Shown piece after piece: positions 1-64,000 of a stretch of DNA of 64,000 nucleotides (positions within the stretch are counted from its first letter, which is position 1; the number at the start of each line of letters is the position of its first letter). Both the position numbers and the translations under genes were made by a program. This DNA is from Pisolithus tinctorius (Eukaryota > Basidiomycota > Agaricomycetes > Boletales > Pisolithaceae): the NCBI GenBank assembly GCA_024663395.1, contig JANFAH010000012.1, forward strand, positions 1,586,936-1,650,935, given 5' to 3'. Below the pieces are notes generated by a model, which worked only from the letters and a program-made list of their open reading frames with translations, was not told the DNA's origin and ran no database searches.

Positions 1-931
1 ACAAGAGGTCCTAGGTTTCAGCAGCCAAAGTGGGGTTGATGGACCGTCCAATCCACACTTGGGGCACTGCAAAAATGACACGCAGTGTATCTGCTAGGTA
101 ATGATTGTGCGGATATACTAAACTAGAAAAGCGACATTGGCCAGGACCCACAAAGGAATGCTTGAACCCTAAACACATGTGGGCGTGAACCTACGAGCGC
201 GTATCAAACCTTTGCGAGCGCGTGCTTATTTTCCCAGGCTTTCTGCGCTCTTAGGGGGAACATCAGTATCGAGTTTTCCAACAAAGCATCCCTCTATCAC
301 CACGCATCAAGAAACCGTCACCCTGAACGTACCTAAGTTTTGTATGCAAGCCTGCGGGCTCAGTTGTACTCCCCGGAACACGCGGCGACACGCCACAGAC
401 AGTGCTTGAAGGGCGGCACAGATTCGGCGCCTCTCGGGTCATGGGTGGCCGTAATCTGACGTTCACCCACCTCGTAAAGCCCTCCTTCCTCCGGATCACT
501 GTTTGTGCGTGCCTTGCGCTTGTAGGCGTTTCTGCGGAACGATGGCGCCCCCTGATTCTGGATGTGCATTGATCTGTTGCATAGAGGTCCTTCGGATCGG
601 AGCACGTCCTCTCGATGTTCACACAACACTAGCGGTAGACCAAAAGCCCGCCTCGCGAAGAATGTCTCGCCTGGACGCGATGCATCATGCAGGTATGGAC
701 AGCCAATCGAACTCACTAATATGATCAAACCACATTCCAGCTTGCTTGATGACACTGGTGGATTAGAGAGTACGTGTTGGAAGGGCCTACTTACGACGAC
801 GACGACATGCTACTCCGCCTCAGGGCCCGCTCTAAGTACTTGACCCCGCACTGCGACCAGAGCGTCGCACGACCCCACCCCCACTCGTCAAAAGTTTGTC
901 CGGAGATTAAATCATTGGTTCCGTCGTGCGC
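1..931. other. No supported gene
   Basis: Only short overlapping open frames occur on both strands. None shows a recognisable motif or a convincing exon chain. The stretch lies downstream of the BolA gene, so its right edge should hold that gene's 3' UTR. Confidence 0.5.
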
Positions 932-1360
932 TTAATTACCCTTTGCCAAGTATGCTTCGTACTGTTTCGGGGTGAAGGTTTTCTGACGCGGAGAAGTCTG
1001 ACCAAGCAAGATGAGACGTCTGCAGCAGCCTCACCTGGGAAAATGCGTGCATCTGGGAGATCTGTTCTTTTAAAGCCTCGTTCACTGGGAGAGAAAGGGT
1101 GAGGCCACAACAGCAGCGTCGAGAGTGCAGTCCACAAACCCATTCTATGTTTCGCGAGGCTAAGTTTGCCTTCAAAATCCTGCAAGGCGGGCGCTTCATG
1201 AGCCTCGTCTAAACGAACGGAGCGATGACACACGTACTTCGCTCACGAGCACGATGGCATAATTTGCACCGCAGCCGCTCGACTGGTCTTCGATTTCTAG
1301 ATGCGACACTCGGAACGAATCATGGATGGCTTTTTCCAAATCTTCGCGGGTCGTAGGCAT
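932..1360 (-). CDS. BolA-like protein
   Basis: Small BolA-family protein of 87 residues, the usual size for the family. BolA proteins pair with monothiol glutaredoxins and take part in iron-sulfur and iron-regulation signalling; this role is family knowledge. Four exons join in frame: 1360-1238, 1179-1140, 1084-1035 and 982-932, with GT-AG introns. The N-terminus reads MPTTREDLEKAIHDSF. Exons 2 and 3 encode the core DFEGK, then LAKHRMVNEALKEQI, matching the family's FxGKxxLxRHRxVNxxLxxE pattern. The last exon gives KTFTPKQYEAYLAKGN and stop. It is divergent from the amine oxidase gene at 2220, so both may share the 859-bp spacer as promoter. The start at 1360 is the ATG that leads directly into the BolA helix. 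Confidence 0.9.
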
Positions 1361-2219
1361 AACGAAGTGTTTCCTGTTGGTGGGATAGTGGAATCTGATA
1401 AGATGGTGGGCAGTGTAATGATGGCACGGCATCTCCCGATACAGTAGTCAGACTAGTTCAGCCTATGACAATATCCGGAGTTCAAACGGTGTTGGTTGGT
1501 GCGCGCTCATACTAGCAATTACAGTACAAGTGGCGCGGGAGCGGGTGGCCATTTCAACGAGAGTTGATTCCTTGTAAACGGGCGTCCGCACTTCCCAGCG
1601 CTGTCGTTAACGAGTAAGATTTCTCAAGGTTGGTGGAGCTTCTGGGAAAAAACCCGCCCATGTCATTTCCATCAAGACCTACGCGACTTTAGGACGGGTC
1701 ACGTCAGTCGTTCAGGTTTCCCAGAGCAGCTGCACTGTTTTTGAGGCCAGGTTCTTGGTGGCACTGCCCAACCACAGCCAATCGACAGATTGAATCGGGT
1801 TGTACGGGTGACATGCCATCGCCTGCCCAAGCCTCAAACATACAGCACTGATCAGCGGCTGTTGAACACCCCGAGGCATTATCGCTGTCCATACGGCGCG
1901 CGGAGCCATCTCCCGGCGGCCCTTATGTAGACTACGATGGCCGGCCATCATGCAATATATTCAGGCTGATCAAGCATTCCGAGTTGATATCATGAGGTAC
2001 TGCCAGGTATGAATTTGTATGTGGCGACCCGCACAACACCCGCGATTAGCAGGCGAATAGCCTGGGAGCCAGTTCCGGGACACCTGTTAAACTTCGCGTA
2101 ATGGTCGCAGTTGAATTAAGTCGGTTCTACATCGCTTCCAGGACTTATAAAATGGCCAACACAAAAAAGAATCCTGCGCGCTGCTCTGTCACAATCTTTT
2201 CACTGATCCCTCTCTTCCC
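1361..2219. promoter_or_regulatory. Divergent promoter spacer with TATA box
   Basis: This 859-bp gap separates the BolA start (-) from the amine oxidase start (+). A TATAAAA box at 2146-2152 lies 68 bp before the ATG at 2220, with a pyrimidine-rich stretch between, typical of basidiomycete promoters. Small minus-strand frames near 1704-1951 show no motif. Confidence 0.55.
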
Positions 2220-4247
2220 ATGTCTCTAATCAGGGTCTCTGTTGGGACCGTGCTGCTCAGCCTCCTGGCTGGCGCGGCCGCTCAAGGTATCACCGCTTCT
2301 CAAAGTTTGGCCAACTTCACCCAAGCCGGTGTTGCCCCGAATAACACCAAGGTGCTCATCCTTGGTGGTGGTATGGCCGGTATCATCGCAGCCCGTACTC
2401 TCCATGAGCAAGGCATCGACGACTTCGTGGTTGTGGACGCCAAAACAGAATTCGGCGGACGCATGATTCAAAAGCCCTTCGGTGTTACGGGTAGACAAAT
2501 CGTCGTCGAGATGGGTCCGAGCTGGATTCAGGGAACTCAGGATGGTGATGGAAATGCTAATCCAGTTTGGGAGTTGGCACAGAAACACAATTTGAGTGTG
2601 GTGGAGAGCGACCTGTACGGGAGCGTATGTGCGTTTGTAGTTTACACTACGTCTTTGCGGTCACACTCATCCCGTCGTAGCCTTCTTCGATTACACTGGA
2701 CCCAGTAACTACTCGGACACCTTCACAGCGTCGATAGACGCGTTCACCAACGCTACAGTGGTTGCAGGTACGCCAGGGAATTTCAGTGGCTATTTAATCT
2801 TTCTAAGGTTTATGAAATAGGGCAGCGATTGCACGAGAACAAGGTTGATATGGATCTCCGGTCAGCTTACAGTTACTTGGGCATGGCTCCCACGACCCCA
2901 CAAGAGGAGGCTTGCCAGTACTACCAGGTTGATTTCGTAGGTATCCTTCATATTCGGTAGGAGTGCGGCCTTACCTTGTTTCAGGAATGCAAGTTTTGTT
3001 TCCCCCCTTACATTGTCACTTTTAAACTGATCCGCTCTCTCCGCACCGGAATTTAGATGCGCAGGTAAGACGGGTTTCCTTCACTGCCACTGGACGACGC
3101 CATTGACCCATTTTTGTAGTCCCCTTCACAAACATCGTGGTTGGCCTCTGCATGGGTGAGCACATGTGTAGCGTTTTACGTGGCTGCGATGTCCCTGATT
3201 CATTATAGAAACACAATTTCACCTACGTTCCTGAGGCCGGAGGTTATTCGGACGTGCACATGATGTCTATCGACCCGCGTGGTATTGCATGGATCGTTCA
3301 AGCGGAGGCTGTCGATTTTCTTAAGACAAACCAGATCCTCTACAACCAGACCGTAACGTCCATCCACTACGACCAGAACGGGGTGACCGTTCTGACAGCA
3401 GGCGGATACAACCTTACCGCGGAACATGCGCTGGTTACGTTCAGTGTTGGTGTGCTGCAAAACACCGACGTTGTTTTCCAACCTACTCTTCCCGACTGGA
3501 AACGAGAGGCTATCAACAGCATAGAAATGGTAAGAATTGACCTGCTGATCAAATGCCGTATTCCCTAACGCGAAGGCAGGCGGGGTACAACAAGATCTTC
3601 CTGCAGTTCAACGACACTTTTTGGTTCGATACGGAGATGGGACTCTATGCGGACCTGCAACGAGGAAGATTCCCGGTATGGCAAAGCTTAGACCATCCCG
3701 ACTTCTTCCCTGGTTCGGGAGTCATTTCTGTTACTGTGACGGTAAGTGAACGTCGACTGTGCCATAAATTTCCTCTACTCAACGAGGTTTCAGGGTGACC
3801 AGTCGCCCTACGTTGAGCAAATGAACACCACGCAGCTCCAGAACGAGGTCATGGAGGTTCTTCGCACAATGTACCCCGATGCCCCCGATCCGGTCGATAT
3901 CCACATCCCTACCTGGGGCACCAATGCCCTGTATCGCGGCGCATACTCCAACTGGGGGGCGTCTTTCGTACCTGGACACGTAGAAAACTTGGGGGCCAAC
4001 GTGGATAATCACCTCTGGTTCGCGGGTGAGGCTACCAGTCTCAAGTACTTCGGTTAGTCCACGTCTTCTATTTACCTAAGAGCTGCAACTTACTTGATGG
4101 GGTTGTATAGGCTTCTTGCAAGGTGCCTACCTTGAGGGCCAGAGAGTTGGAAAAGAAATTGCTGATTGTATCTACCACGGAAGCTGTTCGGTAGCTCATG
4201 AGGCCACGATTACAAACGCCCAGCCTTACCCAAACAGTTTGCAGTAG
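2220..4247 (+). CDS. Secreted flavin amine oxidase (polyamine-oxidase-like)
   Basis: FAD-dependent amine oxidase of 512 residues. It probably oxidises polyamines or other amines, releasing an aldehyde and hydrogen peroxide; the substrate is inferred. Nine exons keep one frame: 2220-2628, 2681-2767, 2821-2940, 3057-3064, 3120-3155, 3209-3529, 3580-3741, 3794-4052 and 4111-4247. The N-terminus is a signal peptide ending near AGAAAQ. The dinucleotide fold VLILGGGMAGIIAARTL follows, then the GGRM and EMGPSWIQG motifs of the family. The C-terminal FAD-contact region contains WFAGEAT. Exon 4 is only 8 nt, but it restores DAQSPSQTSW in a conserved region. Several N-x-S/T sites fit secretion. A TATA box sits at 2146. 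No break was seen. Confidence 0.9.
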
Positions 4248-4905
4248 AGTAGCCGTAGTCACGGACCACATTCCTTTTCCCTGTCATTCGTTAGCACAGC
4301 TATGATCTAGACTTATCAGATAAAACATTTAGTCGATTTGCTCATTCTTTTTTCATTCTTCAGGAACTTCGAGTGCATATGTATATCCATTACCCTGTTA
4401 GCGCTTCGGCGTCTGCATTGTGCGACGCCTGTGGAATCTGCGTTGATCACAATTTAGTTAGGATCCTTGGGTTGCTGGTAGGTGCCACTTGGTATGTGCT
4501 TACAGCCAGGTATATCCCCCATCGTGATCAACAAGAGCTGTGCAAACGGTGATCCGTATCTTATCTTTTCTCTCAGTGATTGGTTCTCACCGTCAGGGCG
4601 ATATAACAGTAAGATGGACATATCGGACTGGAGGAATTGCCTCCGCCTGGCACCTGCCAAAGTACACATATCGACCTTATAAAAGTACCAGGCAGTGCGT
4701 ATCTGAGGCGCTGCTCGCCCTTTCCCAACCGTAACCTGGTGTTACCGGGTCACCTCTCGGTCTCCCCCTCAGTCGCTCCCTTAGAAAGGGCTGCCTTGTT
4801 TTCTTTCATTCTTTTAGATATCCAGCTGGCTGGATTTTCACGACTGGTTCGTAGTTTTGGCGCCCCCGCAGAGCAACAGAATTGCTTCACAAGCACGAAG
4901 TCGAT
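4248..4905. promoter_or_regulatory. Intergenic region with candidate TATA box
   Basis: This holds the 3' UTR of the amine oxidase and the promoter of the membrane protein gene at 4906. A TATAAAA lies at 4678-4684, followed by a CT-rich stretch around 4720-4810. Short open frames here are not supported as genes. Confidence 0.4.
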
Positions 4906-7481
4906 ATGACATGGCTGTCCAGAGATGTTTTCAACGCGTCCTTTCTATCCGCGTTGTGGAAACGGGTATGTCTTTTTTGATTGTTCTCCTTGTGGAAGCG
5001 TCAAAACTGAGCCCGTGGATATCTTCTGTCGCATCGTACAGCACACCCGCGCAACCACATGCCGTGTCACTCTGTGTTTCTTTTTCCTGGCACTCGCAAC
5101 ATGCGTCACGCAATCGACGTTGCTAGGCTTGTCAGTCAGTGTCAGTGCTCAAGGGAGGAAGCTCGTATCGGACATCATTGACGCCGCTGGCGTACAGAGG
5201 GGATTTACGGTCGTGCATGGTGACGTGATTGAGATATGCTACGGAATCCCAAGTCTTCGCGGCACATCCTGCGATGTCGTGTATAATGGAACGGCAAGCA
5301 ACAATCAAGGTGAGGTTAACTATTGTATATGTCGTGGCATGCGTATTCCCTCGTGACAAGTTCGCTAATCGTGACATTGGGCATTGTATGCGTAGTTACC
5401 ACCGATGCTGCAGGGCTTGCTAGTCGGGACGTGTCCATAAACCCCCTCGTTGATAGTGCAGGCACGACACAAGGAGTGGTCGTGTCTAATCCGGGTTCTT
5501 CGACGACTCTCAGCCTCCAGTGTGTCGAATCTCTTACCTGGTTGGAAACTTTGTCAGTTTGCTCCTGTGCCCACTACTGTATCACTTGGAGCTGACGCCG
5601 GTCTTTTTCATTACCATAGCCTCCGCGATGCCAAGAGTGAAGACATCATCCACATCGCTTTCCAGTGTTGGCTGTTCTCAAACTCCCTGGTGTCTGTGCG
5701 TGTTACCCTTTTGTATTCGTGCCTTTTCCTCTCGTTACTTAGGAATTTCGTATCAGTTGATCACGGAATCGATTCCACATCTGTACGTGTAGACGATTCA
5801 GAAAAACCGAGGTGAATTCTCAACTTTCTTTTCGCAGAGTCGTCGTTCTAGCTAGTCACGGTGCCAATACTGCGTGGTCTATTTTCCGCCTCTACAGTGA
5901 ACGAGCTGCGGAGAAAACGTATACCGATATCGTTAATGGAGCGTGCGATGGCGTAGATGTTCTTGGTGGCTGGCCAAGCAATGTCATCCGCTATGCTGTA
6001 AGTCGACTTCCTTCCTTAGACTTGACCCTCAGTGGATATCTCCACTCACCTTACTCGTCGTCCCCAGATCCTCGGGATCCACGGCAGTGTCTTTTTATGT
6101 ACGATCTTCCTTGTTTACCAGTTGGTGAAGGTGGGAACTCGCCCGGACTCGTATTGGCCACATATCACTGACCACGAGTTTCCATGTAGATCTACGGAAA
6201 AGAGATGTTCAGTAGTGTTGGTTCGTCACCCGCAGTCACCCGTGTCTTGAAGGTCCGTCCATTTACAAAATCGCCATGAACATATGTGGGATTTACTTGA
6301 CTCATCACGCACAGCTCCTACATTGGCTGACAGTATTCCTTCAATTCGCCTCGTTTTACGTTGTCGCTTCTGCTGCGGCCTGGTTCGACAAGCGCAAGAC
6401 TGGCATTGTTTCTCCCTACTCGCACAGCACATTGTTCGATGTGGCCTTCGTTGTTGTTTCTGCTGTACGTATCTGTCTTCTTTTATTAGTATGGCTTGTT
6501 GCTGATCAGCGGCTGGGTACTATAGATCATTCTTCCATGGTGGCTTTTGGTACGTATAACGACATTTGCTTCGCGTCCGTTCAACAGTTCACCGCTATCT
6601 TATGCAGGGTTTACGTTCGATCCGGCTCGAACAGAGAAGCTGGTTCTCGGTCTTTTCTCTTCTTAGCGTTGTCCTGCTCGTATTCTCCGCTCTCTTGTTC
6701 ACCAGCGCGCTGTACCGCTACGAGATTGGAGCGTGGGCGTTTTTGGGTTCCCTTTCGATAATAGCTGGCCTCCTACTCATTGTTTCCTGCATTCTGGCTT
6801 TGGTGTGTAGGGTGCATTTCGGGCTTGGGCTCAAACAATTTCGTGAGTGTCATACTTCTTCCCGCCTTATCTATTTACCTACTAGCGGTGGCGGGGTACT
6901 GATGACATCCTTCTTTCTAAAAAAAATCCCCGTTCGATGGGAACACTTCAGTCATCGTGCAAGCTGAGCTGCGGAAGTCAGGATTCACCCAGGACAGGTT
7001 CGTCCTGGATCCAAGCAGGGTTACTGTCACCATCACCAGTACCACAACAACAACCGCCTTTCCGGAAAAAGTTAGGGTTCTCTGCGGTAGCGTCGGACGA
7101 CCCTTCTCATCTACGTTCTTGCAGCACGACAAGCGGGAATCTGATTCCTCGTCAGAACGTTCCAGGCGCTCCGTACATTCTGAAACGTTTGCGACGTGGC
7201 TAGCAGCCACTGAAAAGTATGGACCGTCCGATGAGGAGAAGAATGGGTTGTCGGAAAAGTCGTGTGGTTATCCACATTGGCCGCCTGGGTTGGGACATGT
7301 GGCACCCTCCATCGTGGAACATGTTCTTCGTCGTGCCTCGCACTCCTCGTCGGAGGGAATAGATCCGGAATTTGGAGATGACGAGAGGGAACACTCGGGT
7401 GTAGCGAGGGCACTGGTACGGGACACAGAGCTGCCGAACGAGGCACACAGGAGTGAACCTGCGTTCAAGGCCAAGTTGTGA
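4906..7481 (+). CDS. Multi-pass membrane protein of unknown function
   Basis: I do not recognise the family. The chain starts MTWLSRDVFNASF at 4906-4965. A hydrophobic segment (CRVTLCFFFLALATCV) and an extracellular-looking domain with NGT and cysteines follow at 5042-5309 and from 5396. Joined exons 5838-5997, 6068-6130, 6190-6252, 6315-6464, 6526-6549 and 6608-6842 supply about six further hydrophobic helices, for example VVVSAIILPWWLL and SVVLLVFSALLF. The last exon, 6952-7481, is a hydrophilic tail rich in S, E and R, as expected for a cytoplasmic domain. All these joins are GT-AG and stay in frame. The join between 5396 and 5838 is not certain; one candidate uses donors near 5519 and 5694. 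It could be an orphan receptor-like or transporter-like protein. Confidence 0.7.
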
Positions 7482-7602
7482 GGAATACGAGAGAAGTTGT
7501 GCATGTGAACGTGTCCCGCGTCGCCGTAGGCCTGAGCAAAATTGTACACCAGCGTGAGGGAAGGATACTGATGGCACATGGAACTCGAGTTATCCAAGAA
7601 GT

Positions 7603-8156
7603 CTACAATCTTTCAAGTTGATTCTCTGACCAAGTCCAAAGCGATACAAGACTGATACAAAATCGTACCTTTCCACTGAGACTGACAGTGCATCCGTGAA
7701 CGGCCGGCCCCGCATACTTACAATTGCGTCAGTGCGCCGTAGGATACTTCGTAAACCACCCTTGTGATAGGCCGACCAAAGCCAAAGGCTTGTTCCACAA
7801 ACACGATGCGTCCCTCTGGGATCTACATGGAAAGTGGTACGATAGGCTGATTCAGAGATAAAGTGGGCCCCCATGCTCGTCTGCTGTTCACCCGCACCCG
7901 CACCTTCTGATCAGCGTGTCTGTCTCCATCCGCCTTGATGATGCCTTTGACACATATATAAGCGAACAAGTCCCTTGAACCCGTTTTCTGCGAGGAAGCC
8001 CGTGAAACACCCAAAATTTCTGGGTCCCATGTACGTGTCTCATTCGGCGCAGTATCGCCAGTCAAGAGGCACCCCGAGTTCGCCAAAATGCTTCACGTCG
8101 CTGGCAATAGCCGGTCCTCTCACCAGAATCGAGACTTCGCTTAGTACCTGGGCCAT
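7603..8156 (-). CDS. Candidate small gene, unknown
   Basis: This is a weak candidate. From an ATG at 8156 the minus strand reads MAQVLSEVSILVRGPAIASD. With plausible introns it can be joined to an exon at about 7822-7716 reading EGRIVFVEQAFGFGRP and on to VVYEVSYGALTQ, bounded by a tag acceptor and a gtaagt donor. It may end at a TAG at 7603-7605. The protein-like composition and good splice sites argue for a real gene. I recognise no family, and the middle joins are uncertain. It would be convergent with the membrane protein gene. Confidence 0.3.
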
Positions 8157-8540
8157 TGACTACGAAAGATTCTAACTTCTTACCATTTCTGTTTTATCTC
8201 CGCTCACTGGCCAATCATAAACCCACACAGAGTCAGCTGGCCGAAATAGCGAATTTGCATACCGCGTTCATGTTCCCATATCACGGACTGGCTATGAATG
8301 CCTTTTGTGAAGGAATTCTTTGTTGTTTTCTCTGTAGGTATTACCTGGAGCATAACAACAAAGGGTTCCCTCATTATGGATCCGAGGGGGGAACTCCCGG
8401 GTACAATGGGCCGCAGGTATTTCCGGGGTATAAACAATCTGCCCTTGAACCTCATCACGAGACGCAAGGGCAAATTGTCAATGGGACATCGCAACCACCG
8501 ACATGGCACAACATCATAGGCTAAGGCCAACTGCTGTAAT

Positions 8541-9366
8541 GTGAAATGCACGCACCATCATCACCAGGACCTCCGTGTATATGGCCTGTTGAACGAGGTG
8601 AACTATCAAAGATGCATCGTCGTTGTTTTCAAACCTGCGATACGTTCCACTTATGCGTTTCCGGCCATCAACGTGTCTCTCGCTACTTCTAGGGATGCCT
8701 TGTCCGTTCTTGAGTTTGCTCATGGCTCGGCTCGTTTATGGTACAGTTACGCTTTAATCGTTCTACCGCAGGCGAGTCAATTCGTCAAGCTTACATCTGG
8801 AGCTCACCTCCCACGCTCGCAGGTACTTTCCAGCGAGTATCAATACGAAATTGCTTGAACAGAACAGAGAGCAAATCGAATGGAGACGGTGGGAATATAG
8901 GCATCCAGAACCACATTGTCGGAGTGCAGAAGCAGGTGAGACATAGGCTACACACATACGTTGCAAGGGAGAATTCGATGGTGTGCCTTACTACTGGTTT
9001 TCATCGGACCAGTGAGCTGTGGTCACGCACAGTGGGCAGTCGGAAGAATTGTCATGCTGGTGAGTTCCCCGTGTCTTGTTTTCCTACTCGCTTCAACATT
9101 CCGAATCAGACAATGCGACTGCCGGCCGGACGCTCATCCAGTATTATAGGTGGCGCCTTGATATCCTCTTGAAAGGCCGGTGTGACATACGTCAAGCGCG
9201 AAATCTAGCACAGGGAAGCATGGCAGCAACTGACCCAAATACGAACCATGGGTCTATCCCCGAGCGTTCAGATAGTGAACGCTCCCTCGACGACTCCCTG
9301 TCTCTCGAGATGCCCTCAGAATCAGACATACATATTCAGCAGAAAAAATCAACCTTCACGCTGTAA
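8541..9366 (+). CDS. Candidate spliced gene, unknown
   Basis: Separate frames give protein-like stretches that could be exons of one plus-strand gene: one around 8690-8810, one at about 8822-8935 containing KLLEQNREQIEWRRWEYRH before a gtgaga donor, EFDGVPYYWFSSDQ near 8975, and a final exon from about 9107 ending SDIHIQQKKSTFTL and stop at 9366. The first exon and the start codon are not resolved and no family is recognised. The gene could also begin further left, where other frames are open from 8156. Confidence 0.25.
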
Positions 9367-10346
9367 TTCATACAAGCGAGAAGGGCAGGCTTCATAAAGG
9401 TCGCCCGCTAGAGGGGAAAAACGAAGATGGACTAGGGATGCATTACGACTCGTACCTTGAAGTTGTCATAGGTTGGCGCTGAAGAAGCCTTGACGACGTG
9501 GGCCAATCAGCGTTCACACCTGCTACCAGCCAAGGGCGTTCAGTACTATTGTGCACCCAAAACTCGACGCTGCCGACGGCGATTCACTATATCCCCTAAA
9601 CCACCTTACCTGCAGGTCAGTCTACCATCGATTTTCCAGGAGAGGAACCATACTACTCAAAGTGCTTCCCCTACGACAACACCAACAACCGCTTTTACCC
9701 TCTATGTACAAGACTAACGGATTTATGGATAGCATAATCCACCGCCGGCAGGGGGCAGAGTCGTCCGAGTGCGCCGAGGGCAACTAGTACGTTGCCAACA
9801 GGCACAGCCTGTCAAATTGAGGCTGGAGGTGGTGGTCAAAGCGGAGACACCCGAGCCTCCGGTGCAGACTAGGCGTGGTCTGAGCGGGTTGCTGAGGAGA
9901 TGGTGGGGACGGAAGCAACGATGACGTTTACGATGATGAGTAAGGTGTTTGGATGTGTTTGGCGGAAGGATATGCCTAAACTGAGAGACGAGGACTTTAC
10001 AAGGGCTTCGCCTCAGCTATTGTTATCATTCGCCGTTGTCGGTTTCGATTTTGATCACTTTCACCGTCGGTCTGGTAGCAGTAAGTCTTTATCGCTACCT
10101 ATGTCCCGCATGGCATGCACGCAGCAGAATCCCTTAATATGTGGTGATATGAGCAGTGCGGATAGCAATCATCTTCCCATTTCGAATCGATACAAGTTGA
10201 CGCAACGCAGTAGAATGCGAGGGAACATATAGTGTTGTGAGTAAATGTATTCTAGCATGAACGGTAATCTGGGTATACCCGTCGCGTTACAAGAATTATC
10301 TAAGAAACGAAGAAGAGCACACCAAGGCTGATTACAACGCGAAAAT
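9367..10346. other. No supported gene
   Basis: Short frames on the plus strand (for example near 9490-9787 and 9900-10232) have no recognisable motif or convincing splice pattern. The right edge is the 3' flank of the GTPase-TPR-HET gene. Confidence 0.45.
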
Positions 10347-13300
10347 CTACACGATCTCCAGGGTCTGGCATTGACTATCGAGAACACCAGCCACATCTTC
10401 AACGCGAACATTGATTAAGCAACTAGATGCGATTCTCTTCCAGTCGTTGTGAAGCGACGACTCTAGCAGAAGGGCATTAAATGGCTGTCCGAGCCATTCT
10501 AATAAACTCCCTAGAACATCACCGGGTGCGAGCAGATCAAGTACTTTCGGGCTCCAAGGACGAATGAGGGCATATGGCAAAGTTGTACCTGAACCCTCCT
10601 GAAGATGGGATGACATTGTGAGCTTCAGAGGTACCAGGTTAGTTGCAGCAATTTCATAGTCATGACACGAAGTGTTGGATGAGGTTGCTAGTAGTTTTAC
10701 CCTTGTGATCCGATGGACGATGCAAGGCAACGCAAGCCTACGACCGACGAACCGCGGGGAAGGTAACTGCACAAGGGCGTTGTACAATATGCGCTCCTCT
10801 CCGCGATCAACGCCATTGTATTTGGAAGGGTCGCTCGGAGTTGACTGCGCACAAGACAAAGTCTGGTACGGCGTGAGGCTTGCAGGGAAACAGCTATGGA
10901 ACGGCGATGCTTCCCCGACCCAGTCTAAAACTGAGACATCTCCTGACCGTGAAATGATCTCCACCAAGAGCCGTCCAAGGGCTCCCTCTGCGAATTCACC
11001 GTAGATAACAGGCAAATGAACCTGGAAAATTCCGAAAAGCGAATAAGCAGAATCTTCTGACCGGGTGGTAGAACGTGCCGATGCCCATCGAAGCCTAGAG
11101 CGTGCATCATCTATGCCTGGGCTAAAGTTCTTAAGATGTGACTCTCCAATTCCTGTTGCCTCTTGGAGCTCTGCGAAAATAGCGCTGTCCACCTTGTGGT
11201 TTGGAGAAGTGCAGCCCTTGTAGAGGGACCAGTCCTGAGTGTAAAAGAGGATCCTAGGAGAAGCCAGCAACTCCTGGAGAGTCCAACCCCGTCGGAACCA
11301 GACGCTATTGGTGAATGAAGCTGAGTCGGATACATCGGAGAGATGCACGATGGTTAAGGCCGAATGATGATACCAAGAGAACATAGACGCGATGGCTTCT
11401 TGTAATTCCGAACTACTGTCCTTATTGATGCAGCACGTATCACTCCATGCCCATGAGTAGCGGTGTCGAAGAGTGAAAAGTGAGAAGTTTCGGAGCTTTG
11501 CGATGCCTTCTCCATCGCCCAAATCATAGATATTATTTCCTTGGATGTCACGTAGTAGGGGTTCGCCAGTGCCCCACCTATGAGACAGTGTACCGTACCG
11601 AAAGAATTTCGAGATTGTTGAGTGAACTAACGCCTTGCATGCAGGATCGTCATGTATGGAGGATATGGAGGATAAGGAGGATAGCAGCTCATCGTAATGA
11701 ACGCTACCCTCAAAATACGATATCTGCGCATCCCGATCACACAGGACGCCCGTTATCGTGTTCAGTAATCGTGGTGGGAGAGTCTTGATGGTTTCAGCGA
11801 CAATGTTCCGAACCATCTGTTTGACACCCGACGACCCGGCGCCAGAACCAATGGCTTGCATCGTAAGGTTCGGCAGACGCCATTTTCTGGTCAGCAAATC
11901 CACGCAGTCTGCAAGAAAGTCGAGGCACGAATCATAATGTTCCAAAGGGCAGAGCGCCAGGGCAGCACGAGCATGCGTGACAGCCTCAGCTAAATCATCC
12001 TTGACACATAGCCTCTGGTATTTTTCACGGAGACATGTCGCGAGGTTTAATAGAGACATGCACTTGTCGGAGGGTGATGGTGGAGTGCATTCTAGTGCAG
12101 TTCGGCGGAGAGTTATAACCTCATCTAAATCTGCCAAGTCGTCACCTCTTCTGAAACGCTCGTGCAGGCTATTTGAGAGGCTGACAAGAGATGCGAAGCG
12201 TCCTGGATGACCGGGGGGAGTGAATTGCAAGGCAGTAAGTCGGAGGGTAATGATTTCCGTCAAATCCTTTGTGCCACCCTCCTTGCTAAACCGCTCATCG
12301 AGACAATCCAACAGCTTGGCAAGAAACACGGGGTGTTCCGGATGCTCTGGTGGAGTGAGCTGCAAGGCAGTGCGTCGGAGGCGAACGATTTCCGCCAAGT
12401 CTGATGCACCGGGCTCACGCCTGTGCCGTTCGTGCAGGCTATCCGCAAGATTATCGAGAAAGACGACATGTCCTTGGCGCCCCGGGGGAGTGAGTTGCAA
12501 GGCAGCGCGCCGAAGAATAATAATTTCCTCCAAGTCTGATGCATCGGCCTCCCTCCTGAATCGTTCGAGCAGGCTATTCGCAAGGTTGTCGAGGGACGCG
12601 ACGTCCCCTTGATGCCCCGGAGAAGTGAGTTGCGGGGAAGCACGTCGGAGGGTAATAGCTTCCTTCAAGTCATCCGTATCGCCATCCCTCAGGAATCGTT
12701 CTTTAGGGGCATTTGCAAGGTCGTCAAGAGACATCACACGTCCTTGGTGCCCCGGGAAAGTGAGCTGCAAGGCAGCGCGTCGGAGGTCGATGACTTGACC
12801 CAAATCTTCGATACCGCCCTTCGCCTTGAATCGCTTGTCCAGGCTATTCGCGAGGTTGACAACGGATGTAAGACGTTCTCGGCGCAATGGGGGAGTAATA
12901 TCCAATATAGCACGTTGAAAGTTGATGATATCCGCCAAAGTATCCATGTCACCCTCCCTGCTAAACTGCAGGTTCAGGTCATTAACCAGATTGGCGAGCG
13001 ATGCAAGGCGTTCTCGAAGCGCTGAATCGTCGCTATTTGTATACCACTCTTCGACCCGCTCCGGCGCTCCTGGAGGAATCCTTTCAAGCGCCCAGGAGAT
13101 GTCCTTGTCGTCAAAAGGGCTCATCACGACCAAGGAAGCAATCTTGTCAAGAACGGCGTCGCGACTCGGGATCCTACAATCGAAACCCTTGATCTGCAAG
13201 TGAGCATTGCGCCACATTTCCGACTGGCGGTATATGTTGAAAGCTAAATTTACGGCGTCACGTGTAAGATTCTTGTCGTCCATGACTGCGAACAATATCT

Positions 13301-15633
13301 CCAAGATGTGTACCAGATGGACAATGTAAGCCATGAAGCTATGGTGCACGTCGCGTCTAAAGAGGAGGCAACTCGTAAGGAATATTGAGTACGATACAAT
13401 GTCACCCACATTCGCCGGTGAATGGACCTCGGAAAGACAGGGTCCGCTTTATATGGCTGAACAGTAGGCGCAGAAGTCACGAGGGGAACTCCAGACCTTG
13501 AACTGTACGGCTGCCCTTAAGTATGATGTTGGCGCGTCCTGAATAGTGGCGGTAGCACTTACTCGTTCGTGAAGTTTGTAGTAGCGACGCGGGGGAGACG
13601 AGAGAATGCAGGAGTTGATGCATTGGTGATCCCCGCTATGTTTGCCATAACTTCTCGAAATTCATCGCTGTACAGATACTGCGGTGAAGGTTTCAGCAAA
13701 TAACTGCGGTGTTAACTGGGTGACACTCACCTGAGATGGGTCGTTGAAATTCCAAACAGACGCGATGTCGGTATGAATGGCAGCAAGGCAACTAACAATC
13801 GCGCGTCCCCCTAAATTAACGCATGAAAACAGTGTCCTCCAATATCCTTAGCAGAGTGGCATGAATATCCGAGTAGTTCCAGGCTATAATGACTGCTTAC
13901 TCTGCTGCCCGACGCTATACGAAAACTCTTCAGGTCATGACACGAACACAAGTGAAGAGAACCAACATTATTGACCCCTCGATCTTCAGACGCGGTCTCA
14001 TTCTTAGTGCACTTGCAGTCATCGCCGACTTTAGCAATGGTGTACCTAACTGAGACGCGAAAGTCTCGGCGATCTTCACATGAGTGAGTTGGATTAATTC
14101 ATGGAGGCTTTGCTCGAGCCCGGCGCTTGCTAATAGTGCAATGGTTGAACCGCAGAAAAGAATCAAAACAAATATAACCCACAGCTGACCGCAACAAATG
14201 AGAGTTCTGTGTCTTTGACGAGGTCCTGAATTGGCTGGATACAGTTCCTTTGTAAATACACCTTCGCCGCCACCTCTGGATGCATTTCTCTTTGTATTGC
14301 AAGGTGAATTAAAAGCTTGTCGTATTTCGTGAAGACGACGATCGCTGGAACTAATGACAATGATGATTCAGGAAGTGGGTCGAAAAAGGCAGACTCTGCT
14401 CACTGTCGTGAAGAACGTTCGCATGCTGTTTCAAAAATGTCTCCGCACCCTCGTACAGAACCCTTTCTCCATATTCTACAATAGGTGTTCCGAAGCACAG
14501 CCTGCAACATGAACCGTTTGTTGGGGCCCTTGCAACTCTGAGAAACGACTTACCAGACCGCATGCAGCTGATCTTTGACGTGCTCCTTCTCCTTCCGTTT
14601 TTTTATGAATGCCTTCACGCCCTCACAGTTGGCGTCAACTGCGGGATCGAAACCGTCACTATAATGCAAGACCAATCGACCGCTTTGCGGTGAGATGAAT
14701 TCCTTCTCAATATCTGCTTGTCCTGGCTCGAAATTTTCGGCGGACTAAGCATCTCATCCTCAACGTCAGAGTGTACGTATGTTGACAGTCACTCAACTGC
14801 TTGTTCGATTCCAAAGACTCTGTTGAGCAGCGTAGATTTTCCAACACCGGGCTGCAAAGATATCTTCGTTGAAAATCATCTGAGTGGTACCTACAAATGC
14901 TCATTACCTGTCCGATTACCAGTATCCGACAACTGACATAAAAGTGTAAGATACTTGCGCCGCAGGGAGTTAAACGTACTCACCGAGGAAATAGGTTCAG
15001 GAGTTTCTCAGCAGTAGGTTGTAGGAAATTAGGGTCCCGACCGGGGCCTGCGTTCTGTAGATACTACATCAAAATGTTTCAAGGTCAAATCCACTGCGCA
15101 CGTACATCTGAGACAATACTGGATGACAGGCCAAGGGTGATGATCAGCCTGTTACACACAGTCTGAAACTCTGACATCATTTAGATAGAAAAGAGGAAGA
15201 GAAAATAGCGCATCGGACTCACTCTGCGTCGGCAGTTTGGATAGTATATCGTGAACATTGATTTCGATCACCTCGGGGGCCTTCTTGGGTAGAACAAACC
15301 ACCCTCGATGTGTAACCGAGAAAGCAATTGTCTCGCCTCGAACTGCACTATTAGATACAGGCCAAGGGTTTGAGAAACGGATATACATATGCCAAACAGA
15401 AATCCTTACAGAGGTTGACTGAAATCCTCACGAAAGTGGTATTTTCCTCGCCGGGGGATACTTCGTCGATGATCGTCGAAAATGACTTCGATGGATTCAA
15501 CATTATACCCAGCGCTTTGCAACTCGATGTCTGTCTCATGCGACGTCGGAATCAATGGAAATGACGGTCTGAAAACCCATACATGATACTCGCAAAGGTT
15601 GGAGTATAGGCATGCTTGGAGATCAATTTGAAC
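10347..15633 (-). CDS. GTPase-TPR-HET fusion protein (NLR-like)
   Basis: Large multi-domain protein, probably for non-self recognition or heterokaryon incompatibility. The N-terminal part is C2-like (ETDIELQSAGYNVESIEVIF near 15,480-15,540); the true start was not found. A small-GTPase domain follows. The P-loop GQPGVGKST spans two exons (about 14,931-14,831), and the G4 motif TKYD lies at 14,316-14,330. Exons then give YWRTLFSCVNL and IHTDIASVWNFNDPSQ, typical of the basidiomycete P-loop GTPase family. An intron from about 13,560 to 13,452 joins in phase to a long exon. That exon starts with the family's helical end (MAYIVHLVHILEILF), then carries seven or so 47-residue TPR-like repeats with LRRxALQLTPP signatures. 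A HET domain follows from about 11,590 (YGTLSHRWG, then WSDTCCINKDSS and RGWTLQELLASP). The long exon ends at 10347 and is uninterrupted. Confidence 0.75.
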
Positions 15634-16070
15634 CTGCGCCGTGGTGGTACAGGGTTGCCAAACGGCTGGTGGAAACAGAGGTTAAACCTTTACGCCCTTC
15701 AGTTAAGCGCCAAACTCGTTAAACAGTGAGCGCGAGGTTGACGGGAGGCCGACGGCAAGATCGATACACTGATTTCAAGTACAAAAACACACTACCATGA
15801 GGGATGGATAGAATGATTCGATGCAAACAGTGGTAGCGACCCGCAGCAGCGAAGTCTTTATCAGCGGAAGCGCCAACACTGGTACCGGGTGGCCGGGCTC
15901 GCTATTAGAATCACTACTGTGGGATGAAGTATCCTATTCGGTTCTCATGGAGACGAACAACCGCAAACGATGGTATGGCTTGAGGCATAAAAGGGACTAA
16001 AGGTCGAGAGGAGAAATAGGGATCATACATAAGAATATCGCGTGCAAATTTGGCAGCCCGTTTAACGTTT
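15634..16070. other. Intergenic, 5' flank of the LINE insertion
   Basis: It probably contains the promoter and any first exon of the GTPase-TPR-HET gene. No other coding signal is visible. It is contiguous with 22,686 onward in the pre-insertion chromosome, as the target duplication shows. Confidence 0.5.
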
Positions 16071-16083
16071 AGGCTTCAGGGCT
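16071..16083. repeat. LINE target-site duplication, left
   Basis: AGGCTTCAGGGCT, identical to 22,673-22,685 after the poly(A) tail. Confidence 0.9.
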
Positions 16084-16285
16084 AGGAACGCTTCTTGACT
16101 CCGCTCCACGTGGCACCCCGACTAGGACCCCGAAATCCTAGCAGTACCAGCAGGAAAAGCAGAGCCCGTCGCAAGCAACAGCGACGTATAGCAGCGCCTC
16201 TTAGACCTCAGTCTCGAGACACAAGCATTCAAGCAATTGCTCTCGAATTCACTACCTAGTGAGTCTCCACTTCGTCCACTGACCC

Positions 16286-18136
16286 ATGACCTCGACAGGA
16301 CGAATGTCCTCGAGGTCAAGCTCCCACGCCACATCGGGACCCCCGACAGTACCCCGAATGCCAAGCTCTACACAGCCCGGTAGAAACACGAGAAGTAGCG
16401 GCTTCGCCCTAGAGGACATCGTCGACGATCCAGATGCAGAAGTCAAGGATGCGGAAACAGCAAAATACTACCTGGATCAGTTCTATACCATCCAGGGCGA
16501 GCCAGCAACGCCGGAACACATCTCTCACGCTCTATTCTGCATCTCGCAAGCCAAAGGAGTATCTAACACCCTACGCTCAGCCATACGAGCCACCGCATAC
16601 CTAGTCAGGGAACTAGCGACCTCAGCCATAGCCGACTCCATCACCAAGGAGGTAACCAGCAAGATAGAATCCTCGGTCGTAGTCGCAATCACTCCCCAGG
16701 TAGCAAAGATCTGGTCGGCGGCCGATAACCTGGAAAAAACTGGCAAGAACCTCGAATCGACGGGCGATAATCTCGCTAAGAAGCTCGACACGATCAACAA
16801 CGCTCCGGACCACACGAACCTCAAACATCTAGAAGACCAAGTACAGGACCTGGCCATCAATATGGACACGCTGAGAACGACGATAGAGGAAATAAAAGAG
16901 CACTTCAAGACCCAAACCCCCCCCGCTCCCCACCACTCGCCATACAGGGACGCCCTCTTAACGACAACAGCTAACCCGAACCATATCCCACTCGGCAAGC
17001 GCCTCACAACGGAACACGCTAAGGCCCACTCCGCTATTAAAGAAAGGCAACTACTGATAGACCCCGACAGCAATCACCCCGCACTCAACAGCAATGCCAT
17101 GAGGGAAAACATAATCGACTCAATCAAGCAAGTGCTAGACACAATAGACCGAGTCGACGGCCCGGAAATTCATCTGAAATCAATCACCCGCCTACGCAAC
17201 AACGGAATCCTGCTCGAGTTCAACAGCCAAGAAGCTGTGAACTGGATAAAAGAAGCCGGAATTAAAGAGACCTTCCTAGCAAGCCTAGGCGGAACGGTCA
17301 GGATCAAAGACAGACAATATAACCTGGTAATCCCGTTCCTACCCATCTCCACTGACGTAGAAAACCCAGATACCCTCCATGCAATGGAAAAGGAGAACAA
17401 CATCCCACCCGGCTCGATCACCCAGATCAAATGGATTAAAGACCCCTCCAAACGCGCTCCCAACCAACAAGTAGCCCACGCCCTAGCATCCCTAGCCTCC
17501 CCGGAAGCAGCCAACCAACTCCTGAGACACGGCCTGTATTGGGGCCTAGACAGACTACGGCCGCACAAAGACAAAAAGGAACCGTTACGATGCTTGAAGT
17601 GTCAGCTCATAGGACACCTCGCAAGAGACTGCGCCCAGGCAACAGACACATGTGGAACATGTGCCCAACACCACCGAACATCAGAATGCAACTCTACCAC
17701 CCACCACTGTGTAAACTGCAAGGACGATACACACACCAGCACGGACAGAAACTGTCCGGAATTCATCAGAAGACGAAACGCCATGGACGACTGCACCCCC
17801 GAAAACAGGATGCCCTACTTCCCTACAGCAGAAGAATGGACCCAAGTTGAACTACCCCCACGCCCAACAGACCCTATAATACCGACCATACCACCAGCGA
17901 CCCTACCAGCAACCCAGACCCGACTGAGACAGTTGACGCTAGGTGAAGCAGTAAACTTCCAAACTGTCGCACCAAGACGCGGACAACCCAACAGAATCCG
18001 AGGAGGAAGGGGCGGACCTCCACCCCGACCATACGCCGTACACAGCACCCTCCCCGCCCCACCCCAATCAACAACCGCAGCAAACACCCCGCCAGTTGAC
18101 CCATCCCCCATCCACCAGTCCCTAAATGACGCCTGA
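16286..18136 (+). CDS. LINE ORF1, gag-like RNA-binding protein
   Basis: Nucleic-acid-binding protein of 616 residues that should coat the element RNA. The middle (about residues 140-215) is rich in charged heptads and may form a coiled coil. Three cysteine-histidine knuckles lie near residues 435-490: CLKCQLIGHLARDC, then CGTCAQHHRTSEC, then CVNCKDDTHTSTDRNC. The C-terminal tail is rich in proline, arginine and glycine (GGRGGPPPRP). The reading frame ends by overlapping the start of ORF2 by 11 nt. Length and layout match ORF1 proteins of Tad/I-type LINEs. The frame is intact. The first ATG used lies about 200 bp inside the element. Confidence 0.9.
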   Translation: MTSTGRMSSRSSSHATSGPPTVPRMPSSTQPGRNTRSSGFALEDIVDDPDAEVKDAETAKYYLDQFYTIQGEPATPEHISHALFCISQAKGVSNTLRSAIRATAYLVRELATSAIADSITKEVTSKIESSVVVAITPQVAKIWSAADNLEKTGKNLESTGDNLAKKLDTINNAPDHTNLKHLEDQVQDLAINMDTLRTTIEEIKEHFKTQTPPAPHHSPYRDALLTTTANPNHIPLGKRLTTEHAKAHSAIKERQLLIDPDSNHPALNSNAMRENIIDSIKQVLDTIDRVDGPEIHLKSITRLRNNGILLEFNSQEAVNWIKEAGIKETFLASLGGTVRIKDRQYNLVIPFLPISTDVENPDTLHAMEKENNIPPGSITQIKWIKDPSKRAPNQQVAHALASLASPEAANQLLRHGLYWGLDRLRPHKDKKEPLRCLKCQLIGHLARDCAQATDTCGTCAQHHRTSECNSTTHHCVNCKDDTHTSTDRNCPEFIRRRNAMDDCTPENRMPYFPTAEEWTQVELPPRPTDPIIPTIPPATLPATQTRLRQLTLGEAVNFQTVAPRRGQPNRIRGGRGGPPPRPYAVHSTLPAPPQSTTAANTPPVDPSPIHQSLNDA

Positions 18137-21100
18137 CAACCCTCACTGCAACAACGCGCTACCCAAACTACGCATCTGGCAACAAAACCTGAATACCTCC
18201 CATATCGCACTTCACTCACTCATAAACAGCAAAATTGCAGAAGACTGGGACATACTCGCGTTACAGGAACCCCCGATAGATCAACTCGGTAACACTAGAG
18301 CCAACGCCAGGTGGAGGGTAGTCTACCCATCCACAAAACTGGCACAAGGAACCAGACCAAGAGCGGTAACGTTCATCAACTCGCGGATCAGTACTAACTC
18401 ATGGGAACAGATCCCATTCCCATCAGCGGACGTCGCAGTAACCCGCATCAGAACAGCAAAAGGCGCATACACGCTCTTCAACATATACAACGACTGCAAG
18501 CACGACCGAACAATAGAGGAACTGAACACTTTCCTAGCCTCGAACATCAGAGACTTACGCCCAACAGAAAGAGACCAAATGCTCTGGTTAGGAGACTTCA
18601 ACAGGCACCATCCACTGTGGGACGAAGAACGCAATCACCACCTCTTCACCCCGACGGCCCTTGCCTCGGCACAAAAGTTGTTGGAACTAGTAGCAGACTA
18701 CGGTCTAGTACAAGCGCTTCCCAAGGGCATACCGACGCTCCAGTCTTCCTCCTCAGGAAACTGGACGAGACCTGATAACGTTTTTTGCACAGAAACAGCA
18801 CTAGAGGACGTAGTAGAGTGCAATACCAGCCCAGAGAACCGAGGACCCAATACCGACCACGTCCCAATACTGATCAGCCTAGAAACAGCCCTCACGCCAT
18901 CCACATCCTCTCCGTCCTTCAACTACCGGGATGTGGACTGGCAAAAGTTCAATAGTACGCTACAAATGGAGCTCAGGGCAATTGGACCGCCAACGACGAT
19001 CACCAGCGAACAAGAATTCCAAAACAAAGCACGAGGTGTCAACATGGCTTTACGCAGAACGATAGAGAAGGAAGTCCCCAGAACAAAACCCCACCTGCAC
19101 AACAAACGCTGGTGGACGAAGGAGCTCACAAAGCTACGCAACGAGTTAAAAACGCTAAGTAAAGCCTCCTTCACGTTCCGAGCACTCCGAGATCACCCGA
19201 GTCACAGTCTTCGTAAAAACAAAGCGAGAACCTACAACAAGGCCATCCAGGAAGCAAAGAAGACCCACTGGCGAGACTGGCTCGAAGCAGCTAACAACGA
19301 AGACTTGTGGATAGCGAACGGATACATCTCCAAGCCCTACGGAGATGGTAGCAAGACCAGGATACCTACGCTCAAGGGAACGAACGACGAAGGCGAAGAA
19401 ACCACGCTCAGTTCAAACGAAGACAAAAGCAAGGCCTTCGCGCGGGCACTCTTCCCGCCCCCCCCGACCCACTCGTCAGTACCTCTGACATACGACTACC
19501 CGGATCCAGCAGCACGCTGGACCCAAATCACGCAAGACCAACTGATGCGCACGATCAAAGGCCTCAGCCCTTACAAGGCACCGGGACCCAACGGAGTGGC
19601 CAACATCGTCTTCCAAAGAACCCCCGTCCTAACCGACTACCTTTTACCCTTATTCAACGCAGTCTTCACACTCAGAACTTACTATGATCCGTGGAGGGAG
19701 TCAACAACGGTCATACTTCGAAAGCCAGGTAAACCAGATTACACAACCCCTAAAGCCTACCGCCCAATAGCACTGCTCAACACCACAGCGAAGCTACTCT
19801 CAGCAGTAGTGGCAGACCGCACGTCATACATACTGGAGAAACATCAGCTACTCCCAGCTACGCATTTTGGGGGAAGACCAGGACGCTCGACAGAAGACTC
19901 GTTGTTATTACTCGAAACCACCATCCGACATGCCTGGAGACAAAAGCAAGTGGTGTCGGCCCTATTCCTAGACATCGAAGGAGCATTCCCAAACGCAGTC
20001 AAAGATCGACTCCTACACAACATGAGAAAACGAAGACTCCCACTGGAAATAGTCCAATACACGGAACGTTTGCTAACGAACAGGAAAACCAAGATACGCT
20101 TCGACGATTACGAGTCCAGCTGGTTCCCCATCCAGAACGGAATTGGACAGGGCGACCCCCTATCAATGATACTCTATGTCATATACAGCTTGGACCTGGT
20201 TGACACAGCAAAGGGTAAAAAAGAACTAACGCTAGCATTCGTAGATGACACGGCCTTCATAGCCATAGGCAAAACCTTCGCAGACACCCATGCTACGATA
20301 GCCGACATGATGGAAAGAGAAGAAGGTGGTTACGACTGGTCAGACAAGCATAACTCACGCTTCGAAACAAGCAAATTTGCCCTTATGGATTTCACGCTCA
20401 GCAGAACGAAAGCCAGGCCACCCCTCACGCTAAGGAACATTACTATAACGCTGTCCGCTACTCACAAGTTTCTAGGCGTAATACTCGACCAAGAACTAAG
20501 GTGGAAAACACACGCAGCTCAGGCAGTAGCGAAAGGAACGAAGCAAGCTCTCCTCCTGAGGAGACTGTCCGCGGCATCATGGGGCATCCCCCTGAAACTT
20601 ATGCGTCAACTGTACCAATCGGTAGTAGTCCCAAAAGTGTTGTACGCAGCCCCCGTCTGGCTCCAGCCAACCTACACCGAAGACCACCTGACCAAAACAA
20701 GAGGCTCGAAAGGTATCGCAAAACGCATACTGACAGTACAGAGAACAGCAGCCCTGGCGGCGACAGGAGCCTTGAAAACCACCCCCACTGACGCACTCCT
20801 AGCACACACGAATATCCTACCAGCACCCTTACTCATTCAACATACGCTTTACAGAGCCGCACTACGACTATCCTCGCTACCGGAGTCACACCCATTGCAC
20901 CCACACGTAAGAAGGACCGCCAAAACGAACGTCAAGAGACATCGCACAGCCCTCCACCGGCTAGTACACGACCTGAAAGTCTCACCAGGAGAAATCGAAA
21001 CTATCAACCCCTACCCAATACCCCCCAGCGCTCTCCCCTCGCACACAATCGCAATTGCCACAAGCAAAAAGGAAGCAATCGAAGACCTCAGGAAAGTCGC

Positions 21101-22064
21101 AGACCACACACTCATATTCACTGACGGATCCTGCACAGGAGGTCATGTGGGCGCAGCTGCAGCCCTGTTCGTAAACCACCGACACATAGCCACGCTTCGA
21201 TATCACCTCGGTCACGAATCGAAACATACGGTCTTTGAAGCGGAAGCGGCAGCAATGCTGCTAGCAACACAACTCCTGAAAACAAGAAATGAAGTCACAT
21301 TCCCAGCTACGATACTCGTCGACAACCAGGCAGCGATAAGATCTAGTGAGCGCCCGTCTGCCAAACCAGGTCACCACCTACTCTTGCGTTTCAGATCGTC
21401 CATCCGCAAAATTCTCAATAGACAAGAGCTCACGAGGAAAGATATCACGGTACGATGGATAGCGGGACATATGGATGTGGAGGGGAACGAGCTCGCAGAC
21501 AGAGAGGCAAAAACAGCAGCAACAAGACCCGAATCCTCCAGCCCGCCAAAAGATCTACCCCTCCCGTTGAGGGACCGACTACCTCAAAGCGTATCTGCTC
21601 TCAAACAAGTTCACACCGCAAAACTAAAGTCCCTATGGGTGAAGGAATGGAAAAACTCCCCCCGCTATCGTCGCATATCCACCATAGATCCCCAACTGCC
21701 CAGCAACTCGTTCACAAAACTAGCCGCTCTGCTACCGAAGAAGCAAACCGGAACGTACATACAACTTCGCACAGGCCACATTCCACTTAACAGCTACCTC
21801 TACCGATTCAAGCGAAGCGACTCACCTTACTGTCTACAGTGCGGAGACAACAGGCCAGAAAACATACACCACTACATTTACCAGTGCCCAAGATATGACA
21901 GAGAACGTCATATACTTCGCAACGCGCTAGGAAGAGATGCCAACTCGTTGACGTTCCTGCTCTCGAACAAGAAAGCCCAAACCCATTTATTCAAATATAT
22001 AACGGCCACGAAACGATTACAACACACACACGGTGGGAACCCCAGACTAAACTTGAACGAATGA
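18126..22064 (+). CDS. LINE ORF2, endonuclease-reverse transcriptase-RNase H
   Basis: Polyprotein of 1,312 residues that nicks target DNA and copies the element RNA. An exonuclease-endonuclease-phosphatase domain covers about residues 10-245 (IWQQNLNTSH, LALQEPP, LGDFNRHHPLW, NTDHVPI). The reverse transcriptase spans about 470-760 with KAYRPIALL, a GQGDPLS block and the catalytic box FVDDTAF. RNase H lies near 990-1130 (FTDGSCTGG, then E, D in VDNQAA, and GNELADREAK). A terminal CxxC-H-C finger (YCLQCGDNRPENIHHYIYQC) sits near residue 1250. Its ATG overlaps ORF1's stop codon region (ATGACGCCTGA), which suggests translation by termination-reinitiation. All catalytic residues I can check are present. 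Confidence 0.95.
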   Translation: MTPDNPHCNNALPKLRIWQQNLNTSHIALHSLINSKIAEDWDILALQEPPIDQLGNTRANARWRVVYPSTKLAQGTRPRAVTFINSRISTNSWEQIPFPSADVAVTRIRTAKGAYTLFNIYNDCKHDRTIEELNTFLASNIRDLRPTERDQMLWLGDFNRHHPLWDEERNHHLFTPTALASAQKLLELVADYGLVQALPKGIPTLQSSSSGNWTRPDNVFCTETALEDVVECNTSPENRGPNTDHVPILISLETALTPSTSSPSFNYRDVDWQKFNSTLQMELRAIGPPTTITSEQEFQNKARGVNMALRRTIEKEVPRTKPHLHNKRWWTKELTKLRNELKTLSKASFTFRALRDHPSHSLRKNKARTYNKAIQEAKKTHWRDWLEAANNEDLWIANGYISKPYGDGSKTRIPTLKGTNDEGEETTLSSNEDKSKAFARALFPPPPTHSSVPLTYDYPDPAARWTQITQDQLMRTIKGLSPYKAPGPNGVANIVFQRTPVLTDYLLPLFNAVFTLRTYYDPWRESTTVILRKPGKPDYTTPKAYRPIALLNTTAKLLSAVVADRTSYILEKHQLLPATHFGGRPGRSTEDSLLLLETTIRHAWRQKQVVSALFLDIEGAFPNAVKDRLLHNMRKRRLPLEIVQYTERLLTNRKTKIRFDDYESSWFPIQNGIGQGDPLSMILYVIYSLDLVDTAKGKKELTLAFVDDTAFIAIGKTFADTHATIADMMEREEGGYDWSDKHNSRFETSKFALMDFTLSRTKARPPLTLRNITITLSATHKFLGVILDQELRWKTHAAQAVAKGTKQALLLRRLSAASWGIPLKLMRQLYQSVVVPKVLYAAPVWLQPTYTEDHLTKTRGSKGIAKRILTVQRTAALAATGALKTTPTDALLAHTNILPAPLLIQHTLYRAALRLSSLPESHPLHPHVRRTAKTNVKRHRTALHRLVHDLKVSPGEIETINPYPIPPSALPSHTIAIATSKKEAIEDLRKVADHTLIFTDGSCTGGHVGAAAALFVNHRHIATLRYHLGHESKHTVFEAEAAAMLLATQLLKTRNEVTFPATILVDNQAAIRSSERPSAKPGHHLLLRFRSSIRKILNRQELTRKDITVRWIAGHMDVEGNELADREAKTAATRPESSSPPKDLPLPLRDRLPQSVSALKQVHTAKLKSLWVKEWKNSPRYRRISTIDPQLPSNSFTKLAALLPKKQTGTYIQLRTGHIPLNSYLYRFKRSDSPYCLQCGDNRPENIHHYIYQCPRYDRERHILRNALGRDANSLTFLLSNKKAQTHLFKYITATKRLQHTHGGNPRLNLNE

Positions 22065-22672
22065 TAACGCACCCTACAGGAAATTATGACAAATCGGAGC
22101 CGAAGACCACCAGAAAGGAGGTGCACCGTAACGAAACGCTCCCACCAGTAGAGCCTTGTGCTCCACTCTAAGCTACGGAAGTAGCCCCAGCACGCACGTA
22201 CCGTATACCCGAACCACACGCCCACACACATACCCGCCCCCTCACAACATACATCATCCGGCTTAACGCTGAATAAACACACCCGTGTCCCCTAGATCAC
22301 CTACCCTCGCCCACAAGTAACGACCTAGCGCATCAGACACTCAATCACGCACAACAGGACATAGAAGGACACGTTCACATTCAATATCAGCTAGCCTAAA
22401 TGGCAGCCGGGTCAGCGTAGATAGATTAAAGCGGGCTAGCAGAAGTCTTAAGCCGATCCCACTACAAGGCGGTGTGTCTAAAACGGCCGGCGGGAACGGC
22501 GGACTGTTGGGGAGCCAAAACTCTGCCACCAGGGCATTCACACGCTTGTGGGATTCAGGCGGGCCACAGGGGGCCCTAGTTAGTACGCTTTACGTTAGGA
22601 TAGTGCAACATAGGGCATACCAGCCCTCACGCACTTTAAATGAGATTTAAAAAAAAAAAAAAAAAAAAAAAA
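22065..22672 (+). other. LINE 3' UTR and poly(A) tail
   Basis: Noncoding and G/C-rich, ending in an uninterrupted A-run from about 22,649. It has no gene of its own. Confidence 0.8.
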
Positions 22673-22685
22673 AGGCTTCAGGGCT
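22673..22685. repeat. LINE target-site duplication, right
   Basis: Copy of 16,071-16,083. It directly follows the A-run, as expected for target-primed reverse transcription. Confidence 0.9.
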
Positions 22686-22805
22686 GCGCAGTAACAGAAC
22701 GGAGTATTAGACGGAACGAAAGTCGGATTGGAAATTCTAGTCACCACACACCATGCAACAAGAGGTCGTACATATACAGATCACTGGACTCTCACGGAAA
22801 TCATC

Positions 22806-24165
22806 TTAAACGTTCTCCACTTGCTCTTCCAAATAAGTCCACAATTCTTTTCCAAGTTGCGGATCCTGTGTATATGAGTGGCATTCCCCCACCCGCGCCC
22901 ATGGCACGAAGTGCTGCAGGCACATAGATCAGTTTTGCTATATATCGCGCGAACAAGGGAAAGGAGAGATCGGCACCTGACCGCCAAGTCCAGCAGTCTC
23001 CAGCGATGTACCCGCGTACAGTTGCGTGAGCGCACCGTCCGAGACTTGGTACAGAACCACGCCCTTGAAGCACAAAGTAACACATCAACAAGAGCACAGA
23101 ATGACATGGCACAGCATACCGCGATCCATCGAATAATGCCTGTGTGATTCCGAAAAAGTTTGGTCGCAATCAGACCTAGTTCCAAGGTTCAGGAGGTCGC
23201 CATACGCGCAGAAAAATCCGAGACAGACCTGGGTTGGCAGAGGTCGACACTATACCCTGATCTCCGTACCGGCGGTACAACTCCGCAGAGAATACGACGT
23301 TAGCCTGACGAGTTCATCTCAGAAGATCATGCACATATACAGGTTGGTCATATGGTCATAGCCATACCGCTTTACTCTGGCAATACAATGACACCGCGTG
23401 CTGCGCTCTCCGTTTTGGAGTGTCTTTGAAAGTGTCGAAGTCAAGACTTCCGAACCAGTGTGCCGTCGAAGAGGTGTTCACAACGCGGACAGTACCAGCA
23501 GGAGAGGACTTTGCGGTTGAAAGAAGGATAGGAAGGAGGAGTTTAGTAAGGTAAAAGTGACCAAGTACGTTAGTGCCGAATTGCAGGTCATATCCGTCAT
23601 CTGTGAGCAGTTCAACGGGCGGGTGCATGACACCTCTAAAGAGAGGCGCAAGTCACGAAAAATGTGTGTACGGATTCGAATCATACATGCATAAACTCAC
23701 GCATTGTTGAAGAGCACGTGGAGCTGCGTTTCCTTGCTGTCATGTAAATATGGATATGTACAGTGAAGAAACGATGACGAGAAACCTAGTACATACCTCA
23801 GAAACTCCTCGGAAGCTTCTTTGATGGACCGGAGGTTGGCAAGGTTTAGCTTGAGGAGATGTGCATCGCGGCCAATGCGTTCCTTGAGTTCCTTGAGAGC
23901 CGCCTCTCCTTTGGCAGTATCCCGACAGGCAATCCAGACTTTGGCGTTCTTCGTAAGAAGTACCTAGGAAGTCCGGAACGTGAGCAGTTAACGCGTATCC
24001 GGAACACCTTTAATTGGCAACCATACTCTAGCGGTTTCTTTACCGATCCCGGCATTAGCGCCAGTTACAAGGACAACCTTTCCAGTCAGGTCGGGGATAT
24101 CGTCAGTTGTGAACTTTGGCCTCGGCGGAACGAATTCGCTGAGGAACGAGAATGTATGACCCATG
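22806..24165 (-). CDS. Short-chain dehydrogenase/reductase, apparent 1-nt frameshift
   Basis: NAD(P)-dependent oxidoreductase of the fungal classical SDR type; substrate unknown. The start [14 protein letters not shown] is typical. The cofactor loop [14 protein letters not shown] follows, then NNAG (exon join at about 23,701), the serine-bearing [10 protein letters not shown], the catalytic YCQSK, and the C-terminal [10 protein letters not shown] and [10 protein letters not shown]. It ends in EQVENV and TAA at 22,806. About eight exons join cleanly, for example 24165-24027, 23963-23797 and 23736-23701. Oddity: in exon 1 a run of three C (plus strand 24,120-24,122) has one base too many for the frame to pass from FVPPR into [10 protein letters not shown]. 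This is either a real break or a sequence error. The gene sits between the LINE and the Harbinger element. Confidence 0.8.
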
Positions 24166-24412
24166 AGGATGAGTGCTGGCAGGTTCTGATTGGGGGGGTC
24201 CCGTTAGCCGAATATGCGGGCGACGAAATAATGCTAATGCAAGTGTATTGGATCACAACGAGTAGTCCGTTCTGTCTTTCAGCTGCTCAAGAAGAACTGG
24301 CCGGAAGAACTGTGTCCTTATATACGTTCAGAGTGTAGCGGGAGACAGACGAGTAACCAAGAAGGAATACAAGGGAAAAGGAGGAAAAGGAAAAGACCAC
24401 AGGTAACAGTCC
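24166..24412. other. SDR promoter region, bounded by the Harbinger insertion
   Basis: This 247-bp upstream flank of the SDR gene ends at the TAA duplicated by the transposon. No separate gene is visible. Confidence 0.4.
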
Positions 24413-24415
24413 TAA

Positions 24416-24493
24416 GGGCCCGTTCGGCAGCCCTCCGTTTCCGTTCGTTTGCAACCGTTCTGTTTCGTTTTGATTTCCCACGGTTTGCAAACG
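24416..24493 (+). repeat. Harbinger TIR, left
   Basis: Begins GGGCCCGTTCGGCAGCC and contains repeats of CCGTT and TTTGCAAACGG. It pairs with 27,205-27,281. Confidence 0.85.
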
Positions 24494-24606
24494 GACGAGT
24501 CTGCCCTTGCTGTTTCGAAACAGTCTGTCACGCTCCGTTTTACCTTGGGATACTATATCTTCAAGTTTCGTACTACTAATACCCTACTACCACTGTCTTT
24601 ACAAGT

Positions 24607-25744
24607 ATGGCTCATACATCTCAGGCCACCCATCAAGCTCCTGCAAGTTCCACAACTTCTTGTGACAATACAAAGGCTCCTCGTAATGCCAAGTGGAGCA
24701 CCAGTGATGATACAGCACTCGTCGACACCCTCAAGACCTTTGCAAGTGGGAATTCTGCAGATAATGGGACTTTCAAGTCTGTAGCATTCACGGCTGCTGC
24801 AAAGGCACTCGAGCACAGCCATGAGGCAAGTGGTGGTGCCCCGAAGACTGCGAGGAACTGCTCTCGTCGTTGGGCTACGGTGATTATCATTTCTGACTGC
24901 TTTGTGTGATATCTCTGAAGCTCGAGCATCACACTAGCTCAAGGCCAATTGTCTCATTGTGCAGCGGTTGATCACTGCCTCTGGCTTTGGTTGGGATGAG
25001 ATGACGAAGATGGCCACTGCTGAAGAATCTGTGTGGGCGAAATACCTGGAGGTAAGTCTACGGACCCAGTTCTCTTATGAACATATTTTCAGCCATGTTG
25101 TAGGCCCATCCCAAGGCAAAGCCTTGGCATTACAATCCTTTCCCACTCTATGACGATATTCTTAGTCTCATTGAAGGGCGTCATGCTACTGGGGAGGGTG
25201 CCCTTCACATCCCTGATACAGGCAGGTCTATTTCATTAACTCCAGAGGCTGGCGAGAGTATTTTGTGGCCTTCCACTGATGAGGAAGAGGAAAATGAGGT
25301 GTGTAATTGTGTACAATTTATTTATTATGACCCACCTTCACAATCTTGTAGACCCCTATATCCTCTCACAGACTGAAGTGAGAACGTGCTGCCAGTACCT
25401 CCCCTGATACCCCAGCACCTTTGTTGAAGAAAAAACGTGCCAAGGTGACTGGTCCTGCAGCAATCCTTGGAGTTGCTGATGCACTGGCTGCCGTTGCTTC
25501 TTCACTCAACACTCCTCCGGAGATTCAGACTCTTGATACTTTTGGAGTTTTCCCTCCCACTCCAAAGAGGCGTATGGATGCTATTGCAGCAATATCTGGT
25601 GATATCAACTTGTCTACCCAGGAACGTGTAAAGGCAATTTCTCTCTTTTCCAAGGACATAGCTAAGGCAGATGCATATCTTGCTGTTTCTGATGCCACCA
25701 TTCGTTCTGCATACATACAGTTGGAACTTGCCAATGCTACATAA
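24607..25744 (+). pseudogene. Harbinger Myb/SANT-like protein with in-frame stop
   Basis: DNA-binding partner of the Harbinger transposase. Four exons join in frame: 24607-24879, 24938-25051, 25104-25298 and 25352-25744. The Myb/SANT-like fold is seen in AKWSTSDDTALVDTLKTF, then RRWATLKANCLIVQ and SGFGWDEM. An acidic stretch EEEENE ends exon 3. Exon 4 holds a TGA at 25,379-25,381, and the same frame then stays open to 25,744 with a basic segment (KKKRAK) and a helical C-terminus. One C-to-T change from CGA would explain the stop. If real, it removes about the last 120 residues. It is convergent with the transposase, 10 bp away. Confidence 0.75.
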
Positions 25745-25754
25745 TCATTTCATC

Positions 25755-27099
25755 CTAGCTCTCCCTAGTATACCCAACATACTGTGCCCACATTGCTTTT
25801 GCAATTGAATCCCGTTTTTCACTTGCCCTACTTTGTTCTGCTGGTGTGATTGTGTGACCAAAGTCTGCTGGTGCCCTTTCACTCAGGTGAGTTGTAGGCC
25901 TTTGATGGGTTCCTGAGATCCCATCAAATTCCCCAGTGTCATCAGGGTCATGAGTGCGGATGAAGTTATGGAGAACACAAAGGGCAGGAACCAGCTTTGC
26001 TTGTACTTGAAGGTCATACTCTGGAGCAGCCACCATAAGGCAGAAACGTCGTTTGACAACTCCAAAAATGCGCTCAACAACATTGCGAGCCTGTGCATGG
26101 TGGAGATTATACAGTTCTTTGTAATCTCGAGGCCTGTAATTTTGGCATGTCAACAGAGTATTATCATTGAAATGCAGGAATAAAGAAAACCTTTGAGAAG
26201 ATTGTGACCACTCCTTAAGATGATAGCGGACACCACGGTAAGGAACCAATAAGGAGTCACATATTCCAAACCCTGCATCTGCCAGGTAGCACAGGCCTGG
26301 CGGGATTGCAAAGTCAGTCCGTCGAGCAGAATCATAAATGCGACTATCTGCTGCACTCCCCTCCCAGCCAGCCAAAATATAGCAAAATTGCATGTCAAAT
26401 GTGCATGCTGCAAGAATGTTCTGTGAGAGGCGACCTTTGCGATTGCGATAGCGAGTAGTGAGTGCATCATCAGGGACAAAGATGTCAATGTGAGTGCCAT
26501 CAATTGCACCTCGGCAGTCTTTGAAAAAGGGGTAGAACTTTGGATCAGCTTGAATCTTGGGAGGAACAAGGTCATCGGGTGGAAGGTGAACATATTTATT
26601 GTAGAACCGTGGGGAGATAGTCATATCAAGAAGACGAAGAAAAATTCTGAATATACATTAATATATTTTCTCATTAATAAATAAACATTCTTACTCACTT
26701 TGAGATAGTATCTGCACTGTGCTGAAAACGCTCCTGCATATCTCTGTTTGTTGCCCCTGCACAACACATACGTAAAAATATTGCCAACTGCTCCTCTGCA
26801 GAAATGTGCTTTGAATTGGAAAGTCCTGCATACTCCCCAAGCTCATGTTGGAGGCGGTGAAAGGTAGGCTTGGACATTCCCATCATATTATAGAAGCGGC
26901 GAGGATGTCCAAATAACAGCTCACGAACCCATGCATGACCAGTCAAGATTGAGGTGTGCTGTGGCATCTTGTCTATAGATGGTAGAATGGCCATTGTGAC
27001 AGCAGCAGCAACTGCTGCTACTTTCTTTTTATGGTGGTAGGATAATGATCTCAAGGCTTTCAAGGATTTTCTCTTTTTCTGAGATGATGATGGAGCCAT
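25755..27099 (-). CDS. PIF/Harbinger DDE transposase
   Basis: Catalyses excision and insertion of the element. Exon 1 (27,099-26,699) starts MAPSSSQKKRKSLKAL and carries the helix-turn-helix-like region (MGMSKPTFHRLQHEL, then ISAEEQLAIFLRM). It joins in phase 2 to exon 2 starting at 26,646 (KIFLRLLDM). The catalytic triad is complete: D in GAIDGTHI, D in LADAGFGI, E in RNVVERIFGV. A 57-nt intron inside exon 2 (gttttc to attacag, near 26,135-26,190) is inferred. Its length is a multiple of three, so the frame stays open even unspliced, but removing it restores QRPRDYKELYNLHHA. An upstream in-frame ATG at 27,120 is possible. No break was found. Confidence 0.88.
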
Positions 27100-27204
27100 G
27101 GCAAGGTAGTGCAGTACCATTGATCACTATCTGATGTCTGATCTACATGTGACTATGGGTGTGACATATCTGTGACATTTTGTGATGCCTCCATTTTACT
27201 TGCC

Positions 27205-27281
27205 CACCCGTTCCGTTTGCAAACGGTGGGAATTCAAAACGAAACGGAACGGAGGCAAACGAGCGGCTGCCGAACGGGCCC
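27205..27281 (-). repeat. Harbinger TIR, right
   Basis: On the minus strand it starts with the same 17 bases as the left end, then continues with an imperfect match including TTTCGTTTTGA and TTTGCAAACGG. Confidence 0.85.
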
Positions 27282-27284
27282 TAA

Positions 27285-27828
27285 GGCGTTTTTGGTCATA
27301 TGTAAGTGACCGTGAGCATTTACACTAGTGCGGCTGTCGGCGGTCGTGGAGCATTTCCATCACGCACATACATCCATAGTTAGGTGGACACCGCGTTGAA
27401 CCACTTGCCTGCTGCATTGCAGCCAAGCAGGTCGACGCGGAATTACAAGCTCGTTATTTGACCGGAATTTGACAGAGGAAGGCTGGTACACGGACTTTTG
27501 GCAGGGTATCGACATCAACTTGACCGGTGTGACATATAAGCATGTTTACCAGTGCATCGCTGCGGGCCTCGAGTTTATGGCCGCCGCGCGGCCACCAGAT
27601 CAAATCGTGATGGAAAGACAACAATCTCGAATTCAAAGAATCAAAAGCGTCAAAGGGGAATAATAGCCATCCCATTACCGCATATACACAACTCTCTCAC
27701 TCAGAGCACTACTGTCAATGACCCGTAATACAGGGTCAGTCACACTCTCTGTACCACCTCCCAATTAATAGCTATCCATCATGTGGTCAGTGAATGCACT
27801 TGAATGCTGGAATTAGTTTACGATACAA
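27285..27828. other. No supported gene
   Basis: It contains the former upstream flank of the SDR gene and the 3' flank of BTB gene A. A short plus-strand frame at 27,469-27,663 has no motif. Confidence 0.5.
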
Positions 27829-29331
27829 TTAATTTGTTTTGCTTAAGTTGCCGAAAATGCTGGTGGTGGCCTTTGTGGTCGAGAAACCGGTCGGAAACGA
27901 GAATGGTGGCTGTGTCGCCGGTGTCGCAGTGGGAAGAGTAGAAAACGGGAATGCAGTAGTTGCGGCAGGCTGGGTCAGCGGGACTGTGGTGGCGGGCTGG
28001 ACCGGCGGGACTGTCGTCGTGGGTGGGGTCGGCGAGAACGTCGGGGTGGGCCGGGTAGACGAACTTGTTGTGTTGGGCACAGGCAAATAGTGTTGCCGAA
28101 TAATCCGTGTGTGAAGCCCAATCAAAATATCAGCCCCATGGGCCAACTCATTCTTGGCGATGCGTCTCATGAGCTGTGGGAAGCCTTGGATAACGGGGAT
28201 GGTTGCTAAATTCTGCGCAAGCAAGTCGAGCTCGAATTCAAGAACATCTAGATACCTAATCATGTTGTCGCTCTATGAGTGTGCACGAGTCAATATATGA
28301 AGTGCGTACAAACCTTCCAGCAAAGCTGCAAGCTAATTCTTGCAACACGTTGTTTTCGTTCACATTCTTACGAATGAAGGCGAATGCTTGATCACGAAGT
28401 TGGTTGAGACCAAGCTGGGGGGGCAGTGACTTGTCAGAAGCACGGCTATGAGTGATAGGAAGGCTATGGTTTCCTACCTTTGTAGCGAGGGCATACATGG
28501 ACTTGGCAGAGCACAGCGGCCTTTTGTCGCTGTTGGGAGCGAGGCTTTGGGAATCCCGTGAACCTGAAGACCTGAGCGGCGAAAAGGTAATCACGCCTGT
28601 GTATAGATAGTACACGAGGCAGTACCACCTTCCAGGTGGGTCCACGTCAGCCTCGCATACTTTCACAGCGGCGAGACGACGTACGTCTGAAATGCAGTAT
28701 CCTTGACAAAGATACGGCGGCCTTTATATGACACCGAAGGCCTCGCGCCGTTCGCTCGGGCAATCTTCGTGTCGAGTTTCTCGTCGTTACGCTCGTCCGG
28801 ACCTGAAATGGTGCCTGGACTTTTCTTGACATCGTAATTCACCTCGTAACCTGGGGTCCCTTGTGCGTAAGTTCAGATCTTACAGTGAAACATCAAAGGC
28901 CACATTGACTACCACTGACCATCATCATCTTCGTCAGTGTTTCCATCGTCCTCGTCCTCGAGATCGCTGTCACTTTCGTAACCATAGTCACCCAGCGGAA
29001 GCCCGTCAAATAATTCGTCGCTATCCTTGACGTCTACCGCCTTCGGGCCAGATGGAGTCGTTTCCGAGCTGAACACTAAGTCGAGGTGATTGGTGCCTTG
29101 GAGGACATTGCTGGAGATAGCATAGCACTCACAGTCAGCAAAATATTTTGCACTGTTCTTGAGGAGGACGGTGTTGGAGTTCAACACGCGAGGGTGCCGC
29201 ACTCTCTTCGAAGATTTTGACCTGGAGGAGAACAAATGAAAATGAACGTCAATGATTTCCTCCGCCAGCAAGGATCGCCTGAGCAGGTCCTCCGTCCACG
29301 CCGGTGTACTAGTGCTCTGCTGGGATGACAT
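27829..29331 (-). CDS. BTB/POZ-like protein, paralogue A
   Basis: Likely a BTB-type protein-interaction or ubiquitin-ligase adaptor; the role is inferred from the fold. From the ATG at 29,331 it reads MSSQQSTSTPAWTEDLLRR, then the BTB start IIDVHFHLFS and VLNSNTVLLKNSAKYF. An acidic linker (SDSDLEDEDD) interrupts the domain, which resumes with GRRIFVKDTAFQT, then WYCLVYYLYTGVITFSPL and KSMYALATKLGLNQLRDQA. The C-terminal helical part contains LMRRIAKNELAHGADILIG. It ends in a low-complexity P/T tail of about 70 residues (for example PTTTVPPVQPATTVPLTQ), which the other two copies lack. About six exons with GT-AG introns. The frame appears intact. Confidence 0.8.
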
Positions 29332-29720
29332 GGGGGAAGGGGACCTCGAACGCTAAACAGGGCCCAAGCGCGCGGTCGTCTTTTATGTGCCTTTCAGCAA
29401 ATATGGTGCCTTTGTATTGCTTCTTGCGTACTCAGCACGAGGTGGCTCTCGTCGTCGGCGCGTGTCGTGGCATAGTTACGTGGGCCGCAATCACCGCAGT
29501 ACCCTACCCCATCTCCTCTCCAACCCCGATTGTCGTGTTAGGAGACATGCATATACGACTACGTTTCTTGTACTTTCTCCTCTTTACACATGCGGACACG
29601 CGCGTCGAACTATCCGTACTGGCTTTCTAGAATGGTCAAAGTAGTGATACGAGCTGGAACTGAACTGATTTCCCGCAACACTCGACGACTTGCTCTCGAC
29701 ATAATCAAAGGATGCTGGTG
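29332..29720. other. Upstream region of BTB gene A
   Basis: A CATAAAAG motif at about 29,381-29,388 on the minus strand could serve as TATA for gene A. The tandem duplication described below begins at its right edge. Confidence 0.35.
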
Positions 29721-30482
29721 AGCTATAACCTACGGTCTTAGGGGCCTATCTCAAGCCTGATACAAGTAATTGGACGTTCATGGTGAGTGTTTCTACCGCG
29801 TCTCTGAACATTATGGCACCCGATTTCAAGCTTTGCTGGCATCAATTTTCTCGACTGGTGGGTTGGTAAGAGCCGTTCAATACTGAGTAATTTACATGTA
29901 GAAACGAGGAAACGCACGGCGGAAGATGAACGTCCTGCGAACGACGATGTCCTGTTTTTTGTTTTGTCTTCGCCACCGATGCTAATTTTCACGACGTACG
30001 GAGGACATTTACACATCCTTCACGGAGCGTGCAAACTTTGCCACTGACGAGACACTTCACGGCATTGCGGATTAGTGAGTTTCTATACTAACCATAACCG
30101 TGCGCCGAATGACACTACCCAATCTCACCCAAGTCGGACTCTACCTTCGGAGATGAAAGAGGGAGGGTTGAGCACCAGCTATCAAGTATTATCTACATTA
30201 GTAGTTAACGAATGATTCGGCGCTGGCAAGTGCATTCTTGACTTCGTCCGCTGGTTCTTCAAAGTAATGACCATAGCAGTGCACGGCCACTTCCTGGAAC
30301 CTCGAGCGGCATGATCGGCACCTGTTTCTAGGACAGAGTCCTAGGCGACCCGAAGACAAGTGCAAGCATCTCGGATAGACGAGTGTATCAAGTACACGTA
30401 CAAACTGTAATGTCCGACTCTAAACAAGCCCGGAAGTACGGTGCATTTTGCTCTGGGTAGAATGTACTCAGATGACGGCCTT
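29721..30482. other. Unit 1 noncoding segment downstream of BTB gene B
   Basis: Matches 32,940-33,850. It contains the palindromic motif CTAGGACAGAGTCCTAG near 30,328, seen again near 33,703. No gene is supported. Confidence 0.45.
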
Positions 30483-32049
30483 CTAGTATTTCTTCTTCAC
30501 CCTCTTCTGAATCGAGCCGTCCGCATTCTTAGTGGGAGCTGCGCTACCATACAATGAGAGCCACGACGTCGTAGGATGTGTCGAGGATGATGACGGACAC
30601 GGTTGTTCCTCTTTGTCTGAGATGTTATGTTCGACAAATTCTTCCCGGATCCACTCGGAAGTGGTAACTGAATTGGATGCTTTGAGTTGTATAGGAACTC
30701 CTTCCAGGGATGATGGCGGGCGGGATAGAGCTGGAGTGGGTCGTGCAGGTAAATAGTGTTTACGAAGAATTCGAGCATTGTATCCAATCAAGATATCAGC
30801 CCCATGGGACAGCTCCTTCTGAGCAATCCGTCTCATGAGGTGGGGTAAGCCTTCAACAATGGGCGCACTTGCTATCTCTTCCGCAAGTAAATCCAGTTCC
30901 AGTTCTAGGACGGCCGGATACCTGCTTATCACATCGCTCAGTGGGAATGTACAGGACATGTGAGAGGTGCACGAACCTCCCGGTAAAACTACTGGCCAAT
31001 TCTTGTAACAAGTTGTTTTCATCCACATTGCTGCGAATAGAGGCAAAGGCCTGATCACGGAGTTTGTCGATTCCGAGCTGGATTGCAACTCGTCAGTGAA
31101 ATGCCTCAACCTAACGGGATTTGCTCAAACCTTCGTCGCCAGGCTGTACATAGACTTCGCTGAGCATTGCGGCCTTGGCTTTGCCGTGCGCGAAAATTTC
31201 TGAGGCCCCTGAGGACCCGACGATTTGAGAGGCGAAAATGCAATATTATCTGTGTAGAGATAGTACATAAGGGAGTACCACCTACATGGTATAAGTTACG
31301 CAAAGTTCCGTGGTGGAGGGACAACGTACGTCTGGAATGCAGTATCCTTGACGAAGATGTGGCAGCCGTGGTCGGACAACGACGGCATGCCGTCAGGCTG
31401 GAGGTTCTGAGAACCCCACGATGACATCGCACTTGTCACACCTAAGCCATTCTGTTTGACGGGAAACGTATAATCATCTGCAGAACTTGATGTATCCGGT
31501 AAGTGGGTATATGAGACCGTCTCCTCGTGATCAGAACCCGTGGTCACAGGTGTGCAGGCGCGTGATGCTAAGATATCTCCTGGACGTTATAGCACCAATG
31601 TTAAAAGGTGTACTGGGTACACTAACCAGTATCACTTTTGACAAAGGTGCCATCGTCCTCGTCCTCGAGGTCACTGTCACTTCCATAACCATAGTCATCC
31701 AGCTCAAGTCCGTCAAAGATAGAATCCGTTGTCTTGACATTGATCATCAGTGCAGGAGACGGAATCGCAGCTGAGCTGAACACTGATCAAGAACAATCAG
31801 TAACTACTAGGATGTTGTAGTACCAGCAAATCAATAGAGCTTACGATCATCAAAGTATTTTGTACCAGTGCTCTTGAGGAGGGCAGTGTTGGCATTCAAC
31901 GTACGCGGAAGGAGTACTCTCGCCTTAGATTTATACGAGAACAAATGGAAATGAACATCGATAATATCCTCTGCCAACAACGATTTTCGTATAAGTTCAT
32001 CGGTCCATGCTGGCATTCCGATACACGTCTTGAAAGATGAGGATAGCAT
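30483..32049 (-). CDS. BTB/POZ-like protein, paralogue B
   Basis: Same architecture as paralogue A. The start is MLSSSFKTCIGMPAWTDELI, then IIDVHFHLFSYKSK, an acidic linker with SDSDLEDEDD, CHIFVKDTAFQT, RWYSLMYYLYTDNIAFSPL, and LGIDKLRDQAF. The C-terminal part is LMRRIAQKELSHGADILIG, with a basic ending RVKKKY at 30,483. Introns are GT-AG, for example the one opening after YFDD near 31,843. A TATAAG on the minus strand at 32,094-32,099 lies about 45 bp upstream of the ATG. No stop or frameshift was found. It is the older unit's copy of paralogue C, with small substitutions throughout. Confidence 0.78.
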
Positions 32050-32874
32050 CTGGAGCTGTGAAAAGAGAATGGGGGATCAAGAATGCGTGCACACTTATAC
32101 ACCCTCATTCCAATTCTCCGGGAGCCCGTTTTCCGATGCTTCTTGATATACCCATCTTGGACCAGCGCAGATCGTCCTTTGAGAAATGCTTCCGTGTTAA
32201 TCAATTAAGCGTTTGGTTTTCATGATGAAATACGTTGGAGCAGTGGGAGAGAGCCTCACGAGCAATGAGCTGAGCTCCAGGCAAGCCGTAGGAGGATGTA
32301 GCTTAGTACTAAACTCTACATGCGTGCAACCGGACTCTGACCATGCTGACTCAGCATTCAGCGGCTGTGCTCCCCGCCAGTCCGGCCTCGTTAAGGCGGA
32401 ATGCAGAACGCATTTCTTTGCTGTGGATATCAATATGTACTAATGTTTGTTGGCAGAATCTCTTTTTCTTGAAGTTGGACAATGGATGACCATACCCAAC
32501 AGTGATTGCGGCTGAAACCCCGGAACGCCACGCCAGGTCAGCCCCGCTATGTGGTTACTGTAGTTCATATGCCGATCATCAGAAGGAACCCGGGGGTGAC
32601 TCATATGTGTCTCTTTCTAGAAACCAACAAGTACGGACAATGTCACAGACGCTTTGACTTCGCTCCGACCACCGTGACGGCTGATTGCCTCATCGACTCC
32701 AGCGGGTCTTACCATCAAAGCGTAGTTGAATCGCGCATTCAGCAAGGAGGTCAATGATTTTAATGCAGTCCACCATTGCCTTGCTGCCGTCCGCATAAAA
32801 TATCCAGTCTTTATCCGTCAAGTCTCTACAATCCCACCTGTAACCTCTTCCTCTTTTCTATTCATACACGGAAT
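32050..32874. other. Divergent promoter copy between BTB B and the gene fragment
   Basis: Equivalent to 35,408-36,589 in unit 2 but shorter. Short plus-strand frames here match frames in unit 2 and are not supported as genes. Confidence 0.4.
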
Positions 32875-32945
32875 GTCCAACTCCGAAACCCAGTCAAGTG
32901 ACCACACCTACTCTAATCTCTCGCTTGAAGAGCCACTCGAGCTAT
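32875..32945 (+). pseudogene. Truncated 5' copy of the gene at 36,590
   Basis: Starts MSNSETQSSDHTYSNLSLEE exactly as the intact gene, then runs across the duplication junction and stops within a few codons. It keeps its promoter but can make only about 23 residues. This is direct evidence of the breakpoint. Confidence 0.85.
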
Positions 32946-32999
32946 GACCTATGGCCTTAGGGGCCGTCTCAAGCCTGATATAAACGATTGGACAATCAT

Positions 33000-33850
33000 G
33001 GTGAGTGTTTCTACCGCGTCTCTGAACATTATGGCATCCGATTTCAGGCTATGCTGGCATCAATTTTCTCGATTACTTGGTTGGTAAGAGCCGTTCAATA
33101 CCGAGCAATTTACATGTAGAAACGAGGAAATACAGAGAGGAAGATGAACGTCCTGCCAACGACGGTGTCCTTTTGTTTTGTCTTGTCTTCGCCACCGATG
33201 CCCATTTTTACGACGAATGGAGGACATCTACACATCCTTTACGGAGCGTGCAAACTTCGCCACTGACGATACATTTCACGACATTGCGGAGTTTCTATAC
33301 TAACCATAATCGTGCGCCGAATGACAATCTTCCATCACGATTTTGGTCGCAGGGGGCCGGTTCTGAGCTTGACCATTATTCAATAGTAGATCTATATGCG
33401 TTTTTGGTAATACATCCAATGCCACCAAAACCACGGTGGAAACGTTACTATGACCGTCCAATGTATATGCGTGGTATCACTTATCGTCACCTTAAAATTT
33501 CAGCCATGTCGAATGTCATCTTCAGAGACGAAAGAGGAAGGGTTGAGCACCAGCTATCAAGTACTCTCTAAACTAGTAGTTAACGAATGATTCGTCGCTG
33601 GCAAGTGCATTCTTCACTTGGTCCACTGGCTCTTCAAAGTAATGACCATAGCAGTAGGCGGTCACTTCCTGGGACCTCGAGAGGCATGTTCTGCACCTGT
33701 TTCTAGGACAGAGTCCTAGGCGACCCGAAGACAAGTGCGAACGTCTCCATTGTGATGTGATAGACAAGCATATCAAGTACACATACAAACTATAATGTCC
33801 GACTCTAAGCAAGCCTGGAAGTTCGCAGAGCGTACTCAGATGACGGCCTT
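33000..33850. other. Unit 2 noncoding segment downstream of BTB gene C
   Basis: Matches 29,760-30,482, with an extra insert of about 140 bp near 33,330-33,500. An open frame at 33,077-33,571 is not shared with unit 1 and has no motif. Confidence 0.4.
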
Positions 33851-35407
33851 CTACCTCTTCTTCTTCTTCTTCTGATTCGAGACGTTTGCAGTCTTAGTGA
33901 GAGCCCCGCTACCATAAGACCGTGACGTCACAGCTTGTGTCGAGGATGGTGACGACGGGCATGATTGATCCTCTTTGTCTGAAATACGATCGGCAAATTC
34001 TTCCGGGGACCACTCGGAGATGGTAACTGAATTGGATGTTTTAAGTTGTAGAGGAATACTTTCTCGGGATGATGGCGGGTGGCGTGCAGCTGGAGTGGGT
34101 CGTGTGGATAAATAGTGTTTACGAAGAATTCGAGTGTTGTATCCAATCAAGATATCAGCCCCGTGGGACAGCTCCTTTTGAGCAATCCGTCTCATAAGGT
34201 GGGGTAAGCCTTCGACAATGGGCGCACTTACTATCTCTTCCGCAAGTAAATCCAGTTCCAGTTCCAGGACCGCCGGATACCTGCTTATCACATCGTTCAG
34301 TGGAATGTACAGGACATGTGAGAAGTGCACGAACCTCCCGGTAAAACTACTGGCCAATTCTTGTAATAAGTTGTTTTCATCCACATTGCTGCGAATAGAA
34401 GCAAAGGCCTGATCACGGAGTTTGTCGATTCCGAGCTGGATTGTAACTCGTCAGTGAAATTCCTCAATCGATCAGAACGTACTCAGACCTTTGTCGCCAG
34501 GCTGTACATCGATTTCGGTGAGCATTGCGGCCTTGGCTTTGCCGTGCGTGAAAATCTCTGTGGCCCCTGTGGACCCGACGACTTGAGCGGTGAAAATGCA
34601 ATATTATCTGTATAGAGATAGTACATAAGGGAGTACCACCTACATGGTGTAAGTTACACATAGTTCTGTGGTGGAGAGATAACGTACGTCTGGAATGCAG
34701 TATCCTTGACAAAGATATGGCAGCCACGGTCGGACAGCAATGGCATACCGCTAGACTGGAGGTCCTGAGAACCCCACGATGGAATCACACTGGTCGCACG
34801 TAAGCCATTCTGTTTGACGGGAAACGTATAATCATCTGCAGAACTTGATGTATCCGGTAAGTAGGGATATGAGACCGTCTCCTCGTGATCAGAACCCGTG
34901 GCCACAGGTGTGCAGGCGCGTGATGCTAAGATATCTCCTGGACATTATAGCACCAATGTTAAAAGGTGTACTGGGTACACTAACCAGTATCACTTTTGAC
35001 AGAGGTGCCATCGTCCTCGTCCTCGAGGTCACTGTCACTTTCGTAACCATAGTCATCCAGCTCGAGCCCGTCAAAGACGGAATCCGTTGTCTTGACATTG
35101 ATCATCAGTGCAGGAGACGGAATCGCAGCTGGGCTAAACACTGATCAAAAACAATCAGTAACCACTGGGGTGTCGTCGTACTAGCAAATCAATAGGGCTT
35201 ACGATCATCAAAGTATTTTGCACCAGTGCTCTTGAGGAGAGCGGTGTTGGCATTCAACGTACGTGGACGGAGTACTCTCGCCTTAGATCTATAGGAGAAC
35301 AAATGGAAATGAACATCGATAATATCCTCAGCTAACAACGATTTTCGTATGAGTTCATCGGTCCATGCTGGCATTCCGATACACGTCTTGAAGGATGAGG
35401 ATAGCAT
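33851..35407 (-). CDS. BTB/POZ-like protein, paralogue C
   Basis: Near-identical to paralogue B. It starts MLSSSFKTCIGMPAWTDELI, with IIDVHFHLFSYRSK, SDSDLEDEDD, CHIFVKDTAFQT, the YYLYTDNIAFSPL-type core and LMRRIAQKELSHGADILIG. It ends in a lysine run (NQKKKKKR) at 33,851. Exon borders lie at the same places as in B. The frame appears intact. The TATAAG at 35,452-35,457 corresponds to the one in B. The copy is divergent from the complete gene at 36,590, the presumed ancestral layout. Changes between B and C are mostly single substitutions, so the duplication is not very old; dating needs an alignment. Confidence 0.78.
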
Positions 35408-36589
35408 CTGGAGCTGTGAAAAGAGAACGGGAGATCAAGAATGCGTGCACACTTATACACCCTCATGCCAGTTCTCCGGGCACCCGTTTCCTGATGTTCT
35501 TGAGATACCCATCTTCGACCGGCGTAGATTGTCCTTGGGAAATACTTCCATGTTAATCAATTAAGCGGTGGGTTTACATGATGAAATACGTGTGTGCGTG
35601 TTCGTGGCGCACTCTGGTGGAATGAACGCAGCATCGATCGAACCGGGTGTTGGTAGATTCCGATCTACGCTTGCCCCAAGTCGCCATCATTCAACCTCAG
35701 ATCAAGTCGGCTACTGACGTGGAAGTTTTGCTAAAGGCTTGGAAGCACCAGTGCCGGTCCTCGAGAAATGAAATTGTGCACGACAGGGAGGGTCGGGTCC
35801 AGTGATGGAAGGACTGGGTCGAACAATTCACGAACGGCTTTGCCCGAGTTCGAAGTGTGGTGAATACATCCTGATATCACGTCTACATGGAAGCATCACG
35901 GAAGTCTCAGTGCCGTGACATATATACAGCCATACGTCGGCCTCTGCGTCCTAGAAAATTTACGCTCACCTTGTGTCGTTTGGTATAATACACCTTCTTC
36001 CAACTTTAGTGTGAGTGGTATTCCCTTTAATCGTCACACTGACCCTCACTTTCCCTTTCATCGTCACATCTGTGCCACTGTCCGCGACAATCTTATGTCC
36101 AACCTCGTTAATGCGGCATGCAGAACGCACTTCTTTGCTGTGGTTATCGATATGTACTAATGTTTGTTCGCAGAATCTCCCATTGTTGAAGTTGGACAAT
36201 GGATGGCCATACACAACGGTGGTCGTGGGCTGAAACCCCGGAACGCCACGCCGGGTCGGCCCCGCTATGTGGTTACTAGGCAGTTCATGTGCCGATCACC
36301 AGAAGGAACCTGGGGGTGACTCATATGTGTCTCTTTCTAGAAACCAACAAGTGTGGACAATATCACAGACGCTTTGACTTCGCTCCGACCACCGTGACGG
36401 CTGGTTGTCTCATCGACTCCAGCGGGTCTTGTCGAAGCGTATTTGAATCGCGCATTCAGCAGGAGGACAATGATTTTAATGCAGTCCACCATTGCTTTGC
36501 TGCCGTCCGCATAAAATGTCCAGTTTTTATCCGTCAAGTCTTTGCAATCTCACCCGCAACCTCTGCCTCTTTCTCTATTCATACACGGG
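35408..36589. promoter_or_regulatory. Divergent spacer between BTB C (-) and the 36,590 gene (+)
   Basis: Holds both promoters. About 350 bp near 35,600-36,000 are absent from unit 1. No gene is supported. Confidence 0.4.
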
Positions 36590-37627
36590 ATGTCCAACTC
36601 CGAAACGCAGTCAAGTGATCACACCTACTCTAATCTCTCGCTTGAAGAGCTACTCGACCTATTTGATTGCCACTACGGACTAGCCGACACTTTCCCCAGG
36701 GATGCAGCGCTGGTGCTGAAAGAAACCAGGAATACTTTCATAGGGCAGTATGGCAGACCAGATGCTGACGCATTTAAGCAAGCTTGTCTCAAGCTGTCTA
36801 ATTTCATCCATACTAAACCATTTCTGACTCAAGATGAAAAAGAAGAGGCAAGTTCATTCACCGGGCGGGGCAACAGGGTCACTATTGAGCACTTTCATTT
36901 GTACAGCTCGTCAACGTCCTTTGGGTAGGCAACCCGGCTTAGCATATGATGCGTGTTGTTCATTCCCCATATCTTAGCTTGCCGACGGAGTGTATGAGAG
37001 CTACCTTCTCTTGGATCTCGTTCTACACACAAATTATAAAAGCATGGACTTCCGTCTCTTGCTCTATTGCCTCGTCTACGAAGTACTGTGCGAATCCTAT
37101 CTGCAAACTCCGATAGAAGGAACGCTCAAAGGTAGGATTTTGAAAGCAAATCTGACTTGATGCTTATTTCGAATGTTTCCATTCTAGGGCGTTTGGAAGA
37201 TCTCGCGAGTCGTATGCTGACCCGGATTGATGAAATTTGGAGGTGGGAGCGAGAAGAGAGGCTATCATTCCTGGATGATTTCGAATGGGACCTACCATGG
37301 CCACAGGATCAAACCTCGAATTCAACTGAATTGTGGCCCGTCTCTTCAGTTGAACATGCACTCGAACAAATATCTCCTGCAACGCAAAACGTGGCGCAAA
37401 GACGGCAATCACTCGTGTCAGCTCCCCCTCCACCAGCGACTCGCGCACGACCCAGGCCTCTCTCAGCATCGCAGTCGTTACCTACCCTGGAATCAGCCTC
37501 GGAGCCTGCTAAACGCCGAGTTGCATCGTTGAAACGTTCTTTGTCAATGTCAGGGGCGCGTGCGGGAAGTGCTCCCCAAAATCTCACCACTATCGGGACA
37601 CTGCCTACGCTCGCAGAGGAGGAGTAA
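36590..37627 (+). CDS. Three-exon gene, unknown function
   Basis: Protein of 283 residues with no family I recognise. Exons are 36590-36847, 36978-37131 and 37188-37627, and all join in frame. The N-terminal two thirds are probably helical (LSLEELLDLFDCHYGL, then YESYLLLDLVLHT and FRLLLYCLVYEVL). The C-terminus is disordered and basic, with PPPPATRARPRPL and repeated serines, ending TLPTLAEEE. The first intron uses a GC donor (gcaagt) with a ttag acceptor, a known minor class. A truncated copy of its 5' end lies at 32,875. Confidence 0.75.
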
Positions 37628-37919
37628 AAACAAGGGTCGCGCCCAGCATTCGCAGCGACGAGTCGGATATGGATATATCATCCACTAGCTTTTTGACGGG
37701 GTCATTGTGTTCTAAATTCTGCTACTATCCACGTATGCAACTATGCAAATTATGCACTATGCTTCATGAACACTGTTTTTCTTCGTTCATTTTTCCTGAG
37801 CGTGCAACACTTGAAAGTCCTAACTTATAAGTTGTAAGTGCTGTCGTTTCCCCACGCAGCCACTAGTTTGCTTTACAACACACTACTACGGACGGCGCTG
37901 CCCACGTCACTAGTCTGGC

Positions 37920-40213
37920 ATGTTCGAATCCCCGTATCCTCCCTACGACCCCGAAGATAAGAGGAGGCGAGTACGGGTCCAAATTTTCAGTGTGCATCAC
38001 CTCTCACACCCACTACGCCACTCAGCTTCGCGTAAGTTTGTTCGTCCCCGGTCTGTGACGACACATCTCATCGGAGGGACTCGGCAAGCTACAAGACAGT
38101 GGCCAAACGGTGGCCGGTTATCATCACCGACCTGATTAGCCATGTTCACAATCAGGTCCATAACCTGACAATGGAGGAACGGACTCCCGCTGACAATGGG
38201 TCGACCGACCGTACTATCCAGTTAAAGATCGAAGAAGGAAAAAAGATCGTCGCGAAAGCTAGCCACCTCAAGTATCGCATGGAGAGAAATCAGGAACTCG
38301 AGTAAGTCTTTGGGGTCGATGCGTAGTGTGGATTCGTGACGCTTGGATTTACAGAAAGATCCCAGAGGACGGGGAGATTTACGTTCACGAATACAACTCA
38401 GAATTAGAAAAGCTCGCTCAGATCGGCAAGAATACGTGGTATACTGCCCCCTGGCTCTATGCGGAGTAAGGATGATCCTGTGCAGACTTGATATTCTCTC
38501 GCTCACCCGTACGGTTCGTAGGTGCTACCTGTAAGTGCCCCGATATACAATGAGACCCTCTCACGGCAAGCTTTAGATACCGCCTATTCCGGTCTTATTT
38601 CAAGCAGACCACTTACTGGGTGGACTTTGATCCATTCGACTCAAAGAAGGAAGAAACGTTTCGAAGTAGTGTAACCGCCATACATCGTAAGTGAGACCAT
38701 GCGACCCTTGAAATCATCGATTAACATCTACCCCATAGAGATTGCAACGACGATGCACGAGTTGGAGACAGAGAAAGATAAGCTCATAGATGATCCCGAT
38801 AAACTCTCCGTACTCTTCAAAGAAATGGTCCAGATGTGCCTTTGGTACGTGCTTACTCTCATGTCCAAGACAGACTGTCATAGTGACTCTCGAACGCAGG
38901 GGAAATGCCACTGTGAGAGAGTGTGGTGTAGCAGCCGCTCTGACAGACAAAATTGACGTACTCCGAACCAGGACCTTTCTCTATTGACACACCTCACTCC
39001 CTCCGATATCGAACACCTACAGACGGTTGGGAGGGAGGCCCAGCAAGCCAGGAAGGAATTCATCCTCAAAGACGATCAAGAAGCAGCCTGGGAGTATATC
39101 AAGAGTTTGAAATCTCAAGCTGGGACTGTCGCCACATGCGACTTCATTCTCGATAACGGTACTAAAAGAACTCCTCTATAGTTGTATTTGACTCATATAA
39201 ATTTTAGCTGGGTTTGAGGTGGGCAAGGAACACCTTTCTGCTTCCATCGACTCCTGACCTATTGGAAGCTTTTTACTGACTTGGTGTTCGCCGACTTTCT
39301 GGTCACTTACACCCCCTATTTCTCTAAAGCTGTCTTTCAGTGAGTGACGAAGATGAATCTTGTCACAGCCAATTCATGCCCACAGCCCGAAGTTGATCCC
39401 TTGGTTTGTTTCTGACGTCACACCAACCGACTTCCGCAAAGCCATAGAGTCGCTATCGTTACCCACATTTTTCGATACAACTTTGGGGACCACGCCGGAG
39501 TCAGCTCATCATCTCAGCGAAATGGTAAAACGGTGGCAAAGGTATTTGGAACAGGGCATATTTTGCCTAAGTACGGAAGTCGGGGATGGGCATAAGAAGG
39601 CTCAGTTTTGGACCGGTCCCTGGCCGTATTGGTACATGGAAGACAAGGCGAATGACTTGTGGCGTTTACTCACCGAAAGCAGTCTGGTGATATTTAAGGT
39701 CAGTATATGACTCATCTTATTCAGTGCGGCTTCTCATGCCACTAACAGGGAGATCTCAAGTATGTACTGTGTTCATGAGGTCATTACCTTTGTTCATCCT
39801 GCCTCTCTAGTTACCGCAAGTGTGTCACGTTTTTTTTGTTTGCCACCTCACAGGAGTTCATCCAAATGTGGCGTATTGTAGATTGACAGGGGATGTCAAA
39901 TGGCCGGTAACGACGCCTTTTGCTGCGGCCCTTGGTAGCGGTCTTTCGAATTCATACGAGGATATCTTGACGACCGTCTTTTCCACAGGGCCACTTGCAG
40001 GATCGTTCCCCATACTGAGTCTTCGTACGAACAAGGCGGAAGTTGTAGTCGGAATATCACAGGACGTCGCTGACAAATTGGACGAGAAGGACGAAGAATG
40101 GAGAGTGAATGGAAAGTATGTTCGACGAGTTTGCTATGTCTGAGATCGCGAGAGGCTGATGATGACACCTGTCCAGGTATGCCCTCGTGAGTTTCCTGCC
40201 GAAGAAGCTGTGA
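37920..40213 (+). CDS. ARMT1/DUF89-family damage-control phosphatase
   Basis: Metal-dependent phosphatase of the DUF89 family, in which members hydrolyse sugar phosphates and other damaged metabolites; the human relative is ARMT1. It starts MFESPYPPYDPEDKR and continues with YKTVAKRWPVIITDL. Family landmarks follow in order across many small exons: RSYFKQTTYWVDFDPFDSKK, the metal-site motif WGNATDLSLL (split by introns near 38,843-38,970), CDFILDNAGFELFTDLVFAD (near 39,139-39,290), PKLIPWFVSDVTP, and GDLNYRKLTGDVKWP. It ends with RTNKAEVVVG and LVSFLPKKL, with TGA at 40,211-40,213. The asparagine-aspartate active-site motifs are intact. At least nine introns. A few exon limits near 37,970-38,090 are approximate. 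Confidence 0.88.
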
Positions 40214-41014
40214 GAATCGTCTTTCATCATAGACAGCACAAGACGGATAGATGCGTATCGATTATCATTGTCGCATTAGTTAACCTTGAATTATAAAGAG
40301 GAAACGTGTAAGATGCATGGGACGTCTCCTCGGGGTGGAATGCTCCGTTGCGCCAGCGCCTTCGGAGACTCTAAATGCTTTCAATACATTCGACAGACGC
40401 CGGAAGCGAGTCACTGCAGGTCACTGCCATTTGAATCCACCAAATTGGCGAAAGCCACTATCCCGTTCGAACTTTGAACTCCCAGTGATTCTGAGCCATG
40501 AGTATCACTCGTTAGGTTTCGTTCCGTCCTTGTCTGTCTCATGATATGATTAAAGTGGTCTCGACGTACCAACAGCCAAAACTTCATCTAGGCGACATCT
40601 TTGCCCTTCAAGTAATTCACATGCGCTGCAGTTTCATTAATCCCTTTGGAGGTCCTACTACATCAACAGACCGCTATGTATCTCCCTTGATAACTAACAC
40701 TGTTTGAGCTCAGGTCAGTTTTCTCGATTTATCTTTTCAATCTCCGAGCACTCAGCCTTTTCAGCGCCAGTGCAGACTCCAATTAACTCTGAATTAGTGT
40801 GCGCAAAGGGTGCCGGTATGGTAGGGAATCCATTTGGGAATATGACCCTGTAGTCTCACTGACAGTTATTTCCCTACATCTATCAACCTCTCAAGACTGA
40901 TGGGAGTGCTAACTCTGTTTAGACTCCGTCAGGGTCTGAGCAAACTTGGTTCCTGGGAAGGTACTTATCATACATCCGTAAGTACATTTAGACCCGGTGA
41001 CCTCCATCTCACAA
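40214..41014. other. No supported gene
   Basis: Intergenic, with only short frames. It probably contains the promoter of the membrane-protein pseudogene. Confidence 0.5.
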
Positions 41015-42148
41015 ATGTCCTCCGTTACTGGTCTAGAAACCACTCTCAACGGATTCGTTGATGAAATACGTCAGAACTTTAACTATGTCCTTGCCGGCAT
41101 TGCGTGCTCTTCTCGTCTGTTCACTCTCCTCGTTTGGCTTCTTGGATTCTCTTCCAAGGAGTCCCGACGCCGCGTGGTATTTCAGCTGAACGTGCTCGTC
41201 ATTGTCATTTGTGTCGCCCTGACACTGGGCATCTTAGTCGGTTTGACTAGTGAGAAGGCGATCATCGACGGGTACAATCAGGTGTCGAAAAGCGTCTATA
41301 TTGCTGCGATTACCTTTGCTCTCTACCCGCCGTTATTGTCCGATTCGATATTGCTAATTCGGCTCTTGCGCTCTACCCTGTCACTAGCACGTCTTCAGTC
41401 ACCCCAGTAAAAAATATTTGTATTCCCTTTTTGCATCAAATGCGGTCGAGTAGTGGTCCTTGTACATACCTTTGTTGTTACCAGGTCCGCAGCTGATGGT
41501 GCTTTTTACAGACCCTCTTCCTGGACGAACTTGTCAAATCTGGGTCTTACCACTCAGGCTCTCGTGCAGAACCAGGAGGCTGCCTGGTATCGGTACCCCA
41601 AAATTATCGCTGAATGGGCAATGGAAATAGTAGACAACTTGTGAGTTGATAACTACCGATGTGGTTTGCTGAAGAATTAGCTGTTACGTTTTCGAAAGAT
41701 ACTCTGTCAGTATCTTCCTAAACAACCTCCATGTACGCACGTCATCGATAAAAAGGGTGAGCTCCTCCTGCGGGCTTCCTAACCAGTGAACTGAATAATT
41801 CATGTTCACCCGGTATGCAGTAGGCGACCTGTCAGAGGACATCCGACAAATCCTCTACATTTCTGTCGCCAATTTTGTCTTCCCTCTTATGTTCAACATC
41901 GCACAGATCATCTTGATCATGGCAGATCGGTCCCCCAATGCCGGCGTCCTGCTGTCATGATTAACAACTACGTAACCGCCATTGGTGTATTATGTGCCAC
42001 ACTCTGGTTCTCAGGATCAGAGTGGGTTCAGAGTCGCAGAGAATCTGAAGACATGTTCTTGCTCAATCCGAACCCGGGTAGGGCAAATGGTGTTTTCAGG
42101 AAAAATGAGAATGAAGTTGTAGTGATTAAGAGGCTTTCCACACTCTGA
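41015..42148 (+). pseudogene. Multi-pass membrane protein, broken paralogue
   Basis: Tandem copy of the intact gene at 43,231. It starts MSSVTGLETTLNGFVDEIR and shares SKESRRR, the following hydrophobic helices, and near the end VANFVFPLMFNIAQIILI and INNYVTAIGVLCATLWFSGS. Relative to the intact copy, one T is missing near 41,366, one A is extra in the A-run at 41,409-41,414, and one base is missing near 41,945-41,960. The first two cancel after about 45 nt; unshifted, the frame stops at TAA 41,408. Either a decaying duplicate or homopolymer sequence errors. Confidence 0.7.
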
Positions 42149-43230
42149 TACGGCAGACTTTGTGCTATGGAGCGGCGACGGACTCCAAGCTGCTTGTGGG
42201 ACTCGTGAGAGAGTATAAGTATTTTATGGAGTAACCTCCCAAATCGATCGCATTACGACATTACCTTACTTTATTTAGCCGCCATCGCTGTTCTTCCTCA
42301 GGTCCTGCCTTGGCGGAGCGCAATCACACCCTTCTATTTGTTCGTTTGTGCACGAGTCCCAAGTTATGTATCCCATTGGCACCGTTCACCGGGTCCGGAT
42401 CCGAGATTGGGGTCAAGGTTCGTCTGCCACATAATAATTCCCGTCCTATGGAGACGGGAAGTAGAAGGCCGTCACGAGGTTCGTGAAAGTAAATTAGGAG
42501 AGTTTATAATCATAGCCATCAGGGACATATATATATCAGCCCATACCAGTTAGCGTCTTTTTTTCAAAACCCAACCCTGGGTCCCGTTCTATTATCCTGG
42601 GCCGCCACCTGATAACAATCAAGTCGTCGTCAAGGCCCGCATCAGTCCATCTGTAAAACCTGCTGTTTCAGGTCGATCAGGTCATACATACACTTCAAAA
42701 GTACTGTTGCTATTCGCAGGTGATTCGAACCCTTGGCGCACAGCAACATCCTGCAACGTATTCCGCCTACTTCTTGAGGCTAAATTGCTTCTCCAAACAC
42801 TCAACGCGTCGTTTTTTGCTTTGTGAACAGCACCTCAACTTTCCATCAATACCCAAAACTGTCGAGAGCTGCCCGACATTTCAACGTGCGTTTATTACAC
42901 CAACTCCATTATAGTATGCCGGTAGCATCCCTACCTGCTCGCACGTATGCTGCTTTGTATACAATACACACAATAGTAATTGGGCTTGGTGAGTTTCACT
43001 ACTCTTATTTTGCAAGCAGGGTACGGAAAGTACTCTTTAGTTGCTATAAGGCGAGAAGTCCGATTGCAAGCCATGTGGTTTCTCTGATGAGCCTTGTCCG
43101 CTGTCACGGATCTCAAGCTGTGGAGGGAGTACTAACTCTATTAGACTGCGTGCTGTGCAAACCAAAGAAGGTCAAGAGGTAGAGTATATCATCGTTGTAT
43201 GTGTGGATTCTGTTAGAACCATTACCTCAC
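42149..43230. other. No supported gene
   Basis: About 1.1 kb between the two paralogues, containing the promoter of the second copy. Open frames at 42,338 and 42,720-43,182 show no motif. Confidence 0.5.
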
Positions 43231-44440
43231 ATGTCCTCAGTGACGAGTTCAGAAGCTGCCGTCAATGCCTTCGTGAACATCATACGTCCGAATTTCGACT
43301 GTCTTATCATAGCGACCGCTTTCTCTGCTTGTTTGCTCACCCTCTTCGTAGTCCTTTTTGCACTATCTACCAAGGAGTCTCGGCGCCGCCTGGCATTCCG
43401 ACTGAATGTCCTTGCCCTTTGTCTCGCCCTAACGACGAGCATATTGTCTTTCTTAACTGATGGGAAGTCCATAGTCGACCCGTTCAATCCGGTGTCGACA
43501 AGTGTGTACCTTGCTGCAATTGTCGTCACTGTCTTCCCACCGTTGTTATACGACTCAATATTGTTAACTCGACTCTTTGCACTCTATCCCCTCTCCAGCA
43601 CACCTCCGACCACTCTATTGAAGATATTTTCATTCCCCTTCTGCGTCAAATGTGCTCGGGTGGTCGCTATTGTAGGTTTTTTCATCGATATTTAGTTCCA
43701 TTCCTGGGTAACGCTTTTCACAGACAGTTGGTATTCATCACTACGTCGTGCCCGGGATGACCACCGAGGTTCCCATCGAGGATGCGTCCTCATACTGGTT
43801 TCGTAGCCCTTATCTGATCGCTGAGTGGACATTGCAAATTGCCGACAACCTGTAAGTTGGCATCCTTCTACGTGATCTGTTGGACATTTTTTCCTCGGAA
43901 GGTACTCTGTTAGCTTTTTTCTTTACAACCTCCACATCCGCACATCGCCAATAAAAAGAGGTGAGGATACCTCCGTGTTTCTCCATACAAATGGATAACT
44001 AATGCATTTCCCGACATGCAGCGCACAGCATTGCGGAGCGCATCCAACAAATTTTCTATGTCTCTGTTGCCAATTTTGTCTTCCCTCTTATGTTCAACAT
44101 CGCACAAATCATCCTCGTAACGACTGATCGGTCCCCCACTGCTGGTGCGGTGGTGCTCTTGATCAACAACTATGTAACTGTCATGGGGGTGTTGTGTGCA
44201 ACGCTGTGGTTCTCAGGGTCAGAGAGGGTTCGGACTCGCAACGAACTGTTACCTGAACACATGCTCAACTCGCCCAGAACAAACTTTGGAAGCCATCATG
44301 TGGCTGACAGGAAGAGCGGGAGCTCAATTATATTAATAGGGAGGGATTCTGTTACACATGACACTACGAGCTTGGACACTGGGACGGATCGCAAGCATCT
44401 CACCACTCCGGAGAAAGAGAACAAATATATCTTGGTGTGA
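43231..44440 (+). CDS. Multi-pass membrane protein, intact paralogue
   Basis: Integral membrane protein with about seven hydrophobic segments, receptor-like in layout but of unknown function. It starts MSSVTSSEAAVNAFVNIIR, then helices such as LLTLFVVLFALS and VYLAAIVVTVFPPLLY. Exon 1 runs to about 43,675 (gtaggt donor). Later exons begin near 43,725, 43,902 and 44,022, giving YWFRSPYLIAEWTLQIADNL, YSVSFFLYNLHIRTSPIKR and VANFVFPLMFNIAQIILV. The cytoplasmic tail after FSGSERVRTRNEL is hydrophilic, and the frame ends at 44,440. It is the intact partner of the broken copy 2.2 kb upstream. Confidence 0.72.
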
Positions 44441-44656
44441 TTTGCCGTGCCCGTCCGCAGTGCACTTACAGGTCTTAAAATGATGATGACGCTTCTGAAG
44501 TTTCATTTCGATGAGCGTTGTACCCGTGATACTCTTGTATGTATTCCTGGACGCATCCTGGTCCAGGTCTGAAAGTTGTTTTGTCCCCCGAGTTTTTGCC
44601 GGTCCGGAAATGCCGGGACATCCATTTAGGGAAAGCGTGGGAGATATGGGGATGGC

Positions 44657-46070
44657 TTGATATTTGGGGAATCTTTCTGTGCACCTGTGTTAATAATGTC
44701 ATGCGATACGCAGGCGACTCAGGTCCATGTGGACGAGGACAGTGGCGCGCGCCGCTTGGTGGTCAACTCTCGGGACTTGGATGGCGCTCGTGATGTTTCC
44801 TATGAGTTTCTTCGTCGGGAATATTCTTTTGATCATGTTACAGTTACAGATGTTATAAACCGGCTTTCTGAGAATCCATTAGGTCCCTATCTTACATGCG
44901 TTCCTTCGAGCGTGCGCGAATTGGTTGAACAGTTTCCCTTTTTTTCGGTGGCTCATCTGAGGGCGATCGCGCAGATTCATGGGGTCTCGCTGCACGGAAG
45001 GTTGCAGCGGGGGATGTGTAAAGATGCTCTACGCTTGCATGATTGTGAAGGATCCTGTCCCTCTGTGTCATATGTATTCCACGTCCTAAAGCGCCCACGG
45101 CACAATTATATATTCGTGCCCGACCTGCACCGGCCATCCAACTCCTATTCCAATGAGTGTTACATGAAGGCGAAGGAAAACACTAAGAAGCAACGGCAGC
45201 GACGAGCGGCAAATGCGCTAGAGGGTCTGGCTCCGGTGGGCCCTCCTGCCGAACCTCCTCTGGTCTCGCCGTTTCCGCCCGTACAATCGTTTGCAGCAAA
45301 GCGCGAGATTATTCGGGAGTGGCAGGTGGAGATGTCCCCTGATCATTTGCAGGAGGGGGTATGCGCTGTCTGCGTCCAGATATTTGCTGCTGAGTTGCTT
45401 GTCGACGTTGTCCCGAGTAAAGAGATGTTATTGACTCTCAATAATAATTGGTTGCCCGCGGAGACACGGCCTCGTACATATGACATCGCCAAATACGAGG
45501 GCGCGATTCTGTGTTGTCATGGCATGTCCTGCCTTGGCAACATCGGGGACCTTCGTATGTGCCTGTGCTGTCGCAGATCCTTGAGCAGCCCGAAGCCGAG
45601 GCAGCCAAAAGATGCGATTGCGAACTTTCAGTACTATGGCGTTAGTGAGCTACCTGTGGATGTGAAATCTGCGCTGGCATGTGCTAGTCAATTTGAGCTA
45701 CAGCTGATTGCGCTGGCCCGGGCGACTGTGATTACCCATCATTATCAAACAAAGGGTGCACGTGGTGGTCGTTTGCCAGAGGAAGCGAGCCAGCGCTTTA
45801 ATAGAGGAAATGTCGCGATTCTGCCGCAGGATCCCGGTGCCTTGCGAACGGTACTCCCCCCAACCACTGCTGAGATTGAGGGCGCGATGTGTGTTGTGTT
45901 TGCAGGTGGCTCTTATCGGCCAACTTTGGATGCTTTATGCAAATTTCCTCCGGTGCTTGTGAATAAGAGCAGGGTGCAGTTGTTAATTGAGTGGCTCATT
46001 GCTCACAACATGTGGTATAAGGCCAACGGCGTTACATTTTCGCAGGATATTTTGGAGTCCTTGCACATGA
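44657..46070 (+). pseudogene. Helitron Rep/helicase protein, N-terminal part (split by insertion)
   Basis: N-terminal region of a Helitron RepHel-type protein as found in basidiomycetes. The likely start is ATG 44,699 (MSCDTQATQVHVDEDSG) or 44,657. It carries paired cysteine motifs, CAVCVQIFAAELL and MCLCCRRSL, typical of the region before the Rep domain. Near the end is VNKSRVQLLIEWLIAHNMWY, the family's linker. The frame is open up to the transposon terminus at 46,071 and then runs into its inverted repeat and subterminal array. The missing continuation lies at 62,649 onward on the same strand, so one gene has been split by the KDZ element. This half itself is undamaged. Confidence 0.75.
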
Positions 46071-46148
46071 TTCAGTCACTTGTAGTCCTAAAAGTGGGTC
46101 ATCCGACATGTACATTTCGTCCTGAAACTGGGACTAACCGACATTGGC
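46071..46148 (+). repeat. KDZ terminal inverted repeat, left
   Basis: Starts TTCAGTCACTTGTAGTCC and contains AAGTGGGTCATCCGACATG and GGGACTAACCGACAT. It is matched by the reverse complement of 62,571-62,648. Confidence 0.9.
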
Positions 46149-46189
46149 CGGTGGTCCCTAGGGTTGGGTAGGCTGGACTGTGAAGGTGG

Positions 46190-47860
46190 GGTCGGCCTAT
46201 GTCACAGGATGATGGATCAACTTCCCTGGAAGTGGGGTCAGCTGACATGACTATAGGATGGATTGATGACCTGGAAGTGAGGTCGGCTGATGCAGCTATG
46301 GGATGAATTAGTGTCCTGGAAGTGGGGTCGGCCGACACAGCTATGGGATGAATTAGTGTCCTAGAAGTGGGGTCGGCCGACACAGCTATGAGATAGATTA
46401 GTGTCCTAGAAGTGGGGTTGGCTGACACAGCTATGAGATAGATTAGTGTCCTAGAAGTGGGGTCAGCCGATGCAGCTATGGGATAGGTTAGTGTCCTGGA
46501 AGTGGGGTTGGCCGACACAGCTATGGGATGAATTAGTGCCCTAGAAGTGGGGTTGGCCGACACAGCTATGAGATAGATTAGTGTCCTAGAAGTGAGGCCA
46601 GCTGACACAGCTATGAGATAGATTAGTGTCCTAGAAGTGGGGTCGGCCGATGCAGCTATGGGATGAATTAGTGCCCTAAAAGTGGGGTCGGCTGACGTAG
46701 CTATGAGATAGATTAGTGTCCTAGAAGTGGGGTCAGCCGACACAGCTATGAGATAGATTAGTGTCCTAGAAGTGGTGTTGGCCGATGCAGCTATGATATA
46801 GATTAGTGTCCTAGAAGTGGGGTCGGCTGATGCAGCTATGGGATAGGTTAGTGTCCTGGAAGTGGGGTTGGCCGACACAGCTATGGGATGAATTAGTGCC
46901 CTAGAAGTGGGGTCGGCCGATGCAGCTATGGGATGAATTAGTGCCCTAGAAGTGGGGTCAGCTGATGCAGCTATGGGATGAATTAGTGCCCTAGAAGTGG
47001 GGTCGGCCAATGCAGCTATGAGATAGATTAGTGTCCTAGAAGTGGGGTCGGCCGATGCAGCTATGGGATAGGTTAGTGTCCTAGAAGTGGGGTCAGCTGA
47101 CACAGCTATGGGATGAATTAGTGCCCTAGAAGTGGGGTCGGCCGACACAGCTATGAGATAGATTAGTGTCCTAGAAGTGGGGTCGGCCGATGCAGCTATG
47201 GGATAGGTTAGTGTCCTGGAAGTGGGGTCGGCCGACACAGCTATGGGATGAATTAGTGTCCTAGAAGTGGGGTCGGCCGATGCAGCTATGAGATAGATTA
47301 GTGTCCTAGAAGTGGGGTCAGCCGACACAGCTATGAGATAGATTAGTGTCCTAGAAGTGGGGTCAGCCGATGCAGCTATGGGATAGGTTAGTGTCCTGGA
47401 AGTGGGGTCAGCTGACACAGCTATGGGATAGATTAGTGTCCTAGAAGTGGGGTCGGCCGACCCAGCTATGAGATGAATTAGTGACCTAGAAGTGGGGTCA
47501 GCCAACACAGCTATGGGATAGATTAGTGACCTGGAAGTGGGGTTGGCCAACACAGCTATGGGATGAATTAGTGACCTGGAAGTGGGGTCAGCCAACACAG
47601 ATGGGATAGATTAGTGACCTGGAAGTGGGGTTGGCCAACACAGCTATGGGATGAATTAGTGACCTGGAAGTGGTGTCAGCTGACACAGCTATGGGATACG
47701 TTAGTGACCTGGAAGTGGGGTTGGCCAAACCAGCTATGGGATATATTAGTGACCTGGAAGTGGGGCCAGCTGACATGGCTGGGGGAAGGGATGATGTCCT
47801 GGCAGTGGGGTCAGCTGATGTGGCTGGGGGGAATGAACCATGACCTGGAGTTGTGGTTGG
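46190..47860 (+). repeat. Left subterminal 45-bp tandem array (about 37 units)
   Basis: Units are 45 bp, each with GGAAGTGGGGTCGGCCGAC or a variant, followed by ACAGCTATGGGATG and AATTAGTG. The core GTCGGCCGAC is a perfect 10-bp palindrome. Variant cores include GTTGGCCGAC, GTCAGCCGAC, GTCGGCTGAC and GTCAGCTGAC, i.e. C-to-T or G-to-A at the CGs. Units nearest the inside (47,495-47,830) are the most changed. The 45-bp period leaves a long open minus-strand frame that is not a gene. Confidence 0.92.
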
Positions 47861-48215
47861 GCAGACACTTTGCAAGAAAGACCAATATCTTGCTAGTGGG
47901 TTAGTGGGGCTGGCCAATCTTATTACTCAGTACACTACTTCCTTGGTAGTTAGCTGGCTGAACCCACATGGTTGTGGAAAAATCCTATATCCTATCCTTA
48001 TCCTGTGGTATTGAAGTTAACTCTACCAATCTGGCCATTGTATTGGAATTAACATTGGGCAAATTTACTCAGTTGTGTATCAGTACTTAAGGAGGAATTG
48101 TCCTGCAGGAAATTACTTTTTTTCTGAACATTCAATGTCATATGAAATTTGAAAACACAAAGCAGCTATTTTTGATTGTAGTACATGCATATCATATGTA
48201 TCAAGGTAGGGTATT
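47861..48215. other. Spacer between the left array and the H3-mimic gene
   Basis: AT-rich. It probably contains the gene's 3' UTR. No coding signal. Confidence 0.45.
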
Positions 48216-49803
48216 TTACAAAGATTCCAACAGCCAGGATGATGTTTGCCCCTTTCCCTGTGTCAGTTTGGTAGCCCCTTTGGACATGCAGATAGTATAG
48301 GTTTGGGGAGGCTGAGATGTGCCTTGTGTGTCCTTCCCACAGCCAGGATTCTTGCACTCATAGGAATAAGTCTGCCCTGAACAACCAGCTTCCCACTTCT
48401 GAATGCTATAACACTGAGGGCACTGGGCAGGCAATTGTTGTCCCCAAGGCCTGATGAACTTGTCAGTCCAGACAAATTTCTCCACCACTACCTTCTCCTG
48501 CCACAACATCAGGATGATGTTGGAGTGCCTACCCAACATACCACAGTCATTCAGGGCATACCTGACTGCACTTTGGACATGGAAGCCTTGAACAAGGGTG
48601 GAGTCAAGGACACTCATGAGGAAGGGAATGGTGGTGACTAGTTGAAGTCTCTCAGCATCAAAAAGCAACATGGACCTTGGCTTGAAACTGATATGGTGTC
48701 AGCCATAGCCACCAACATTGAAAGAAAACCTACTGTTGCACAGCTGCCTTCAGTCCTTGGAAGCTCTGCTCCTTCCTTACAGTAGAACCACATACAAAGA
48801 AGATGAGGTCTCCACCCTTGACAATGTTGGAGAGGGGTAACAGAAGGCCTTGCAGAAACTGCAACTGGTCAGATGGGAGTGACAGTCAAACAATGGTGAC
48901 TTACCTCAAAGACCTCTGTGGCTATTGGAACCTTATTCTCCATTCCAGAGAACAGATCCCCCCTGTCTTCATCAGTATGGGTAGTAAGGAAAATGACTAC
49001 CTTAGCAAAGGTAGTCAGACTTGAAGCTAGCTTTGATGCTGCAGTGTCATAGGCAGCTCTGGACTCCTCAGTGGCAAAGTTGAAGGACAGTTGTGAGAAG
49101 TGGTAGGTGTCTTGTCTGAAATATCCCTGCAACATGGTGTGAAGGATATGCACAGGGGCATGGCCAAGCTCTAGAGACTCAAGGTGGAGGTGGATAATGG
49201 CAGTAGAGTTACCAGCCACTTCAGAGGTGGTGGCATGCTCAAACCCCCCAATGACCACAAGAGGGTGTTTCAGGACTGGCTTGCCTGACAAGTAGAAGCC
49301 CTGTACTTGGAGTTAGAAGTGATTGGGGTGGCAATATGCACTTACAAAATAGGGCTGAGGACTTTCAAATCTTGTCATTTTCCAATGACAGGCAACACAC
49401 CTGAAGTTCATCCAGAGTTTGAGTCAATGGAATTAATTCATAAAAGGGAGGTTAACACACCTGAAGGTCACAGGAAGCTGGGTGACCTCTGCAAGGCAAT
49501 CCTCAGGTACTACAACACACTTGTTACACACTACCCTTCTGCATCCTGCCTGATCACAAGGCCACAATGTCCCTCCATCCCTGCACATCACACAGAACTG
49601 CATAGAATGTTAGAAAGATGGATGGAATATAACAAGAGACTTGCCAAGTTCCTCATCCTTCTCTTCTTGGCAACAGGGGCCTTCCTAGCATGGGCCTTGC
49701 TTGACTTGGCAGCATGTTTTTCCCTAGCTTTCAGACCAGCAAGAGATACCCTGGGAGCTCTACCCCCAGTGGTCTTCTTAGCTGTCTGCTTGGTCTTCAC
49801 CAT
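48216..49803 (-). CDS. Histone H3 tail-mimic zinc-finger protein (KDZ cargo)
   Basis: Protein whose first 17 residues after Met (VKTKQTAKKTTGGRAPR) copy the histone H3 tail (ARTKQTARKSTGGKAPR). Positions 4 and 9 are both lysine, and T3, Q5, T6, A7, T11, G12, G13, A15, P16 and R17 are kept. A basic stretch (KHAAKSSKAHARKAPVAKKR) follows. The next exons give a PHD-like finger (FCVMCRDGGTLWPCDQAGC, then VVCNKCVV) and CVACHW. After it come a globular part (YLSGKPVLKHPLVVIGGFEH; VVIFLTTHTDEDRGDLF; GGDLIFFVCGS) and a C-terminal zinc ribbon (CPQCYSIQKW, then YECKNPGCG). The frame ends at 48,216. Introns are short; the first seems to use a GC donor (gcaagt). I know similar H3-tail proteins from Agaricomycete genomes. 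A role in binding H3-tail readers or modifiers is inferred. Confidence 0.82.
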
Positions 49804-50079
49804 CTGAGTGTATTATGCCAACATTAGTGAGTGGCAGCAACATGACACAGAAGGGAACAGTAGCATACCTTATTATCTTTACAAGACACAGAAGGTGTAG
49901 GGGACAAGCAGTAAGATAACAATAAATGCATTTAGTTTAGTACATATATCATGCAGCAAGGATGGATATCTACATATTTATGGAAAAGACAAGCCAATGT
50001 ATGCAACTACACAACACTGGGCACTGGATAAGCAGACCAAAGAGGGTGATATGTAAGTATCATCTGGACACCATGAAGT
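49804..50079 (-). promoter_or_regulatory. 5' leader of the H3-mimic gene
   Basis: AT-rich segment between the start codon and the intron-like array. A donor-like AAGGTATGTTG lies near 50,092 on the minus strand. Confidence 0.35.
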
Positions 50080-51240
50080 AGAAGTCCAACAACATACCTT
50101 ATTGGATGAGACACAGCAAGGGAGATGCAGTGTGGCAGGAGGGAGATATGAATTGATAGCCTACTAGTGTGTTTTGTGAGTGGTACAGGGACACCAGGAA
50201 CTGGGACAACATACCTTTTGTAGGATGAGACACAGCAAGGGGGTGTTCTGTGAGTGGTAGAGGGATGCCACGACCTGGGACGACATACCTTTTTTTTTTT
50301 GATAAGGCACGGCGAGGGGGTGTTCTGTGAGTTGTAGAGGGACGCCGCGAAGCTGGGACAACACACCTTTTTTTTTGGATGAGCACAGCGAGGGGGTGGT
50401 CTGTGGGTGTTTTGTGAGTTGTAGAGGGACGCTGCGCGAGCTGGGACGACGTACCTTTTTTTTGGATGAGGCACGGCGAGGGGGTGTTCTGTGAGTTGTA
50501 GAGGGATGCCGCGAAGCTGGGACGACATACCTTTTTTTTTTTGGATGAGCACGGCGAGGGGTGTTCTGTGAGTGGTAGAGGGACGCTGCGACCTGGGACG
50601 ACTTACCTTTTGTTTTTTGATAAGGCACGGCGAGGGGGTGTTCTGTGGGTGTTTTGTGAGTGGTAGAGGGACGCCACGAGCTGGGACGACGTACCTTTTT
50701 TTGGATGAGGCACGGCGAGGAGGTGTTCTGTGAGTGGTAGAGGGACGCCGTGACCTGGGACGACTTACCTTTTTTTTGGATAAGGCACGGCGAGGGGGTG
50801 TTCTGTGAGTTGTAGAGGGATGCCGCGAAGCTGGGACGACATACCTTTTTTTTTGGATGAGCACGGCGAGGGGGTGTTCTGTGAGTGGTAGAGGGACGCC
50901 GCGACCTGGGACGACTTACCTTTTGTTTTTTTGATAAGGCACGGCGAGGGGGTGTTCTGTGAGTTGTAGAGGGATGCCGCAAAGTTGGGACGACATACCT
51001 TTTTTTTGGATAAGCACGGCAAGGGGGTGTTTTTGTGAGTGGTAGAGGGACGCCGGGAAGTAGGACGACATACCTGTTTTGTGGATGAGACAAGGCGAGA
51101 GGGTGTTCTGTGAGTGGTAGAGAGATGCCGCGCACTGGGATGACATACCTGTTTTTTGGATGAGACCCGGCAAGAGGAGGGGGGTGTTTTGTGAGTTGTA
51201 GAGGGACGCTGCGAGCTACTTACCTTCTTTTTGAATGAAT
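50080..51240 (-). repeat. Tandem array of intron-like 70-90-bp units
   Basis: About 13 units. On the minus strand each has an A-run, then GGTATGTCGTCCCAG or a version with GTACGT or GTAAGT, then GCGGC-like text and CCCTCTACAACTCACAG, then AACACCCCCTCGCCGTGC. Every unit therefore has a fungal 5' splice-site consensus and, about 45 bp later, a CACAG 3' site. The array lies upstream of the H3-mimic gene on its sense strand, so it may be a repeated 5' UTR intron. It is CG-rich, unlike the rest of the element. Confidence 0.75.
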
Positions 51241-52127
51241 GGGCTTTGTGAGTAGTATGGGACACTGAACAACGCGCAATAGACTGAGAAGAATGGCAGT
51301 GTCCTGGTGTGTGATGTGAGTGTTGAAGCCATGAGAGGTTCGACAACATACCTTTTTTGTTTTTTTTTGAAGGAGACACGGCACGACGTACCTATTTTGT
51401 GTTTAGAGAGGGAGAGGTGCGAGAGATCCAGAGGACGACGACGTACCAAAAATTTCGCTGAGACGCAGCAGGGCCAGAGAGTGGGATAACGCAACGACGG
51501 TCGGTGAGGGAGACACTGTGTGGCAAGAGGAGAGGAGCAAAAGACCGTGTCAATCTGGATACTCGGATGCACAGATCTCGATTTTGGACAGGTCACGTAG
51601 TGAGACCTATGATAATCTTGGACACAACCTTAATTGTGACATGAACAACGTCACGGCTGTCATGATTATCACACGTGTCTACCCGTACTTCGGATGCGTC
51701 TCTGGAACATTACGTAGGACTATATACGGAGTGGTCCATCGCCGCTAGGCCGATTTCCGGTTTCAATAAGTGACTACATGTATTAAATGATCTGGTAGTG
51801 CTACTACAATACATTTTCTGTGAAATCCCAAGGGTAAGCCACCACTACCGCTCAGACCAACGGCACGAGGGAGTGCTTGCTCGGCTCGACAATGCAATTA
51901 CGAGAATGTCAAGCGAACATTTAGTATTTAGTATATAGAAGCCGAATCCGGTGACAGTGGAGTCACGTGACATCGCTATTCACGATGTATAGTACGACAC
52001 GCGGTACTGACTCAGAGGAAGTTGCCAGCACTCACGGCAACTGAACACGCACTGAGGCCGAGAACGTGACATTGACAGCGACCTCACTAGTTGGACTGTG
52101 GCCAAACAACGGTACATAAGACTCAAG
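51241..52127. promoter_or_regulatory. CG-rich divergent control region
   Basis: Lies between the minus-strand leader and the plus-strand TATA box. More splice-donor-like sites (acatacc, cgtacc on the plus strand) continue to about 51,447. CG dinucleotides are common here but rare in the flanking genes. No coding exon is supported. Confidence 0.4.
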
Positions 52128-52135
52128 TATATAAA
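52128..52135 (+). promoter_or_regulatory. TATA box of the TET/JBP-KDZ side
   Basis: TATATAAA, followed by a strongly pyrimidine-rich stretch (52,190-52,290) and a consensus splice donor (AAG then gtaagt at 52,315). This looks like a promoter plus a noncoding first exon. Confidence 0.55.
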
Positions 52136-52314
52136 TCCCCCCCAGTCAGTGGCATATTTTTTCCCTTACTGCGTTTCTCTGCGATGTGATGCTTCCCCTC
52201 CGTCGTCCTCCCTCTCCCTCCATCTCCATCCTCCCTTTCCCCCTCTCTCTTTCCCGTTTCTGTGCTACGTCATCTTCGTTTTTATCTCAGCCCATCGTCT
52301 CGGCTGTCATAAGG

Positions 52315-53664
52315 TAAGTGGCACCTCTGATCCCAGAATTTTCACATTACTTGATTACCGTTACTTTGCAGCATCCTTGGCGCCTCACTATTGACTGTAG
52401 TCTGCAGCTACAGGATGTAGGGAGGGGCTACCCTTGACCTTAGATTGTGCTTGGCCAGCGCAATTTTTGGTTGTTGGGTAATATGTTGGGTCTGGGGGAA
52501 TAGTCTGTGCCTACATTGTAGGCCAGCTCATGGATCTGGGGGCTAGTCTGTACCTACATTGTAGGTCAGCTTATGACATTTTATTTGGTCTGTACCCACC
52601 TGTGTGGGTCAGCCTATGACGTTTTTTTTGTGTGGTATGTGTTGGTATATATTGGTAGTAGCTAGTTGGTCAGGCTTTGGTGTAGTGAGTATTCACTTCT
52701 GTATAATCTATGTTGTACTGACATAAACTTTCTAGAGCTGTTTATCTTTGACTCCTGGTGAATAAAGAGTGCACCTCAGGTATGTGAACTTTGCAAAGTT
52801 CTGTTGATGCTAATGTGTTTTTAGGATCTTTGTTATCAGCTTTTGTGCGCTTTTTTGGGAACTTGGTTGAATTGAGGACGGTTTTATTGGCCCAACTGTA
52901 CTTCTGGAGGAGGGCCCCCTCTGGAATGCAGGCAAGCCTTGGTTTCTTATGAAACCATTATACCTTTGTAGTTGAAATTGTAACTGTAGTTGAATTTATG
53001 TATGACCTTGTAAATGTCACTGCTTTGATTGGATTTGAATGCTGTGTGGGAATCTATGCTTCTTTTTTTGAATGAAGCATGTGCTAACCCTAACCCTAGC
53101 ATAAGACTTGGTGTATTTCTTCATGCAAGTCTGCTTCTAACCCTAACCTTAGCAAATGACTTGGTGTATTGTTTCATGTCAGTCTGCCTGGCTGGTGGAT
53201 GGTGCTAGATTAGCACTGGTGTTCCATGGCTGATCTTCTTAAGCAAGGTTTCCCTTTGATGCTCAAGAGCTTGCCAATGGCATTACTAGCAACCCAACAT
53301 CTTCCCTTCAAATGCTGTCTGGATGTGTTCCTAGCTGTTGGATGTTGCTAGATTGCTAGATTAGTATTGGTGTTCCATGGTTTCCCATGATGCTCAAGAG
53401 ATTGCTGGACTGGATTGACTTGGAGTTCAACTGCTGCTGAGTTTGATTGCACCATTCCAGGCCCCTGCTTACATGACTAGATGTTTCAAGAAACATGGTG
53501 TATCTAGTAGACTAAGTTGGGTTTCTGGATTCTGGATCTTCCCCCAAGTCAAGCAAGGTCCCTTGTGGAGAATAACTTCCTACTTATGTACTGAGTGATT
53601 TTTAACTATTTTTCTTGCGGTTGAAAAATTTTCCTTTGACTTTTCCAACACCCCCCACATCATC
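52315..53664. other. Leader/intron region before the TET/JBP gene
   Basis: CG-poor, with repeated phrases such as GGTCTGTACC and GGGTCAGC near 52,490-52,620, and a degenerate direct repeat of about 60 bp at 53,085-53,190. Two short CCCTAA pairs are present. No protein-like frame. Probably intronic or 5' UTR of the dioxygenase transcript. Confidence 0.4.
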
Positions 53665-55010
53665 ATGGATGATTCCCTGCATACAATGGTGGTTGGAATG
53701 CTGAAGGCTGCCTTTGGAACAGTCCCTATGATCTCTTCCAGCTCTATTTTCTCAAATCACCAGCTCAGGAAGCCAAGGTAAGCCATAAGCAGTGATGCTA
53801 CACTTGCTATGTATTTAGTTGGATAATAGACTTCGATCCTTGGCTGAGTTAACCCAAGTCAGGGCAACATTGCAAGGGGAATCTGGTCTAACTTCAGATG
53901 CTATTACATCTTTGGAAGTTAGGCTGGCATCCGCAGTCATTACACATGCCATCCTCAATCCCTGTAGGTGATTTCCACAACAATTCCAAGTGATCCAAGT
54001 CTGACCCTTAATAGATGTGTTGCATTGGGATGCAGACAGGTTTTCTGAACCATTGGTGCATGCCAAGGACAGGACCATCCATTTTGAAAACCCAAAAATT
54101 GGGTATATCAATGCTCCTGCCACAGTTCTGGATGTGCATGGCAGGGTGATAGTATGGTATCTGCCTGGTATTGTCCCAGATGCACGGATAGTGAGTGTTT
54201 TCATTCTCTGACAACCCTTCACTACAGCTTTTATATCATAGGAACTTCTCAATTCCCTTCTCCTTTCCATAAAAGACAATCTTCAGACTGAGCCCAAGAA
54301 CAAGCCAAAAGACAAAAGCAAGCTTAACAAACGATATGGCCATAAGCATCAGCCTGTTGACCAAGTCATGTATGGACATGGCAGGATTTCCATGTCTCCT
54401 GCCACATTCCAACAGGCTCATGAGGTTTGTCCAGGTGCTGTGATTTCCATGGTAGGGGCTGACAAATTTAAAGAGGTTGGTTGATACACTCTATCAAAGC
54501 ACATCCCTCAAACAGAAAGCCAATAGGGAATGGCTGCTCAAGATTTCTTATGTGGAACACTTCTGGAGCAATATAGCAAAGGTCTCATTGCCAGATATGG
54601 CCAGGGCTGGTGATCAAGCAATGTTGGCCAAGGCTGGCAGGGTGGAGAATGAGATATCCCTGGATTGGCCATCGGTCTATACCAACATTGATATTATTGT
54701 CAATCAGGAAACTCCCTCTCACCGAGATGTCACATCCACCCCAACCCTTCTGGATTCATTAGTGAGCCTGGGTTCTCACAATGCTAAATTCCTTATTCCA
54801 GATCTGGGGGCCGAACTGGCTTATTCCCCAGGCACCATGATTTTCCTATCAGGAAAAATCCTTCAACATTCTGTGCCAAAGTGGGAGAAGGGAGAAAGAA
54901 TTGCATTGGTGCATTATATGAAGGACAAAGTACATGACCGACTCAAGGTCACAAGACCAGCATGGACTACCCAAAAGGACATTCTTGGGTTGGCTGTCAG
55001 ATACACTTAA
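53665..55010 (+). CDS. TET/JBP-family 2-oxoglutarate/Fe(II) dioxygenase (KDZ cargo)
   Basis: Predicted to oxidise 5-methylcytosine (or thymine) in DNA, as family members do. Exons: up to about 53,778 (GGWNAEGCLWNSPYDLFQLY), 53,820 to about 53,964 (LAELTQVRATL; ASAVITHAILNP), 54,015-54,189 (RFSEPLVHAKDRTIHFENPK; GRVIVWYLPGIVPDARI), 54,241-54,475, and 54,520-55,010. The last exon has the core: NQETPSHRDVTSTP with the HxD iron motif, LLDSLVSLGSH, LAYSPGTMIFLSG, the distal iron histidine in ILQHSVPKW, and the 2-oxoglutarate arginine in GERIALVHYM. These residues are all present. Oddity: the ATG at 53,665 is one base out of frame with the first conserved block, at a CCC run (53,675-53,677), so the start may be wrong or altered. 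Confidence 0.85.
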
Positions 55011-55154
55011 AACACATTTTAGTGGCAATTTTTGGGTACAAATATTTTAAATACATTTGATAACCTTGTTCTGGACTTGTGTGGTGTTGTTTTGGGGATG
55101 AAAAATTTTCAATACAGCTGAAAACCTTGCTTTTGACTCTTCCTGTGCTCAATC

Positions 55155-58100
55155 ATGTGTCGTCGTAGAACCAAAGTCCTTGGCAAAAGCTCTGCAGGAG
55201 GTTTGTATAAATTTGAAGTCACTAAAACCCGGAGAGGAAAGGACACCTACAAGGAGGTGGATGCTAGACACCTCTACCTCCCATCTCAGAGTCAACCTTC
55301 AACTCCAAGGACCCCCAGGACAATAGGCTCCCAAAATGTTGTCCCAGACTCCTTTGACATGCCTACCTTGGACTGGAATGATGAGGAAGATACCCCAAAT
55401 ACTAGGAGGGTTACCAAGGTGGGAAGTTTTGCCTGATACTGCATTGGCTAAATTATCCCCTAGAGTCAAAATGATTTCATCAGAGAATGGCTGCCTTGGA
55501 GAGCAGAATATCTCAAAGTCATTCTCAGGGAGAGCAGCTGGCTAAGGGGGGATATGTGAGCAGTGCTGTCAGGCAGAAGGAAGTATCAGATGCATGTCCT
55601 GCATTGGTGTGCATGCCTGGTGTGGTCCTTGTGCTGTGAAAGTGCATCAAAATCTTCCATTCCACAAGGTACAAAGATGGAATGCTACTCATTACCAGGC
55701 TACCTCTTTGATGGCACTTGGGTTCCTTTGGCACATTGGCCATGGGGGTCCCTTGCCCTCAAAACAGACAGAATCAGGATCCAGACTCAGAGGAGTTGGG
55801 CTATACTTCTGGGGAAGGGCCTCCCAATTACAGGTCAATGGCAGTCATATCCTGTAGCCTCCATGTTAACCTCTGGTAGCAGGAGATCCTTCAGATCAAA
55901 AATGACCATAGTGCACACAGAAGGAATTTTCACTCATGAGATTTCTTGGTGCAATTGCCCTGGGTCAGATCCAATGGACTGGCACCTTGATTTACTCAGG
56001 GAAAGACTCTTTCCAGCCAGTATAACAAAGCCCAAGACTGCTTTCACCTTTGATGTTCTTAATCACTTTCTCATTGATGCCCTGGAATGCAAGACTTCAG
56101 CTATGAGTTTCTATCAGAAGCTGAAGAGGTTCACCAACAATGCATTTCCTGACTGTATACCAGTTGAGTGCCATGCACTATTTGCTCTTAGGGGGTTCTA
56201 TTAATGCATTCATTTCCAATTAGGACAGGTACCGAGAGCTGATGAGGGTTTCCAGACTGTGGAGGGATTTGAAACATAGGAAATGGTTTGGCTTTGGTCA
56301 TGATAAAGAACAAGATCCTAGACAAGGAGAACTTGCACTCTTTTGTCCTGCCTGCCCACAACCAGGTATTAATTTACCTCCAGATTGGAAAACCTGATAT
56401 GACAGGTATGGAGTGATAATCTGTAGGGTTTTGATTTCTAACTCCCCTCCCCCCTTAGTGATACCATAATGAGGCAATATGTCATGGATGGCAACTTCAC
56501 TGCTCAGCATATGAAAATGAACAAGCCTGAGTTGGATGTGTCATTATCAGATGGAACTGGTTACATGGTTGCTGAAAAGCCCTACCAGGCCCATCTTGAG
56601 CAGTCTTTGGATAACAAGGAGGTGAGTTGTCCCAAGGTCATGGAGTTTAAATGACCCACTGTACTGGTAGAGATCCACCTGCAGCAATCACAGGGCAATC
56701 AATGCTGCTAATATTAACAAGTCCAATCTCCGGTCCACTGGGATTGGTGCCACAGCCTGTGCTCGGCATGGTTGCTTTGTTCCCCATTCTGTGGTGGACT
56801 TTCAGAAAGGGGAAAAGTGAGTGGACCTGATGGATGTACTGGAAGCCTTTGGAACTCATTTTGTGCTAGGTACATGAACACAGATTACTCCATCTGCAGT
56901 GCTCTTGATTATCATTCAGAAAGCATCACAAAGGCCCTTGTCATTTATGATGTTGGGTGCCAGTGGAGTATTAACTTCCAGAGTCGGGTAAAATCCAGCT
57001 GCTCTCCCATCTCCCTCCCTCCCTGGAAATCATTCCTGCTGTGGGGAAGTTTCATCTTGCTGCCCACAAACTCTCTTGCTTTCCAAGATATAGCCTCAAC
57101 TTTATCAAGGGTGCTGGTCATCTGGATGGTGAAATTTTGGAGACATTGTGGGCTCCATTCAATAAGATCTCTCCCACTGCAAGGTCTATGACTCAGGCCC
57201 ACAGACAAGAAGTGTATGATGACCATATGAGAGATTCTAACTGGAAAAAAATTGTCAACATGGGTGAGAGACCTTTTCTTCAAAGAGAAGTTAATTTACC
57301 CTGTACATCTCAGTTCCTGCACTGTTGAAAAAATACAAGACCTCACACAAGTGCCTAGAAGAAATGAATCAGGCATATGAGCAGTTGACAGCTGTTCTAG
57401 ACCCTGGCCAACTTGCCCAATGGGAGTCGGATGTTCTTGAGGCAGAAGCAAATCGAGGTGATTCCCTAGACATTTATTTGTTGAAAGGGGAAAAAGGTCA
57501 GTATGTTCCTAAGAAACCCTGGGCATGTCTGATGGCCTGTAGCCCCTACCATGGGTGAAGTGCAGTTAAAGCTCATGAAAAATCCACCTGTGTCCCCAGG
57601 GAGCCATGGTTCTGTGGCTTGGCTTGTGGAAGGAATTAGCATAGAGGATGCACAGTATGGTCTGTGGTTTCCAGAAGCAATAGGTTGCTAACCAGACCTG
57701 CAGGGACCAGCTAAGATCTGAGCTTAGACAGAGCCACATGTCTACCAGACAAGAAATCAAAGTCTCAGAGAAAAGAAAAAGACTTTCTGCCAGGATTGAC
57801 AAATTCCATGGCACCAGCCAGGCATTTCTCAAAGGTTTGGAGGTGGATGATGTCTTCATACCCCAGGATGATCCAGCATTCCTTGGGCAAGGTGAAGAAA
57901 TTGATGACAATGGAGAGTACTGGGAAGATGATGAGGATTGGGAGGCTACAGAAGAAGGAGAGGAGCTACCTGCTGAGCTCATGAGTATATGGATGCCCTC
58001 ATCCATTGGAGCAACCAAACTGATGGAGCTTGGCCTTCATGACCTCCTCAAAGAAGAAATGGAACTCAGGATTGGGCAAGCTAATGATTGTCTAGACCAG

Positions 58101-58750
58101 CTCCGAACCAACCTTGGACACAAGGCAATGTTATACAGACAGAACTTCCGCAGTGCACAATCAACTAGGGAAGGTACAAGAACCAAGCAGGACATCCAAA
58201 AAGTGGTGGCTCGGATAAACAAGCAGGTCAGAAGTTATCAGAGGGCAAGGCAGGCCATTCTCCAGTTGGAACCCAATCAAGAGATTGGACAAAGATATCA
58301 GGCTATTCAGCCCCAGGACCTGGCAGTGAGTAAGGATGTTACAGAGGAGAACCGGTTTGGGCAGGGAACCAGCAAAATGGCATGGTTTTGGATGATGGAT
58401 GGTGAACAGGGTCAACTGAATGCTGAGAAGGGGGGTTTAATGGAGGAGTGTAAGTGTTAATACTACTCAAAAAAATCTCACCAATAAATTGTGGGGCAGT
58501 TTACAGGATCAACTGGCTCAAAGCAAGGGCAAGAAGGGACAGGTGGAAAGAAGAATTGTCATTGGTGAGGCATGAGATGGTTTGGGCCATCTTATGGTTT
58601 GAGTTCCAGAAGGACATATGGGAGAAAAGGGCTCTACAATTGTTGGAACCAGGGAAAAAGGCTTATGCTCATAAGCAGATAGTGTTGTGGACTGACTTTT
58701 CCAAAAAGGCCCAATTGATGTTCCAAGGTAAACAAATGGATTGTATTTAG
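55155..58750 (+). CDS. KDZ-type DDE transposase with CxC zinc cluster, apparent frameshift
   Basis: Transposase expected to mobilise the element. Exon 1 (55,155-55,418) starts MCRRRTKVLGKSSAGG. The cysteine cluster follows: CEQCCQAEGSIRCMSCIGVH, WCGPCAVKVHQNLPFHKVQR, and later ISWCNCPGSDPMDWHLDLLR. The catalytic acids are D in YVMDGNFTAQHMK, D in VIYDVGCQWSINF and E in DGEILETLWAPFN. Before the last is GKFHLAAHKLSCF and after it ARSMTQAHRQEVYDDHMRD. Long helical C-terminal exons run to 58,750. Oddity: passing from WLRG into CEQCC needs one G fewer in the six-G run at 55,546-55,551, so the gene is either broken or misread there. Exon limits between 55,700 and 57,600 are approximate. Almost no CG dinucleotides. 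Confidence 0.85.
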
Positions 58751-58983
58751 AACATGGGTATATGTGTATAGTTTTCCGATTACCCTTGCTTTGCACTTGG
58801 TATCTGAATCAAAGTGAATAGCAAATACATCAAAACAATCATACCATAATGGTACCTTTCCTAAAAGAGTGATGGCCGAAAACTTCAACCTCCTGCCTAA
58901 ATTGGGAAAGGCTGAAAAATTTTCACCTTGCTTCCAACCTCCATCATCTGTGCTGCTAATTATCCCCCTGATTTTATTCTCTC

Positions 58984-61362
58984 ATGGCTGATTGGTCTGA
59001 AGTCTACTCTGATCTGCTGTCCTCCTATGTGGAGCAGTACACAGATGCCCGAGGGAATCCTGACCTCAGGGCCCAGATCCTGGCTGATGTGAAATCCCAG
59101 ATCCTTCAGCAAGCATCTTCAGGATCTGTGGAATTGCCCCAGAACTTGAGAGTGGTAGGGTATCTTTTTCATCAAGTTTCACATATCTCAAGTGTATTTA
59201 GGCCATCAGAAGGGTGTTTTTGCCAGAACTAGACCCTGAAGACCAGGATGATGAGGAACACATCATTGAGAGCATCCTGGCTGCAACAGACAAGAGGAAG
59301 GAGCAGCCTGGGACTGGTGAGGATGAGGATGGCAGAGAGGAGAGGACCAGACCTACCAAGGCTGGAAATTACAGAAAACCCTTCACTGATTTTACTGCCT
59401 CCCAGCAGCTCTTCAAAGAGGACATGGATGCCTATGATAGGGAGAGGAGGGACACCAAGGACCCCAAGACCATAGGTCAGAGGACCAAAATCATCCAACA
59501 GTGGTGGGAGTCTCTTGCAGATGACAAGAAGGCTGAAGCAGGGAGGGCTGCTTCCAAGTGGAATAAGTTGGGAGCTCCAAAAGAAACTCATGAATTGTCA
59601 GTGCTGGTCTACTTCAAATGTCTTATACTAATCATGCAATAATTCAGGTACAGGAGAAAAAATTTTCCCAACATGGCCAGAGACTTTATTGAAACAGTCA
59701 GGAGGACCATGGGGTCAAATATAGTGATGTTTCTGGCTCATGAGACTACTGATTCTCAGATCAAGATGGCAGTGTAGGTTCCCCTTTACCTTGTCTATCC
59801 AATGCTAATGAAGAAACCTAGCTTTGAAACACAACCCCCTGATGGGAAGAAGGCCTTCTCAGAGTCTTCAGAGCCCACCAAGGATTGGGTTCTAAAGGGA
59901 GAGCAAATGTTAACCAATTATCTTTTGACTGAAGCTGGTAAGTGATAAACATTGGTGATCAATGTAATATGTGTACCTAGGTTGATTCCATACTCAGCTG
60001 AGGAAGATTTGAATGATGAGAATCCAAAGGTGGAGATAGCCTTGGATGATGAAGGAAACCCAGAGGTACCAGCTTGGACTGGTCAGAAACTCAAGGTCCA
60101 GCAGAGTTTGGCAAGAATGGTCTTCCAGGCTGCCTATGGTATGTTCTTGATTGTCAAGTGCATCTACAGTTGTTGATGGAAGTTGGAAACATAGCAAAGT
60201 TTACAGGGAAGCCCAAGGCCAAGGTTCCCTGGGGCCTGCTTATCAAGTCCCATTTGGAGTATCTGAGTTCCGATTCCATCCCAGAAGGATTCATGATGAA
60301 AGATCCTTCAAAATGGACCAAGGCCGACATGTGGATGCTTTGGAATCATTGGAATTCCCAAGAGGAGGAGGATAAGGTGATTGTTTCATTCATCAAGTGC
60401 AAAAAGGAGGACGAGCCATTGGGAAGGCCCTGGAACAGGAAAACCCCATCCAAAAAGAGAGAGTGGATGAGCCCTGGGGAGGACAGTGAAGCTGGGGTGG
60501 AGGCCAAGCCCTCAGATTTAGGGGAAGAAATTGGTGGGGCTGGTATGACCCCTATAGCAACTTCATCAGGGGCCCAGGATATCCTTGACTCTGGGAGGGC
60601 CCCATCTGAAGATACCCCTCATGAATCCAGCCCTGCTTGTCATGCCAATGGGGACAGGGTGAAATATTTAAAGTCCCTTTGCATCATGCCCAGGTACCAG
60701 GAACTTGTTGAGCTTGTAGATGGCTTGCCAGAGACAGTAAGTGATAAACTTTCTTCAAATACCAGGTTAACAAACATTTTGTACAGGAACCTGATGCTGG
60801 ACCAGTCAACCTGCCTGTCTGGGCATCTTGGGCCTGGAGTGCCCAGTATTTGCCCCAGGAGATGCATGGCAATGGGGATTCCTTCTGGAAGGCACTGTAT
60901 CAATTGCAAAGTGAAAAGTTTGCATCCACCCAAAAAGGTCTTACCATTGTACTGGGATTTGGTTTGTTGTGGAGGGAGTGCAAAAGAGCACAGGACATAG
61001 AATCAGATGACCCTGAAGCTGCTAATCTGGGCTTTTTGCTAGGCTCAGGTCTTGATATCCACAAGGGGGAAGATGTTATGGGTGCAGTGGGGCTGGTAGT
61101 TGCAAGACTGCAGCAGAATTCTGGTGGCTCAAGCAGAGGGATTGGTGCACAGGAAACAACTGGGGTCAGTGCAGGGGATTCCTGTCCCACCCAGGGGGGT
61201 GGCATGAAGGAATCCCAGAATACAAGAAAGGATGTGAGGAAAAGAAAAAGGGGAGGCAGTGGGGATGTTGATCAGAAGATGGCAAAGGAGGGTGAAGAGG
61301 CAAGCAAGAAATCAACTAGAGCTCGTCAACCAACCAAGAGAGCTCTGGGTCTTGGTCTATAA
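58984..61362 (+). CDS. KDZ cargo protein, possibly HMG-like
   Basis: Multi-exon gene starting MADWSEVYSDLLSSYVEQYT. A conserved-looking block, YRKPFTDFTASQQLFKED with KIIQQWWESLADDKKAEAGR soon after, resembles an HMG-box helix pattern (aromatic start, WxxL, lysine-rich), but this is only a suggestion. The next exons give VRRTMGSNIVMFLAHETTDS, KVPWGLLIKSHLEYLSSDS and KADMWMLWNHWNSQEEE. The last exon holds YLPQEMHGNGDSFWKALYQL and ends in a highly basic tail (RKRKRGGS; STRARQPTKRALGLGL) at 61,362. It lies 3' of the transposase on the same strand inside the right array, so it belongs to the element. DNA or chromatin binding is inferred from the basic tail. Confidence 0.65.
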
Positions 61363-61639
61363 ATAAACTGTAGATGGTGTGAATCAAAAGGATCCCTATA
61401 TATGGCTACCCATGCTCATTGCAAGTTTCAAACCCTGTGAGATCACTGACATCACCTGGAGGTGAAGAATGGCCATGGATTCAGGGGGTAAGGCCACCCC
61501 CCAGTGAGGTTGGCCAACACTGGTCTCAGGGGGTATGTCCATCTGGAAGTGTCATCAGAGTCAATACTTCTGGTAACATCTAAATTGACAAGCAATTGAT
61601 TATGCCAAGGGAATTTTCAGGGTTTGGCCAACCCTACTT
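61363..61639. other. Spacer before the right array
   Basis: Contains decayed array-like motifs such as GAGGTTGGCCAAC near 61,505. No gene. Confidence 0.4.
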
Positions 61640-62535
61640 CCAGGTGGTGAGGTCTGTGTCCATCCCCCAGTGAAATTGGCCAACACCACTTCCAGGGTGT
61701 GAGTCCATCCCCCAGTGAGGTCGGCCGACACCACTTCCAGGGTGTGGGTCCATCGCCCAGTGAGGTCGGCCGACACCACTTCCAGGGTGTGGGTCCATCC
61801 CAGTGAGGTCGGCCGACACCACTTCCAGGGTGTGGGTCCATCGTCCAGTGAGGTCGGCCGACACCACTTCCAGGGTGTGGGTCCATCCCAGTGAGGTCGG
61901 CCGACACCACTTCCAGGGTGTGGGTCCATCCCCCAGTGAGGTCGGCCGACACCACTTCCAGGGTGTGGGTCCATCATCCAGTGAGGTCGGCCGACACCAC
62001 TTCCAGGGTGTGGGTCCATCCCAGTGAGGTCGGCCGACACCACTTCCAGGGTGTGGATCCATCGTCCAGTGAGGTCGGCCGACACCACTTCCAGGGTGTG
62101 GGTCCATCCCCCAGTGAGGTCGGCCGACACCACTTCCAGGGTGTGGGTCCATCCCCAGTGAGGTCGGCCGACACCACTTCCAGGGTGTGGGTCCATCCCC
62201 CAGTGAGGTCGGCTGACACCACTTCCAGGGTGTGGGTCCATCGCCAGTGAGGTCGGCCAACACCACTTCCAGGGTGTGGGTCCATCCCCAGTGAGGTCGG
62301 CCGACACCACTTCCAGGGTGTGGGTCCATCGTCCAGTGAGGTCGGCCGACACCACTTCCAGGGTGGATCCATCGTCCAGTGAGGTCGGCCGACACCACTT
62401 CCAGGGTGTGGATCCATTGTCCAGTGAGGTCAGCCAACACCACTTCCAGGGTGTGGGTCCATCGCCCAGTGAGGTCAGCCGACACCACTTCCAGGGTGTG
62501 GATCCATCCCCCAGTGAGGTCGGCCGACCTCCCTC
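61640..62535 (-). repeat. Right subterminal 43-45-bp tandem array (about 20 units)
   Basis: On the minus strand the unit reads CCTGGAAGTGGTGTCGGCCG then ACCTCACTGGG, sharing the GGAAGTGG core and the GTCGGCCGAC palindrome with the left array in inverted orientation. Most units keep the perfect palindrome. Changed units lie mainly at the inner edge (61,500-61,690) and near 62,420-62,490. Confidence 0.92.
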
Positions 62536-62570
62536 CAACATGTCAGCCTATCCACCATCAGGGTCTATAG

Positions 62571-62648
62571 GCCGATGTCGGTTAGTCCCACTTTCAGGAC
62601 CAAATGTGCATGTCGGATGACCCACTTTCTGGATTACATGTGACTGAA
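62571..62648 (-). repeat. KDZ terminal inverted repeat, right
   Basis: On the minus strand it starts TTCAGTCACATGTAATCC and contains the same AAGTGGGTCATCCGACATG and GGGACTAACCGACAT blocks as the left end. Confidence 0.9.
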
Positions 62649-64000
62649 GGGTCTGGTCCTTGGTGGTTGGTGACGGAGAGGAGGGTTTGTTGGCTGGGAT
62701 GCAAATTACACACCTGCCTGATGCGGGTTCGATGCCCACATCCTGTGGGGCAGAGTGGGACATGCTGTCGAATGACCTTGTTACAGAGTGTGTGTGGCCT
62801 ATACTCAGGGGGACCACTCAGAGCGTTCTCGTCGGGCAATGAAGGCTGGGGCCCTTGCCCATGCATTGCAAGGCAAGAAGTTCGTTGTTAGTCATTCGGG
62901 TTCCCAGTTCCTTGGCGACGATTCTCCGTGTTTTCTGAGTGCGCTGTTTCCACATTTGGATCCGTGGGTATTGGGGGCTTCAACCATCCTGCTCGGGAGC
63001 CTAGCCAGCGTTTGTCATTCCAATGGCAGGTTAGAAATTTGTTATGCCAGGTCGACTCGCCTTTTATGCGTGATCCTTCCTTCGCATTCATCTGTTGGAA
63101 CATTATGCAGAAGCGTGCGGCAAATGATAACACAGTGTTTTGCATTCCATCAGCACGTCGTCACTCTCTGGTCAAAGAGTTGCATGAGAACGAGGGGTTC
63201 GTGCGCTCGCTCGCGCAGAGATTCGAGTGCGACGCGCACGCTAAGGTTGTTTCTCCAGGCGAGCGTCAGGCCTTGCAGTTATTCCGTGAGCTTAGTGTCG
63301 TTTCCAGAACCTTGCCAGGCAGTGATGGCTACAAGTTATGTAGACGGAATGAGATATGCTCGCTCATTCGCAGATTAGGCACACCTGCATTTTTGTGACT
63401 TTTAAACCCGCACGACCTCACCATTGTTCTTGTAGGGCATTTTGGGGGGTTGGAAGCATCTCGCTGGCGTACCCTCTCTGCGTACGATCATGCAAGTTTT
63501 GTTGCCTCCCATCCTGGTGCTGCCGTGAGGGCGTTCGATTGTATTATTCAGGGCTTTCTTCGTATCGTGGTCAAATACAACAGGGGGGTTGGACTGTTTG
63601 GGAAATGTTCGGGGTATTATGGGATGGTGGAGGCCCAGGGTCGCGGTACACTTCATTGTCATATGTTGTTGTGGGTGGAGGGCAATCCGAATCCTGAACG
63701 TCTGTGATCTTTGATGCTGGAGAGCACTGCATTTGAAGATGAAGTGTTGCAGTGGTTGGAAGATCTCATCAAATGTGAGCTGCCGGGGACAACCATCAAG
63801 AACATGTTTTCGTTGTTCGGTGACTCGAAGAAACCCCATCATCGGGAGGGCACAGAGGATCCCCAGTTGCTTGCCCCTCCTTGTGTGGATGACATGGAGG
63901 AGGACTTGTTTCGTCTGCAGTACGAGGATCTTGTACAGCGGCTAGCTGTGGAATGTAATTGGCACGAACATACTGCAACATGCTTCAAAAACCTTCGCCT
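62649..64000 (+). pseudogene. Helitron Rep/helicase protein, continuation with Rep (HUH) domain, degenerate
   Basis: Continuation of the split Helitron gene, running off the window. It resumes with DGEEGLLAGMQITHLPDAGS, then HSERSRRAMKAGAL. The Helitron_like_N (Rep) domain follows with HFGGLEASRW and the nuclease HUH-type motif GRGTLHCHMLLW near 63,640-63,672. The frame changes near 62,790 and again at the GGG run 62,965-62,967 (one G short before GIGGF). In-frame TGA codons lie near 63,396 and at 63,705-63,707. After each the family sequence continues (LNPHDLTIVLVG; SLMLESTAFEDEV). This half cannot be translated as it stands. Confidence 0.75.

Follow-up and report, generated by a model that had tools for sequence, protein, structure and literature searches.

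The genome of Pisolithus tinctorius contains, in the stretch of 64,000 nucleotides analysed here (hereafter the window, lying at the end of contig 12 in an assembly of 92.5 Mb and 221 contigs), a gene whose predicted product begins with a close imitation of the tail of histone H3. This raises the questions of whether the resemblance is due to chance, whether it belongs to a complete protein maintained by selection, and what an H3-like N-terminus might do for a mobile element. The analyses described below indicate that the gene is almost certainly a transposon gene with a selected H3 mimic, and it is tentatively proposed that the target of the tail is the finger or the protease domain of the same protein.

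The gene and its domains

The H3-like tail, MVKTKQTAKKTTGGRAPR, is encoded by 18 codons on the minus strand (49750..49803), where the DNA read downward from 49803 is MVKTKQTAKKTTGGRAPRVSLAGLKAREKHAAKSSKAHARKAPVAKKRRMRN and the ATG occupies 49803-49801. The frame that an earlier note on this DNA had reported at 49752..49803 is present at that place; a plus-strand reading of the region was rejected because of the stops present in it. Two host H3 exons (L045 and L046) read MARTKQTARKTTGGKAPR, and two others (L043 and L044) are the same up to residue 15, where their exons end. The tail is identical to the H3 of P. tinctorius itself at 14 of the 18 residues, Met counted, the differences being A1V, R2K, R8K and K14R. 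The list of changes given in the earlier note holds for R2K, R8K and K14R, but it omitted A1V and included S10T, a position at which the tail carries the host H3 residue.

A 105-residue N-terminal piece matched histone H3 of the PDB in a phmmer search (E=2.6e-4). A degenerate codon pattern for the H3-like N-terminus has 56 matches in the genome, comprising four H3 genes, one H3-like fragment and 51 members of the tail-gene family (40 of the window type), and the reversed pattern has none. Twenty shuffled tails reached at most 9/18 anywhere in the 149 relatives described below, as against 9-17 for the real tail in 116 of them. Chance resemblance to H3 was ruled out on these pattern and shuffling counts. 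Since the 447-residue protein has no match to the Pfam histone fold (PF00125), it is regarded as an H3 mimic and not as a histone. An H3-like exon fragment, MPRTKQTARKTTGGTAPRKQ, also stands ahead of another reading frame at C2:4630070 (L068), outside the tail-gene family.

The tail gene consists of six minus-strand exons that join without a stop. Exon 1 (49645..49803, 53 residues) encodes the H3-like tail and a basic linker, exon 2 (49461..49597) most of a PHD/ADD-like finger, exon 3 (49346..49400) the end of the finger (CVACHW), exon 4 (48905..49300) the first half of a caspase/CHAT-like domain with a putative catalytic His (codon 48977-48979, residue 225), exon 5 (48734..48858) the putative catalytic Cys (codon 48790-48792, residue 272), and exon 6 (48216..48687) the end of the protease-like domain, a C-terminal cysteine cluster (CPQC...C...CGK, with a weak Zn-ribbon match under the cut-off) and the stop. 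Pfam scans of the single exons returned weak matches only. The finger had been described as following the tail directly; it is joined to the tail in frame in one open gene, but some 35 residues of basic linker separate the two, together with the 47-nt intron 1 (49598..49644, minus strand), a GC-AG intron with a CTAAC branch-like motif.

Several deposited models of window-type genes (P0001, P0006, P0010, P0014 and P0017) keep the tail and lose the finger wholly or mostly, and it seems that the GC donor of intron 1 misleads gene finders in these. The same donor, together with the absence of a recognisable finger from many deposited models, could be taken to mean that the gene model is an artefact and that actual transcripts do not connect the tail exon with the finger. 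This is highly improbable, as the donor GCAAGT is retained in 30/30 loci, window copy included, other deposited models (P0021, P0024, P0028 and others) do join tail to finger, and P0025 and P0027, on contigs of just 1.7 and 1.5 kb, run without interruption from the tail through the finger to the protease domain, which suggests that they derive from spliced transcripts. A separate gene for the tail exon was likewise rejected, since the six exons join without a stop and relatives carry tail and finger together. We infer that the tail gene is spliced accordingly in vivo. When the 30 loci, including the window copy, were scored for stops and missing bases, insertions not being among the defects counted, 25 were without an extra stop or missing exon base; the damaged ones are L015 (a 7-base gap) and L017, L018, L037 and L038 (an extra stop, with a 1-base gap also in L037).

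A profile of 17 fingers matched CHD4, SP140, PHF21A, AIRE and ATRX first (E 4.7e-5 to 1.5e-3); the 57 sequences matched up to E=1 also include weaker PDB matches, among them TRIM24, MLL, DPF3 and RING fingers. Single-sequence Pfam assignments of the 17 are ambiguous, PHD being reported in 10 (best E 1e-4) and CK_II_beta in 10 (best 0.0022). All eight zinc ligands are present, and the acidic residue of the 'CRDG' motif, which in AIRE makes contact with unmodified K4, is nearly invariant. The finger is thus very likely of PHD type, as had been proposed, and in profile comparison it is nearest to PHD/ADD readers of H3 with unmodified K4, so that binding to such H3 is predicted. It shares with the readers named above the zinc-finger profile and the acidic residue, and differs from them in a Cys at the classical PHD His position and in the company of its own H3-like tail.

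The remainder of the protein was missed by the earlier note. Its alpha/beta domain has, in predicted structures and fold comparison, a caspase/CHAT-like fold whose nearest match comes from a SAVED-CHAT filament, and a clan-CD fold is predicted with high confidence. The His and the Cys are each present in 61/61 of the rows with a residue at that position; from their location at strand ends and a non-significant alignment, the pair would match the catalytic residues. The alignment is that of the profile with two distinct host CHAT sequences (E=0.13), in a register that pairs His with His and Cys with Cys. Pfam CHAT was reported neither in the 447-residue protein nor at the three host loci scanned, and the domain is therefore called CHAT-like and not filed as CHAT. 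It resembles the CHAT and caspase-like clan CD proteases (SAVED-CHAT, C11, caspases) in fold and in the position of the invariant His-Cys, and differs from them in its new partner domains and in that neither Pfam CHAT nor host CHAT proteins match it significantly in sequence. An active protease is predicted as reasonably probable. In both AlphaFold models residues 1-12 have pLDDT of about 37 and are not docked, only residues 13-20 or so being partly ordered.

Conservation of the tail among relatives and paralogues

Two database searches identified 149 related proteins, 135 of them from eight Pisolithus and 21 Suillus names and one Rhizopogon; the search required shared exact words and similar length, and its result says nothing of absence from other orders. 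The tail was found in 116 of the 149, which are related and not independent sequences, and the other 33 score below 9/18, some of them being fragments or late starts. K4 and K9 are nearly fixed among the 116 (114 and 113, respectively), and G12 (115), R17 (102), T3 (102), A15 (104) and P16 (98) are widely kept. Consistent departures from H3 are also seen: residue 8 is K in 77 tails, K14 is K in just 26, and residue 18, K in H3, is V or I in 112. The initial Met is present in 108, the next residue being A, V, T or P.

The regions of the protein were compared in 57 of 65 rows with the tail aligned, reduced to 29 by dereplication at 75%. Mean identity in these 29 is 63% for the tail, 23% for the linker, 47% for the finger and 40-44% for other parts; between Pisolithus and Suillus/Rhizopogon the corresponding values are 59%, 16%, 38% and 25-35%. 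Among the relatives no other region of the protein is conserved as well as the tail, which suggests that the tail serves the element in disturbing the chromatin that keeps the transposon silent. Because it is 59% identical between genera as against 16-38% in the other regions, with K4 and K9 almost fixed, the tail is considered to be selected and not a product of chance. Among the paralogues, DNA comparisons agree with this, synonymous differences being high (pS from 0.61 to saturation) and nonsynonymous ones low (pN of 0.16-0.39), the exception being the most worn form, L060 (pN 0.36-0.56). Both the conservation of the tail in homologues and the purifying selection on it, which the earlier note had put forward for checking, are borne out by these values, and on sequence comparison the tail is an H3 mimic under purifying selection. 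The tail codons of the 30 loci show no amino-acid change and two silent changes, which alone says little because most copies are recent.

Distant paralogues in the P. tinctorius genome retain tail and finger (MPRTKQTAKKSNGGVAPR, MARTKQTAKKSACGTATR), and more worn tails read MARTRQNTKK and MVRTRSSTKN; two worn paralogues, L058 and L060, have R at K4. The L057 type has just two copies with MPRTKQTAKKSNGG tails (C48:90285 and C21:752524), possibly two alleles of a resident gene. Around stand-alone paralogues, no TET or KDZ was found within 8 kb upstream (C48, C16) or 8-9 kb downstream (C16, C7), Pfam scans of 10 ORFs beside two of them detected no TET or KDZ and one weak F-box match, and BLAST of ORFs from four flank loci against the window ORFs gave nothing at 1e-3. 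A search with residues 1-110 of P0076 yielded 24 candidates and 11 matches, all from Suillus or Rhizopogon. In a tree of exon 4 the Suillus-type sequences stand apart from the Pisolithus-type ones; the columns are few, and long branches leave the placement of the stand-alone paralogues unsure. At silent sites the window tail stands closer to the host H3 gene L043, with pS 0.46, than to its own paralogues, with 0.77-0.91, and it may have originated from H3 or have been converted later.

The transposon and its TET/JBP gene

The tail gene lies within an element of 16,592 bp (46064..62655), delimited by shared sequence and inverted ends, which is taken to be a TET/JBP-carrying KDZ-type transposon with CA...TG ends, flanked by the 7-bp target-site duplication GTCCTTG on the left (46057..46063) and on the right (62656..62662). 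The left limit is the point, 46064, from which the window copy abruptly shares its sequence with those on C82 and C66, and the right limit, 62655, is seen in the window and C82 copies; the C82 copy has the same ends and is flanked on both sides by a different duplication, GGAGTAC. The inverted ends are identical at 69/80 and 81/100 positions, with a local score of 153 as against a maximum of 22 in 50 shuffles. The earlier description of the product as a transposon protein agrees with these ends and duplications around the gene. Contig C195 is 99.5% identical to the window over 40643-48130; since the identity runs beyond the element's end, C195 looks like the other haplotype.

Beyond the start of the tail gene, on the plus strand, are a TET/JBP dioxygenase exon (54456..55010; PF12851, 36.7 bits, cut-off 34.9) and the CxC2 cysteine cluster of a predicted KDZ transposase gene (55560..56204; PF18803, 84.4 bits, cut-off 27), followed on the same strand by an exon with a partial KDZ transposase match (56718..57191; PF18758, scored on the unspliced exon, 21.7 bits, E=1.8e-4, under the 26.6 cut-off). 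The neighbouring DNA-demethylating enzyme mentioned in the earlier note is thus a TET/JBP gene of the same element. A 75-77-bp tandem array (50169-51214) lies between the divergent tail and TET genes, at the place expected of their promoters. Minisatellites of 45 bp near the left (46225..47765) and right (61651..62528) ends have a common core, GGTCGGCCGACA, and may be transposase-binding arrays. A further plus-strand frame (58975-59642, MADWSEVYSDLLSSYVEQYTD...), with a similar start in P0074 of P. orientalis, gave no Pfam match in the piece scanned. Other features of the window include a HET-domain protein with a TPR match (10347-13448), a retroelement with endonuclease, reverse transcriptase and RNase H (16283-22064) and a DDE_Tnp_4 transposase (25755-26657).

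When 49 tail loci of the genome were counted (50 rows, two C20 rows merged), 40 proved to have a close copy of the TET gene upstream in divergent orientation at no more than 40 kb. The median distance in the 40 is 4.8 kb, and 32 lie at 3.9-5.9 kb; two distances, 26.5 and 39.6 kb, may fall outside real linkage. From the TET side, where the first 45 rows were counted as 41 loci, only C13:1264243 is without a tail gene partner. A sister form at C42 has the same divergent arrangement, with 60% identity in the TET exon and 53% in exon 4. Genome-wide, stops occur in 9 of the 34 best matches to the TET exon and in none of the 40 best matches to exon 4, the two differing in length (184 and 132 residues, respectively).

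The element shares a TET/JBP gene, a predicted CxC2/KDZ transposase, 7-bp duplications and CA..TG ends with the TET-carrying Kyakuja (KDZ) elements of Agaricomycetes, as these are described in passages of PMC12730594; the Laccaria Kyakuja is described there as lacking terminal inverted repeats, which the Pisolithus element has. In the main-text passages of that paper (Kojima 2025) escape from silencing is proposed for TET alone, no mention of an H3-like or protease gene was found, and Pisolithus and Suillus have no occurrences in the main text.

Possible roles of the H3-like tail

It is proposed, tentatively and from the sequences, that the protein is a chromatin-directed cysteine protease whose H3-like N-terminus fills its own finger or active site. 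The finger would direct the protein to H3 tails that lack methylation at K4, as they do in silenced chromatin, where a chromatin protein would be cut by the protease; the target might be H3 or a silencing factor bound to it. The N-terminus would act as a built-in competitor or pseudosubstrate for the finger or active site, either within its own molecule or in an adjacent one, and would leave this place through cleavage or on displacement by nucleosomal H3. The protein, presumed to be nuclear, to bind H3 and to serve the element, would thus remove the histone side of silencing, and TET the DNA methylation; the pairing with TET suggests a function in escape from silencing. Points against this proposal are the undocked residues 1-12, the lack of a significant CHAT match, the ambiguous single-sequence scans of the finger and its Cys at the classical His position, the R at K4 in two worn paralogues, and the finding of no TET or KDZ in the 8-9 kb flanks of stand-alone paralogues.

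The principal alternative, raised in the earlier note for methyltransferases and readers, is that the tail works in trans as a decoy. A free H3-like N-terminus would then titrate or recruit host H3K4 or H3K9 writers, erasers or readers, an example with a precedent being SNAG-like docking to an LSD1-type demethylase, or would block the readers connecting H3 marks with DNA methylation. An imitation extending over about 17 residues, the near-fixed K4 and K9, a possible free N-terminus and the pairing with TET are all in keeping with a decoy, which is nevertheless thought rather unlikely. Residue 8 is often K and K14 rarely K (77 and 26 of 116), which makes it less likely that each H3 mark is faithfully copied. 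These frequencies and the V or I at residue 18 in 112 speak against a decoy, which also leaves unexplained the H3-type finger and the protease fold in the same chain. The reason why mimic, finger and protease fold remain associated across genera, the mimic under the strongest constraint, has to be accounted for; action of the tail on its own protein explains the association and is favoured, whereas a decoy in trans explains the length and the near-fixed K4 and K9.

Two further readings appear considerably less probable. The tail of one molecule might bind the finger of the next, so that oligomers or filaments form in which the protease is activated or held along chromatin; such an assembly could account for both the length of the mimic and the company of domains, and the joint conservation of tail and finger and the nearest fold match, a SAVED-CHAT filament protein, accord with it, although that filament is not known to form via such a tail. 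It is equally doubtful that the basic N-terminus does no more than mediate nuclear import or DNA contact, as a remnant of an ancient fusion to an exon of H3, without recognition of H3 partners. H3 tails do serve import, the linker is basic, and the silent sites are nearer to L043 than to the paralogues; however, charge alone would not fix T3, G12, A15, P16 and R17, and the basic linker itself drifts to 16% identity between genera.

A more specific form of the self-ligand proposal, put forward with less assurance than the general one, is a self-inhibited transposon protease that would clip H3 or a silencing factor on H3, with the tail as a pseudosubstrate freed once the finger encounters nucleosomes unmethylated at K4. 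The positions at which the tail regularly differs from H3, by V or I at residue 18 and by the frequent loss of K14, might then mark where H3 is cut and the mimic spared. The protease folds of Prb1 and cathepsin L differ from the caspase/CHAT-like one. The sole likeness to these H3 tail clipping proteases, yeast Prb1 and cathepsin L, as portrayed in portions of PMC11477362 and PMC12269491, is the proposed outcome, removal of the marked H3 tail; a passage of PMC12269491 reports that H3 clipping in yeast induces gene activation.

A search limited to open-licence papers found no earlier description of these observations. Histone mimics, mostly viral, have a short imitation of the H3 tail in common with the Pisolithus protein, which differs in that its imitation covers about 17 residues from the very N-terminus, is conserved over genera, is carried on a transposon and shares its polypeptide with an H3-type finger and a protease fold. 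The novelty would lie in how the parts are combined, since all of them are of kinds already known, and the function is a predicted one.

Resistance to silencing through attack on DNA methylation is already known in transposons. A long, conserved H3-tail mimic carried by a transposon and joined to an H3-type finger and a caspase-like fold would give the contest over silencing a further arm, directed at histones. The 116 natural tails show which H3 residues are kept (K4, K9, G12, A15 and R17) and which are dropped (K14 and K18). If the reading as a self-inhibited clipping protease is true, a single element would oppose silencing in two ways, through DNA demethylation and through the removal of histone tails.
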